Shown one piece after another: positions 1-64,000 of a DNA stretch of 64,000 nt. A program made the position numbers and the translations under genes. The stretch spans positions 62,001 through 126,000 of the forward strand of contig NC_067128.1 in NCBI RefSeq assembly GCF_021347895.1. Direction: 5' to 3'. The number at the start of each line of letters is the position of its first letter. Position 1 is the first letter of the stretch. This DNA is from Acanthochromis polyacanthus (lineage: Eukaryota > Chordata > Actinopteri > Pomacentridae). Under the pieces are notes generated by a model. It did no database searches, was not told the origin of the DNA, and worked only from the letters and a program-made list of their open reading frames with translations.

Positions 1-154
1 TCTGAATATATTAAAAGCCTTCTGTGGAATCCAAAATCGTTTAGTGTCTGGTAGCAGCAGAAGTCTGATCACAACTATGTTAATGTGAAGCTGTAAAAAC
101 AGAAGCCTTCATGACCTTTTCTTCTCTCCATTCGTACTTCTGCTCGCCTGCCAG

Positions 155-246
155 GTAAAGACGGCTCATGGCGTCGTAGATTTGGTGCGAATCATGAATC
201 CTTGGGGCAACACAGAGTGGCAGGGGCCCTGGAGCGACCTGAAAGG
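155..246 (+). CDS. Calpain exon with catalytic Asn
   Basis: Acceptor tgccag ends at 154. The exon encodes a basic stretch followed by [11 protein letters not shown] and ends with two bases of a Gly codon before a GT at 247. NPWG is the conserved block holding the catalytic Asn. The donor (gttggt) is weak, but the alternative GT at 251 would break the frame to the next exon. Confidence 0.8.
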
Positions 247-3200
247 GTTGGTACTTATTTAAATCATAGGGCTACACACCAAAATAGTCGCAAATGAAAC
301 TTTTATTCAGTGTGTGCAAGTTAAATGTGAATTGGTTGCATTTGTGTAAGTGCATGATGATCATTCAGAGTAATACGTTAGATATTGTAGTTGAAAATTG
401 TGCTCTTTCTTCTTCATTATCTGAATTTATAGCGAAAAAACACTAAAAGTTTTTTCATGCACAAGCGAGTCTACTCTGAATAAATTAGGGATTTTATTTA
501 AAAATGGTTAATGCATCTTTACTGATATCACTTCAGATTTGTTGGGTTTCTCTGTTTAAAGCTTTCACCTTTCTATGAGAAATGCTATAAGATGATGTTT
601 GCTGTGAATTGGTGCCATATAGACAACATTTTATTGAGTTGAATTGTTATCACAGCACCAGTAATCTGTTTTCATACAGTATTTTTTCATGTAATGAAGA
701 AAAGAAGACCAGCAAATTGTTTAATACCTGCTGTTTTCTTAGAGGTAAAATTAAGAAATGTATGCACTCATTTATCAGATAAGATGAGATAGAATAAGAT
801 GAGACAAGAAAAGAAAAGAAGAAAAGATAAGATGTGGCTTTAATAATCCCACAGTGGGGAACTTTGCGGTGTTACAGCAGTAAATAGTGCAAAAATATTG
901 AGACAGAAATGAAAAAAAACAACAAATAAACAGGAAATATACAAAAGAATGGTTGATATAGTGCAGATTTCTTTGTGTGTATAAAATAAAGATATTTCAC
1001 AGGTTACTCTGTTAGTAGAAACACAATAGTGTTGCATTAAGTGTTCAATAGTTTTAATAATGCTAATATTGCAGACATTTCATTGATTTTTGCAGAGATT
1101 TTTCTTTAAATGTACTCAAATGTTTTAATGAAGCACAGGTTTAAATGCATTTATTTATACTAGAGTGAAGTAGGACAGTTTATTTATGTGCATTTTGAGA
1201 TAAAAATATAAACTGTGTCCTGTGTGTTTGTGATTTCAGTCCAGAGTGGAACACAGTGAGTGTGGAGGAGCAACAGCGACTGGACCGAGTGAGGAGGGAG
1301 GACGGGGAGTTCTGGTGAGTTTCTGATTGTTGCGCAGCAGCAGCAGCAGCAGCAGCAAACACCGCTGACGACTCTCCACGTCCGCCTTCTGCAAACAAAA
1401 CAGCAGAAGCCACCGAGCAAACAAGTCGGCTTAGCTTCATTTTTTCTCACGTTACTTTCTCATTTGTCAAAGATACACAAACCAGGGACTCTATGAAGAT
1501 ACTGACTAAATAGTGCAAAGACTGAAGCTCATAAAACTTTTTAAAAACACGAACAACTGATTGGTCACTTAATCTTGTTTTTCTCTGTCAGGATGTCGCT
1601 GTCAGACTTCAGACAACACTTTGAGTTGAATTGCTATCACAGTACCAGTAATCTGTGTTTTCATACAGTGTTTTATCATGTAGTGAAGAAAATGTCTGTG
1701 ATGTCAAGGGTTTATAAAAAATAGTCAATTCTTTAATACGTGCTGTTTTCAAATTAAAATTAGGGAATATATATTCACTCAATTATCTCAATAAGATGAG
1801 GCAAGATGAGATAAAATAAGATGAGATAAGACAGATAAGATGACATACGATGAGATGAGATAAGATAAGATACTACAAGATAAGGTAGGAGAAGATAAGA
1901 TGAGGTGAGATAAAATGAGATTAGATGATATAAGATAGGACAAGATGAGATGAGATAAAATGAGATTAGATGATATAAGATAGAACAAGATGAGATCAAA
2001 TGAGTTTAGATGACATAAGATTGGACAAGAAAAGATGAGATTAGATTTGATAAGATTAGCAGAGACTATATAGGATAAGATGAGATAAAAATGAGATGAG
2101 ATAAGATCAGATCAGATCAGATAAGATACAACAAGATAAGATGACATACGATAAGATTAGATGCGATACGATAAGATTCAATTCAATTTTATTTATATAG
2201 CGCCAATTACAGGTCAGAATGTCTCAAGACAGTTTACAGAACCGATATGCCTGATGAGATGAGATGAGATGAGAACTTTTTGTAAACTCTAAGAACTGGT
2301 TGGTCACTGTACCTTGTTTTTCTCTGTCAGGATGTCGGTGTCAGACTTCAGGCAACACTTTGAGATGATGGAGGTTTGTCACCTGACTGAAACTCTCAGC
2401 GAATCAGGCTCCAGCGTGTCGCCGTGGTGCTGCATCATGCATCACGGAAGCTGGGTGCCGAACATCACAGCGGGAGGCCCTGCACAGAGCGGTGAGACAG
2501 AGGAGGATGATACAGAATTTATATTACAGTTGCTTGATGGTCCCAATGAGAACAGCAATAGAAGAATGTCATTTTTCCCTCTCTTTTCCTCCAGCTGTTG
2601 CTTCTCTCTGTCCTTCCATCACCTCTCGTATGATATTATCAGTGATAAAGAGCTTGGGGTAGGAATACAAACAGTACAGTTCCTTTAACCCATAAGAACC
2701 CACGGTGACACCAGTGTAACAAGCACTTTGAGTGCCCCAGTCTCTTCCTTGTAAAGCTTTATGTCTGACCTTAGCTCATTAAGTCCTTTAAGGAAAAATG
2801 GGTCTGGATTCTTATGGGTTAAAAGTGTAAAAGGTAACAAAAATTTAAATGCAGTGATATCAAAAACATATTTTGTCAGGAATAGCCGAAAAATGAAATG
2901 AAAACAACTTTTCATTACAAAAATATTGCAAGAAAACGACGTCACCGGGTCATTTTTGACCCACTCATGCATGTCCCTAATAGGTAAAGGTTCGCACAGT
3001 TTAATTTGTTTTACTGGCGTAAAACTCGTAGATAATATCGCCAAAGCTTCCATGAAAATACAACAAATATATCACAGTAAAACAACACAATAAAAGCAAA
3101 ATTAAAATATCTGTGAATCCAATCACCTTTCTTTGCACCACCTCATCGTGTTTCTAGACATTGTTTATACATTTTCTTGTTCTGTGTGTTTTATTTTTTA

Positions 3201-4231
3201 TTTCATTCTGCTCTAACTCAAGGAACAGCACCATAATCTCATTTTGTTGTTGTCTGCAGCTGTACAATGACAAAATGAATCAATAAATGATTACAAACAG
3301 GAAACAAAGCTGAATAAATCTAAAATATATTATAAATAAATAAAGATCTAACATTATATAGATAACTCGAGATTATGCAACAGTGCATCTTAGGCAATGT
3401 TACACTAAAGTAATGTTATTAATTGTACAAAAAGTTACTTTCTATTGGGAATAAATAAGTAAAATGCATTACTTAAAAAAAACATAACAACTAATGTGTA
3501 ATACATTTCTTTTTTTGAGTAATAACTCCAACACTGGTGATGATTTAGAAGATAATAAATGTTTCTGTGCCACTTATGCAACAAGCTTTTATTCTCTTAC
3601 TGCTTTAAATTTAACCACATCAGCGTAGGAGTGTCTTTTTTTCTAATCTGTTCCCAAACGTAGCTCTGATGTTCTTTTGCAGCTTTTATCTGAATATCAT
3701 AAGTCGGCTGTTGTTTGGAATTTCTTTGCACATTTATCGATATAAACGACCGCAGGTGCTGCAGTCAGAGATAATCCTCCTCGTTGATTTATGTCGCATC
3801 TGTTTATAGAATGTCAGGCATCTGCTCTTTAGTAGGATTAGTTTCAGCTCTTACTAGGTTTGGACAAGTTTATTTGTGTTACAGCCGAGTAGAGCCAAAG
3901 GACACTGTAAAGGTCTGTGAAGGTGTGATCAGATTTAGTCTTATTTTTTGCAAATCTACTCAGACAAAAGCTCCTGTTGATCTAATTGTGATGGATAAGA
4001 AGAGGTTAACAGCAAATTTAAAGTGTGTGTGCGTTTGTGTGTGTTTGTTTGTTTGTGTCCAGGTTGCTTTTCGAAGAACCCTCAGTTCTACTTCATTCTG
4101 TCGGAAGTGGACCGCTGCCCGGACAGATCTAAGAAGACCTGCTCCTTTGTCCTGGCTCTGATGCAGAAACACCAGAGACGTCGAGGCATCGACCTGGCCA
4201 TCGCCCTGCATGTTTACCCGGTACACACTCA

Positions 4232-4293
<62 letters not shown>

Positions 4294-7200
4294 ACGTCAG
4301 TTAGTAATTAAATGACATATTGGAAACCAAACAAGATTCAACAATCACAGAATCACCTTTTAAATGTCAGTATTAGGGCTGGACTTTAACACGTTAATTT
4401 TGAATAATTAATCACAGACTGCATTGAGCTTGTTGGGTGGAAATAAAACTTCTAAATGTCAGCTTGGATAAAAGCGTGGTTGTGTGGAGGTGCCCAGGTA
4501 GCTCAGCTGGTTGAGTGGGTGACCTGTAAATAGGGGTTATAGTCCTGGACGGGTTCAAACGCTTGGGTTCAGGTCCAGCTCATGGGCCTTTACTGCAGGT
4601 TGTGCCCCCATTCTTCTTCCCTACTTTTCTGTCTGACTCTTGACTAACCTATCTAAAAGCTTGGATTAAAGTGTGGTACTGTGCAACAAAGAATTTTCTA
4701 ATCACCTCAATGCAAAACATGTAGCTGTTAGCACCAGAGCTAACGTTAGCTACGACAGTCTTGCTACCGGCAAACGGTGTAGCCATCCCATAATAGACCA
4801 CTTTAGAAGACACTGATAAAAGACGTGTTTTAATTTAAGGACTGATAAATATCAGCAGCCTAAATAATATCAGGCTGTCAGGTGTAGTCTTTAATGACTT
4901 CTACTAGTGTTTCCTATTAGTGTAAAACATCAAGTACAAAGGTTCCTCACAAATGGAAACTATTATAGATGTGATTTTTTTCTGAATAGATGATGCTGAT
5001 AGGGACAAATGTAGACAATAATATGAGTTTACGGACTGTTTGAGCAGAACGTTGTTTTAACAAATGTGTAGTTGGTTTCTTTCATTTCCGTACAGAGCAG
5101 CCTGTTTGATAATTTGTTGTTTCGAACATTGACGTAAGTAGTGATAGACTCTCTTCCACAACTTATATTTAAGAATTTTCTTGCCTGAACAGGGACTTGA
5201 ACCCTGGACCCTCAGATTAAAAGTCTGATGCTCTACCGACTGAGCTATCCAGGCTCTGTATCTGCAATCTAAACATTCAATTCTCTGGATAATATGTACT
5301 ATAGAGGTCAGTATTTTGTGCTCAATTTTGGTTGCATATAAAATGCTTTTTAGAGCCTGGATAGCTCAGTCGGTGTTGATAAGCAATGGTTTATTTCAGG
5401 TAACCTACTGATGTTTAGAGTAGAAATGAGACTGGAGTGAACTCCTCGGTCTAAAAGTCAAATGCAGAGACTTAGTTTCACATACTGAAGACCTTTACTG
5501 TTTCTTTAAGCTTTAAGGTCAAAGATATTGAATCAATCTCACTATCCACCTATCTGCAAGAGGTCAAGACAGTACACCTACACTGAAATATATGGTACAT
5601 AATATACCAAGATTTGAGTGTACGAGTGATTACACAGAGCCTGGGTAGCTCAGTTGGTAGAGCATCAGACTTTTAATCAAGTCCCTGTTCAGACGAGATA
5701 AGTTTGAACCGGCGATAAATAACAGTTGTAAGAGAGACTCTACATTTCACTATATGACTACAAATGGTTGCAGCTAAGGGTTTTTATGTCAGATTGGTCA
5801 CTGTTGTTAAGAAGTAAACCATTGTAGTCGTTCATGCTTGAATCATAAACTAAAGACAAGAACTTTCAATCACGAGTTGTGTCGGAATTGAATGAGAACA
5901 CTGAATCTGATCAACAGAGAACTGCAACTATGGCTGAGATTTAGTAGACAACGGTCTGCTTTAGGTCACCCACTGATGTTTAGAGTGGAATAAACGACTG
6001 TCTAAAAGTTAGATGCAGAGATGTAGTTCTAGATATTGAAGATCTTCCTGTTTCTTGAGAGTCATGATTCTCATGAGAGGCTCCAGCCCCCCCATGACCC
6101 TAGTGAGGATAAAGAGATTAGTGTCTCAATGACACTACCTGTTTAAATAAAGGTTAAATAAATACTATATACAGCAGTGTAGTATTTCATGCTTGATTTT
6201 GGTTGCATATAAGATATTTGTCAGAGGCTTGATAGCTCTGTTGGTAGCGCATTGGACTTTTAATCTGAGGGTCCAGTGTTCAAGTCCCTGTTCAGGTGAG
6301 GCAAGTTTTAAGCCAGTGATGAAAAAGTTGTGTAAGAGAGTTCAGTCAATACCTGCATAAACTTTCAACCTATTAAACTACATGGATTGAATGTTTATGC
6401 ACTATTGACTACACTGAAGAGTATTGACACAATAGTCACGGAGTTCTTTAGCACAACTTTTATTTATTGTCAGTTTAAAACTTGGGTTGCTTGAACCCTA
6501 TTGTCTCACTACACTGACATATATAGTAGGTACTGGCTTGAGATTTTAGTATATAGACTTACCTTGCAGGGCCTGGATAGCTCAGTCGGTAGAGCATCAG
6601 ACTTTTAATCTGAGGGTCCAGGGTTCAAGTCCCTGTTCAGGCAGGACAAGTTTTGTACTCAACATGAGGTAGTCTTCTGTTTGAAATATTTACATTCTGC
6701 ATCACACAGATAGATGATTTGAACCACCACTGTTAAACTGGAAAAATCCTCAACACTATTTATGATGTGGTATTGTGAGACATCTCCTCAGAAAGTTTCA
6801 CCACCATTAACATGTTGAGTCATTCCTTGTTCTTGGGAAACCCCGAACCATTCACACCCCAAGGCGACTATTGTTTCACTAATGATCCATTAGCAATGTA
6901 AGTTAGAGTAGACTGTTTGCATCTGAGACTCTCAATCAGTCAGTGAAAGCAAAATAATCCTCTTAGATTAGAGAAACACCTTCTGAAGTGCTTTGGAAAC
7001 TGAAAAAATCAAGACAAGGCGGTCCTCTGTATGACATATTCAGATTCTGGATAACATAAACAGATAGTTTGAGCCACTAGTGTTGAACTGGAAGAGCCAT
7101 CATCTAAACAGAGGATGGGAGTCTACAACACCACTTATAATGTACTTATGATGTGGTGTTGTCAGATGTCTCCTCAGAAAATTTCACCACCATTGACATC

Positions 7201-10200
7201 TTGAGTCATTCCTTGTTGTTCTTGGGAAATCCCAAACCATTCACACCCCAGTGTGACTCTTGTTTCGCTAATGATCCATTAGCAATGTAAGTGATCCATT
7301 AGCAATGTAAGTTGAGGTTGACTGTTTACATCTCCATCCATCTATTCTCTATACACCACTTTATCCTCACTAGGGTCGCGGGAGGGGGGAGGTGCGGGGG
7401 GGGGGGGGTGCTGGAGTCTATCCCAGCTGACTCAGTCGAAGGCAGGGACAGGTCACCAGTCTGTCGGAGGGCTACATATACAGACAAACAATCACACTCA
7501 CATTCACACCTACGGGCAATTTAGAATAACCAATTAACCTCAGCATATTTTTGGACTGTGGGAGGAAGCCGGAGTGGGCATGACTGTTTCCATCTGAGAA
7601 TCCAGTCAGTCAGAACTGTAGAAGCCCTTTGGATGAAGGTGAAACATCTTCTAAAACCAAAAACTTAATTTGTCTATTGGTATTACAGAGAAAATTCAGT
7701 GTCACTTTTTAAGTATCATGTTTGAATAAGTGAAGTTTAATGTAGCCGCAAGGGGACACAAGCCAGTGTCTTATTGTGCCGGTCCCAAGCCCGGATAAAT
7801 ACAGAGGGTTGTGTCAGGAAGGGCATCCGACGTAAAACTTTGGCCAAATCAATCATGCGAATCAAATGTATGACTTCCATACCGGATCGGTCGAGGCCCG
7901 GGTTAACAACGACCGCCATCGGTGCTGTCGACCTACAGGGTGCCGGTGGAAAATGGACTACTGTTGGTCGAAGAAGGAGGGGAGGAAGGTGTGTTCGTAG
8001 GAAGAGAGAGAAGAGGAACACCAAGAGTCTAGGACTGAGAGTAGGGACTTTGAATGTTGGAACTATGACAGGAAAAGATAGAGAGCTGGTTGACATGATG
8101 CAGAGGAGGAAGGTGGACATACTGTGTGTCCAGGAGACCAGGTGGAAAGGTAGTAAAGCTAGAAGTTTAGGAGCAGGGTTCAAATTTTTCTATCATGGTG
8201 TAGATAGGAAGAGAAATGGAGTAGGAGTTATCTCGAAGGAGGAGTTTGTTAGGAATGTCCTGAAGGTAAAAAGAGTGTCAGATCGAGTGATGAGCCTTAA
8301 GCTAGAAATTGAAGGTGTGATGTTCAATGTTGTTAGTGGGTATCCTCCACAGGTAGGATGTGAGCTGGAGGAGAAGGAGAAATTCTGGTTGGACCTTGAT
8401 GAAGTGATGCAGAGCATCCCTAGAAGTGAGAGAGTTGTCATTGGTGCAGACTTCAATGGACATGTTGGTGCAGGAAACAGAGATGATGAGGAGGTCATGG
8501 GCAGGTTTGGTATCCAGGAGAGGAACGCAGAAGGACAGATGGTAGTTGACTTTGCAAAAAGGATGGAAATGGCTGTAGTGAATACTTTCTTCCAGAAGAG
8601 GCAGGAACATAGGGTGACCTATAAGAGTGGAGGTAGGAGCACACAGGTAGACTACATCTTGTGTAGACGGTGTAATCTAAAGGAGACCAGTGACTGCAAA
8701 GTAGTGGTAGATGAGAGTGTAGCCAAACAGCATAGGATGGTGGTGTGTAGGATGACCCTGGTGGTGAAGAAGATGAAGAGGGCAAAAGCAGAGCAGAGGA
8801 CCAAATGGTGGAAGCTGAAAAAGGAAGAGTGTTGTATGACTTTCAGGAAAGAGTTGAGACAGGCTTTGGATGGTCAGGAGGTGCTTCCAGATGACTGGAC
8901 AACTACAGCAAACGTGATCAGGTAGACAGGTTGGAGAGTACTTGGTGTGTCATCTGGAAGGAAAGGAGATAAGGAGACTTGGTGGTGGAATGAGGAGGTG
9001 CAGGAGTGGATTCAAAGAAAGAGGTTAGCTAAGAAGAAGTGGGACACTGAGAGGACTGAAGAGAGTAGACAGGAGTACAGGGAGATGCAGTGTAAGGTGA
9101 AAGTAGAGGTGGCAAAGGCCAAACAAGGGGCTTACGATGACTTGTATGCTAGGTTGGACAGTAAGGAGGGAGAGACTGATCTGTATAGGTTGGCAAGGCA
9201 GAGAGACAGAGATGGGAAGGACGTGCAGCAGGTTAGGGTGATAAAGGATAAGGATGGAAGTGTGTTGACAGGTGCCAATAGTGTGATGGGAAGATGGAAA
9301 GAGTACTTTGAAGAGTTGATGAACGAGGAAAATGAGAGAGAACGAAGAGTAGAAGAGGTGACTGTTGTGGACCAGGAAGTAGCAAAGATTAGTAAGGATG
9401 AAGTGAGGAGGGCATTGAAGAGGATGACGAGTGGAAAGGCACTTGGTCCTGATGATATACCTGTGGAGGTATGGAAGTGTCTCGGAGAGGTAGCAGTAAA
9501 GTTTTTGACTGGGTTGTTCAACAGGATCTTAGATAGTGAGAAGATGCCTGAGGAATGGAGGAGAAGTGTGCTGGTGCCCATCTTTAAGAACAAGGGAGAT
9601 GTACAGAGTTGTGGCAGCTACAGAGGAATAAAGCTGATGAGCCACACGATGAAGCTATGGGAAAGAGTAGTTGAAGCTAGGCTAAGGGCAGAGGTGAACA
9701 TCTGTGAGCAGCAGTATGGTTTCATGCCAAGAAAGAGTACAACAGATGCAATATTTGCTTTGAGGATGTTGATAGAGAAGTACAGAGGAGAAGGAGAAGG
9801 AGCTGCATTGTATCTTTGTAGATCTAGAGAAATCTTATGACAGGGTGCCCAGAGATTAACTGTGGTTTTGTATGAGGAAGTCTGGAGTGGCAGAGAAGTA
9901 TGTTAGAGTGGTGCAGGACATGTATGAGGACTGTAAGACAGTGGTGAGGTGTGCTGTAGGTGTGACAGAGGAGTTCAAGGTGGAGGTGGACCTACATCAG
10001 GGATCAGCTCTGAGCCCCTTCTTGTTTGCTATGGTGATGGACAGGATGACAGACGAGGTTAGACAGGAGTCTCCATGGACTATGATGTTTTGCAGATGAC
10101 ATTGTGATCTGTAGTGAGAGCAGGGAACAGGTGAAGGAGAAGCTAGAGGCGTGGAGGGTTTGCTCTGGAAAGGAGAGGAATGAAGGTTAGCCGCAGCAAG

Positions 10201-13200
10201 ACGGAGTATCTGTGTGTGAATGAGAGGGACCCAAGTGGAAGAGTGAGGTTACAGGGAGAAGAGATCAAGAAGGTGGAGGATTTTAAGTACTTAGGGTCAA
10301 CAGTCCAGAGCAATGGAGAGTGTGGAAAAGATGTGAAGAAGCGTGTACAGGCAGGCTGGAACGGCTGGAGAAAAGTGTCAGGTGTGATGTGTGATAGAAG
10401 AGTTTCAGCTAAAATGAAAGGAAAGGTTTACAAAACTGTGGTGAGACCAGCCATGTTGTTTGGTCTGGAGACAGTGTCCCTGAGGAAAAGACAGGAGGCA
10501 GAGCTGGAGGTAGCAGAACTGAAGATGCTGAGGTTCTCTTTGGGAGTGGACCACAATGGATAGGATCAGGAATGAGTACATCAGAGGGACAGCACATGTT
10601 AGAGGCTTTGGAGATAAAGTCAGAGAGGCCAGACTGAGATGGTTCGGACATGTCCAGAGGAGAGAGAGTGAATAATATTGGTAGAAGGATGCTGAGTTTC
10701 CCACTGCCAGGCAGGAGCCTAGAGAAAGACCAAAGAGGAGGTTTATGGATGTGGTTAAAGAGGACATGAAGGTAGTTGGTGTGAGAGAAGAGGATGCAGC
10801 AGACAGGGTTAGATGGAGGCAATTGATCGCTGTGGCGACCCCTGAAGGGAAAGGCCGAAAGGAAAAGAAGAAGTTTGAAATGAGTGAAGTTTTGTACAAG
10901 AATCAAAAGAAAGTCCATGCTGTGTCCTAACCTGGCCACCTCTCTGAACCCATAAACCAAAATTCAAGAATGTAACCGTGCTTGTCAGACATAAATCTAA
11001 GTCGTTCCTGATCTGGCACTTTTACAACTATTATTACTGTAGAATGGGAAACTTGGCATTTTCACAACTATTCACATCCAGAGGCATGTGATAGTTGGTT
11101 GGTTGCCTTGGCTCTGAGAAAACACAGATACCTACAGAGGTTGTAACATTTATGACTTTATAAATATTAACAATCTAAATTTCAAAGAGGCAACTGTGGC
11201 AATAAGCATATGGACATGTGTGAAGATCTTCAAGAAGTAAGAAAAGAAATCCAGTTGCTGTTTCCTGAAGTGCTTAGCTTACCAATGTCTGTGTCCCATT
11301 GTTTATAATTTGGTTAGTTGTAGGTTTCCTATTCAAGATTAAAGACTTTTCTCTATTTGAGCTCTGGTTTTATCCTGTGAAATGAAATAGCTATCTGAGC
11401 TATCCGAACAGTGCTTGTTGTGCAACCCAGTGCAGTGATCTATTTCACACCTACACTAAAGTATGTACGGTAGTAGATAGTAGCCCAAGATTTGAGCATT
11501 TAGATTTGCTAAACAGAGCCTGAATAGCTCAGTTGGTAGAGCATCAGACTTTTAATCTGAGGGTTCAGGGTTCAAGTCCCTGTTCAGGTGAAGTGAGTTT
11601 CAAACTAATGATGAATAAAAATGGTTGAAGAGTCATGCAATACCTGTATCAACACTGAACACAACAAACCACATGACATATAGGGTGTATGTTACAATTA
11701 CATGGTCTGCAAACTAATGAGGTGTCACTAATACTCTACTCAGAATAGACAATAGTCATTTATATAATTGGTTATAATGATTCAAGACCACCATTAACGT
11801 CATGGGTCACCAATGACCTGGCAGTTTCACAACCATTCACGCCTCCAGGATCGTCACTCTTAGGTTGTTAACTAGTCATTAGCATGTGAATTAGAGGTGA
11901 CTGTCTGAGACTCCTACCAGTCAGTTACAACTGCAGAAATTAAATGTCTTCAAGAACCACATTGCTTTTTATTGAAGTGCTCAGAATTTCTCTCGAACTC
12001 ACATCTAAAACAGTATATCTAGATTTAATATGACTGTGAATTTTTAAATGTGCAGTTAATTAATTATTATGTTCACTACAGCCTGTATGTCATTGTGTTG
12101 AATGTCAGCACAGGTATGGACTTAACTGTCTTGCACAACTTTTACTAATTGTCAGTTTGAACATGTCTTGGCTGAACAGGGACTTGAACCCTGGACCCTC
12201 AGATTAAAAGTCTGATGCTCTACCGACTGAGCTATCCAGGCCCTGCGCAAGATGTCTACAAGCCCAGTTGTCTAGCTCATATCAAAATCAGTGTACTTTC
12301 TCATGTTTTCCTCAGTTTTGGTTGCACAAACTGCATTTTTCAGGGCCTGGATAGCTCAGTTGATAGAGCATCAGCCTTTTAATTTGAGGGTCCAGGGTTC
12401 AATTCCCTGTTCAGGTGACATTAGTTTCAAGATGCTTTGATCAAACATTGCTCATTCAATGCACTTTAAATCTAAGGGTTTATTTGTGTGTATCAGACTG
12501 CCGTCACTATAATTTAGTCTTCGGTGCTCTATCTGTACTGTGTTTGTACATTTATATTCTATGTCTTGTCTCTCCAGGCCCATCCTAAGAACACCTACCT
12601 GTCGCCTGACGACCTGAGAGCCCGTCCCCCCATCCGCTGCAGCCCCCAGTACTCATCTCGTCAGGAGGTCGTTCTCCGCGACTCGCTACCACCCGGTCGT
12701 TACATCATCGTCCCCTCCACCTCAGAGCCCAATCAGCAGGGAGATTTCCTCCTCCGGGTGCTGACCGAGCAGGGCAACGCCGCCATGTGAGTCACAGATT
12801 TCTTTCTGGGATGACATGCAGAGTTAAAGTCATCTAAATCAATGTTTCAGAGTTTATATCATTAAGGGCACACAGCAGCAGGTCAGGAGAAGTGAATGTT
12901 TTTGATTTATTTGTGGTTCTAAACATAATGACTCCATATATTGGTATGTTTCTTTCCAGCCAGCTCAAAAACCAGCTTTACAAGAAAACTCTTCGGTAAC
13001 AGAGGTATGCACCAGTTAAATCAGTTATTTAAATGAATTATCAAATGTTCACCAACTTGAAGTAGACTGCACTTCAAATTAAAAGTCTGATGCTCTATCG
13101 ACTGAGCTATCCAGGCTCTGTGTGTGATCTTTATACGTTCAATTCTCGAGATAATGTCCACTGTATACGTTTCTGTGTTCTGATGCTCTACCAACTGAAT

Positions 13201-14725
13201 CCTGAATAAGAAACATACATCTAAGCATCTGCGCTCTGAAAAGTGTTTATATGCAACCAAAATCGAGCACAATGACTTAATTGTGTTTAAAACCTTGGAT
13301 GATACAGAAGATATTATCTCAAGATTTGAGCTTATTAAATTCGTGCACAGAGCCTGGATAGCTCAGTTGGTAGAGCATCAGACTTTTAATCTGAGGGTCC
13401 AGGGTTCAAGTCCCTGTTCAGGTGATGTAAGTCTTAAAATGATGATAAATGAAAGTTGCATAATGGAGTAAGCCTGATGATTTACACAACATATAGCCTA
13501 CACTGGATGTCGAACTGTATCTACACCATGAAACTAACTATGCATTTGTTCAAACCTCAAGTGTTGCTTCAACAAACAATTAAAAAAATTTTTAGTTCAG
13601 TAGTTTATCTTCATATTTACTAACTGAGCTATCCAGGCTCTGCAAAGGAAACCCAACATGTTCACATCTCAGGATAATACCTACAAAATACTTTAGACAA
13701 AAAGTCATTATACTTCAGTCTGCTACAGTGCAGTGAGTCCGTGTTCATGTTACTTGTGAGAAGGTTTTTCAGTCTGTAGAGTGTTTGCTGTGCTTAAAGT
13801 CATGGTCCAGGATTCAAGTCCCTGTTCAGGCGACTTATTCAAGTGCTTGTTAAACACAGAAATGTGAAAATGCCATCTGTGGCGCTGACTTTTACTCTTT
13901 AATGTCTATTTGGGCATTATACAAATACCTGGCAGGGTTCTGTCCTGCAGATATGATTTGATGTGATGTTCAGTGCAGGCTGTACATCATGTTGTTGATT
14001 GTCATGATCTCTGTTTCACAACTTTCATTTGTCAGTTTAGGACTTGTGTCACCTGAACAGGGACTTGAACCCTGGACCCTCAGATTAAAAGTCTGATGCT
14101 CTACCAACTGAGCTATCCCAGGCTCTGCACAGCTTCCCTACAAGCTCAATTCTCAAGCTAATATCTACTACGTACACTCCAGTATAGGATTAGAAGAAAT
14201 CAGTGTATGCTCACATTTTATCAGGGCCTGGATAGCTCAGATAGGTGGAGCATCAGACCTTTAATCTGAGGGTTTATAGATGCTTCTTACACAAAGAGAT
14301 AGCTGTTTCTTCTGAGTTTAGATAATATGTGGACAAAGATAGTTTATTTTTACTGGGACTAAAATGAAAAATCCCATTATTTGCATGGTTATGGGCCTGT
14401 CAGTGAAAGGAGATGTTTGTTTTTAAAGTCAGACTCTGTATTTTCTTCCCGCAGCATTCGTTTCCTCACCAAGCTGCTCTTCCTTCACCTAAATCTACCA
14501 GACAGCTGTTCAAGAAGCACTGCAACAAGGTGGGATTTACTTCACCAGCCGCTTTACATTAAAACTGAGCTCAGAACTTTCCTACTGCAGCTCTGAAAAT
14601 GTCAATACTGAAACTATGTCCAAAAATCTGAGTGTCTTGTGTTGTGAATGTTTCTTGTCTTCAGAAGGGATTCTGCAAACCGCTGCATCTCTACAACCTC
14701 CTGACTGAGGCCATACAGGGAGGAG
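155..14725 (+). CDS. Calpain-family cysteine protease, partial multi-exon gene
   Basis: Calpains are calcium-regulated cytosolic cysteine proteases. Eight exons can be joined in frame: 155-246, 1240-1314, 2331-2491, 4063-4220, 12578-12786, 12960-12995, 14502-14529 and 14665-14725, all with GT-AG borders and matching phases. The first carries MNPWG, whose Asn is the third catalytic residue of calpains. The next two finish the protease core ([14 protein letters not shown]). The C2-like domain follows ([33 protein letters not shown]), then the start of the penta-EF-hand domain (LFKKHCNK). The Cys and His catalytic exons lie left of the window, and the remaining EF-hand exons are lost at the gap at 15198. 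The intron between 4220 and 12578 is 8.4 kb and full of tRNA copies and repeats. A calpain-12-like member is possible, but I cannot settle the paralogue. Confidence 0.88.
775..835. repeat. GATAA/GATGA-rich low-complexity block
   Basis: Short run of degenerate GATAAGATGAGAT units in a calpain intron. The 150 bases before it resemble 1622-1800, so block and flank were copied together. Confidence 0.75.
1240..1314 (+). CDS. Calpain exon, end of protease core
   Basis: Acceptor tgatttcag and donor gtgagt. It encodes [12 protein letters not shown] and EDGEFW, the segment that follows the Asn block in calpains. A CAG run at about 1335-1358 lies just inside the following intron and is not coding in this model. 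Confidence 0.82.
1540..1630 (+). pseudogene. Duplicated fragment of the next calpain exon
   Basis: The acceptor tctctgtcag and the next 34 bases repeat the acceptor and start of the true exon at 2331 (SDFRQHFE is still readable). At about 1626 it changes into intron sequence similar to 631-800. It has no matching donor. It looks like the left junction of an intragenic tandem duplication, and could act as a decoy acceptor. Confidence 0.7.
1790..2280. repeat. GATAAGATGAGAT satellite, about 490 bp
   Basis: Long array of imperfect 5- and 10-base units (gataa, gatga, gatgagataa) filling a calpain intron. A LINE 3' end sits inside it at about 2177-2253. Reverse-strand reading frames here are repeat artefacts. 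Confidence 0.9.
2177..2253 (-). mobile_element. Truncated 3' end of an L2-like LINE
   Basis: Contains ttcaattcaattttattta, tatagcgccaattacag and tctcaagac. This is the same 3' end as the LINE at 60128-63503. Only the last 75 bases were inserted. Confidence 0.75.
2331..2491 (+). CDS. Calpain exon, protease to C2-like junction
   Basis: Acceptor tctctgtcag, donor gtgaga. Encodes [18 protein letters not shown] and the HGSW...TAGG segment, which links the protease core to the C2-like domain in classical calpains. It joins in phase to the exon at 4063. Confidence 0.85.
2689..2818. mobile_element. piggyBac-like MITE, 130 bp
   Basis: Flanked by TTAA at 2685-2688 and 2819-2822. Terminal inverted repeats are CCCATAAGAACCCA and CCCATAAGAATCCA (13 of 14). 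TTAA duplication with CCC ends is the piggyBac signature. It has no coding capacity. The next 150 bases also contain a small palindrome, gggtcatttttgaccc, at about 2947-2962. Confidence 0.7.
2823..4062. other. Calpain intron without recognised genes
   Basis: AT-rich intron. At about 3400-3540 there is sequence ending in ataactccaacactgg, resembling ends of short non-autonomous fish DNA elements, but I could not find a matching partner end. No coding exon is supported. Confidence 0.4.
4063..4220 (+). CDS. Calpain exon, C2-like domain
   Basis: Acceptor gtgtccag, donor gtacac. Encodes [14 protein letters not shown] and [14 protein letters not shown], typical of the first half of the calpain C2-like domain. 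The donor runs directly into a CA microsatellite, which could disturb splicing if its length varies. Confidence 0.87.
4221..4292. repeat. CA dinucleotide microsatellite
   Basis: About 35 nearly perfect CA units starting at the donor site of the calpain exon ending at 4220. Confidence 0.95.
4488..4690 (+). mobile_element. tRNA-derived SINE
   Basis: The head has an A-box-like stretch (gtagctcagctggttgagtg) and a B-box-like gggttcaa, duplicated as gggttcagg. The body then has a pyrimidine-rich tail of the type cctactttctgtctgac. This layout matches tRNA-headed fish SINEs. It is diverged. Confidence 0.6.
5182..5254 (-). tRNA. tRNA-Lys (TTT), intact
   Basis: Seventy-three bases fold as a full cloverleaf: acceptor GCCTGGA paired with TTCAGGC, D arm with TAGCTCAGTCGGTAGAGC, anticodon loop CTTTTAA (anticodon TTT), T arm CAGGG-TTCAAGT-CCCTG. 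Identical to the copy at 6571 apart from strand. There is no TTTT run close downstream, so pol III termination would be weak. Confidence 0.85.
5355..5374 (+). pseudogene. tRNA-Lys fragment, 5' 20 bases
   Basis: Matches the first 20 bases of the tRNA-Lys gene and then diverges abruptly. Confidence 0.65.
5639..5694 (+). pseudogene. tRNA-Lys pseudogene with T-arm deletion
   Basis: Matches tRNA-Lys through the anticodon loop, then lacks about 16 bases comprising the 3' anticodon stem, variable loop and 5' T stem, and resumes at aagtccctgttcag. Confidence 0.75.
6226..6298 (+). pseudogene. Degenerate tRNA-Lys copy
   Basis: Full length (73 bases) with TTT anticodon, but the acceptor stem has two mismatches and the D arm and anticodon stem are altered (gcgcattggac). 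Probably non-functional. Confidence 0.65.
6571..6643 (+). tRNA. tRNA-Lys (TTT), intact
   Basis: Perfect cloverleaf with acceptor GCCTGGA/TTCAGGC, TTT anticodon and B box GGTTCAAGTCC. It is the only copy in this cluster with a TTTT run (6651-6654) a few bases downstream, so it is the best candidate for an expressed gene. Confidence 0.9.
6720..7320. repeat. Diverged direct duplication flanking tRNA copies
   Basis: About 190 bases at 6720-6910 recur at 7070-7320, including ttcaccaccatt, gagtcattccttgtt, ccattcacacccca and ctaatgatccattagcaatg. The final unit ends with an extra 20-base repeat of gatccattagcaatgtaagt. A weaker relative occurs at 11790-11930. The tRNA array therefore appears to have grown by duplication of tRNA plus flank. 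Confidence 0.65.
7330..7590. repeat. Common fish interspersed repeat
   Basis: Contains catccatccatctattctc, cctcactagggtcgcggga, a poly-G tract, ctggagtctatcccagct, gacaggtcaccagtctgtc and ttggactgtgggaggaagcc. I recognise this combination as a very abundant teleost repeat. The exact family cannot be assigned here. Confidence 0.6.
7774..8925 (+). pseudogene. RTE endonuclease domain
   Basis: Open frame of about 380 codons with an apurinic/apyrimidinic-type endonuclease, which nicks target DNA to prime reverse transcription. Catalytic-type blocks are visible: QETRW (Glu), GADFNGHVG (Asp, Asn) and STQVDYIL. The usual SDH motif near the end is changed (VAKQHRMV). The frame stops before the reverse transcriptase, consistent with decay. 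Confidence 0.82.
8947..10563 (+). pseudogene. RTE reverse transcriptase, frameshifted
   Basis: The RT fingers and palm are spread over three frames: first to 9840, where a shift interrupts the block that should read FVDLEK-YDRVP; then 9872-10099 with HQGSALSP; then the FADD catalytic block at about 10088; then 10180-10563 with the RT thumb ([15 protein letters not shown]). At least three indels are needed to explain this. Confidence 0.82.
10960..11500. other. Intron stretch, no gene seen
   Basis: No exon or tRNA is supported. Small pieces (ttcacaactattcacatcca) resemble tRNA-flank sequence elsewhere in this intron. Confidence 0.5.
11518..11590 (+). tRNA. tRNA-Lys (TTT), probably intact
   Basis: Full cloverleaf. 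Acceptor GCCTGAA pairs with TTCAGGT, with a G-U at the first pair and a restored A-U at position 6. Anticodon TTT, T arm intact. No close TTTT terminator. Confidence 0.75.
11600..12160. other. Intron stretch with tRNA-flank repeats
   Basis: No exon seen. 11790-11930 resembles the duplicated flank at 6720-7320. Confidence 0.45.
12169..12241 (-). tRNA. tRNA-Lys (TTT), one acceptor mismatch
   Basis: Identical to the intact copies except for a C-C mismatch at acceptor pair 2-71. Anticodon TTT, internal A and B boxes intact. May be a weak gene or an early pseudogene. Confidence 0.65.
12345..12417 (+). tRNA. tRNA-Lys (TTT)-like, diverging
   Basis: Full length with TTT anticodon, but it has an anticodon-stem mismatch (31-39), a changed D loop (agttgatagag) and an altered T loop (ttcaatt). 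Likely a pseudogene in progress. Confidence 0.5.
12578..12786 (+). CDS. Calpain exon, C2-like domain second half
   Basis: Acceptor tctctccag, donor gtgagt. Encodes [19 protein letters not shown] and [17 protein letters not shown], the classical end of the calpain C2-like domain. It begins in phase 0, matching the exon that ends at 4220 across the tRNA-rich intron. Confidence 0.88.
12960..12995 (+). CDS. Calpain micro-exon, 36 nt linker
   Basis: Acceptor tctttccag, donor gtaaca. Reads [12 protein letters not shown] in the phase required by its neighbours. A second AG lies 4 bases downstream, but using it shifts the frame into a stop in the next exon. Inferred from frame continuity only. Confidence 0.6.
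13076..13115 (-). pseudogene. tRNA-Lys fragment, 5' half
   Basis: Matches the tRNA from the acceptor 5' strand through the anticodon loop; the T arm and acceptor 3' strand are missing. A further 19-base scrap (tctgatgctctaccaactg) lies at 13180-13198. Confidence 0.65.
13352..13424 (+). tRNA. tRNA-Lys (TTT), probably intact
   Basis: Full cloverleaf, GCCTGGA/TTCAGGT with a G-U first pair, TTT anticodon and intact T arm. It lies in the intron between the calpain exons at 12960 and 14502. No TTTT terminator nearby. Confidence 0.78.
13621..13638 (-). pseudogene. tRNA-Lys 5' scrap
   Basis: Eighteen bases matching the acceptor and D-arm 5' part (taactgagctatccaggc). Confidence 0.5.
13756..13832 (+). 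pseudogene. Degenerate tRNA-Lys copy
   Basis: The 3' half (tccaggattcaagtccctg) is recognisable; the 5' half is strongly altered. Confidence 0.5.
14050..14123 (-). tRNA. tRNA-Lys (TTT) with one-base insertion
   Basis: Seventy-four bases. An extra G in the acceptor/position 8 region (CCTGGGATAGC) distinguishes it from the intact copies; the rest is intact including the TTT anticodon. Function doubtful. Confidence 0.55.
14226..14274 (+). pseudogene. tRNA-Lys pseudogene, 3' truncated
   Basis: Matches through ctgagggt, with an insertion in the D loop (agataggtggag), then stops. Confidence 0.65.
14502..14529 (+). CDS. Calpain micro-exon, 28 nt, EF-hand domain start
   Basis: A pyrimidine-rich acceptor ending ctaccag and donor gtggga. 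In the required phase it encodes QLFKKHCNK, a penta-EF-hand-like start. The upstream AG at 14453-14454 gives a frame with an early stop, so the short form is preferred. Confidence 0.6.
14665..14725 (+). CDS. Calpain exon, first penta-EF-hand segment
   Basis: Acceptor cttgtcttcag, donor gtcagt. Encodes [20 protein letters not shown], resembling the first helix of a calpain penta-EF-hand domain. It is the last exon I can support before the assembly gap. Confidence 0.65.
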
Positions 14726-15197
14726 GTCAGTTTATTCTCTGTCTGCTTTCGGGCGTGGATTACCAAACTTGTTCTGTCTTGTTTCTTATTTCAACATAAG
14801 ATCGTTTCTGAAATTTAATCCTCTCAGTGCCTGGAGGAACGAGTCGCCTTTGTTGTTTCTATACAGTTTGTACAGAAAGCAGCAGTGACGCTTTCTCATT
14901 GAAACAGCACAAAGTATTGTTTGTTTTGACCTTTTTACTGAAGAACATGTTTGGACTACAGCTGTAAAGTAGGTTTTGGAGACGGTGACAGATAGTTTAG
15001 TGTTTTACAGGGCTGATGAGGAGGTACAGTTACCTTCCTTAGGAACCAAACAAAAAAAGGATGTTGGTAGATTTGCATTTTGGTGAAAACAGCCCATTTC
15101 CAGGCTCATTAACACAACAACATTGGTGTTGATGACACTGATAGGTGGGCAGAGTAGTTCTCAACACCTCAAACATTCACCACATGAGTTTGCAGCT

Positions 15198-15297
15198 NNN
15201 NNNNNNNNNNNNNNNNNNNNNNNNNNNNNNNNNNNNNNNNNNNNNNNNNNNNNNNNNNNNNNNNNNNNNNNNNNNNNNNNNNNNNNNNNNNNNNNNN
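15198..15297. other. Assembly gap of 100 Ns
   Basis: Exactly 100 unknown bases, the usual placeholder for a gap of unknown size. It follows the last calpain exon by 470 bases. The first bases after it (tggactgagttaaacg before gtaagt) could be the tail of an exon that falls in the gap, encoding WTELN. Confidence 0.95.
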
Positions 15298-16185
15298 TGG
15301 ACTGAGTTAAACGGTAAGTTTTATGACAATACGAGTGATGACACAAACTATGAATGAATGAAGGTCTATGTATGTTTCAACCCGCTTTATAGGGAGGCTT
15401 GTGTTTTTGTTGAAGCTAAATGAGTATGTTTAGTACGATGTTGAAGTAACTGTTAACTAATGTGACTGTTGGACACACATGAGCCGGTTTACGTTTATAA
15501 CAGTTCATTTACATCCTCGAGTTACGATGAAAGAACGTCATGTCCGTTCATCCTGTTAACACTGAACATCGCGTTGGCTTTATCCTCAGTGTTATGATGA
15601 TATAATTACAAATCCATCCGTCCGTTTTCTACCGCTTGATAATCTCCAGCGCCTTGAATACGTTCAAGACAAAATGACTGTTCAATAAAACGGTTGTATT
15701 TTTTAAGCATGTTGTGTATTAAGACATATTACCAGTATGTGTGCTATATATTACTGGAAAATGTGCAGATAACTGTAGGGACGTGACTGTATGAAAGTCG
15801 ACTGAAACTGGTCAAACCGGGTTCTGTGACAGCCTCTTCTGAACCTCTTCACACATCAGTGTCACATGATGGCCCCTATTGTTCAGAGAGTTTCAGCCAC
15901 AGAGGTCCACTGACTGGTGACAGAACTGACAGCAGAAACATGCAGACAGGCAGCAACTTAGAGCAGCAGTGGATAGAGTCTTCCTCTACACGTCAACATC
16001 TGTTATAGAAAGCATCTTTGTCTGCAGCACACATACAGGGCTGGAAGTCATTTCTTACAAATACTCAAATGACTGTAATTATGTAGGTTTTTGGGATGCT
16101 TGTGCTTTTATGAGTAGATTTCCAAGTCTGTACTCTTACTTGTACTTAAGTATTCATTATGCCATGTGGGGAAAAAAGACTTGTC
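15298..16185. other. No gene seen after the gap
   Basis: Apart from the possible exon tail at 15298-15313 I find no splice-bounded coding sequence and no further calpain exons. Short open frames at 15826-16190 lack any recognisable motif. Confidence 0.5.
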
Positions 16186-16509
16186 ATTGAAACTTTGAGG
16201 AAGATCACCAAGTTAGTCACTTAAAGAAACATTCCCTTATCTTGATTTGTTTTCAATTTAGTTCTTCATTTCTGACATGTAAGTAGTACTAAGAAAAAAG
16301 ACAATAATGGAAAAATACAATAACGAATTCTTTTTTGTGCATGAACTACAGAGAGATTCTCTGGTATATTCATTATTGTATTTTTCCATTATTTGTCTTT
16401 TCTTAGTACTACTTACATGTTAGAAATGAAGAACAAAATCAAAAACAAATCAAAGATAAGGAAAGTTTCTTTAAGTGACTAACTTGGTAATCTTTCTCAA
16501 AGTTTCAAT
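16186..16509. mobile_element. Long hairpin MITE
   Basis: Arms 16186-16329 and 16367-16509 are inverted copies, with attgaaactttgagg at one end and ctcaaagtttcaat at the other, separated by a loop of about 38 bases. No coding capacity. It is a foldback-type non-autonomous element or a recent inverted duplication. Confidence 0.8.
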
Positions 16510-16584
16510 TCCAATATTCTACTGATTACTGTACATTATACACACATATTAACAAGACCTGCAGACGGAACTGAATGAAATGTG

Positions 16585-16669
16585 TTCTTTATTCACACAG
16601 AACAACAGTTCAACTGTTTCACAAACATGCCAAATCAAATTGACAAAGAGCAAAAGTTACATATACATA
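16585..16669 (-). pseudogene. Possible 3'UTR of the cysteine-module gene
   Basis: On the minus strand this contains gtgtgaataaagaacaca, a consensus poly(A) signal. It lies directly beyond the Tc1 element that interrupts the minus-strand gene at 18300-19342, so it may be that gene's 3' end. Confidence 0.4.
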
Positions 16670-18299
<1,630 letters not shown>

Positions 18300-19342
18300 T
18301 ACGTAGGCACATGATCAGCCACCAGCCCACCCTCTCACTCATTTTCCTTTTTCAGCCTCCCACCTCTGCTTTTCCACTTCAAAGAAAGGAGACTTCTGGA
18401 ACTCTGTCCAGGTCATCTCCTTGTCCATATCCTTATCTCTGTACAAAGAAAAGACTTTTGCTGGGCAGTAGATGTACTTCCCTGCTCCTCCAGGGAAGCC
18501 AGTGTGTATGTGTGGACTGTCCGGGTCCTGCTTTAGCTCCAGTTTGCTTGTCCCTGTCGGCTAGGAGTCAGTCCTTTTTCTTTGTTGCTGTTCTCTCTCC
18601 TCCACCCTTTGTTTGTTGCCTCCAGTTCACACTGAAAGAATTCTGTTTGTGCAAAGTCTTTGAAGTCCATTTTTGCATCCGTCAGACCTTCAGCACCACA
18701 TGTTTTAAAAACCTTAGTGGAACAGTAGAAGTACCTGACCGGGCCCTGTTGGTAGAAGAAATGGACGGAAGAACCGTCACATTCATATCTGGACTTAGGC
18801 TGGCCACAGGACACTTCTTCGTCTGGGTTCTCTTCCCCGGCTGTTGCTGTGGTGGTTGCTGCTGCTGCTTGGTCATGATACTTTGAACCATTTCCTCTGT
18901 TGAGTCCTGCATTAGAGGTGTCTGAACAGGACGGGGGTTAAAACAGCAGCCGGCATGGCAACAACTGGCACGCTGCTCGTCTCACTGCCCTCTGTCAGAG
19001 AGTGCCAAAGCTGCTGCCCTTTTTCCACCTTCTCTGGCCTGGTGTTCAAAGAGGAGCTGGTGTTCAGCAGCTTGCTCAGGTCTTTCATATACTGTGTTAT
19101 GTGCAGCTTAGTGGTGGGATGGAACATGCTGTTCGGGTCCTTACAGCTGCTGTGAACCAGAGCCGCACACTCCTGGTCCACCAGCTTCAGCATGTCCTTT
19201 TGCCCGCCGTGTTTATTGAGGAGGTCGTCTATGGTTTTTTTCATGGGAGCTGGCCAGCGCTTGTGGTCGAGCACAAACACCCCCCACCAGTCCAGTGCGG
19301 GTTGTAGTTGGTGAGGACAGCAGGGGCAGAGGTGACGGAAAT
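18300..19342 (-). pseudogene. Decayed gene with two tandem cysteine modules
   Basis: Minus-strand coding sequence in at least three shifted frames. It begins after an acceptor (cttatcttctag). The N part has HLCPCCPHQLQ followed by FVLDHKRWPAPMKK. A Gln/Pro-rich linker (TKQQQQPPQQQPGKR) follows. Two repeated modules come next: CGQPKSRYE...YFYCSTKVFKT and HIHTGFPGG...YIYCPAKVFSLY, each ending in F..F..(T/S).FF. The modules look like zinc-binding repeats. I do not recognise a named gene. A Tc1 element removed its 3' part. Confidence 0.55.
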
Positions 19343-19376
19343 GTGGATCCTAGAAGATAAGAAAAGAACAATATAT

Positions 19377-20037
19377 ACAGTGCCTTGTGAAAGTATTGGG
19401 CCCCTTGAACTTTTCAACCTTTCGCCACATTTCAGGCTTCAAACATAAAGATATAAAATTTTAATTTTTTTGTCAAGAATCAACAACAATTGGGACACAA
19501 TCGTGAAGTGGAATGAAATTTATTGGATATTTTAAACTTTTTTAACAAATAAAAACCTGAAAAGTGGGGCGTGCAATATTATTGGGCCCCTTTACTTTCA
19601 GTGCAGCAAACTCACTCCAGAAGTTCAGTGAGGATCTCTGAATGATCCAATGTTGTCCTAAATGACTGATGATGATAAATAGAATCCACCTGTGTGTAAT
19701 CAAGTCTCCGTATAAATGCACCTGCTCTGTGATAGTCTCAGGGTTCTGTTTAAAGTGCAGAGAGCATCATGAAGACCAAGGAACACACCAGGCAGGTCTC
19801 AGATACTGTTGTGGAGAAGTTTAAAGCCGGATTTGGATACAAAAAGATTTCCCAAGCTTTAAACATCTCAAGGAGCACTGTGCAAGCAATCATATTGAAA
19901 TGGAAGGAGTATCAGACCACTGCAGATCGACCAAGACCCGGCCGTCCCTCTAAACTTTCACCTGGAACAAGGAGAAGACCGATCAGAGATGCAGCCAAGA
20001 GGCCCATGATCACTCTGGATGAACTGCAGAGATCTAA
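19377..20037 (+). mobile_element. Second Tc1 family, 5' half only
   Basis: Begins with cagtgccttgtgaaagtatt and has inverted-repeat-type sequence (attgggcccctt, twice). Then a transposase start at 19769 encodes the first helix-turn-helix (YKKISQALNISRSTVQAII) and a GRPSKLSPG hook. It is cut at about 20037 by element A and its other half is not in the window. Confidence 0.82.
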
Positions 20038-21805
20038 GGGACCGCGGTCCCCAGGCGGAGTTAGAACCTTTTTTTAAATTTTATTTTTGAAACAACTATT
20101 TACATTTTTTGGGTGGTCTAAATGAACAAAACACAAATGAACAGAAGCACAGAGACAACAAATACATTAAAAAAAGGCTGCTGAGGAAAATAACATTAAA
20201 CAGAGCATTTAAAAGCAAAATTCCACAAAATCATGAACATTCAACAGAACCTCAAAACAAATATGAATCTCAGCAGGATGGTGGTCATCTCTGATCCCAA
20301 CACTCTGCCTCTCGGTGTGCGTGTCTTTAAAACACCGAGCTCTCTGGTTGTCCTCCACTGATGAGATGGCTTCGATGTTCAGCTTCGTCTTCATGGTGAC
20401 GGTGCTGCATACAGTATAACCACAGGTCTGAGCTGTTGCACATGAAGCTCAGCAGGATTTCTCGGGCCGCCCTCCACTCTGCTGAGATGGTTTAGATGCT
20501 CAGCAGAGTCTTCATCGTGAGGATGGGGACATCCAAGGACAACGTCGGCGACGCGTTCGGTCTTCTGGGAAACCCGATCGTCTGAAAAGTAAAAAGACAA
20601 AAACAAAGTTAAGAAAAAGCAAGAGACTGTGCAGGACTTTCACTAAATGATCAGGCAGTACATGACCTGTGATCAGTTTTTCCAAAGTAGAGGAACTTTC
20701 ACCATGTGTGCTGAAACCTCCACACCTCAGTAGTGTTGGCCCGCTGCCGATCAAAGTCATTAAACTGATTGATTGAAATGTTTATTTTGAATAAAACAAA
20801 TAAAAAACAATTCAGAAATTAAACTGATTACAAAACATATTATTCGAAAAGGAGTAAGTTGAAGTGAAACTTGTAGAAACTTACCCCCTTTACAATCTTA
20901 TATTCAAACTGCCTTTGACAAGATGATTGGACACGCCGAATTAATGCCGAATTGTTTAAAAAACATGTATTTTGCTAACAAAAGTGGAGATGGACGTCCA
21001 TGTGGCGTAAAAAGCGATAATCCTAAAAACGCTATTTTTTGAACGGGGTTTGGCACAGTTTCCGCTACCGTTCGCCGCGGTGGAGAAAACTCATTAAACT
21101 GGCTTTCAGCAGATCGTGGGACACGCCAAAATACTGCACAAATGTCTAAAAAGCATACATTGAGCTAGCGAATGTGTGCATTCGCTCTAAAAAGTGCTAA
21201 CAATTCAAAAACACACACCTTTCGAACAAGTCGCCGCTAGCCTTCGCCGCGGCGGAGAAAACTCATTAAACTGGCTTTCAGCAGATCGTGGGACACGCCA
21301 AAATACTGCGCAACTGTCTAAAAAGCATACATTGAGCTAGCAAATGTGTTCATTCGCTCTAAAAAGTGCTAATAATTCAAAAACACTCACCTCTCGGACC
21401 AGCTGCGTTGTTCAAACGGCTCTGGCTGCTTGGTTCAAACGGCTGCGTCGTTCAAACTTCTTCTCCTTTCACGGCGGTTGGCATCCGGTGTATTACCGCC
21501 GCCTACCGGTCCGGAGTGTGGACCACACAGTACACTTACGGACGTTTCTGGGATTAAACAGCCGAGTGTAGAGGTGCTTTTCTTGTGCTGAAGCTGTCTC
21601 CATGACTAGTGTACACCCGTTTCTATTAAAAGCACTTCTTTGGTGTCCAGCTGCTTGGACTAAACCGCTGTTTCCTGTCCCTGTAGATTGGGTCTCCTTA
21701 AATATACATCGCTTACAGTCATTTTCCATCCGCTGGGATGGCCGAGCAGTCTAAGGTGCTGTGTTGGTGTTGCAGTGAATGCTGGTTCAAATCTCACCTT
21801 TGACA
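20038..21805. mobile_element. Element A: short copy of an unclassified element
   Basis: The left end is a 14-base perfect palindrome, GGGACCGCGGTCCC, followed by ccaggcggagttagaacc. Bases 20038-20120 match the left end of element B (22565-22648), and 20121-20214 match B at 28382-28474, so about 5.7 kb including B's gene is missing. The right end carries a tRNA-Leu-like sequence preceded by about 150 bases resembling B at 30290-30420. Interpretation: internal-deletion, non-autonomous derivative of B. The superfamily is unknown. Confidence 0.6.
21074..21417. repeat. 172-bp tandem duplication
   Basis: Two direct copies share gagaaaactcattaaactgg (at 21083 and 21255), ggctttcagcagatcgtggg and aaagcatacattgagctagc. 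Inside element A. Confidence 0.85.
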
Positions 21806-21806
21806 G
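21734..21806 (+). pseudogene. tRNA-Leu-like sequence at right side of element A
   Basis: gatggccgagcagtctaagg is the A-box/D-arm of a class II tRNA-Leu, and ctggttcaaatctcacc is the B-box. The anticodon arm and acceptor stem are too changed to assign an anticodon or a stable fold. Confidence 0.6.
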
Positions 21807-21809
21807 AAT

Positions 21810-22277
21810 TTTTTTTTTTTAAATTTTAGAATAATAATAACAGTCTAATAGTCATGTGCAAAGTCAAGTACTTTTACTTGTCATCCGCTATGTTCCCCAA
21901 AGCATGTGTTATGGACTTAAAATGTGTGTGTGTGCGCGCCATATGACAGAGCAGCTGTAATTTAAGTTCATAACTCTGGAATGCTGACAGGTAAAGACCT
22001 GAAATTTTTTCTGTGTGTCTCTTGGAGCTCTATCTTCCTGCCTGCATCGGGTCCGACGGCACTTTCCATGTACAAGTTGCTGAAGTGAATAAAAAAAAAA
22101 AAAACTTTAATTTGCTCAAAAATGGTGTTTGGAGTCTGATTTCTGGTCTTTATGTCTGCATAACTTTGGACAGGAAGGTCACAGGAGGATGGTTCACATG
22201 TCTACGGACGCGTCTGGACGAGAGGAATACGTGGATATGTGAACGGTGCTTGTGTGACCTCTGCGGGCTGAGATGCG
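21810..22277. other. Unassigned stretch
   Basis: Begins with a T-rich run and contains no recognised gene. Not similar to what follows the tRNA-Leu-like sequence in element B. Confidence 0.4.
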
Positions 22278-22517
22278 GGCCAAAGAAACTGTCAGGCTCT
22301 TCAGCACACATCACATCATGATGCAGGCCAAAGAGACACGTCAGGCTCTTCAGCACACATCACATCATGATGCAGGCCAAAGAAACTGTCAGGCTCTTCA
22401 GCACACATCACATCATGATGCAGGCCAAAGAAACTGTCAGGCTCTTCAGCACACATCACATCATGATGCAGGCCAAAGAGACACGTCAGGCTCTTCGGCA
22501 CACATCACTTCATGCCC
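22278..22517. repeat. 48/49-bp minisatellite, five copies
   Basis: Units begin ggccaaaga and contain caggctcttcagcacacatc. Two unit types alternate in the order A, B, A, A, B: type A has gaaactgtc (48 bp), type B has gagacacgtc (49 bp). Open frames across it are repeat artefacts. Confidence 0.9.
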
Positions 22518-22529
22518 CATTGACAGGTT

Positions 22530-22564
22530 TCCCCTCCTCCTTTATCCGGGCTTGGGACCGGCAA
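22530..22564 (-). mobile_element. Fragment of RTE LINE 5' end
   Basis: tttatccgggcttgggaccg is the reverse complement of the RTE 5' region at about 7783-7802. It forms the left flank of element B, so B appears inserted next to an old RTE fragment. Confidence 0.6.
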
Positions 22565-22699
22565 GGGACTGCGGTCCCCAGGCGGAGTTGGAACCTTTTT
22601 TTGTATTTTATTTTGATTTTTCAAACAACTATTTACATTTTTTTGGTGGGCTAAGTATTTACAATATTTACAAAATTAACAGCACACGGTCATCCACAT

Positions 22700-23489
22700 T
22701 TACTGTCGCTTTAGCAAACGCTTTCTCTTTTCCTTAAAGGCCCCCTGCTGTCTGTAAGGTATGTTGGCCTCCTGGCACCGCCTAATATATAAGCGGTATC
22801 CCTCTTCATTTGTCAGGTTTTCTGAAATGACACTTTCGAGAATTGCCACCTCTCTTGTGTCCCATTTTGTGTTTTTCAGGTATGTTGGCATGTGACGGAT
22901 CTTCACCTCTTGCAGCTGTTGTCCCTCCACATCGTCTGTCTCCTCCAGTCCTTCCTCCTGCTGTTCCTCAGGCGATGGGGGTCTTTTGAGAGCTCGTCTC
23001 TGCTGCTGCTGCTGACCAGGGCCGGCTTGACTCACACTCTCCAGCTTGAAAGGGATGGATGGGTGCAACCTCATGACTTTTAGTCTGTTTATACCAGACA
23101 TTTGGAAGGGCCCCAAAATCTCCAGCTGGCGGAGGGTAACCTGACTCAGGCTCATGTCCTGCTGCAACCTATCCATTTGCCTGTAATCGACATACATGTT
23201 CAGTTGCAACATCGCCACACAAGTCACATACGCGCAGGTCCTCACCAACTCGCTCTGATCCAACTGTTTGCCCTGGAGTTTTCAGGGTCGGCTCCATCCA
23301 GGGCAGTTTGCGCCTCTCCATTAGGGGTTTCAGTGTCGTCCTGTAACTGTTTTTGTTTTCGATGTAGGCCATGACCTCTCGGCCCGTCTCTGCACCGATG
23401 GTCTCCAGAGACTTTTCAGCAGCGCTCCGCAGGATTTGTACAAGCGCTTTGCCGTCCCATTGAGCAGTCACGTGCTTCGTGGCATCGTA
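22700..23489 (-). pseudogene. Element B protein, C-terminal part
   Basis: Two overlapping frames meet near 23260, where one base is gained or lost: AQWDGKALVQILRSAAEKSL in the first, then ELVRTCAYVTCVAMLQLNMY, PGQQQQQRRALKRPPSPEEQ and a C-terminal basic tail. A stop at 22700 lies 120 bases from the left end of the element. Confidence 0.5.
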
Positions 23490-25970
23490 CTTTTTTTTTT
23501 TCTTTTTTTTTTTTTCTTTTTTTCTTTTTTTGTCTGCATTTATTCTCATTGTTTAACTCCATGAAAGGGGTGTCAACACTTTATGAGATTAATGCATATT
23601 TTAGTCTTGCAGCCAAATATCTTATTATTTGGTGCATGCGTGTGACCATCACCAGCCCTCCCTGAAAGCTAAGCTGACACTTTTTATTACATTACCCTGT
23701 TTAAGAGCCAGGGAGGGCAGTGCTACACCTCAGTGGTGATGTGAGGGGAAACAAAGGGGTGGACAGGACGAGAGGGGATGGACAGGGACAGGGTCTAGCA
23801 AGCAATGCTATTACATCTGAAGAATATCAGGTGTTGTGCTATTCCCAACTAATAATTACCCATCAATAAGACAAAAAAGCAAACACATACACAAGAGAAC
23901 AGAAAACCAAACAAACAATAAATAAATAAATAAATGAAAGAATAATTAGCCAGACAGTACTAAACACCATAGTTGTGGGTGTCATGTTAGTATAGAGTGG
24001 AATAGGCCAGATGATACTAGAGGAAGATACTAGAGAAAAGGAGAGAGGGTTTAGTTTGAGATTAGACTCTGGAGAGAGTCTCAGCACATTCCGGCGGGTC
24101 CCATCACTGCTCAACAGCGGAACTCGACAGGAGCTGGTGGGACCTGAGCAAACATGCACATGCAAGTGTGAAAGACCCCGAAGCCCAGAACAGCCATCAC
24201 AGCAGTGCAGTGCCAAGCCGACAGGGCACCCCCCCACAGGCCGAGGAGCCACGGGGCAGCGCCCCCAGAGAGCAACCGGGGCCACCATGTACCACACGGA
24301 CCCCGAAGACAAGAGGGCGAAGCTACCGACACCCCCAGCACGCCGGAACCGGCCCAGGCAGCCCGGGGCAAGCGGACCCACCCGCCACCCAAACCCCAAC
24401 CCCGCCCGCCCCAGCCCCCACCAAACCCCCACACCCCACCACCCCACCCACCCACACCCCACCCACACCCCACCCCCAGGGGGGGCCGACGGCCCCAAGC
24501 AGCCGGGAAGCCAGACACAGGGGCAGAGCGCCCCGCCGAAGGGACGGCAACCAGCCCAACACCGGGGCAGGCCGCCACCGGAGGCCGGCCGGAGGGAACC
24601 GGAGCCGGGACCCAATGCGAGTCCAGAGGGCAAAAATGGACAGAGCAGTGGGGCCCGGCAACGCCAATGGGGGGGCACCCCGCATACCCACCCGCACCAG
24701 CCCCCGGGTGAGCACAGCACACCCAAGGCCCCCACATCCCGCGACACGAACCAACCCCCCCACCAGGATAGAGGCACCACACACAACCAGCCCGCGCCAA
24801 AGCCACAGCACCCACCAGGACAGCCAATCCAGATCCCGCAGCCCAGCAAGAGCCACCGCACCAGCCGGGACCAGCAGGACACGCAGGAGAACCCCCACAG
24901 GCCCCGGACCCCCGGCCCCGGGGACCCCCAGCCACAGCGACACGGATGATGGTGCACCCCGCCGCCCCATAGCCGTAAAGCCATATGGGGGCCAGATCCC
25001 ACCAGAGAGGCCATAACGGTGAAACCCACCCGTTATTCTCCTATTAATATGTCTCCCGATCCCTAACGGGAAACATTATCCCAGCACCGTGGTAGTGTAA
25101 CCCTGGGTGTCATGTGGTGCATTAAAAGTGGGGAGGCTGGGGGGGCGTTAGCCAACCCAGACCTAGCCCCAAGGTGAGTGTGTGTGGTGCATTAAAAAAA
25201 AAGATTGGAGAGCAGGGGAGGCAGGCAAGAGGGTGATGAGGGGGAGACAGGGCCGTATAGCCCTGCCACCCGCCCCACCACAGTGCCCATCGTTCCCACC
25301 CCCACCTGCCCTCGGGGCCCTAAATGTTGTGTCCCTATATGTGCCTAAAGGTTGCTATTTACAGTGAGGTGTGAAAAATGTGAGGTGCACAATCAGAGGC
25401 ATTCTGGTGTGGATCTGGCCCAAGAGGACAAAGCAGTGGGGGAGGCAGGTAGCAAGACCACCGGTACTGACGCAGAGGGCCCCCAGAGCCAAGAGGCAAG
25501 GGACCGGGGAGGGCCCACACGAACCAACTGGCCCAGCCGGCACAAGAACCCCCCGGGAGCTGCAGATCAGAGCAGCGCCCCGGCAGGCACCGTAGCCCCA
25601 ACACAGGTCAGCCACATGCGGCACCCCACCCCGAAGGGGGGACCAGGCCACGCCACAAGGAAGCGAGGGCCACAAGCCGCCACACCCACCCAGGAGCCGG
25701 CACGACAAGGACGCAGGGCGCCCACCCCGCAGCGCCCCCGAGACCCCACCCACCCCACCACACCCCAGGACAGCACCAGGCCCGGACGGAGGCCCCCAGC
25801 CAGCAGAAACTGGACTCCAGTGGGGGCACACAGGCCAGGATGAAGGCCTGTGCCCAGGTGGGCCAGAGCCACCCCCCCAGAGAGAACACCCAGCCCCCGC
25901 GCCAGACCACCCGCCCGCAGAGGGCCTCCAGGGTGTCGGAGAATGTAAAGATTGGCTCGATTCGAATATG
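23490..25970 (-). mobile_element. L1 LINE 3' end with poly(A), GC-rich 3' UTR
   Basis: On the minus strand it ends in an A-rich tail (23490-23540 on the plus strand is poly-T with C) preceded by an AATAAA. Most of it (24060-25880) is extremely G-rich on this strand, like the 3' region at 37490-38060 that follows recognisable L1 coding sequence. 5'-truncated; no ORF2 sequence is present. The left border is sharp at the poly-A tail; the right border near 25970 is inferred from where the host frame resumes. No clear target duplication. Confidence 0.6.
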
Positions 25971-27619
25971 CTCTTTGGCATTCTTTGTCCAGTATGTCAG
26001 CGGTGGGTGGCTGTTGCCATCAGCGGCAGCTGAACCGTGGTGTTCCAGGCAGAGGAAGCCACGACCCGACGTGACGGACCGATCGACACCGGCGCTTCCG
26101 GGGCCCAAATTTGTAGACCAGATATTGTCCTGTGGACATTTGGGCTTCCCGAAAAAGAATTTCTCGAGTGCCAACTCCAGCTGAAAACTTCTCCAGCTCG
26201 CGTCAAATCCACCGTGGCCTCGAGTGTTGCTTAAAAGACCAAGCAATTCTTGGCACAAGTAGGCACTGACTTCTGTTATTGCGGCAGAAAAGGGTTTCTC
26301 CGCATCCCTGTCGTTATGTATGGGCACAAACATCGGGTACTCTTGGAAGAGGGTCTTAACATTTTCAGCGTCGAAGAACGGCCGCGCTTCCAGAGAAGAC
26401 GTGGTGTGGTCCCGAGGTGTCAGTTTGCATACAATTTCAATCCGACATTTTGTTTCGGCAGCCAGTTTAGACACGTTGTCCTGGAAGCAATCCAGGTATT
26501 TATTTGAAGCGGACATCAGTTTCTTTGTCTGAGGGTGTAACAGTCCGCACGATGTCACAAAACCGCTGACCGGATGGAGTCCACATTCCACGGGATGCCT
26601 GTGAGGAGACTCTGCGTATAGCTGGATGAAGGTGAGAGCCTGTGGGTAGGCTGCCACGGATCTGAGTTCTGGAGTAATGTCTGGGGCACGGCAATCCAGA
26701 TTGCTTTGAAAATTGTAGGCCTCGCTAAAAGATAACGCAGGAAACAGTGTGCCATACCGGTTGGTCAGTTTCTGCAAACCAGCTGTTGCCCAGAACAGGT
26801 AGGTGTCATGGCTGGACATGTCGAGGCTCATGGCTGCGTGCACAGTGAAGTCGACTATATGATCGCAGGCAAAGTGCTGATCCAGTAGTACGGGCTCTTG
26901 TTGCTTCTGTCCAAATCTACATGCAAACACAAACGGGTTCAAACATTCAGGAACATGGGACCGGAGGCTTTCCAAAGCGACGTCCAGCTGCGCTAAAAGG
27001 AACGGCTGGTCGGCGTGCACCACGTCCCAAAAAGAGACGTCCCTCAAGCTATTCTTCATCAACGTGGGACGTGCTCTGTCTCTGCGGTCGAGTTGTTGCA
27101 ACTGTGTTTCAAAAGCCTCTTTCAAAAGGCGAAAGCACCTGTCTCTGCCCGTCCACTGTTTACAGGTAAAAAAATCTGCCCTTCTCAGGTTAAACGGAGG
27201 AAGAAATGTCACGACGAGTTCGTAACCGTGATCGTGGCTCAGTACCAAGCCCTTTGCCGAGCGGAACACGTCCAGGGCGTCTGCCGACATTTCGTGAATT
27301 CGCAGATGCTTTTTGAGCAAGTGAAAGACTGGCTTGCAGTTTCTTTCGAGCTTCAAGTGAAGCCTACTGATGCGGTACAAAACACCCTCCAACTTGTCCA
27401 GCTGCACCACCAGTCCGTCGATGTCGTAGCTGTCTCGTAAAAGAGCCAGCTGCTCGTCGTCGCTGGCGTTGCAGCTGAAAATAGGGATGTAGTTGTCCGC
27501 TTGAGTCAAAAATTCTGCCACGCTGGAGGCTCGTGCCATCGCCTCCGCGAAATGGGTTGCATTTTGCCTCCCGGTACTGTACAGGCCGAGGGTGTCCTGG
27601 TACATTTCCATGTCGTCTT
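25970..27619 (-). CDS. Element B protein, main N-terminal exon
   Basis: An uninterrupted open frame of about 550 codons after the acceptor at 27620-27621. No frameshift or stop is present before the inserted L1 sequence, which is unusual for an old repeat and suggests either youth or selection. Visible blocks include LLRDSYDIDGLVVQLDKLEG, VTFLPPFNLRRADFF, FVFACRFGQKQQEPVLL and YPMFVPIHNDRDAEKPF. No membrane segment is visible. Function unknown. Confidence 0.6.
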
Positions 27620-27719
27620 CTAAAATGAAAAGAAAGAATAAGAGAAAATCCATATCAACTAACAACTATTCTCTTCAAAAACAGAACGAAGAAAAAACCC
27701 AAATAATCAAAACCCAAAA

Positions 27720-27721
<2 letters not shown>

Positions 27722-27756
<35 letters not shown>
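27722..27756. repeat. Poly-A tract
   Basis: About 34 consecutive A within an intron of the element B gene; on the coding strand it is a long T run shortly upstream of the acceptor. Confidence 0.9.
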
Positions 27757-27758
<2 letters not shown>

Positions 27759-27950
27759 CACTCCAAAAAATAATAATGTTTTCCCTATGCGCAACGTTCC
27801 AACCGCCGCTATGGTCTTTCTCATGGCAGGCACACAAGAAAGATTCAAAACTCCTTAGAAATTTACCTTCCATTGGCAGAGTCATTTCTGAGCAGTTTCT
27901 CCTTCGGCTGTTTGAGGGACAGATAGCCAGCAGGGTCTGCTCCTCTATCG

Positions 27951-28920
27951 GCTGTAAAATAAGAAACAGGATTTTAATCTTTCTTAACGCAGCCAGAACA
28001 GACTTAGATGACTGTAACTCCATTTAGATGGCTGCCCACAGCACACGGCTCTCCACCCAGAGCACGGAGACAATAGTTCACACACCTAATGCAGCGGAAA
28101 AAAAACACTCGCCACCATTTTGCATTCAGTCCTGAGCTCTAAGGCAACACCCTGGAAAACTAATTTGGACCTGCAGCTGGGTTTTTATCAAAAATACATT
28201 CTGACCCCAAACTGGGAGGCTGTAAAATAAAACAAAACAGGATTTTAATCTTTAACGCAGCCAGAACAGACTTCCAATGAACCGAACAGAACCACCCCGG
28301 ACAACACTGGTTTCATTACATACTCTGCACTGTAGTCACGGTGCAAATCGGTGTTTTAAAACATCCCACAATATCGAAATGAAATGAACAACACGCAAAT
28401 TCACAGAAGCAGAGAGAAAACAAATCATTAAAAACAGGCTGCTGATGAAAAAGAAGTAAACAGAGCATTTAAAAGGGTTAGCTCCAGTCAAATTTTAGCC
28501 ATTTACAGACAAACAGGAGCCAAAGACTGGCTGTAGATACAAAAGTGTGAATCTTATGACAGAAACTTGGCAGAAAGCAACGTCAAAAGGCAGTTGTAAC
28601 ATCCAAAACAAATGAAACTAGATAACTAGAGCTGCATACCTGTACTTGGAGATCTGGGAATACTTTATCGGAAAAGCCTCGCTGTCGTCAGGTCACCTTA
28701 CCAGTCAGAGCAAAGTCTGCTAGAGAGATGAGCACTGTAGGAGTGGAAAGAAGAGGTGCTGCGGCTGGAGGAGGGGGACAATAGTTCACACCCAGTGCAG
28801 CGGAAAAAAACACTCACCACTAATTTGCATTCAGTCCTGAGCTCTAAAGCAACACCCTTGAAAACAAAGTTGGACCTGCAGCTGGGATTTTATCAAAAAT
28901 ACATTCTGATCCCAAAGTAG
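27951..28920. repeat. Duplicated blocks upstream of the element B gene
   Basis: About 145 bases at 28069-28216 recur at 28777-28918 (cagtcctgagctctaa, ggacctgcagctggg, atcaaaaatacattctga). A second pair, 27951-28008 and 28218-28273, shares aggattttaatctt and aacgcagccagaacagactt, and the acceptor-like tattttacag on the minus strand. They may be 5' regulatory or subterminal repeats of the element. Confidence 0.75.
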
Positions 28921-30420
28921 GACACCGAAAAAAATAAATAAATAAAAAAATACGATAAAAAAAAAATAGACCCCACTAGGAGGACGAACGGTCCGTGAGA
29001 GATTTTTATGTTGGCTGCAGTTAAGCAGTTATTTCTTGTGTGCTTTTGTTTTAGACAGCATTTGGAGGTGAATAAAAAATCTCGACAGTCACAATACAAA
29101 CTGTACAACGGACTATAAAAACTTAAAAATGCTCCCAAAAAGGACAATAAACACCTTAAGAAAAATTAAATGTTCAATGTTCAAATGTTTTGTTCACGTC
29201 ATGTCGTCAAATGATCCATTTATGATCGATGAAACCTAAAGATATATCAATTAGTGTTTCACAGTCATGTTTTTAGAGTTTATTGTATCACTTTTCAGAG
29301 TGTACTGACTACTACTGTCAGTGTACCGAGATGAGATTTCATAAAGGCATTATGTCATTGACAGAAAACACACTTGAGATTGTTAGCTGCAACTCTGATG
29401 GAGAAACACAATTTAAAATATTACACAGACTCCACTTTACACCTCTGCTGAGAAGCAAGCTAGGTCTAAGCTCTCCATATTGTGGTAAATGTGACTCTGA
29501 AATGGGTGCGTACGCACACGCGTTCTGGAAAATGTGTCGGCATACAAAAATACGTGACTGATGTTAAAAAAGAAATAGAGTGACTTGTTGGATACGAGTT
29601 GGAGCTTTCAACCTTTCAGTCTCTTCCGGCTGCGAAAGCGGACAACGCCAGAGACGACGACCACTCCGAATCGGTGGAAACCCTCCTTTACGTAGCGAGA
29701 AAAACAATTTTAAATTTCTGGATTTCCACTCTGACAATTGAACACTGGTACACAGAAGTACTAAGGATACTTCCTTTGAAAGGCTAACATACATTTTGCA
29801 TGACAACTCTGAAGGGTTTATGGACATTCGGTTACCTGTCCTAAACAAAACTACATTCCCACCCACCGATCTGGCTCATTTATGTCGAAGCTGGACATTT
29901 CTCTGTAATTCAAACTGTTGTTATAATCACATGACACTTTGTAGTGGTGGCTGGACTAAACTCACTGTACTGGAACATACTGTCAACCCCTCTTTTTTTA
30001 TTTATTGATTTATTTTTGCATCTCTGCTGCTATTTAGTTTTATTTTTAGCGACTCAGTTTTGGTTTGTTTGTTCTTTGTTAATGAAAAAAAGAGAACACA
30101 TTCTTCACCTGAACTGTATGTACTGTATTGTGCAAACTCAAATAAAAAGCATTTAAAAAAAATAAAATAAATAAAGGCAGTTTGTCAGCCAGATCCATTT
30201 CATTAATGTCTGATAAATTTGTGCATGATGTTTTTGATTCAGTGTTAGTCCGTTTTGAGCTGTATTTCTGCTCTTTATGTGTCTCTCAAACCCAGTTATT
30301 TGGTGTTTTACCGTAACCTGTTCAGCTACAGTGGTTTGGATCAAACCGCCGTTCTCCCGTCCTGACTCGCCTGTAAATGCCACAACTTTGAATATAAATC
30401 TCTTGCAGCTGTATGACAAC
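28921..30420. other. Non-coding right part of element B
   Basis: No supported exon. The last 130 bases resemble element A before its tRNA-Leu-like sequence. Confidence 0.4.
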
Positions 30421-30422
30421 AG

Positions 30423-30492
30423 TCGGGATGGCCGAGCGGTCTAAGGCGCTGCGTTTGTGTTCCAGTGGACCCTGGTTCGAATCTCACCTTTT
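30423..30492 (+). pseudogene. tRNA-Leu-like sequence at right side of element B
   Basis: gatggccgagcggtctaagg and gcgctgcgtt match the D arm and anticodon stem of tRNA-Leu, and ctggttcgaatctcacc matches the T arm. The 3' acceptor strand is replaced by a T run, which can also serve as a pol III terminator. Not a functional tRNA as it stands. Confidence 0.65.
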
Positions 30493-30677
30493 TTCACCCC
30501 CCTCCTCCCTTTTACCCAGCATGCTTAGCGGCGCTGCCCATTCACGCACAACAAAGGGAAGGTGTGAAAAGTAACACGACACAGCACACGCCCACAAACC
30601 CCTGTAGCACCGTGAGTGAGGTTAACATTGCCAGAATAGACCCTGGGCTTAGGAACAAGCAGTCACACATTGCTCAG

Positions 30678-32416
30678 ATGGATCGATCGTTGGTGAGTAT
30701 GACTTTCACACCTTTCTGTCCTCTCTCTCTCTCCCCAAAAACCTCTATAGGCGGTATCTCCCTGGGGCTGTGCGTTGCATTTATTTGGGAGCACAGGGGA
30801 TACTTTAAAATAGGCCGGGGCAGGGTGGGTAGCTTTGTGGGTAGTATGGGAAGTTTGGCCCCCATGGCCTTTCTTCTCTTAGCTTGGGTTGTAGCATGGG
30901 TTCCTGGAGGGACCTGGGGAGCAGCCCTGTGCTGCTTACCCAGACTCCCTCCTACCCCGGTGGAGCCAGGAAAGCGACAGCATAGCTGTTGATAGTACTG
31001 GCTTCCCGGGGAGGAACTCGGGCCCGGGAGAAGCGTTCCCTTTGGGTCCCAGGAGGCCAGCAGCCCAGCGTTGCTCCGCCTGGGGATCCCCACTGGGGAT
31101 CCAGTTTCTCTGGGTCTTGTCCACAGCTTTCAAATGGAGCTGGTCCCACCTCTCTACAACTGCACTTTGAGGATGAAAATGTCTGCCTCACCCAGTTTGC
31201 TCTCTCTGATCTTTGTTTTTTCTCCTACAGGCTGGATTCATTTTATTTTTTTAAATTTTTAAAGCTGCTTTTAACTTAGAGGTAAGTGTTTTCTGTCTTG
31301 AACCCTGAACATAAATCATTAGTCCTAGCTGGATTTCTTCTAAGCATCTATGTCTGTCTAGGAGTAATTAAAAATGAAAAGAATTAAAACTGGGCCAATA
31401 TGATAGCCTCACTTCAGAAATTGTTATTAAATCTCATTACATCGGTCTATATGTCACAGGAATAATCACACAACACTGTTGTACCGGCCTTTTTCTCTTA
31501 TTGCAGCAAATGGAGGACGAAATGGACGAAAGACTGATAACGGTGGAGGCCAGGACGGAGGCTCTACAGTCGGTCTTCGAAACCATGTTTCGCTCCTTGA
31601 GAGACAGCACCCAGAAAGACATGGAAGAGGTCCGAAGAAGGGTAGAGGACTTTGGCGAGAGACTCGTCGCCCTGGAAAACGGGGACCGGCGAAATAGCGA
31701 AAAGGTCAACGACCACAGACGTGACCTGGAGTTGCTCCAGGAGGATGTGAGGTCACGGCGCGGGGGAGAGCCGGCGGCACCGAACGTCTCTGAGGCGGAG
31801 GGACCCGGCGCTTCCTCCTCCTCGGACGAGGAGCGACCCGGCGCCTCCTCTCCCAAGAAGTCTCGTCTCTCGCTCCGCGCCTCCTCGCCGCCAATGTTTC
31901 CGACCTGGAGGACGACATCGACGAGTAAGAGGCCAGGCTGGATTACAGGGCAAACATGAAGTTGTCCCCCAGGCAGATGGCCTTCGTGAACCTCCAGCTC
32001 GACAGAATGAAAATAAAAAGTAATATATATTTTACCGCTTATTCCACAGCTTATACAGGGGTTTTGCTATGTATATGACAGTGGTTTGCATTGAATATTA
32101 AATCACGCACTGTCATTTAGTTTTGTAATACGTTTCTCACAGCCTGTCACAGTATTACCTGGACACTAAATTGAGAAATAAATTTGTTTCTTTCATTGTC
32201 TTTTCAGGCTGCGACGATCTGGAGCAGAAGGCTCTGAGGATCATCAGGCAGGGGGTCCGTCGCATGTTGTGGCCGCGTGGTTGGACTCCGCCGAACGTTA
32301 AAGTGGACTTCCTCTCCTACATGAAGGAGAGGATAAAAAATCACGTCCGCCAACAGAGGCGGGAATCCCAGAAGTTTGCCCTGCAGGAGCAAATCCGGAA
32401 GAACCTTCAGGACTAA
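30678..32416 (+). pseudogene. Coiled-coil protein gene, three exons, degraded
   Basis: Exon 1 holds ATG at 30678 and ends at 30692 before gtgagt. Exon 2 is 31507-32019 (acceptor ttattgcag, donor gtaata). Exon 3 is 32208-32416 (acceptor gtcttttcag). All joins are in phase. The N half is a coiled coil (ITVEARTEALQS, FRSLRDSTQKDMEEVRRR) followed by an acidic Ser/Glu-rich linker. Exon 3 is basic (RIIRQGVRRMLWPRGW, KNHVRQQRRESQKFALQEQI) and could bind nucleic acid. One frameshift near 31867 and a TAA at 31926 break it. No family recognised. It begins 190 bases after the tRNA-Leu-like sequence and points away from the element B gene. Confidence 0.5.
32208..32416 (+). CDS. Exon 3 of the coiled-coil gene
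   Basis: Open to its stop with a good acceptor. Encodes about 69 residues, strongly basic, with CDDLEQKALRIIRQGVRR at the start. Confidence 0.5.
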
Positions 32417-32419
32417 AAA

Positions 32420-32925
32420 GACTTTTAACTATCCCTAACTGGGTATCGGTTTGCTGTGGTTTTTTGTAATAGAAGTGGTGTGTTATTTTTATGTGTGCCA
32501 AAAAATATATTTCATATTTGAAAGATGAAGAAGTGTCCTGATTCATTGATGTTAATATGAAGGGTTTTGAGCTTGGGGTTAAGTCTTAAATGGTCAAACA
32601 CATATACATATTTAGGAAAACTAATTGCAAGTTTGAAATGTATCAAGGCTATAATTACACACTTCCATGGTTTTTATTGTCAAAACATTTATTTTAAACT
32701 TTGTCCATTTAGGGTAAAACATTGTAATTTTCCAACTTTAAAACTTCCATTATTTTTAACTTTTTAAACATAGTACAGGCAATTATGTAGCCACCGTCTT
32801 TCAAGTGTTCCACACTTATTATAAAAACTTTGAAAATGCCCAACAATTACCGATGGTTCACATTCGCATGTACCGAGTACCGGAAACAAGTCTCTACACG
32901 ATGAGCTGACTAACACGTATGCACA
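32420..32925. other. No gene seen
   Basis: AT-rich sequence after the coiled-coil gene with no motif I can support. Confidence 0.5.
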
Positions 32926-32926
32926 A

Positions 32927-33460
32927 GTCAAGTCACATTTATTTATATAGCACATTTCATACGACAAGCGCAGACTCAATGTGCTTAAGAACAAATAATT
33001 AAGCAACATGAGAGGGTAGCAATAAAACAAACATTTTAACAAGGTATTAAGATCTAATGTAAAGATAAAAACAACATTAATTCCACAATAAAATGCTGTC
33101 ACCCAGCCAATCATTTCAAACCTAGTCAAAGGCTTGTGCCAAAATACACATTTTTATTCTGCTTTTAAAAGAAGACACTGTTGTAGCAGACCTTAGTTCT
33201 TGAGGTAGAGAATTCCAGAGAGTGGGACCGTAGTGACTGAAAGCACCATGAGCAGATTTTGAATTGATTCTTGGTATGATAAGAAGACTTTTACTTGATG
33301 ATCTAAGAGATCTGTCCGGTATGTATTCAGTGAGCATGTCAACAACGTAGGAAGGAGCTAAACTATTCATAGATTTATAAACAATAAGAAGCATTTTTAA
33401 AATTGATTCTTTGTTTAACTGGAAGCCAGTGAAGAGAGGATAGAACAGGAGTGATGTGTT
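32927..33460 (-). mobile_element. LINE 3' fragment, L2/Rex1 type
   Basis: The 3' end has cacatttatttatatagcac. A minus-strand frame at 33122-33463 encodes the C terminus of a LINE polyprotein (YKSMNSLAPSYVVDMLTEYI, GPTLWNSLPQELRSA). 5' truncated. Different family from the LINE at 60128. Confidence 0.78.
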
Positions 33461-33464
33461 CATA

Positions 33465-34250
33465 CCCGTTAGTTCACAAACAAACGTATGTACAGAAAAA
33501 TGGTCCTACTCCTGTTCCATCTGTAACATCTTCCCTCTGGAGCTTTTACACTAACAGCATCCTATTGGCAATGGAAGCTGAGGAAACAGTTGTGAGCATT
33601 TTGACCAGTGACAATGCTAAGCCTCACATTGCACTTCTGACACATGACAGGGGTCTGTCAATCCTGCGTCGACCTTTCACTGACTGCTACTTCCCTCATC
33701 TGAATCTGATGAACCATCAGGTGGCAAAATTACAGATGTCGCCACTGTTTTTCTTGCAGTGTAAAACATGCCCACAGAAATTACCTGTAAATTAGTAAAC
33801 CTCTGTTGAATTAATCAGTAATACACATTTAATTGTAATATAATGAGTAATAAATATGTTACAGCTTTATATGATTGACTATCTACAGAGTATAGTCCTC
33901 AAAACACAAGTATATGTGGGAGTGATTTAGTGTTTAGGAGCACGTTTCAGGCCATTTGGAGTCGATTGGTAGCGGTTTGTAGTGAAGTTTTTTGAAAAGT
34001 TGTGTGAACTGTAGGTGGTACTAGGATTCGGTCAGAACCCAAAATTTGGGTTAGTCCCAATCCTGTGGATGGGTGCGTGGGCGTTTCCTGCCCCGTCTAA
34101 CCTCCGTCCATTTAATATTTATTGCTGTTCATTTTATTTATCCTTTTAAAAAAAACAAAAAAACAACAACCAACAAAAAATGCTTCAAAAATTGAAAGGT
34201 AGTCCAAAAAGTAAAATTCTGTTTTTAAACCGATAGTCTGCACATTTTGC
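33465..34250. other. No gene seen
   Basis: A 114-codon open frame at 33451-33795 has no recognisable domain, and its start overlaps the LINE fragment end. Not supported as a gene. Confidence 0.45.
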
Positions 34251-34259
34251 TTTTCTTGA

Positions 34260-34560
34260 GAAACTAGCCACAGCCTCATCTACTCATATTTAACTTACAG
34301 CTCTAATTTTTCCACACTACTTCCAGGCTCACCATTCCCCTCAGCCATCTCATCTTCATGATGACTGTCAGACTTTGCTTCATAATCAGCATTTAGAATT
34401 TGCTTGGTCAGCATCTCATTACCACAGCTTCTTTGATCATTTCTTTATTACTTCCTGCTGTCACTACTATTTCAAAATAGCAAGCAATCTCCACCAACTC
34501 TGCCTTCTTACAGGCTTTGAGCACTTCCCAAGTGAGGTTTTCAAATAAACGCCTCCACCG
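34260..34560 (-). pseudogene. Remnant of a retroelement gag N terminus
   Basis: Minus-strand sequence just downstream of the primer site reads a short helix-rich block (LKACKKAELVEIACYFEI) like the SAP-like start of some fish LTR-element Gag proteins, then an acidic tail. Interrupted by stops and one frame change. No further retroelement genes follow. Confidence 0.4.
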
Positions 34561-34661
34561 TGGACTCAATTACTTGTGCAGTAACTTTTTTTTTTTCAGA
34601 AAAAAACCAACCAACTGAAAACCCCCTGAAAAAAACAGGATCAGGATTTTTGCTGATTCAT

Positions 34662-34677
34662 CTCAGACGAGCCCCCA
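34662..34677 (-). promoter_or_regulatory. Retroelement primer binding site, tRNA-Pro type
   Basis: The minus strand reads TGGGGGCTCGTCTGAG, two bases from the LTR border (TGTTAC at 34680 on the plus strand). This closely matches the classical tRNA-Pro primer site. Confidence 0.65.
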
Positions 34678-35025
34678 ATTGTTACATTTTTGCCACCCCT
34701 GGTCTCAGATAAATTCAAAAAACTAAGGTTATTTGTGGGTGAAATGAACAAAAAACTGCATAAACAAACAAAAAATGGGGTCTGTGGTCTAAAAGGGGAT
34801 AGGGTATGGTTAAATACCACTAAATCAACCAAAAGTGGTAGATAAAAAACAAAAACTGAAACCCCTCAAAAGAAAATAACATTCCACAAAACAAAAAGAA
34901 AGAACTGCTGAGTTCTGGGCATTAATGACACAAAGACACTTTGGTTTCTGAAAAGAAGGCTGACTGATGGTGTCAAACCTTCCAGGTTGTCTACCCACAC
35001 CCAACTGAGCATCTGGGAGATCCCT

Positions 35026-35041
35026 CCTTATATCCCCGCCC
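35026..35041 (-). promoter_or_regulatory. TATA box with upstream GC box in LTR
   Basis: Minus strand GGGCGGGGATATAAGG. Transcription would run left through the LTR toward the primer site. Confidence 0.5.
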
Positions 35042-35130
35042 AGCTGATTGGCAACAACGCACAGCCGAGCTCAATCACACAGGTGCAGCAGATTGAGCCT
35101 GATCTCTGAGTCAGGCTGTGACCTTTCTAA

Positions 35131-35743
35131 GGGGCCGTTTATACGAGGACCATCCTAACAGAAAACGCAAAAGTGGCGTCTTGTCATTTCACGTTTAGAC
35201 GAGCGGTTTTGAAGGAAATCTGCGTATATACGGTGACTCCATAGTGTGCGGAATTCGATTGGATATGCATGCCAGGCAGCTAGGTGGCGCTGTGATAAAA
35301 CTCTGCCATGTCTACACGCATGCTTACTGTCTCCCTTTTCGGATCTCCGCCGCGGTAAATGTTCATGAATGGAATCTGTACAGATTCTGTACGTTTGTTG
35401 GTACGACTCCTGTAGTGTACATAGAGCTGCCAGAGTTGCTTGAAGGTAGGAAGGATGGAAATAATCACACATCTTTGTTTACGTCCTTGTACCGGCCGGC
35501 AAACCAAAGCACGTATGTGACGTAATCGCGTACGCGACGTGGTCAGATCTCGGCAAAGTTTTGCGTTTTGCTGTTTAGACGGAAACGTAACGGCGGAGCG
35601 TTTTCTACTTTTCCACTCTGGAGGCCGGTTTCAAATTTTTGCGTTTTCAAGCCCCCAAAACGCCGTCCTCGTATAAACGGTAGGGTGTTTTGTTGAAATA
35701 TTTTACCGTTTTCACCTGCAAGCGTCCTCGTGTAAACGGCCCC
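35131..35743. mobile_element. PIF/Harbinger-type MITE, 613 bp
   Basis: The ends GGGGCCGTTTATACGAGGAC and GTCCTCGTGTAAACGGCCCC are inverted repeats, flanked by TAA on both sides (35128-35130 and 35744-35746). A three-base TWA duplication and GGGCC ends are typical of this superfamily. An internal second copy of the terminal motif lies near 35662. No transposase is encoded. Confidence 0.85.
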
Positions 35744-35746
35744 TAA

Positions 35747-37260
35747 GCCCATAACTGATTGAAAAATAATTTTATTTGAAGCCAAAACTTAAGGTTTAAA
35801 ATTAACCACAACTCATGGAGAAAAAAACTGATGGAAGGAAAGAGTTCGTAGTGAAGGCAAAAAGCATTGGTGGGTGTAGAAGCTAATCTAAAGCAAAAGA
35901 ATAAACCTAATAATAAGTCAAAAATAAAAGGGAAAATTATGCCAAAGAGGTGTGGAATCAAAGCCAAAAGCCAATTGCTGAAATGAAAAATAATTTAATG
36001 AAATCGGGCAATTCTTCCATGGGGTATGAAAGATGGAAAGCCAAAGGTGGATGCACAAATCAAAAATATGTTTAAAAATCAATCAAACAAAAGTTTGACA
36101 CAATTGGAAAAACAGAAATTAAAGCCCTAGAACTAATGCACAATTATGTATAAGAAACACTTACCGTAAATTATATACTTATCTGAATCCGGACCAGGGA
36201 GAAAACCTGAAAAAAAAAAAAAAACCTGAAAAAAACAAACACAAAATTCAAATGCGGAAAACCTGCAAAAAAAGAGAAAAAAAACAGTTCGTATGAAGGC
36301 AAAAAGTACAAAACCAAATTAGGAACAATTGGAAACATAAAACAGCAGAGACATGAAAATTTGAACGAAGGAAAGGGGGCGGAGACACAGGGGTATATAA
36401 AGAAGGACAGCCACAGGAAGCTCATTTCAGGATAAATTCTGAAGGGGAAGCAGCTCAGAAGGGAACGGGTGACAAATACCTGATGAAGGCATAATAGAGG
36501 CCAAAACATAACGCTATGGGCACCCAGGAAAGGCCTATTATAGGATGATAACATTAAACAGGTAAAATATAGGGTTTTATTTTATTAAACATAAAAGAAT
36601 GTATATTAAATAAAAAAATTAAGAAAAACCATTAATTCATGTATACAAAGCCTAAAGAGCAAACTGATGAGGGCAAGTAGAGCCTGGGTGGGGTGCCCCT
36701 CAGAGGGATGGCCCGTGCACCTCCAGCCCCTCAGGGAGCTTTATAGCTTCCAGGGGGCCGGTGCCCTCTGTAATGGAGGGCATTCCCCTACACCTAACCC
36801 TTTAATTAATATATAACAAAGGCGAAATCAGCATAAAAACCCAAGTAAGGGATTAAATATAGCTGAAATAAAGAATCCATAGATGGGTAGAAATTCATAT
36901 GCTTAAAAGAGTAATTTAAAAATCTGAAAACGGGTTTAACCCGTTAAACTTCAGTGTACCGCCGGTGGTACACCTACTAATTTGCATAGGAATTTAAAGA
37001 ATGTCCGACGGCTGCAAACACGATTTTTTTTTTTTGTCTGCTAGTCCGCTCAAAAATGACACCAACCACTCATGGTGTCACTACTTAAGCTTCATGCATT
37101 TTTTTTCTTCTTTGTGACTTTGACCATCACCTGCCCTCATGGCAAATTAACCTATCATGTTTATTTCAAGCTGTTTCCTACATTATGCCATTGAGGGCTG
37201 TGCACACCCAAGTGAAACATAAAACAAACACAGGACAGACAGAAAGGTGAGGCATAGACA
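35747..37260. other. Unassigned repeat-rich stretch
   Basis: Contains a plus-strand TATA-like gtatataaag (about 36393), a block cctgatgaaggcataataga that resembles a motif seen in some LINE or Penelope-like fish repeats, and at about 36956 TTAA followed by cccgttaaacttcagtg, which could be a piggyBac end without a visible partner. No gene supported. Confidence 0.35.
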
Positions 37261-37639
37261 GTGTTCTAAGAGAAAAGGTGCATTTTATTTGTTTGTGCTC
37301 TTTAATTCACACCTTAAAACCAGTTACAAATCTAAGACCCTTCACAAACACCAGATACGACAAAATCCCAACTGGATCAATCATGAAGATGTCAGGAGGC
37401 CACAAGAAGGATAGATAGAGCAGAGTGAGATCCACAGACACTAACCCAGCAACCTCCACTGACTCAGCAACCGGAGGAACACACTCTATTGAGTTTTGGT
37501 AGGTGCCGGTGTGGTGGGTCTGGCATGCATGAAAACCTCCACCAAAAGGAGGGAGCTGTCCCCTCCAGCCCAAGGAGGTCCACACAGCCCCCCCGCAGGA
37601 GCCACCAAGCGGAGACCCAGCCCAGGAGCCCGGAGTGAC

Positions 37640-37660
37640 CCCCCCCCCCCCCCCCCCCCG
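37640..37660. repeat. Poly-C tract
   Basis: A homopolymer of about 20 C in the GC-rich L1 3' region; its length is likely unreliable. Confidence 0.85.
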
Positions 37661-38389
37661 ACACAGCCAGAACCCCAAGGCCTGCGCAGCAGAACGGGTC
37701 ATAGCACACCCCCACGGCGGTCCACAGCCCCACTTCCCCCACCCATGGCCACCCCCATGAAGAAAACACGACAGGTGGCCCAGCCTGACCGGGCGACCCA
37801 GACGACTGCCGGGCCGCCACCCACGACATTTTTAGTCGCAAATGGCGACCCGGCGGACACCCAAACCAGGCGCCCGACCGACGCCCCCCCATGGATGCAG
37901 CCACCCAGCACGACGCCCCTGCGGCGACCTGGCGCCCGCCCAAACAGAGTGCTGCCCGGGGAACAAGGCCAACCACGTCGAGCCACAGGGGACAGCACCT
38001 GGAAGATTAGCCAAGCATGCAGTAACACCAAGCTAGCCATTCATGCATATAGACAGAGGATCCTGGGGAGTTGTTGACTGTAAGTTGTCGTCGATACGGC
38101 CCGCTCGATCCTGCTGACAGCGACTGGGTTCCTAACTGAAGAAATCATTAGTTACACAATGCCAAAGTACATAAGCAGCAACATATATTGGGGTGATGTG
38201 GTGGCTCTCGCTAACAGGCAGAGTCAGGTTACCAGGTTTAAGTTAAGGGAGTTAACATACGGAGACCATGTTTGTATAAAATTTAACAACTGATTTTTAT
38301 TTGAAGCAGAGATTTTCTCCATTGAAATGTGATTTTTTAGGAGGTTGAACCAGAGGTTAATGTTCAGAGATTGCTTATTTTTCCAGGTG

Positions 38390-38690
38390 TGACGGCCCTC
38401 TACTGGTGCTAGTTGGCCTCTACTACTGTTCATGTGTGTTAAGGTGGACTGGAGGAGGCGCTGGTGGCGTTCTGGGGACCTGGCAACACTTCCGGCGGGC
38501 CTCTTTAAAAGCCGGCTTCCGCTGTGTTTCAGTGCGGGCGAGCGGCAGGGAGAGCGGCAAGGACGTGTTGGTTCTCTCCGTCGGCTCCTGGATGGAGTCG
38601 ACCGCCCGGGTTGCTTTCCATCCTTCGCCACACATACGTCATGCTACGCCGTTTTTCTTTATTTAGATTATGTGTTCATGTTCATTTTTA
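38390..38690 (+). mobile_element. Insert in L1, possible solo LTR
   Basis: About 300 bases of non-L1 sequence start with tgtgacggccctctactgg and include cctctttaaaagccggc, a TATA-like promoter context. It separates two contiguous L1 ORF2 pieces. The terminal CA and target duplication were not identified, so the class is tentative. Confidence 0.35.
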
Positions 38691-38966
38691 ACTTGTAGAT
38701 AATGTAAAAAGTTCCCATTTTTTATTTTGTATTTTTGAAGCAAGTTTGTATATGACATGAACGTATTATCTGAGAAGAGGTGGTGGAGATGTGTGATTCC
38801 ATTCTGCTCCCAAACAGCTAAATGGAGCGGCTGATTGTTAACTTGAAAATCAGGGTTGTACCAAATGGGAGAAAACTTACAGGGCTCCAATTTAGAGTTT
38901 GTAATTTCTAATGCCTTCCACCAAGCGGTCAAGGTGGAGGAAATCATTGGGTTTTTAAAACAGTTA

Positions 38967-40603
<1,637 letters not shown>

Positions 40604-40650
<47 letters not shown>
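40604..40650. repeat. TA microsatellite
   Basis: About 20 TA units directly beside the Tc1 right end. Confidence 0.9.
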
Positions 40651-40651
<1 letters not shown>

Positions 40652-40654
40652 GCA

Positions 40655-42395
40655 GTGGGCAGGTCTGTTTGACCTGTGATGGGGTTAGGCGTCCCAGCCA
40701 CCACGAGTCTCCCTGTCTAAGTGAGCATGCCACATAGACAGTACGTTATTGTAGGGCCTGTCTACCTACGCATGTAAAGCCTGGACCCGGCAGACTGCGT
40801 GGAGGAAACCACTAGACTGGTTCAACGGGCATGAAGGTGGGCCCAGCAAAGCGTTGTGGAGCGCAAGTAGGGCACAGTGAGACACGTAGAACACTGTGGT
40901 CATCCACTGCATCCCGACCCATCTCCAGCCGTCTTGACTCTGTCTTGCCACTGGATTCAGATGGGCTGGGACGAGAGAGTGAGTCAGACGACATTGCGCA
41001 ACTCTCCCTCACTTTAATCAAACTCACGCGCAAGTCATCTTCACCACCCCCCACTCTTTTCCCCTCTTCCCCCCACCACCTACTCTCCCCAAGTCCTGTG
41101 GCGATGGGCGAGCGACGAAGCAGCAGGTGTGGATACACTGGGAGCTGTAGTCGCAGACCTGCACACAGGCGGTTCAGGCCATAGGGTCGTCTCTTCTCTG
41201 GACCGAGACAGCAGAAAGATTCGGCAGCCCCCTGAACGACTGAGCAGCCCTCTCTAGGATCGCACTGCTCACCTCCATAGCATGAGGAGCGGACTAGAAA
41301 AGGTGTCCCAAACATTGTCTGTCTCAAATCACCCTGGCCAGCAGACCGCGGTTGGCGGGGATCCCATTGCAGCGGTACGAATAACAAGAAGAAAAGAACC
41401 AGGATACACCCGATCAACTTTGGCGCATGGAACGTGCGCACGCTTATGGACGACGCCAAGGCCAACAGACCACAGAGGAGAACTGCACTTGTTGCAAAGG
41501 AACTGGGCAGATACAACGTGGACATTGCAGCACTGAGTGAGACACGCCTTGCAGAAGAAGGACAGCTTAGAGAGAGAGGAGCCGGCTATACATTCTTCTG
41601 GAGCGGACGAGCCGCCAACGAACGGCGAGAAGCAGGGGTTGGCTTTGTAGTGAAGAACAAGCTAGTCAGTAAGCTGAGCAGCCTCCCACAAGGTGTCAAC
41701 GACCGTCTCATGACCCTGAAACTACCCCTCTCTGGAGGCAAGCAGGCAACCATTATCAGTGCTTACGCACCCACGATGACCAACCCTGACGACCTCAAGA
41801 ACAAATTCTACGAGGATCTACACTCTCTCGCAGCCGCTGTCCCTAAGTCGGAGAAGCTGATCATCCTCGGCGACCTCAACGCCCGTGTAGGCTCCGACCA
41901 CTCGACATGGGAGAACGTCATTGGGAGGAACGGCATTGGAAGCTGCAACAGCAACGGCCTCCTCCTCCTGCAGTTCTGTGCTGAGCATGAACTCTTGATC
42001 ACCAACACAGTTTTCCGCCTCCCTGCACGCAACAGGACATCATGGATGCACCCGCGATCAAAACACTGGCATCTGATAGACTACGTCATCGTTAGGCAAA
42101 GGGACAGGCAGGATGTTCGAGTGACCAAGTCCATGTGTGGCGCTGACTGCTGGACTGACCACCGACTGATCATCTCAAAGATGAAGATCAGAGTTCTCCC
42201 GAAGCGGCGACCCCAGGGAAAACCAGCACCCAAGCGACCTCATGTGTCGAAGCTGAAGAAGCCTTCAGTCAGTGCTGAGTTGACCGACACCATGGAGGAG
42301 CGCGCACAGCACATCCAGGTCTCAGATGACGTGGAAGACAGCTGGACCTCCTTTCGTGACACCGTGTATGCAGCAGCCTATGAAACCCTCGGCCC
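40655..42395 (+). mobile_element. Non-LTR retrotransposon 5' part, interrupted
   Basis: GC-balanced 5' leader followed by an endonuclease frame, cut at 42395 by an LTR element. Such fragments are often annotated in fish as craniofacial development protein 2-like. No RT portion is present on the other side within the window. Confidence 0.75.
41434..42395 (+). pseudogene. LINE AP endonuclease domain
   Basis: AP-like endonuclease that would nick target DNA. Visible blocks: ALSETRLAEE (Glu), IISAYAPT, ILGDLNARVGSD (Asp, Asn), HLIDYVIV and TDHRLIISK (the Asp-His pair). About 320 residues remain open. The frame then runs into the LTR sequence after YETLGP, so the protein is broken. The upstream FGAWNVRTL block begins just before the first Met. 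Confidence 0.8.
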
Positions 42396-42779
42396 TGTAG
42401 CGGTACTACGTTATGATTTATTGCTCTCGTTATTAATAATTGGGGCACCACCCTAGATCTCTAGGGAAAAAAATAATATTAATAAAAAAATTAATATTCA
42501 TAAAAATTTTGATCAATCTCATATCAAAAAGTCTTGAATCCTCGTTTAAATTGACCACATTCTACACAAAGAAACACAAGACTGTAATTTGGTCTAAAAT
42601 GAGGTATTTATTAACTACACTGCAAAAAAGCTAACTTGTATTTTTTGGCCTAAAACAGTAATTTATGTTGGTAAAACTTAAAAATATAAATTATTGATAT
42701 TCAAGATAATAATCTGAGTTAGCACAACAAAGCAAGACAGTTGTATGTTCCAAAATAATTTGGTGAGTTGTTAACACTT

Positions 42780-42954
42780 AAATCTTTACGTTGTGGTTCA
42801 ATACAAGGGACAACAGTTCTGCCAACTCATTTTTCTTTGTTGTGAAATGCGGGAAAGCCAACTTTCCGAGTTGACATTTTTCACTTGAAGTATTCTGGCG
42901 GTGTGCTGCTGCAAGGAGCTGGAGTGCTGCTGTCTCGGGCTGAAGTCCGCACAG
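42780..42954 (+). promoter_or_regulatory. Putative 5' non-coding exon of EnSpm transposase gene
   Basis: A stretch ending gtccgcacag|gtaagt, a strong donor, 1.25 kb before the transposase acceptor at 44203. Probably the promoter-proximal leader exon. The start is a guess. Confidence 0.4.
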
Positions 42955-44203
42955 GTAAGTTTTAAACAACTTTTAATTTAATTTATTTTAACGTTAAATC
43001 ATACGGGAATTTTATTTTGAGTTGTGTCGTAATGGAGAAAGTGACCTACACATTTTCAACATTTAAACACACGGCTTTTCAGTCCTTAGCAGTTAGCTGC
43101 TAACTGATGCTAGCAAGGCCACGGCAGTTAAGCCAGTAACATTAGCTTGTTTGGGCAAATCCTATTCAAATATGACAGCATGGTATCTTCTGACTGGTTG
43201 GTATTGTGTTAATTCATGCTCAACTCAAAATTGTGGTCTCAACGTCAGCCGAAACTTTATCTCATCTTTCATAAATGTTGAAGATGTTATTAGACAGGGT
43301 AATAACAGTCATGCTCGGTCTCTGCTCCCAGACAGCAGCAGGTGAGCAGGCTGTTACGTGGGGACAGAGAGAACCGAGCTCGACACATGCTGCGGCTCAA
43401 TCCACTGTGTAGTAAGTTAGATATAGGCAGACATAGGTGGGCATGTAAAAAATATTCACTTCAGCAATGCTTTCCCTCAGGTATGTTTATGGGGATGTGA
43501 CGGTCAGACCATCGACTGTGTGTGTGTGTGTCCGCACGTGTGTATGTGGGGTGCGTTCGCAGAGAGACGGCAGAAGGGTGGGGGCCCTGTGATTATCGAA
43601 TAGTATTTTTGCTTGAAATGCACATCCCTACTTCTTAATGTTTAATGTTACGTCAGACTGAGTTAAATAAATCACCATACTACTGTGATTTAAGTATTAA
43701 AATAATAAGATGTAGGGCAATTCATATCAGATTCAATATCATCATAATAGTGTAGTGGCAGGAAAGGCCAATTCACCTGTAGCCTGTCAATTATTGTGTT
43801 GGTCATACTATACCGAGACCCATAAGTTACTGTGTATCTGTGGATTCAAAAAAGTTTAAGTTAAATTTTTAATTTTGAATTTCCATTCCTCGTCCTGGTT
43901 ATACTGAATCATGGTGTTTGAAAACGTTGAAATGCATGTATTTGGCTCAATTTTATATTGACTGCTGACTTATGTGACTGTCCGGGTTTGTTGAGTAGTC
44001 TCCCTAATTACTAAGTTAATTGAAATTCATCTTCACAACAGCAAAATGTTTTAAAAATTAAAAATTAGAATATTATATTGTTAGTCTTGTCAACTATAGT
44101 CTCTAGTCTATTGTTTACATGATTGTCATTAAATTGATAACATGTTAAAATTCTTCCCAACTGCTTTGCTAATTCCCAGCAAATTCTCATCTTTGTTTTT
44201 CAG

Positions 44204-46840
44204 ACTGAAATGAATGCAGTGCAAATTGTGCAAGTTTGCCCATGCCGTTGAAGCTGTTCTGCTGAAACACTATCGACTGCATCACAGAGGTTCAACCTGG
44301 CCTTGCATCCACAGGGACTGCTGTTGCACTTTTAGAACCATTAGTGCTTTGAAATCACATCTTTCAAGATTGCACAGGACTGTCCAAAGGCAAGACAACT
44401 TAACATTTCAGTGCTGGTTGTGTGAATACAAGGACATTTGCTGTAAAAAGAAAGTATTAATTCATTTGCATTATCACCTTAGACGCAGAGAGATAGTGTG
44501 TTGCCCATTTGTAGGGTGCGGCTTTAAAACCAACCGCCTTAATAGTTTTACTGGACATACATCACGGGCTCATAAAAAACATAATCTTAGAGATTTTTTG
44601 ACACCAGTCAGGGTTGTTAGCGATTTTCAGTCTAATGACACAGACCAGCCATGTAATGTTGATCCTGAAGCTGGCGTTTCACTGAGAAGTAGTCCGAGAT
44701 TAGATTCCACAGAAAAAAGCTGAACCTGATTGTGTTCACAATGTAGACTCTGAAGTACTTGAGCACAGATTAGCTTCTCTTTTTCTTTGCATGCCTTGTC
44801 TGCTACATGTGTCGAAACATGCAATACAGGCAATTATAGATGAATTTAATGATATTTTGTCCCTTTCCAAGTTTCATACAACTGAAATTCTCAAGGAGGT
44901 ATTTGCGAAACATGATATTGAAGTTGAGGAAGAAGTTATTCAAGAGATAAGTAACACTGTGTTCGAAAAAAATCCAGTACTTGTTACCACATCAGAAAAA
45001 GGTACATTATCAACAGATTATAGGAGAAACAAATATTTCAGGGAGCATTTCTCTATCATTGAACCAACTGAGTTATTGTATGACCGGACTTCAAGAAAAG
45101 CCTTTGTTTATGTTTCTGTGAATCAGGTTATTGAGCTTTTATTGAACAGAGCAGAGTTTCTTGAAAAAATTGTTTTCAGTGAAGAGTCTATTCCAGGGTT
45201 TTACAAGACTTTTCAAGATGGTTCTTACTTTAAGAAAAATTTTGGAGGTCTATACATAGATGATTTTGAGTTGTGTAACCCGTTAGGCACGTCAAAGAAA
45301 ATTCATAAAATAACAGCTGTTTACTGGATTATTCTTAATTTACCCTCAAAGTTTCGTTCCACTTTACACTCAATTCATCTAGCTCTTCTTGGAAAGACTT
45401 GTGATGTTAAGCAGTTTGGTTTTGAAAAGTTTTTCAGTCCTTTAATTAAGGATTTAAAGTCACTGGAACAAACAGGGATCTTTGTGCAAACTCTTAACAA
45501 CTACGTAAAAGGTTCAGCATTTTGTGTCTGTGCAGACAGTTTAGGAGCTCATGCACTTGCCGGTTTTCAGGAGAATTTCAATGTAAAGAATTTTTGTAGA
45601 TTTTGTTTAACAAATCGGGGTGAAATAGCAACTACTGCAATTTCTGATTTTCAGCTATGCTCCAGAGAACAGCACGATACATGTCTGCTAAAACTTCGTC
45701 TTGAAAATGTTCCACATGTAAATGGTGTTAAAAATGAATGTGTTTTAAGTAAGCATCTGTCATATTTTCACCCTGTCACTGGCTTCCCCCCAGACATATT
45801 ACATGATTTTTTTGAAGGTGTTATACCTGTTGAACTGTCTTTATGCCTGAAAAACTTTATTTCAAAAGGCTATATTACTTTGGACAGACTGAATAGCCTA
45901 ATCAATTCATTTCCATACAAATATTCTGACAGGGTGAATAAAACCAAAGGCAGTTTCTAAAGCAAATCTTGAAAAGGGCAGCATAGGTGGCAATGGCCAC
46001 AAAAATTGGTCTTTATTACGATTCCTCCCTCTTCTCATCGGGAAGAGTGTGCCAGAACAAGAACCTGCATGGGAAATACTGATGGACCTCAAAGAAATAG
46101 TCGAAATTGTTGTCTCACCTGTTATTTCAGAGGAAATCTTGCACTACCTGGAGGTCAAGTTGTCTGATCACAGAAGCCTGCTCACAGACACTTTTCCTGA
46201 TTTTAGCTTGCGCCCAAAGCACCACTTTGCTGACCATTATCCTTACCTTCTACGCTGTTTTGGTCCATTGGTGGAATTATGGACGATGAGGTTTGAATCC
46301 AAACACAGCTTCTTCAAGAAGACCATGCATGATGTTCAAAACTTTAAAAATGTACTCCTCACGCTGTCCGTAAAACACCAACAGATGATGGCATGCCAGT
46401 TTGATAGCCAGAGTCTTTTCAAGCCAATGTTACATGTGGAGAAAGTAACTGACATCAAAATATCTTCTTTGGATGCTGACCTGCACACAGTGATTAAGAG
46501 AAAGTATCCACATCTTGAAACTGTGTCCCTTTCTAAAGACATTTATTTTCATGGGACCCGATATGTGGAGGGTATGATTCTGTCATCTGGACACTGCAGT
46601 GGTCTGCCAGAATTCTACAAAATCGTGACCATAGTGGTTAACCCTGAAAAAGTAGCCTTTGTTGGCAAAAAGCTCACATCTTGGTACCTCGAACATTTTA
46701 GGTCTTTTGAGCTTGTGGAGAGCATCTACGCAGACACTGAAATTTTTGATCCTCAGGCTCTCAACCACTATCATCCATTGGTTGCATACACAGTGGGAGG
46801 GAAGGTGCTGGTGACTCCAAAAGTGTGCCTGCTCCATTGA
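44204..46840 (+). pseudogene. EnSpm transposase, zinc-finger plus TNP2-like
   Basis: After acceptor ctttgtttttcag, ATG at 44214. Three C2H2-type fingers come first (MQCKLCKFAHAVEAVLLKHY, PCIHRDCCCTFRTISALKSH, CCPFVGCGFKTNRLNSF). The transposase core follows: AFCVCADSLGAHALAGF and FHPVTGFPPDILHDFFEGVI are the Asp-bearing blocks, with RPKHHFADHYPYLLR later. Two frameshifts break it: an extra A in the A-run at 44713-44718, and one near 45941-45944 (gaataaaacc). Otherwise open to 46840. The transposase would bind and cut the CACTG ends. Confidence 0.85.
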
Positions 46841-46849
46841 AGTGACACA

Positions 46850-47245
46850 GAATGGCAAGTGAACCCCGATTAAATGTTGCTCTAGCACACTCTCATTCTG
46901 ACCCTCCCATTGCTCCCATTCAAGCAAGATGCAGTCTGTCATATTATTTTGATATTTTTTTCTGTTTTACTTACTGAGTTGATTTCCTGATTCGTTTCAC
47001 TTGTGTCTTGTTTCGTTTACCAGTGTCCTGTTTGACACCCCCAGCTGGACCAGCGTGCTCTGCTTATGGACATTGTTTTTTGTATTTATATTGGATCTGC
47101 TTACTAGAACGACATAAACATTTATAATAATAGATTGCTTTGCAGGTAGAACTAACACCGTCTAAAAACTTGTTACATTATTTATAAATTTAACTTGTCT
47201 TGTTTCATACCCTTTGTAACTTAACTCTTCTGTGTTTTATCCTTG
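46850..47245. other. Spacer between EnSpm genes
   Basis: Contains 3' trailing sequence of the transposase gene and the intron end before the second gene; no coding exon seen. Confidence 0.5.
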
Positions 47246-47260
47246 TTTTTTGTGACACAG

Positions 47261-49809
47261 GCTGAAATGCTGCTGCTTGTAAAAATCTCCCCACGAATGT
47301 CCCGTAAAGTGGCGATACCCGAGGTACCTGAATCAGTTGAAGAGTTGCAAAATATTCTTAAGGAAAAACTTGAACTTCAAGGTAGCTTCACACTACAATA
47401 TGAGGACTCAGACTTTAATAATGCTCTGTGTAATTTGATTGACATCCATGATTTGCCACCTGAGCGTGCTATATTGCACATTCTTTGGGATGAGACATCT
47501 CCACTTGTTCAGCAAGAGTCAGCCTCTGTTGGTTCAGAGTCTTCCCTGGACACAGCCAGTTTATCCAGCGGAGAGTCACTCCAGAGTCCCTCAGCTTTCA
47601 TCAGGAACCATCCGCGAAGTGTCTCAGAGTGGCCTTCACCTTTTTCCATCCCGTCCTTCTCCTACGATGTGGAGTTGAAGTTGCGCAAAGGCAGTGAGGC
47701 ATATGAACAAACCAAGAAAGGTATCACCTTAACAAGAGACATGAAGATGGACATTTTGGACAAGATTGCTCATGCAGTTTTTGAAGTGAAAGCCTATCCT
47801 GATCAAGACCAGATTGAGTCAGTTGCTTCTGCTCTCATCAGTAGACACCCCTGCCTTCGAGAACCAGGCAGTGAAACAGGGTATGACGGATGGAAAACAA
47901 GCATAAAATACAAACTTGGCAATTACAGGTCCAAACTGCGTCAGGCAGGCTGTACTGAGGTTAGCATTAACCAGAAAAAGAGGGGCAGTGAAGATGATGG
48001 TACAAGTCCTTCTCTGAAGAGAGCAAAGAGAGGTGAGATTAACCATGTCCCTGACCATCCAGAAAACTACAATGATGACTCACTGGAGGATGAAAGATTG
48101 GTTCTGGTTGAGGAGTTCAAGAAGAAGAATAAGAATGTTGCACTCATCAAACAAAAGATGGAGCTGACTTTCTCCTTGAGGCGCAGGGAGATCGTTGAGT
48201 TGCAGCCTATGGTCTCAGAGGTTCTGGAACGTTGGCCTGCTCTGTTTTGTGAGGCAGAGGTAAGCAGGTGAACTAAGAATATATTATGTTGTTGATGTTT
48301 AGTCTTTTTTGAAAGTGTGTTGATCACAATGCCCATTTTAACATGAAGATAAAATTGAAATTGTTTTGACTTTGTAATAAGGATTCAAATTTTCTGTTCA
48401 CATTTTTTCAACAGATTAGGGAAGAGTTTTATCGGATCACAAACAAGAACCTAATGGACAACTTCAAAGAAGCCCTTGATCAACACACCTGGAGGCTCCT
48501 GAGACTCTATCGGGCGAGAAGGACAGCTTTTTCGTCTGAGATGGAGCAGGTCCTTAACAGTCTGGATCAAGAGGTGAATTCTAGATGTAGTAATTTAATA
48601 AACGCTGAACATTAGGGATAGGTTTAAGGTTAGGGTCACCTTGTGACAAACCCTCAGAATAAATGCATGGGTTTCTAAGGGACACAATAGCACAAACAAG
48701 CGAACCAATGGTGATCAAATGATCAATGATCAAAGACATTAAATTACACAGATATAGTGACTTTTTCCTCATTAAACAAAGGGTATCTTAATCTTTAAAA
48801 AAAGATCTTGCTCTGTGAGGAGCCTTTTCATGATGTCGTCAGACACTGATAATGATATTTGCCCATCAGTGACACAAAAAGCACTTTCAGTGGACACACT
48901 TTGGCAGTGAGCAATCATAGGGCCCAAGTTGAAAATGACAAATTACCATTTAAAAAGGAGTAAACCTTTGACATGCAATAGACAGGATTTTTTTGGCTAT
49001 GGAAGATGACATCTGCCTGCATGCTTACTCTATTTCTTGTAATGTTTCATGCAACTCTTGTTTCAGACATCTGACATCACTGCACATCGTCAAACTGCAG
49101 CCTTAAAGGGCCTTCCCTTGTATCTCCGTGACAGTCATCAGAAGCTCTTCAGGAACTGTCTTGTGAGTTGTTATAATGAACACAAATTGTAAATTGTGTT
49201 ATTATACTTCATTTACGTATAGTGTTGTACTTAACAATATGTCTTATAGTTGTACTGTCCTGGCTATTACTTGATGTAGCCTAATTAATGTCATTTGATG
49301 TGTGTATGGGGGTTCAATTTCTGATTGTGGGGTATGGGGTGGAAATAATTAAAATGTCAAGCTCATAATTAATTGTATTTGGGGAAAAAATGGTTATTTA
49401 ATAATGTGGAGAGTTGGAGCTTATTCTGATTCACAGTATTTTGATGACTAATGTCTTGCAATCTATGTGTTGGTCTTTTCCTGTCTGTTAACATCAGGAC
49501 ACTGACCCAGAAGTGGAGCAGACGAAGGGCCTCACTGTGGGTATCCTCACTGTGCTGGAGGATGATGACAGCAGGGCTCCTCAAAGTGTCGTGAGTGTTG
49601 CTGTTGTTGTGGAGGAAGAGATTGTCCTTCAAGATCTCCCTGACCTGCCAACTGCTTTTGCTTACCTCTTTGGACTGATCTATGCTTTAAACCTCAAGTA
49701 CCCAAAGGATCTCAGGTACACATTTGAAACTGTTCAGAAGGTTTTCATGGAACTTGGTACAGACCTCTCTGCAAGGGTCAGATCTCTCAAAAACAAACTC
49801 CTTCAGTGA
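47261..49809 (+). CDS. EnSpm second protein, SAMD3-like family
   Basis: Four exons in phase 0: 47261-48259 (ATG at 47267), 48415-48573, 49067-49162 and 49498-49809, all with GT-AG borders and no stops. The total is about 520 residues. The N terminus resembles a PB1-type fold (VPESVEELQNILKEKLEL, FTLQYEDSDFNNALCNL). A Ser-rich region, a helical block (EAYEQTKKGITLTRDMKMDI, RHPCLREPGS) and a basic patch with KKRGSEDDG follow. The C terminus is KVFMELGTDLSARVRSL. In fish such genes are often named sterile alpha motif domain-containing protein 3-like; here it sits inside a transposon, so that name reflects the mobile element. Role in transposition unknown. Unlike the transposase it is uninterrupted. 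Confidence 0.8.
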
Positions 49810-49884
49810 ATCCACAAATTCTGGATCTGGAATTGTTGACCTCTAAAAGTTCCCTTCTGTCCAGCCAACACCATGTTTTATGCT

Positions 49885-50280
49885 TTAGATCTGTAGTTGT
49901 GTATCATACGGGTTCTGTATGGTCTTGTATGCATGACTTATGCTTGATATTTTGAGACCAGAAGTTATGGCATTTGGTAACCTTGTTAACAAATTTAGAT
50001 TCATAGTTGTATGTCATACAGGTTCTGTATGGTCTTGTATACATGACTTATGCTTGATATTTTGAGACCAGAAGTTATTGCACTTGGTATATTTAGATTC
50101 ATACTTGTGTATCATATGGGTTCTGTATGGTCTTGTATAAATGACTTAAGCTTGATATTTTGAGACCAGTAACCCTATGGTGCTCAGTGACCTTGTTAAC
50201 AGATTTATTAGATTCATAGTTGTGTATTATACTGATTCTGTATGATCTTGTATACATGACTCGTGTTTGATCTGTTATTC
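49885..50280. repeat. Four copies of a ~100-bp tandem repeat
   Basis: Units start near 49886, 49995, 50093 and 50207 and share ggttctgtatggtcttgtat, catgacttatgcttgatatt and ttgagaccag. Located in the 3' non-coding part of EnSpm. Confidence 0.85.
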
Positions 50281-50589
50281 AGTCTCAAAGTTTAAAAGTA
50301 GACAGTGTAGCACAAGTAAACAGCTACTACTGGGACAATTGGGTCTCATTAGTTTGCATGTACTTGGCCCTGTTGGAAGAGATTTGATGCTGGTAGTTTA
50401 AATAAAACAAATGTTCTGAATGTATATGTTGCATCTGTAATTATTTATACATTTGATTATGCATCATTGGTTCTAAATTACAAATTTGAACTACATTATA
50501 AACTAAACTTATTTAAAGCAGTGTGCAAGTTTAAATTTCTCTTGAATTATTCTTTTATATACTGATTTAACCCAATTAAAGTGCATTCT

Positions 50590-51011
50590 GTGTAAGAACT
50601 TGCAGTAGAGTCATTACAATGTAAAATTATTAGTAAGTACAATTTACAGGACAGTTAGTAGAAGTAAGGATGAAGTGTTATTGCAATGTAAAGTATTAAG
50701 TTAGAATTTAGAGTGAGTAATAAGTGAGTAGAGAGAGTAAGCACAAATCACAATAAAAAGTTATTACAGTGTAAAATTATAAGTGAGTCCAACTTGGGGG
50801 AAAGTTAGCTGAAGTAAAGATTAAAAGTTTTTAAAGTGTAAAATTATAAGTTAGCAGAACTTACTGTTAAGTTGATAAAAATCAAAAGTCAGAGTTGAGC
50901 AAACTCGGAAGCAAAATTTAAAATACTTAGTTTAATTGTCCAACTTAAAATTTTACTGAAGTTTGTTGCCTTGAAATTTTGAGTTGACCCAACTTTTCTT
51001 TTTTTGCAGTG
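50590..51011. repeat. EnSpm subterminal repeats
   Basis: Repeated short motifs taaaattataag, aagttag and agtaaga/agtgag over 400 bases before the right end. Similar motifs appear near the left end (cctaaaacagt, gagttgttaac). Transposase-binding subterminal repeats are usual in this superfamily. Confidence 0.5.
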
Positions 51012-52816
51012 TATTCTATGAAAATAATGACAAGTGAACTATGTACAATGTAGATATGGTGTGTGTGTGTGTGCGTGCAGGACTACGTGTGTGCGTGGAA
51101 TGTGGGAGTGTGTGTGTGGTGTGTCTGCATGTGTGAGGGATGTGGAAGTAGGTGTGAGAGAGAAGGAAATATGGTGAGGATTAGCCAGAGCTAACCTGAC
51201 GAGGTAATCGGTAATTTGGATTAAGAATTCTAATTATTTGTAAAAGAATAAATTGATTAAATGAATTAATTGACCAAGCGGTTAGTACATCACCCATAGA
51301 ATGGAATCAGAGCAAACTCAGCTGGAGTTATTGAAGTGAACCGTCATGGGGCTGGGACTTGCGAGGCCTTCAGATTCGCAGCACACGGTCTGGACCTGCG
51401 GGTTCGGAGCGGTGCGTCGTCGTTGTGGTGGCCTAGATGTCCTGCCGCGGGTTGATCGGTTCTGTGCACATGGACCTGGTTCGACAGGTCTCAGCTGAGT
51501 GTTGCTTGGCTTAAAAATGATGGTTCTCAGGCTTTAGCCAAGAAAAACGGGTGTTGATGAAAAACGGTCAAAATTAAGAAAAATAAATGCTGGTTCTGAA
51601 TCGGTTCTTCAGATTAAAACGAATAACGTTGGTTTAAAATTGAGCAAAATGTCTCCTTAAGTTACAAAAATATTAAAAGATAAATGGTTAACAAACTTAG
51701 ATGGTGAGGGAATTTCAAAGATAGAAAAAACGCGCTTTAGGTAAGAAAATAATGAGAGAGACTTTGGTTGGCCTCTCAGGAAGAGAGGGGTAAGAAGAGA
51801 GGGTCGGTAAGCGAGTAAGAGAGAGTAAGAGAGCGGTGATGTGGGCTACGGCTGACTTTATCTGTGGGTCCAGCTAAGGGGAGGACCTGGGCGGAGAGAG
51901 AGAACTTTTAGGCGCGAGTCTGGTGGAATTTGGAATCTCTTTGTTCTCACAAAGTAGAGAAGAAAGAGGAATCCAGAATGGATTAAAATATGACATTAAA
52001 CGCGCAAAACACGATCTGTCTATCCCACCATATTCAGTTGTGTGAAAGTGAAATGTGTAGATTAATACATATGTTCATATGATGTGAATCATTTCATTCA
52101 TAACTATATGTTTATGACATTAAAAATATGTATCACAGTGAGAATATAACAACAAGTCAGAGATTTGGTAACAGGTAAATACAATGGTCATCATTCAACC
52201 TAAACGGAGAGGAAATTCAGAGGTTAATAAGGGAATTCAGTCCAAAATCATAGTATCCTGGGGAAGAAATGATTAACATCACAAATTAATAAATCGACTT
52301 CTATCAGACATGCAAATATGATCTTCAAATATGTCATAGATGAAACACTGTGAGTAACTGTGGTAAATCTGGAAAAACCAAATGCATATAGAAATATCAA
52401 TTTGGCAAGTGTTTTTGTTTAAGTTCAGTTTCAGTCTCTTTGTTTCGGTCAAAGAGAGTGAGAGGGTGACTCCAGCCTTCTGCCATAAAGTTTTACGACT
52501 TGTTATCTGATCCGTGGAATGCAGAGACGTCTCCGGCTGAGGGTCTCCTGAAGCTGAAAAGGGATTTTAGCATGAAAGTTCATTAAACAAACATCCATAG
52601 CATATAATTGAAAGTCATTGTCTTTTAAAAAGAAGAAGTTATTCCAGGGGTTTAAATGTTCACAGGAGCTCCATCCTTCTGTGAATGAAAACCTACAGAA
52701 ATACAAATGTCTCAATCCTCCTATAGAGATGGGTGTTGGTCAGTGCTGGAGAGAGGGACAGCTTATCTGAGTTTTGATCAGCTCAGGAATTCCAGAGCCT
52801 TTGCAGTCTTGCTACA

Positions 52817-52830
52817 TATTCCCCCACTTT
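52817..52830 (-). promoter_or_regulatory. Polypurine tract of the LTR element
   Basis: Minus strand AAAGTGGGGGAATA lies directly before the LTR start TGTAGC, as expected for the plus-strand primer. Confidence 0.7.
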
Positions 52831-53905
52831 GGAGCGATGTTCGTTGTATCAGACGAACTTCGGTCCAACATCAAGGTCATCCATGGTGTCAGGATCAAAC
52901 TCAGATGCTGCTCTGATTCAGGGCTGATGTTTATTAGTATCAGGAACAGGAATCCTAAGGGTTAGTGGGTTAGCTTCTGAAACAACTTTATTACTGACTA
53001 GTAAGGTAAAGTAAAAGAATCAAGATTCTAATAAAGAGTAGGTAAGTCCTATGGGCTTAGAGAATAAAAATAAAACAAAATAAGGTAAATTAAAACAAAC
53101 CTAAAGCTATATATGTCACTTCTGAAAATGTAAATCCTTACAGAAGTGTTAGATCATGGTTAAATTGTCATTTAACCGTATGAGAGGTGTAATTGTCAGT
53201 AGTAATGAATCCAAGGTGTTCTGTTAGAGTGAGAAGGTAGATGTATGATTTACCTAAAGCTGGTGTCTTGAAACGTGTCAGACAGAAGTATATTTATCTA
53301 CTGGGTGAGCAGACAACCTGGAAAACAGAGAGTTATGAATTCACGATACTGGCAGTGATAAGAGACGCGAATCTTATGTTAACGAGAATCAAAACAGAGG
53401 CTACGGTCAGTTGTGCACTTGATACGATGGGTTTAACCCCCACTTGTACCTACGGAGTTTAACGAGGGTGCTAATAAAGATATTAAAGGGTGAACTTGAC
53501 TGAAGACAAGACACCTGTGGTTGAGAGGACCTCAAGTGATTTTTCACTGAGTCTGAAAGGAAAGACAACAGCTCTGTTTATGTTATTTTTAGTAACCTGT
53601 TTTGGTTTGTTGTGATTATATTATTTAATTTGGTAATTTCCTGACAATTTGATTGTATGGTTGTTTGTTTGTCAAAGTTAGGCTTATGATTGTAAAGTTA
53701 TTTATTTCCTTTTGTCTGCTAATTCTACAGTTGAATTTGTAAACTTAGTAATTTATTTCTTTGCCTGTTAATTTTACAATTGGATTTGTAAATTAAGTTA
53801 TTTATTTTTCTCTGTTAATTCTACAATTGGCTTGTAAAATTAAGTTATTTATTTTTGTCTGTTCTACACCGGTTGTTTTTCTCTAGGATGTTTAGTTTTT
53901 CCTAA
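52831..53905. other. 3' internal region without supported genes
   Basis: AT-rich with several direct short repeats (aagttatttatttc, tctgttaattctacaattg). A 73-codon plus-strand frame at 53241-53462 has no recognisable features. Confidence 0.5.
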
Positions 53906-53909
53906 TTAT

Positions 53910-55541
53910 CTATTTAGTTCTGGTATGAGATCTGACTGATTTATTGCTTCCCATGCAGTCTTTATGAAGTTTCAGTGCGATTTTTATGTATTCATTTAAA
54001 GTGGACGGGTTTTTGTCCCTATCGATTTTGTTTTGATATATTACAGGATAGGTTTTGTCCTTAATCCTGTAGTTGTCAGACCATTGAGGGAGGAGCTTTC
54101 GATCGAGCTTACCCCCACTTGGTTTAGTGTTCTCAGGTGGTTGGGCAGAGAGGTAGGACCATGTTTTGTCCCCCACTTGGTGGTTATTTTGCGTGAGGTT
54201 TTGGTCACTTACATCAGTCGTATAGTGGGAAGCTGTGTGAGCTGCATCAACACAGGCTTCCTCTGGCTGGAAGAGCAGGTGCAGTAGTAGAATCCTTTGT
54301 CTACCTGTCATTATTTTAAGGAGTGGAACTTTGGTCACTTCATGTGGAGTTCCTGTGATGGCTATCAGAAGTAGGAGTAGTCTGGTTTTAAACTTTCTGT
54401 GGTTGGCTTTTCCTATCTGACCTGAAGTCTGGTGAATGGTGTGCAGGCTGGGATTTGCCCATGGTGATTCATGGCCGTGTGTCAACGTCACCCCCCTGTG
54501 GTTTTGGGTCACCACGAACGAAGGTGAAGAGAGAGGGCCAAAAGCATGAAAAAGTAGGCCGATGAACACCAGAAAAGTGGCGAGGACAGCAGAGAGGAGC
54601 CAAAAGTGAGAAGCCGAGGAGAAGTGCAGAGAGCGCAGAGTGTAGGTATTAGCACTCACAAGATCTGGAACCGGGTCCTGTGTGTCACAGTCAAGTGAAG
54701 GCAGGGTCATAAGGTCAGAGTCAGCTGCCAGGGAGACCAACACAGGAGAGTGAGTGGCCTGTGGGGCAGCAGAGGGAGGGCGAGTGAGCTCACTGGCTGA
54801 CAGGGTGGGTGGGTGGGCACAAGATTTTGGGCTGGGCTGACATGTGGAGGCACCTGTCCAAGAAGTGTCCACAGGAATGTTCTGGATGGAGAAAGGAAGA
54901 CCAGGGTCCAGTGGAGGCAGGAGGTCATGCAGTGCTGCCCTGCTGGTGCAGTTGATACCTGCAGTTTCAGTGACATATTCAGACTGTGGACAGAGGTGGG
55001 TTGCAGGAGTGGATTCAACCACTGTGCAAAGGAAGACATCATATGGGCTCTGTGGAGCCTGGAAGGTGTCGTCTGTGTGCTCTTGTCTGTAACTCTGTGT
55101 CACAGTGTCATCAGGAGCTGCGATTGGCAGGGGCTGGCGGACCTGTGCGTAGATTACAGAGCATTTAAAGTCAATTATGGGTTCAAAGCGGTTGAGAAGG
55201 TCCTTCCCCATAAGGAAAGGAGTGTTGTCCAGAGATGACACATACACTGGATGGACCAGTGTCATATGTCCTATCTGAAGCATCAATTCAGCCCTAGTGG
55301 ACAACGTGACCGTTGTCTGTGCATATGGCTGGATGTTTAAGTCACAGAACTGACAATCAGACTTTCTACCTGTCCTGTGCAGTCTGTGTTGTAGTTCCTG
55401 GAAAAGAGGGAGTGACATTATTGTGATGTCGGCTCCAGTGTCCAGAAGTGCGTCCTGATCCAGGACACCTTCAATGGTTACCGGTAGGTGAAATTTTCGG
55501 CCTGTTCCTCCCTTTTCAGTGAGGTGGCTCAGGAATGTCAT
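53910..55541 (-). CDS. Retroelement protease with integrase remnant
   Basis: A single 543-codon frame. Residues 1-130 form a retroviral-type aspartic protease: active-site DTGAD near residue 34 and a flap-end GKDLL near residue 112. A long Ser/Thr/Pro-rich stretch without known domains follows, then a hydrophobic segment of about 20 residues near 320-345 that could cross a membrane. The last 180 residues resemble the end of an integrase core and its C-terminal domain (TSGQI, MTGRQ). All of RT and RNase H is missing between them. The start ATG overlaps the gag stop as ATGA. The order suggests a deletion inside pol that kept the frame. Confidence 0.75.
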   Translation of the reverse strand: MTFLSHLTEKGGTGRKFHLPVTIEGVLDQDALLDTGADITIMSLPLFQELQHRLHRTGRKSDCQFCDLNIQPYAQTTVTLSTRAELMLQIGHMTLVHPVYVSSLDNTPFLMGKDLLNRFEPIIDFKCSVIYAQVRQPLPIAAPDDTVTQSYRQEHTDDTFQAPQSPYDVFLCTVVESTPATHLCPQSEYVTETAGINCTSRAALHDLLPPLDPGLPFSIQNIPVDTSWTGASTCQPSPKSCAHPPTLSASELTRPPSAAPQATHSPVLVSLAADSDLMTLPSLDCDTQDPVPDLVSANTYTLRSLHFSSASHFWLLSAVLATFLVFIGLLFHAFGPLSSPSFVVTQNHRGVTLTHGHESPWANPSLHTIHQTSGQIGKANHRKFKTRLLLLLIAITGTPHEVTKVPLLKIMTGRQRILLLHLLFQPEEACVDAAHTASHYTTDVSDQNLTQNNHQVGDKTWSYLSAQPPENTKPSGGKLDRKLLPQWSDNYRIKDKTYPVIYQNKIDRDKNPSTLNEYIKIALKLHKDCMGSNKSVRSHTRTK

Positions 55542-57715
55542 AGGACCAGTGAATGCATTGTTCTCAAAATTTCATCATCAGAGTCTGGTTGGACTTCCGA
55601 GAGCGCACTGAGGAGTTCTCGGTCATCACCCCCCTGTTGGGAATTTAGCGTGTCAGTCTCAGGGTCTGAGTCAAAGTCAGGTTCATCAGCTTCCCAGTTT
55701 GACATATGTTCTGTGTCATCTGGTTGGCTGGCAGGGTTGTCATATTCATGGTTGGGGTCTGAGTGCACTGCATTGTCATGAGGTCCCAAGTAGAATTCTT
55801 CTCCAGCCGTGGTTGAGGGACTGAAGGAATCTATGGAGGAAGACACAGACGTTACAGAGTCACACTCTGACTTCTCTCGTGTTTTCTGGACCTCTTGGAG
55901 CAGCTGTTTAAGCTCCTTTACTTTTTGGGAAATGTGAGGGATGTCAGACTCACCAGTTCCACTGACGTGGTTCTGTCTGGGTCTGCCTTTCTCATCATTC
56001 CTATGCGAGTAGTTGTCACGGGGTGCACCACGACTGTGATGTCTGTCCCAACGGTTCGACCGTCCCCTTCGTGGGTGACCTGGGGGCCGAGTTTGGTTAG
56101 GAACGGGTTTCATGTGGTCCTGGCGGTTGCCAGTCCAAGGTGGTTTGACAGGTTTGTGGGCCTGCCTAGGTCCTTGAGGTGAGGACTGTTTCGGTGTTGA
56201 GTCAGGCCGTTTAGCTTGTGGTGGATGAGTAATCCGACCATGTGAATTGTGGCCTGAAGTTCTTTCAAGCTCCATCAGTGAGGGAGGGCTGTCAAGATGC
56301 AGAACAGTGTTATGTTTTGCTGATCTGGACTGACTCTGTCTCTGTTTAAAGAAGCCTTTTGCAGCCAGCTCACGTAGCTGTCGGCTGTCTAAGGAGCGTG
56401 GGCAAGCCGACACTCCAAGGTGGTAGCTAGTAGTAGGATGCAGGTGTTCGACAAAGAGAGATTTGAATTGCAAATCTTCCTCCATTCCCGGTTTGTTTTG
56501 GGATCCAAAGTAGGCTAGACGTAGCCTGTGGTAATATTGATGGGGATTCTCTGATCGTCCCTGTTTGACCCGAAGGGCAGGTATCAGGCCAGTGTCTGGC
56601 ATGAGGTCGCGGTATTCCTCTTTCAGGGCCTGACACAGCTTTTCAAAATCAGTTCTGACATTGAGAGGTTGGCGGTCGATAAAGCTGCTGACATCACGAC
56701 TGGATGTCATCTTTACCAGACAAATCTTGTCATCTGCTGAGGCGAGTGGACGCCTCTTCAAGAAGAAGTTGATGTCAGACACGTAGGTGAGGATGTCATA
56801 GTTGGAGTCATTAAAATTTGGTTCAAAACGCTTTATGTGTCTAGCTATGCTGTCTAAATCACGGACTGTGGAACCCTGGGGTAATGGGTTTCTCTGAGCT
56901 GCTGGAGGAGATGGGGTGTATCTCCCCGGTTCTGTGAGCTCAGCTTCAAGTTCAGCTAGCTCTTTTGGTTCGATCTTTTGAATTTCTAGTGGTTCTGCAG
57001 CTCTGACTTCAGCGTCCTGCAACTGTCGTTCGAGGTTTGCCACATAGCTGCTGTTGTCTTTGATTTGAGATTTTAAGTCATCGTTTTCAAACACAGCTTT
57101 CTTTAGAAGGTGTTTGGTTTCTGTATAGTCCTTCTTGGACTGTTCCAGCTCCGTCTCTACAGTTTGAAGCTGGGTTTGTTGGTTAGAAATTGCTTCTTGC
57201 AATCGGTCATTTTCTGTCTTTAATTGATGTATTTCTTGGTTTGATTCAGCATTTTTGCTTTGAAGTTGAGTGATTTGGGCTTCCGATTCAGCAACACGTG
57301 TCTGGGCTTCTACCCTAGCTTGGTGTTCTTGCTCTATCTGGGTTTTAGTAGTTTGGTTCTGCTTTCTTAATAGTTCATTTTCCTGATTGCGGGCTTTTAG
57401 AGTTTTTGTTGTCCTCTCTAAGAGTTGAAAAGTGTTTTGAAGTTGTGCTGACATCACAGCAGCCATTTTCCCTAAGATTCTTGACAAAAAATTCTTTTGT
57501 TTGTGTGTTTTTGAGATCGCTTCCGTCAGGAGCTCTGTCATTTTGGTTTCAAGGGTAGAAGGACCAACATTTTGGATTTTTCCTACATATCCAGGTAACA
57601 TGTCTTCAGTCAAGCCACTTAAAGCGTCATCTAAGCTCATCAGCGGGTCACTGAGGTCAGACGCATCTGGGGCCATGTCTTTTAATGAGAGCAAATGGAC
57701 AAATGTTACAAACAA
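55538..57715 (-). CDS. Gag-like structural protein, 725 codons
   Basis: Would assemble the element's particles. An uninterrupted frame; MAPDASD at about codon 14 is an alternative start. Residues about 75-250 are a long Gln/Glu-rich coiled coil. Residues about 285-440 look like a capsid-type helical domain (YVSDINFFLKR, QYYHRLRLAYF). A basic Pro/Arg/Gln-rich region, about 480-600, could bind RNA in place of zinc knuckles, which are absent. The C terminus is acidic. The stop overlaps the protease start by four bases. Fully open, consistent with recent insertion. Confidence 0.8.
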   Translation of the reverse strand: MFVTFVHLLSLKDMAPDASDLSDPLMSLDDALSGLTEDMLPGYVGKIQNVGPSTLETKMTELLTEAISKTHKQKNFLSRILGKMAAVMSAQLQNTFQLLERTTKTLKARNQENELLRKQNQTTKTQIEQEHQARVEAQTRVAESEAQITQLQSKNAESNQEIHQLKTENDRLQEAISNQQTQLQTVETELEQSKKDYTETKHLLKKAVFENDDLKSQIKDNSSYVANLERQLQDAEVRAAEPLEIQKIEPKELAELEAELTEPGRYTPSPPAAQRNPLPQGSTVRDLDSIARHIKRFEPNFNDSNYDILTYVSDINFFLKRRPLASADDKICLVKMTSSRDVSSFIDRQPLNVRTDFEKLCQALKEEYRDLMPDTGLIPALRVKQGRSENPHQYYHRLRLAYFGSQNKPGMEEDLQFKSLFVEHLHPTTSYHLGVSACPRSLDSRQLRELAAKGFFKQRQSQSRSAKHNTVLHLDSPPSLMELERTSGHNSHGRITHPPQAKRPDSTPKQSSPQGPRQAHKPVKPPWTGNRQDHMKPVPNQTRPPGHPRRGRSNRWDRHHSRGAPRDNYSHRNDEKGRPRQNHVSGTGESDIPHISQKVKELKQLLQEVQKTREKSECDSVTSVSSSIDSFSPSTTAGEEFYLGPHDNAVHSDPNHEYDNPASQPDDTEHMSNWEADEPDFDSDPETDTLNSQQGGDDRELLSALSEVQPDSDDEILRTMHSLVL

Positions 57716-57719
57716 ATCT

Positions 57720-59093
57720 ACAACGAAACAATTTTAGCACAAGTTGGGCAGGAAAAGTTCTGTTTTTGGAATCGGAACAACCATAACAAGTGAAATTATT
57801 CAAATGCAGTTAGATGTTCTCAAAAAGAAGAGTTTAAATAATTTGGTCAACAGCCTGGATTTATTTACATTTGTTTTTGTAAGATTAATTGTTTCAGTGT
57901 TCAAGTTTAGAAGCTCAATTACCATAGGTAAAGAAGAACTAATTCAGCATTGGTTAGTTAAAGGCATTCGGTTGTGTAAAACCATTTAACTATGAAAAGG
58001 TTTCAAAATAAACATTAAATCGCAAGCTTGGTTATGCACATTAAATGTTTACTTAAAATGTGCTCAACTGATTAGTTGATGCAAAAACAACTCGCTTAAC
58101 TTTTGTTTAAGTGATGAGTAAGAATCTGTGAAAATTGCTTAGGTTCAGAATCTGAACTGAAAATCAAAAAATGAATTTAAAAAAAATTTCAATAGTGGGT
58201 TAAAATCAATTGAATAAATGCATGAAATATTTAATAATAGGTCTTAACCACAATAGTTCAGTTTTACATTCAAAAATAAGTCATGCTTTTCGATCAAAAT
58301 GCGTTTCAAAGACTAGAATTACATGCATACGTTTGCAGAGAAATTTTGCTTTAAGTGTAACACTTCGAAACAGCCACAAGATGGGGCCACTGGGCTTGTT
58401 CTTAATTTGGTGATTGAGGGCCTGAGCTAATGCTAGTTAGCTTGCTGCTAATGCTAGTTAGCTCGGCGGCTAATTGTGCCTTATCTAATAAAATTAGGTC
58501 GCTGTGGATCTTAGCAAACAGCAAACGAAGGTTATATTTAACCAAGCAATGAATGTGTGTTGGGCACGAGACAAATGCTAAATTACCTCAAGCTGCCGAA
58601 GCAGAGTTAGCAAGTTCGGTTAGCTACTCCGAACGCTAACTGGGAGGCTTTTGAACAAACTATGCGTTCCGGACGTTTCATCGGTAAGGCATAGCACTGT
58701 TCATGAATTTCAGGCCTTATTTTTAATTGTTTTAGTCGACAAATAAACGGTATCCAGATGGATAAAAACTTTTCGAAACAACTCAAAGAGCTCAGGCTAG
58801 TTTAGTTAGCAACACAGGGACTGACTGCAGCTTCAGCTGACGTCACGGCAAACAGCGCTCACGGCAAACAGATTAATAAAACACAAGTGCGTCCACTAAT
58901 GTTATCAATCCGACGTGATATAAAAACAAAACAGCGTTTCAAGCAGTAAATTACTTACACAATTTGATTAAAGGAACACATATGCTCACACAGCAGATAA
59001 AGAACCAGTGTATGTGAATGAATGGCAGAGGGAGGCTTCAGCTCCCGATGATTGAATAATAGTGTTTCTTTGTGCAAAAAAGGTTTTTAATCG
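57720..59093. other. 5' leader of the LTR element
   Basis: About 1.4 kb between primer site and gag, minus-strand leader. Short direct repeats occur (aatgctagttagct, twice near 58435 and 58455). A packaging signal or splice donor is expected here but I cannot identify it. Confidence 0.5.
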
Positions 59094-59111
59094 GCCTCGG
59101 ACGGGGAACCA
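59094..59111 (-). promoter_or_regulatory. Primer binding site of the LTR element
   Basis: Minus strand TGGTTCCCCGTCCGAGGC, five bases inside the LTR end. It begins with the obligatory TGG. The closest primers I can think of are tRNA-Asp or tRNA-Glu, each with several mismatches, so the tRNA is not assigned. Confidence 0.65.
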
Positions 59112-60127
59112 ATATATGTAGCGGTACTACGTTATGATTTATTGCTCTCGTTATTAATAATTGGGGCACCACCCTAGATCTCTAGGGAAAAAAATAATAT
59201 TAATAAAAAAATTAATATTCATAAAAATTTTGATCAATCTCATATCAAAAAGTCTTGAATCCTCGTTTAAATTGACCACATTCTACACAAAGAAACACAA
59301 GACTGTAATTTGGTCTAAAATGAGGTATTTATTAACTATTCTATGAAAATAATGACAAGTGAACTATGTACAATGTAGATATGGTGTGTGTGTGTGCGTG
59401 CAGGACTACGTGTGTGCGTGGAATGTGGGAGTGTGTGTGTGGTGTGTCTGCATGTGTGAGGGATGTGGAAGTAGGTGTGAGAGAGAAGGAAATATGGTGA
59501 GGATTAGCCAGAGCTAACCTGACGAGGTAATCGGTAATTTGGATTAAGAATTCTAATTATTTGTAAAAGAATAAATTGATTAAATGAATTAATTGACCAA
59601 GCGGTTAGTACATCACCCATAGAATGGAATCAGAGCAAACTCAGTTATTGAAGTGAACCGTCATGGGGCTGGGACTTGCGAGGCCTTCAGATTCGCAGCA
59701 CACGGTCTGGACCTGCGGGTTCGGAGCGGTGCGTCGTCGTTGTGGTGGCCTAGATGTCCTGCCGCGGGTTGATCGGTTCTGTGCACATGGACCTGGTTCG
59801 ACAGGTCTCAGCTGAGTGTTGCTTGGCTTAAAAATGATGGTTCTCAGGCTTTAGCCAAGAAAAACGGGTGTTGATGAAAAACGGTCAAAATTAAGAAAAA
59901 TAAATGCTGGTTCTGAATCGGTTCTTCAGATTGAAACGAATAACGTTGGTTTAAAATTGAGCAAAATGTCTCCTTAAGTTACAAAAATATTAAAAGATAA
60001 ATAGTTAACAAACTTAGATGGTGAGGGAATTTCAAAGATAGAAAAAACGCGCTTTAGGTAAGAAAATAATGAGAGAGACTTTGGTTGGCCTCTCAGGAAG
60101 AGAGGGGTAAGAAGAGAGGGTCGGTAA

Positions 60128-63100
60128 TTCAATTCAATTCAATTCAATTTTATTTATATAGCGTCAATTACAGTCAAATCGTCTCAAGACGCTTTACAGA
60201 ACCCATATGCCTGACCCCCAGAGCAAGCCCAAAGGCGACAGTGGCAAGGAAAAACACCCTTTTAACAGGGAAGAAACCTCGAGCAGAACCCGGCTCTAAA
60301 TAGGGGGGACCCATCTGCCTGCTGGCCGGGCGGGTTGAGAAGGACAGAAGAGGGCAAGGGGGAGGGATGGGAGAAGAGGGAGGGGTGAGAAAGCAAGGAA
60401 AACACAACACACATTTGAATACATGCATGACAGGATATGTGACACAGACAAAGTATAAGCTAACATTGAAAACTGACTCATAGTTTACTCTTATGATGTA
60501 CGGCTCTGACATTAAACATACTCCTTATATAGCTAGCAGTAAAATTCAAACAGTATGTAAGTTAGCATAACAGTATATTGAAGGCGATGCAGAGTTGACT
60601 CGTGGAAAAGGGAATTGGAAGCAGAGGGCTGGTGGAAGGTCAGTAGCAGCATCCCACAGTGGACATGGTGGAGACTGGACCAGCTGGTGGAACATCGACC
60701 GCAGATCTGAAGCATCCAGCTCTGGGACCAGGGACACTCGGAGAAATAGCACAGGGGGAAACAGAGTGAATGTACTGCAATAACGGTATACATATTAAAT
60801 GTAAAGGTAGATAGAGAAGGGCTCAGTGCGTCAAGAAAAGTCCCCCAGCAGCCTAGGCCTATAGCAGCATGACTAGGGGCAGAACGAAGGGACGTCCAAG
60901 AAGGAGTCAGCTGTACAATGAAGACACAAGCCGAACCTCTGTGGGTCACCCAGTCAGCCCCAACTATAAGATTTGTCAAAAAGGAACGCTTTAAGCCTGG
61001 TCTTAAAAATAGAGAGGGTGTCTGCCTCCCGAACCCAAACTGGGAGCAGGTTCCACAGGAGAGGCGCCTGATAACTGAAGGCTCTGCCTCCCATTCTACT
61101 TTTAGAAATTCTAGGAACAACAAGTAAGCCTGCAGTTTGAGAGCGAAGAGTTCTACTAGGATAATAAGGTACTATCAGATCTTTAAGATATGATGGAGAT
61201 TGGTTATTAAGAGCTTTATATGTCAGAAGAAGGATTTTAAATTCTATTCTGGATTTAACAGGAAGCCAGTGAAGAGAAGCAAGTATAGGGGAAATATGAT
61301 CTCTTTTGCTAACTCCTGTCAGTACTCTCGCAGCAGCGTTTTGGATCAACTGTAGATGTTTGAGAGAGCTATTTGGACAACCCGATAATAAGGAATTGCA
61401 ATAGTCAAGCCTGGAAGTAACAAAAGCATGAACTAATTTTTCTGCATCACTCTGAGACAGAATGTTCCTGATTTTTACAATATTACGCAGGTGAAAAAAG
61501 GAAGTCCTACAGACTTGCTTTATGTGTGAGTTAAAGGACATGTCCTGGTCAAAAATAACTCCAAGATTCCTCACAGTAGTACTGGAGGCCAATGTGATGC
61601 CATCCAGAGTAACTATTTGCTTTGAAAGCGAGTTTCTAAGATGTTTGGGGCCAAATACAATGACTTCAGTTTTGTCTGAATTTAGCAGTAGGAAGTTAAA
61701 AGTCATCCAGGTTTTAATGTCCTTAAGACAATCTTGCAGTCTAGCTAACTGATCAGTTTCATCTGGCTTCATAGATAAATACAATTGTGTGTCATCTGCA
61801 TAACAATGGAAGTTAATACAATGCTTCCTAATAATATTGCCTAAAGGAAGCATGTATAATGTGAAAAGTATCGGTCCTAAGACAGAACCCTGAGGAACTC
61901 CGTGATTAACTTTAGTCTGCTCAGAAGAGTTATTGTTGACATGCACAAACTGGAACCTATCTGATAAGTAGGATTTAAACCAATCCAGTGCTGTCCCTTT
62001 AATGCCAATTGAATATTCTAGACGCTGTAATAAAATTTTGTGGTCGATTGTGTCAAACGCTGCACTAAGATCTAACAAAACAAGTATAGAGACTAGTCCA
62101 TTATCTGATGCTATGAGAAGGTCATTAGTAACTTTCACTAGAGCTGTTTCTGTGCTATGATGCACTCTGAAGCCTGACTGAAACATTTCAAACAAATTAT
62201 TCCTTTGTAGGTGTTCACACAATTGATTTGCAACTGTTCTTTCCAGAATTTTAGAGAGAAATGGTAGGTTGGATATCGGTCTATAGTTAGCTAACACATC
62301 TGGATCTAAAGTGGGCTTTTTAAGCAAAGGTTTGATGACAGCAACCTTAAAAGCCTGTGGTACATAGCCTGTTACTAGAGAGAGATTAATCAGATCTAAC
62401 ATTGAAGAATTAATTAAAGGTAAAATCTCCTTGAAGAGTCTAGTTGGGATAGGATCTAAAAGACATGTTGATGGTTTGGATGTAGAAACTGTTGAAATTA
62501 GTTCAGAGAGACATATAGGAGTGAAGAATTCTAAAGATTCATCAGGTCTAACAGCCAATTCAAAAGCATCTGTGACATTTGTAGGAAGGGCCAGATTAAT
62601 TTTATCTCTAATCATAACTATTTTCTGTGTAAAGAAGCTCATGAAGTCGTTACTGGTTAAAGCTAAAGGAATACAAGGTTCAACAGAGCTCTGACTCTTT
62701 GTCAGCCTGGCTACAGTGCTAAAGAGAAACCTAGGGTTGTTCTTGTTCTCATCTATTAAAGATGAATAATAAGTTGTCCTGGCATTATGAAGAGCTTTTT
62801 TATAGATTACTAGACTATTTTTCCAAGCCACATACACTACCTCTGAATTAGTGGAATACCACTTTCTTTCCAGCTTTCGGGATGCCTGCTTTAAAGTCCG
62901 CAGCTGGGAATTATACCAAGGAGCAAGTCTTCTCTGAGATATAACTTTCTTTTTTACAGGTGCAACACTATCAAGAGTTGTACGCAGTGAGGCTGAAGCA
63001 TTATTAACATAATAATCCACTTCTGTGGGGGTAAAATAATAATATTTGCCTTCTGATTTATCAGTAAATGTTGCTGAAGTAAACAGTGAGGGTATTATTT

Positions 63101-63503
63101 CCTTAAATTTAGATACTGAATTGTCAGACAAACACCTACTGTAATGATATTTGTTCTCAGCTGCTAAACAATCCTTTACTTTAAATTGAAATGTTATCAT
63201 AAAATGGTCAGAAAGAAGAGGGTTCTGGGGAAATACTGTTAACTCTTCAATTTCTAAGCCATAAGTCAGGACAAGGTCAAGAGTGTGATTAAAACTATGA
63301 GTTGGTTTATTTACATGTTGAGAAAACCCAATTGAGTCTAATAATGAATTAAAAGCTGTTGTAAGGCTGTCGCTGTCTACGTCAACATGAATGTTAAAGT
63401 CACCCACAATAATAACTTTGTCTGAACTGAGCACTAATTCAGATAAAAAGTCTGAGAATTGAGATAAAAACTCAGAATAAGGAGCAGGAGGACGAGTAAG
63501 AGA
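60128..63503 (-). mobile_element. L2-like LINE, 5' truncated
   Basis: Flanked by CGGTAA on both sides (60122-60127 and 63504-63509). The 3' end consists of ttcaattcaattcaattcaa repeats followed by tttatttatatagcgtcaat. The coding frame is open from the 5' junction. Confidence 0.9.
60954..63434 (-). CDS. LINE endonuclease (partial) and reverse transcriptase
   Basis: 826 codons from the first Met, and the frame is open back to the insertion border at 63503. The front half of the endonuclease is missing; [12 protein letters not shown] and [10 protein letters not shown] are its last blocks. RT follows in order: [64 protein letters not shown], and the catalytic [12 protein letters not shown]. The C-terminal domain ends [16 protein letters not shown] and [10 protein letters not shown]. 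This belongs to the CR1/L2/Rex1 group. No stop or frameshift, so it is a recent copy, but the truncated endonuclease makes autonomous movement unlikely. Confidence 0.9.
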
Positions 63504-64000
63504 CGGTAAGCGAGTAAGAGAGAGTAAGAGAGCGGTGATGTGGGCTACGGCTGACTTTATCTGTGGGTCCAGCTAAGGGGAGGACCTGGGCGGAGAGAGA
63601 GAACTTTTAGGCGCGAGTCTGGTGGAATTTGGAATCTCTTTGTTCTCACAAAGTAGAGAAGAAAGAGGAATCCAGAATGGATTAAAATATGACATTAAAC
63701 GCGCAAAACACGATCTGTCTATCCCACCATATTCAGTTGTGTGAAAGTGAAATGTGTAGATTAATACATGTGTTCATATGATGTGAATCATTTCATTCAT
63801 AACTATATGTTTATGTTTATGACATTAAAAATATGTATCACAGTGAAAATATAACAACAAGTCAGAGATTTGGTAACAGGTAAATACAATGGTCATCATT
63901 CAACCTAAACGGAGAGGAAATTCAGAGGTTAATAAGGGAATTCAGTCCAAAATCATAGTATCCTGGGGAAGAAATGATTAACATCACAAATTAATAAATC

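Follow-up and report, generated by a model that had tools for sequence, protein, structure and literature searches.

A broken, probable mobile-element gene beside a twister ribozyme in Acanthochromis polyacanthus, with a possible Rep_trans-like nickase domain

Results

We analyzed a 64,000-nucleotide stretch of the Acanthochromis polyacanthus genome (contig NC_067128.1, positions 62,001 to 126,000; the window), which holds two related elements, A on the left and B on the right, with the features listed in Table 1. BLASTN within the window recovered three blocks that an earlier note on this DNA had described in both elements: a left block (20036-20121 against 22563-22654, 86%, E 6e-25), a second block (20120-20215 against 28382-28475, 86%, E 2e-24), and a right block (21698-21801 against 30388-30491, 78%, E 2e-17). 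These are the only blocks common to A and B at E<=1e-3, and the proposal that A is simply B minus 5.7 kb was not confirmed. Part of A's interior (20500-20603) matched instead, at 91% in a genome search, a region of contig C18 that adjoins a divergent member of the gene family. The notion that gene-less relatives rejoin at one right-hand point held up: both A and a copy on C18, where sequence like 22417-22682 is directly followed by sequence like 28382-31661, rejoin at 28382.

Table 1. Features of elements A and B, in window coordinates
Feature	Position	Strand	Remarks
Twister 5' half in A	20037..20066	-	broken off after the hairpin, followed by sequence taken to be Tc1-like
48-bp repeats (22272-22514) and adjoining sequence	21942..22514		joined to the twister on contig C18 too
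Type-P1 twister ribozyme, left side of B	22528..22594	-	Rfam RF03160, 64.1 bits, E 6.6e-13
Left block of B	22564..22654	-	3' side of gene, AATAAA-like signals; common to A 20037-20121
C-terminal gene remnant, frameshifted	22700..23490	-	two overlapping frames; matched by eye to relatives' C-termini
GC-rich insertion, poly(A)-like end	23491..25920		interrupts the gene; limits by eye
Main exon, left limit approximate	25920..27619	-	open frame; encodes the middle of the protein and its N-terminal domain, the latter possibly Rep_trans-like
Predicted exon, probable start codon	27867..27951	-	AG/GT borders; spliced reading MTLPMEEDDMEMYQDT...
Block 2 of B	28382..28475	-	common to A 20120-20215; right-hand rejoining point of gene-less copies
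Presumed tRNA-Leu-like stretch	30388..30491 (A 21698-21801)	+	uninterrupted; T run next in B

The gene in B is broken and has one predicted intron; by eye, we estimate that roughly 95 codons were lost along with the GC-rich insertion. Its main exon is 32-39% identical to 7 proteins, and a structure model of 27611-26226 reached a pLDDT of 88. Divergent copies lie on contigs C18, C10, C12, and C6 (31-39% identity), and relatives occur in other animals. Pattern searches for relatives of the protein yielded 90 stretches in viral and 67 in prokaryote genome contigs, none of which was confirmed, while PDB sequence searches returned nothing relevant (best E 0.016-0.15). The earlier description of the gene family as unclassified was supported. 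In the explanation that we favor, with an even chance for the whole of it, what B holds is the defunct copy of a mobile-element gene of animals that has not been described before.

The palindrome previously taken for a transposon terminus proved to be a hairpin inside a twister ribozyme, which in B extends to 22528. The match in B covers the full RF03160 model (positions 1-68), with the conserved core and pairing and one marked non-standard pair, and its score lies below the gathering threshold of 67.2 bits; the 3' half by itself scores 41.2 bits. The C18 twister, with two non-standard model pairs, reaches 51.3 bits, likewise under gathering, and A's half by itself gives no Rfam twister match. 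A and B run in parallel up to GTCCCTT at the hairpin, after which A passes into what is presumably Tc1-like sequence. We had considered a Helitron-like end here, given that, past the hairpin, A and B diverge from one another at a single shared base, yet B runs into a full twister that it has in common with C18, so that such an end is not needed. A twister-bearing repeat of the same genome starts at the junction position, and at 9 of 11 places the DNA upstream of it differs; copies that begin at the cut site of the twister are what one would expect if RNA were trimmed by the ribozyme and then copied. The twister most likely represents the 5' end of an RTE-like repeat, and this repeat would have become attached to the unit before the divergence of A, B, and the C18 copy. 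Alternatively, the twister could belong to the gene-bearing unit and trim the 3' end of its transcript: the junction is common to A, B, and C18, AATAAA-like signals adjoin it, and by eye P1 (GGUU/AACC) and P2 (CUCC/GGAG) are able to pair across it in B. We regard this as rather unlikely, since the repeat's start here behind other upstream DNA accounts for the junction with no need to involve the gene, and the non-standard pairs of the C18 twister also speak against it. On the right flank of B, a possible further twister remnant is a borderline case: its score of 26 was reached in 5 of 2000 dinucleotide shuffles and by 3 of the 3170 segments of the window, and the twister at 7734 accounts for two of these three.

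At the right side, the end placed at 30490 was not upheld. A genome search with 30330-30540 found 19 places including B, and at 4 of the 18 others (the C4 duplicate, C8, C18:35475182, and C4:14.9 Mb (72%)) the whole query is covered, so that homology runs past 30491; matches end at 30491 in 3 of the 18 (A, A's C4 duplicate, and C18:35460713), and the remaining 11 are shorter, about 34-68 bases inside the part that we take to be tRNA-Leu-like. This stretch (30388-30491) was not called a tRNA by ARAGORN, nor by Rfam at E<=1. An AAAGGT-like repeat, seen by eye near both sides, might be a target duplication but was not adopted as one; no convincing target-site duplication was found. A likeness of B's left end to the flanks of A and B was discarded, the observed score being reached by chance 85, 240, 9, and 85 times in four plain-shuffle tests of 300 shuffles each. 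In viral contigs, an 18-base left-end pattern had 0 matches.

These observations also fit a reading in which no mobile element has these ends, and in which A, B, and the other loci arose by segmental duplication of DNA that carries one old gene copy together with ordinary repeats (the twister-bearing repeat, a tRNA-Leu pseudogene, and Tc1). The A and B region recurs on contig C4 at about 99% over 18001-34000, a copy that therefore carries no independent information on the ends; the left end is present at three loci and their C4 duplicates in an own-genome search; and homology on C8 and C18 continues beyond 30490. By contrast, the gene-bearing part is missing from A and from C18, in both of which the sequence resumes at 28382, and the divergent copies and the relatives in other animals look like a mobile family. 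We place the duplication reading just short of an even chance, and it can be true alongside the explanation favored for the gene.

The intact protein, of about 915 residues, is probably a fusion of a Rep_trans-like nickase domain, a cyclin-fold-like region (TFIIB/Brf-like), and a C-terminal HTH-like domain; its predicted N-terminal half is possibly similar to bacterial replication proteins that nick DNA, the fold family that we infer. The Rep_trans family PF02486 was not on the list of Pfam families matched at E<=1 by 20 members, whereas a Rep piece of Vibrio phage Vf33 scored E 9.3e-29 with the same library. In the 47-member alignment, the acidic residue of motif N' is present as DxDG in 37 of the 37 rows with letters there, on strand 1 (59-71 in the model). 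In place of RxD (motif I) we found [ST]xH (45/45), located on long strand five in the model as against strand 6, and in place of T/SxY/ExG (motif II) NxQxN (45/45, 44/46, and 43/46). The tyrosine of motif III (YxKxxE) is invariant (47/47; strand 326-333 in the model), its lysine absent, and RxE of motif IV is also invariant (47/47; following strand, 389-397 in the model), the preceding W/L not being conserved. Counting strands of at least 5 residues in both models, the motif strands are 1, 5, 8, 9, and 10, as compared to 1, 6, 9, 10, and 11 in RepSTK1.

Two other enzyme classes were weighed. Archaeo-eukaryotic primases carry motifs I-III of the form DxD, SxH, and hD, and the invariant DxDG, [ST]xH, and D301 follow that order, so that the gene might encode a primase-like polymerase of a self-replicating element; we consider this very improbable. 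It leaves the invariant Y327 and R386xE388 unexplained, it was put behind because the RepSTK1 match explained more invariant residues, and no primase is among the structural matches listed, the first of the structural comparisons listing no HUH or DDE enzyme either, which excludes nothing. The conserved histidine columns (99, 253, 332, and 341) contain no HxH pair of the HUH type. In the second class, the gene would encode a DDE transposase (RNase H fold) of the Dada, hAT, or MULE kind, and the element would be a cut-and-paste DNA transposon. A DxxH-like motif stands 28 residues after D301 (D in 43/47, H in 47/47) and leaves some probability to this reading; the invariant E474/E478 follow D301 by 173-177 residues, comparable to the 176 residues between D635, which is followed by DxxH, and E811 in Dada-U6 (PMC3706591). 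On the other side, 4 of 47 members, among them the window's own copy, have T or E where DxxH should begin with D; no conserved strand-borne first D lies at the usual distance (D198 is in a helix of the model); and no RNase H-type transposase or integrase was among the Foldseek and VIA matches listed for the N-terminal domain, which excludes nothing. Cysteines of the CCCC and CCHC zinc fingers of Dada are not conserved, with cysteine in at least 60% of rows at two columns only (745 and 888; columns with at least 30 letters), and the lack of a convincing target-site duplication, which in Dada measures 6-7 bp, may likewise count against a DDE enzyme. Dada inserts within small RNA genes, whereas the tRNA-Leu-like stretch is unsplit and stands on one side only. 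We judge a DDE enzyme unlikely, and Dada, suggested earlier as one candidate, was not supported as the family.

Discussion

As a whole, the best explanation, to which we give about one chance in two, is a dead mobile-element gene encoding a Rep_trans-like nickase, with the palindrome being a twister hairpin and not a terminus. By analogy with Rep_trans enzymes, from which we infer the chemistry and the mode of movement, the metal-dependent tyrosine nickase domain would nick one DNA strand near a hairpin and remain on the 5' end via Y327 (P0010 numbering), the HTH-like domain would bind DNA, and the unit would move as single-stranded or rolling-circle DNA. Two kinds of rolling-circle nickases are distinguished, HUH and Rep_trans. 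It is conceivable, though we incline against it, that animals carry a further kind of rolling-circle-like transposon, whose mover combines a tyrosine nickase of the Rep_trans type with TFIIB-like and HTH-like domains. If so, the family, being from animals and bearing its active-site residues in the same order on its strands, would extend Rep_trans to eukaryotes, placing its chemistry in all three domains of life, and would define an animal mobile-element group for which we found no name.

Among known systems, Dada resembles the present family in its fish hosts, in some sequence link to tRNA-Leu, in its introns, and in its internally deleted derivatives. Helitrons and Replitrons, the HUH rolling-circle transposons, would be the functional analogue in eukaryotes; unlike these, the present family has no conserved HxH pair, and no helicase family was in the Pfam listing (20 members, E<=1). 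Twisters are announced as conserved at the 5' ends of RTE retrotransposons in PMC7761336, and the ribozyme here likewise has the twister core, with copies beginning where the cut is made; it differs in abutting another gene unit, at a junction common to three loci.

Rep-Arvir (PF25227), the archaeal virus initiators, are distant Rep_trans relatives known by structure rather than by sequence; the spacings of E25-D207-Y283 are 182 and 76, against 193 and 74 here, the tyrosine-to-glutamate spacing is 20 against 61, and a MarR-like wHTH is present, unlike in the present family. Of 179 Rep_trans relatives from IMG/VR, the 80 kept were Vibrio phage loci 99-100% identical and useless as a profile; we therefore ran hhalign on single sequences, which gave no profile match with one Rep-Arvir member. 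The replication frame of Xanthomonas phage Cf1c, tried as a Rep_trans yardstick, appeared HUH-like by eye and was dropped. Rep_trans enzymes are apparently confined to bacteria, with a related archaeal family added in 2026, according to PMC13107129. Relative to Rep_trans (PF02486; RepSTK1, RepD of the pT181 family, and NicK), the present family shows no match at the sequence level and comes from animals; motif I is preceded by one fewer long strand and carries H in place of D, motif III lacks its lysine, and the protein has long insertions as well as additional cyclin-like and HTH-like parts. The likeness lies in the predicted many-stranded sheet, a candidate for the TBP-like antiparallel sheet of Rep_trans, in the order of the motifs, and, in the models, in an aspartate on strand 1 with the tyrosine and RxE on late strands.

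Shared blocks and gene-less copies

BLASTN inside the window bore out the earlier note's claim that B, the long copy with a broken gene, and A, the shorter copy without it, share three blocks (E 2e-17 to 6e-25; see the table). Searching the genome, apparently a fish's to judge by its repeats (957 Mb, 81 contigs; the window is C16:62001-126000), we found that C4:3669498-3685869 duplicates window 18001-34000 at about 99% in three pieces, and that contig C18 joins window sequence 22417-22682 straight to 28382-31661, with 31788-33124 coming next. This C18 copy lacks B's gene and rejoins on the right at the point where A does, confirming that B has gene-less relatives. On C8, positions 38991-55305 hold window 28768-31671 and 31917-40614 at 76-99% in changed order, with 31917-32743 matched twice.

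The tRNA-Leu-like stretch, previously taken as the right side of the family, is real and uninterrupted, but it is no settled terminus because right-end matches both stop at and pass 30491: the right-end query hit 19 places in the genome and, besides B itself, four matches extend past 30491, three end there and 11 are shorter, lying in the tRNA-Leu-like part. Elsewhere in the window, seven tRNA-Lys (TTT) genes lie on both strands within 9 kb (5182-14123), and we take the frames at 44214-46840 and 53910-57715 to resemble, respectively, a large KDZ/Plavaka-type transposase and retroelement gag plus protease.

Blocks common to A and B, and exons of B's gene
Feature	A	B	Strand	Basis
Left block	20036-20121	22563-22654		BLASTN in window
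Block 2	20120-20215	28382-28475		BLASTN in window
Right block	21698-21801	30388-30491		BLASTN in window
Predicted 85-bp exon		27951-27867	minus	AG/GT borders
Main exon		from 27619	minus	AG/GT borders

A twister ribozyme at the left end

The palindrome, once read as the element's left terminus, proved by Rfam match to be the hairpin of a type-P1 twister ribozyme at 22594-22528 on the minus strand, covering 68/68 model positions at 64.1 bits (E 6.6e-13), slightly below the gathering score of 67.2. The twister half outside the element as first drawn scores 41.2 bits alone, and the shared left end therefore contributes about 23 bits. A carries the same twister 5' half and breaks off right after the hairpin, where a presumably Tc1-like sequence starts; the gene-less C18 copy keeps a complete twister (51.3 bits), with 48-bp repeats beyond it.

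Collecting left-end copies (query 22500-22720), as had been proposed, gave 16 places, five being B and A, the C4 duplicate of each, and C18; the other 11 match over only 32 bases, which belong to the 3' half of the twister. For nine of these 11, the twister-bearing repeat starts at AACTCCGCC, presumably the twister's cut position, and the preceding DNA differs by eye; one of the remaining two starts about 3 bases later and the other is a variant. A second twister in the window (7734-7812, 54.6 bits, Rfam) stands at the start of frames (7734-10960) that we take to resemble an RTE endonuclease and reverse transcriptase. Our interpretation is that in A, B and C18 alike the left end marks where a unit was joined to the 5' start of such a twister-bearing repeat. 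The 11 repeats would be RTE-like, an assignment resting on the 7734 copy and on an excerpt of PMC7761336, which reports conserved twisters at RTE retrotransposon 5' ends. Alternatively, the ribozyme may serve the gene unit itself, as P1 and P2 are able to pair across the unit-twister junction in B.

The gene and its relatives

B's gene frame is on the minus strand, and joining the two exons yields a start like those of its relatives. The gene is interrupted at about 23.49-25.92 kb, where GC-rich sequence has inserted and roughly 95 codons are gone by eye, and the C-terminal remnant bears a frameshift. Three protein searches, two of which scored best-sharing candidates only, returned 7, 14 and 44 related proteins (at least 49 distinct), those with organism names coming from fish, sea urchin and molluscs; within its own genome, B's protein matched nine places, two being B and its duplicate. 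The earlier note could not place the gene in a known superfamily, and this agrees with a Pfam scan of 20 members, in which no family appeared in more than two (best E 0.0016). A DDE transposase is unlikely but kept as a reading, because D301, E474/E478 and a DxxH-like motif are spaced much as in the transposon Dada.

On C18, some 270 bp from a divergent family member and on its 3' side, lies a near-perfect hairpin of 100 bp (35468777-35468678; -94 kcal/mol for a 141-base stretch with RNA parameters). The DNA immediately past this hairpin is similar to A's interior at 20500-20603. By eye, no like hairpin was seen at the sister gene on C10. The divergent gene and the B-like copy are flanked by direct repeats that are at least 1.2 kb long and 94% identical (C18:35466801-35467992 and 35478808-35480000, about 12 kb apart).

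Comparison with Rep_trans nickases

We compared the predicted N-domain with Rep_trans (PF02486), the bacterial rolling-circle tyrosine nickases, using the motif list in an excerpt of PMC5714925. Several results count against a Rep_trans reading: the family has H where Rep_trans has D in motif I, differs in its motif II residues, lacks the K of motif III and has a Y-to-RxE spacing of 61 residues, and when profiles were compared, neither a Rep_trans protein from a phage nor a Rep-Arvir (archaeal virus) protein, one of each, gave a match (0.07% and 0.15%). The protein is not described as a PF02486 member, and it is possibly Rep_trans-like in mode of action, in which case movement would involve nicking at a hairpin, a 5' phosphotyrosine intermediate and single-strand transfer. 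No eukaryotic Rep_trans transposon was found in the literature searched, and Repbase may hold a named but uncharacterised consensus. In an excerpt of PMC13107129, Rep_trans enzymes are apparently confined to bacteria, with a related archaeal family then added; by comparison with that source, an origin located downstream of a gene of this kind might well look like the C18 hairpin.
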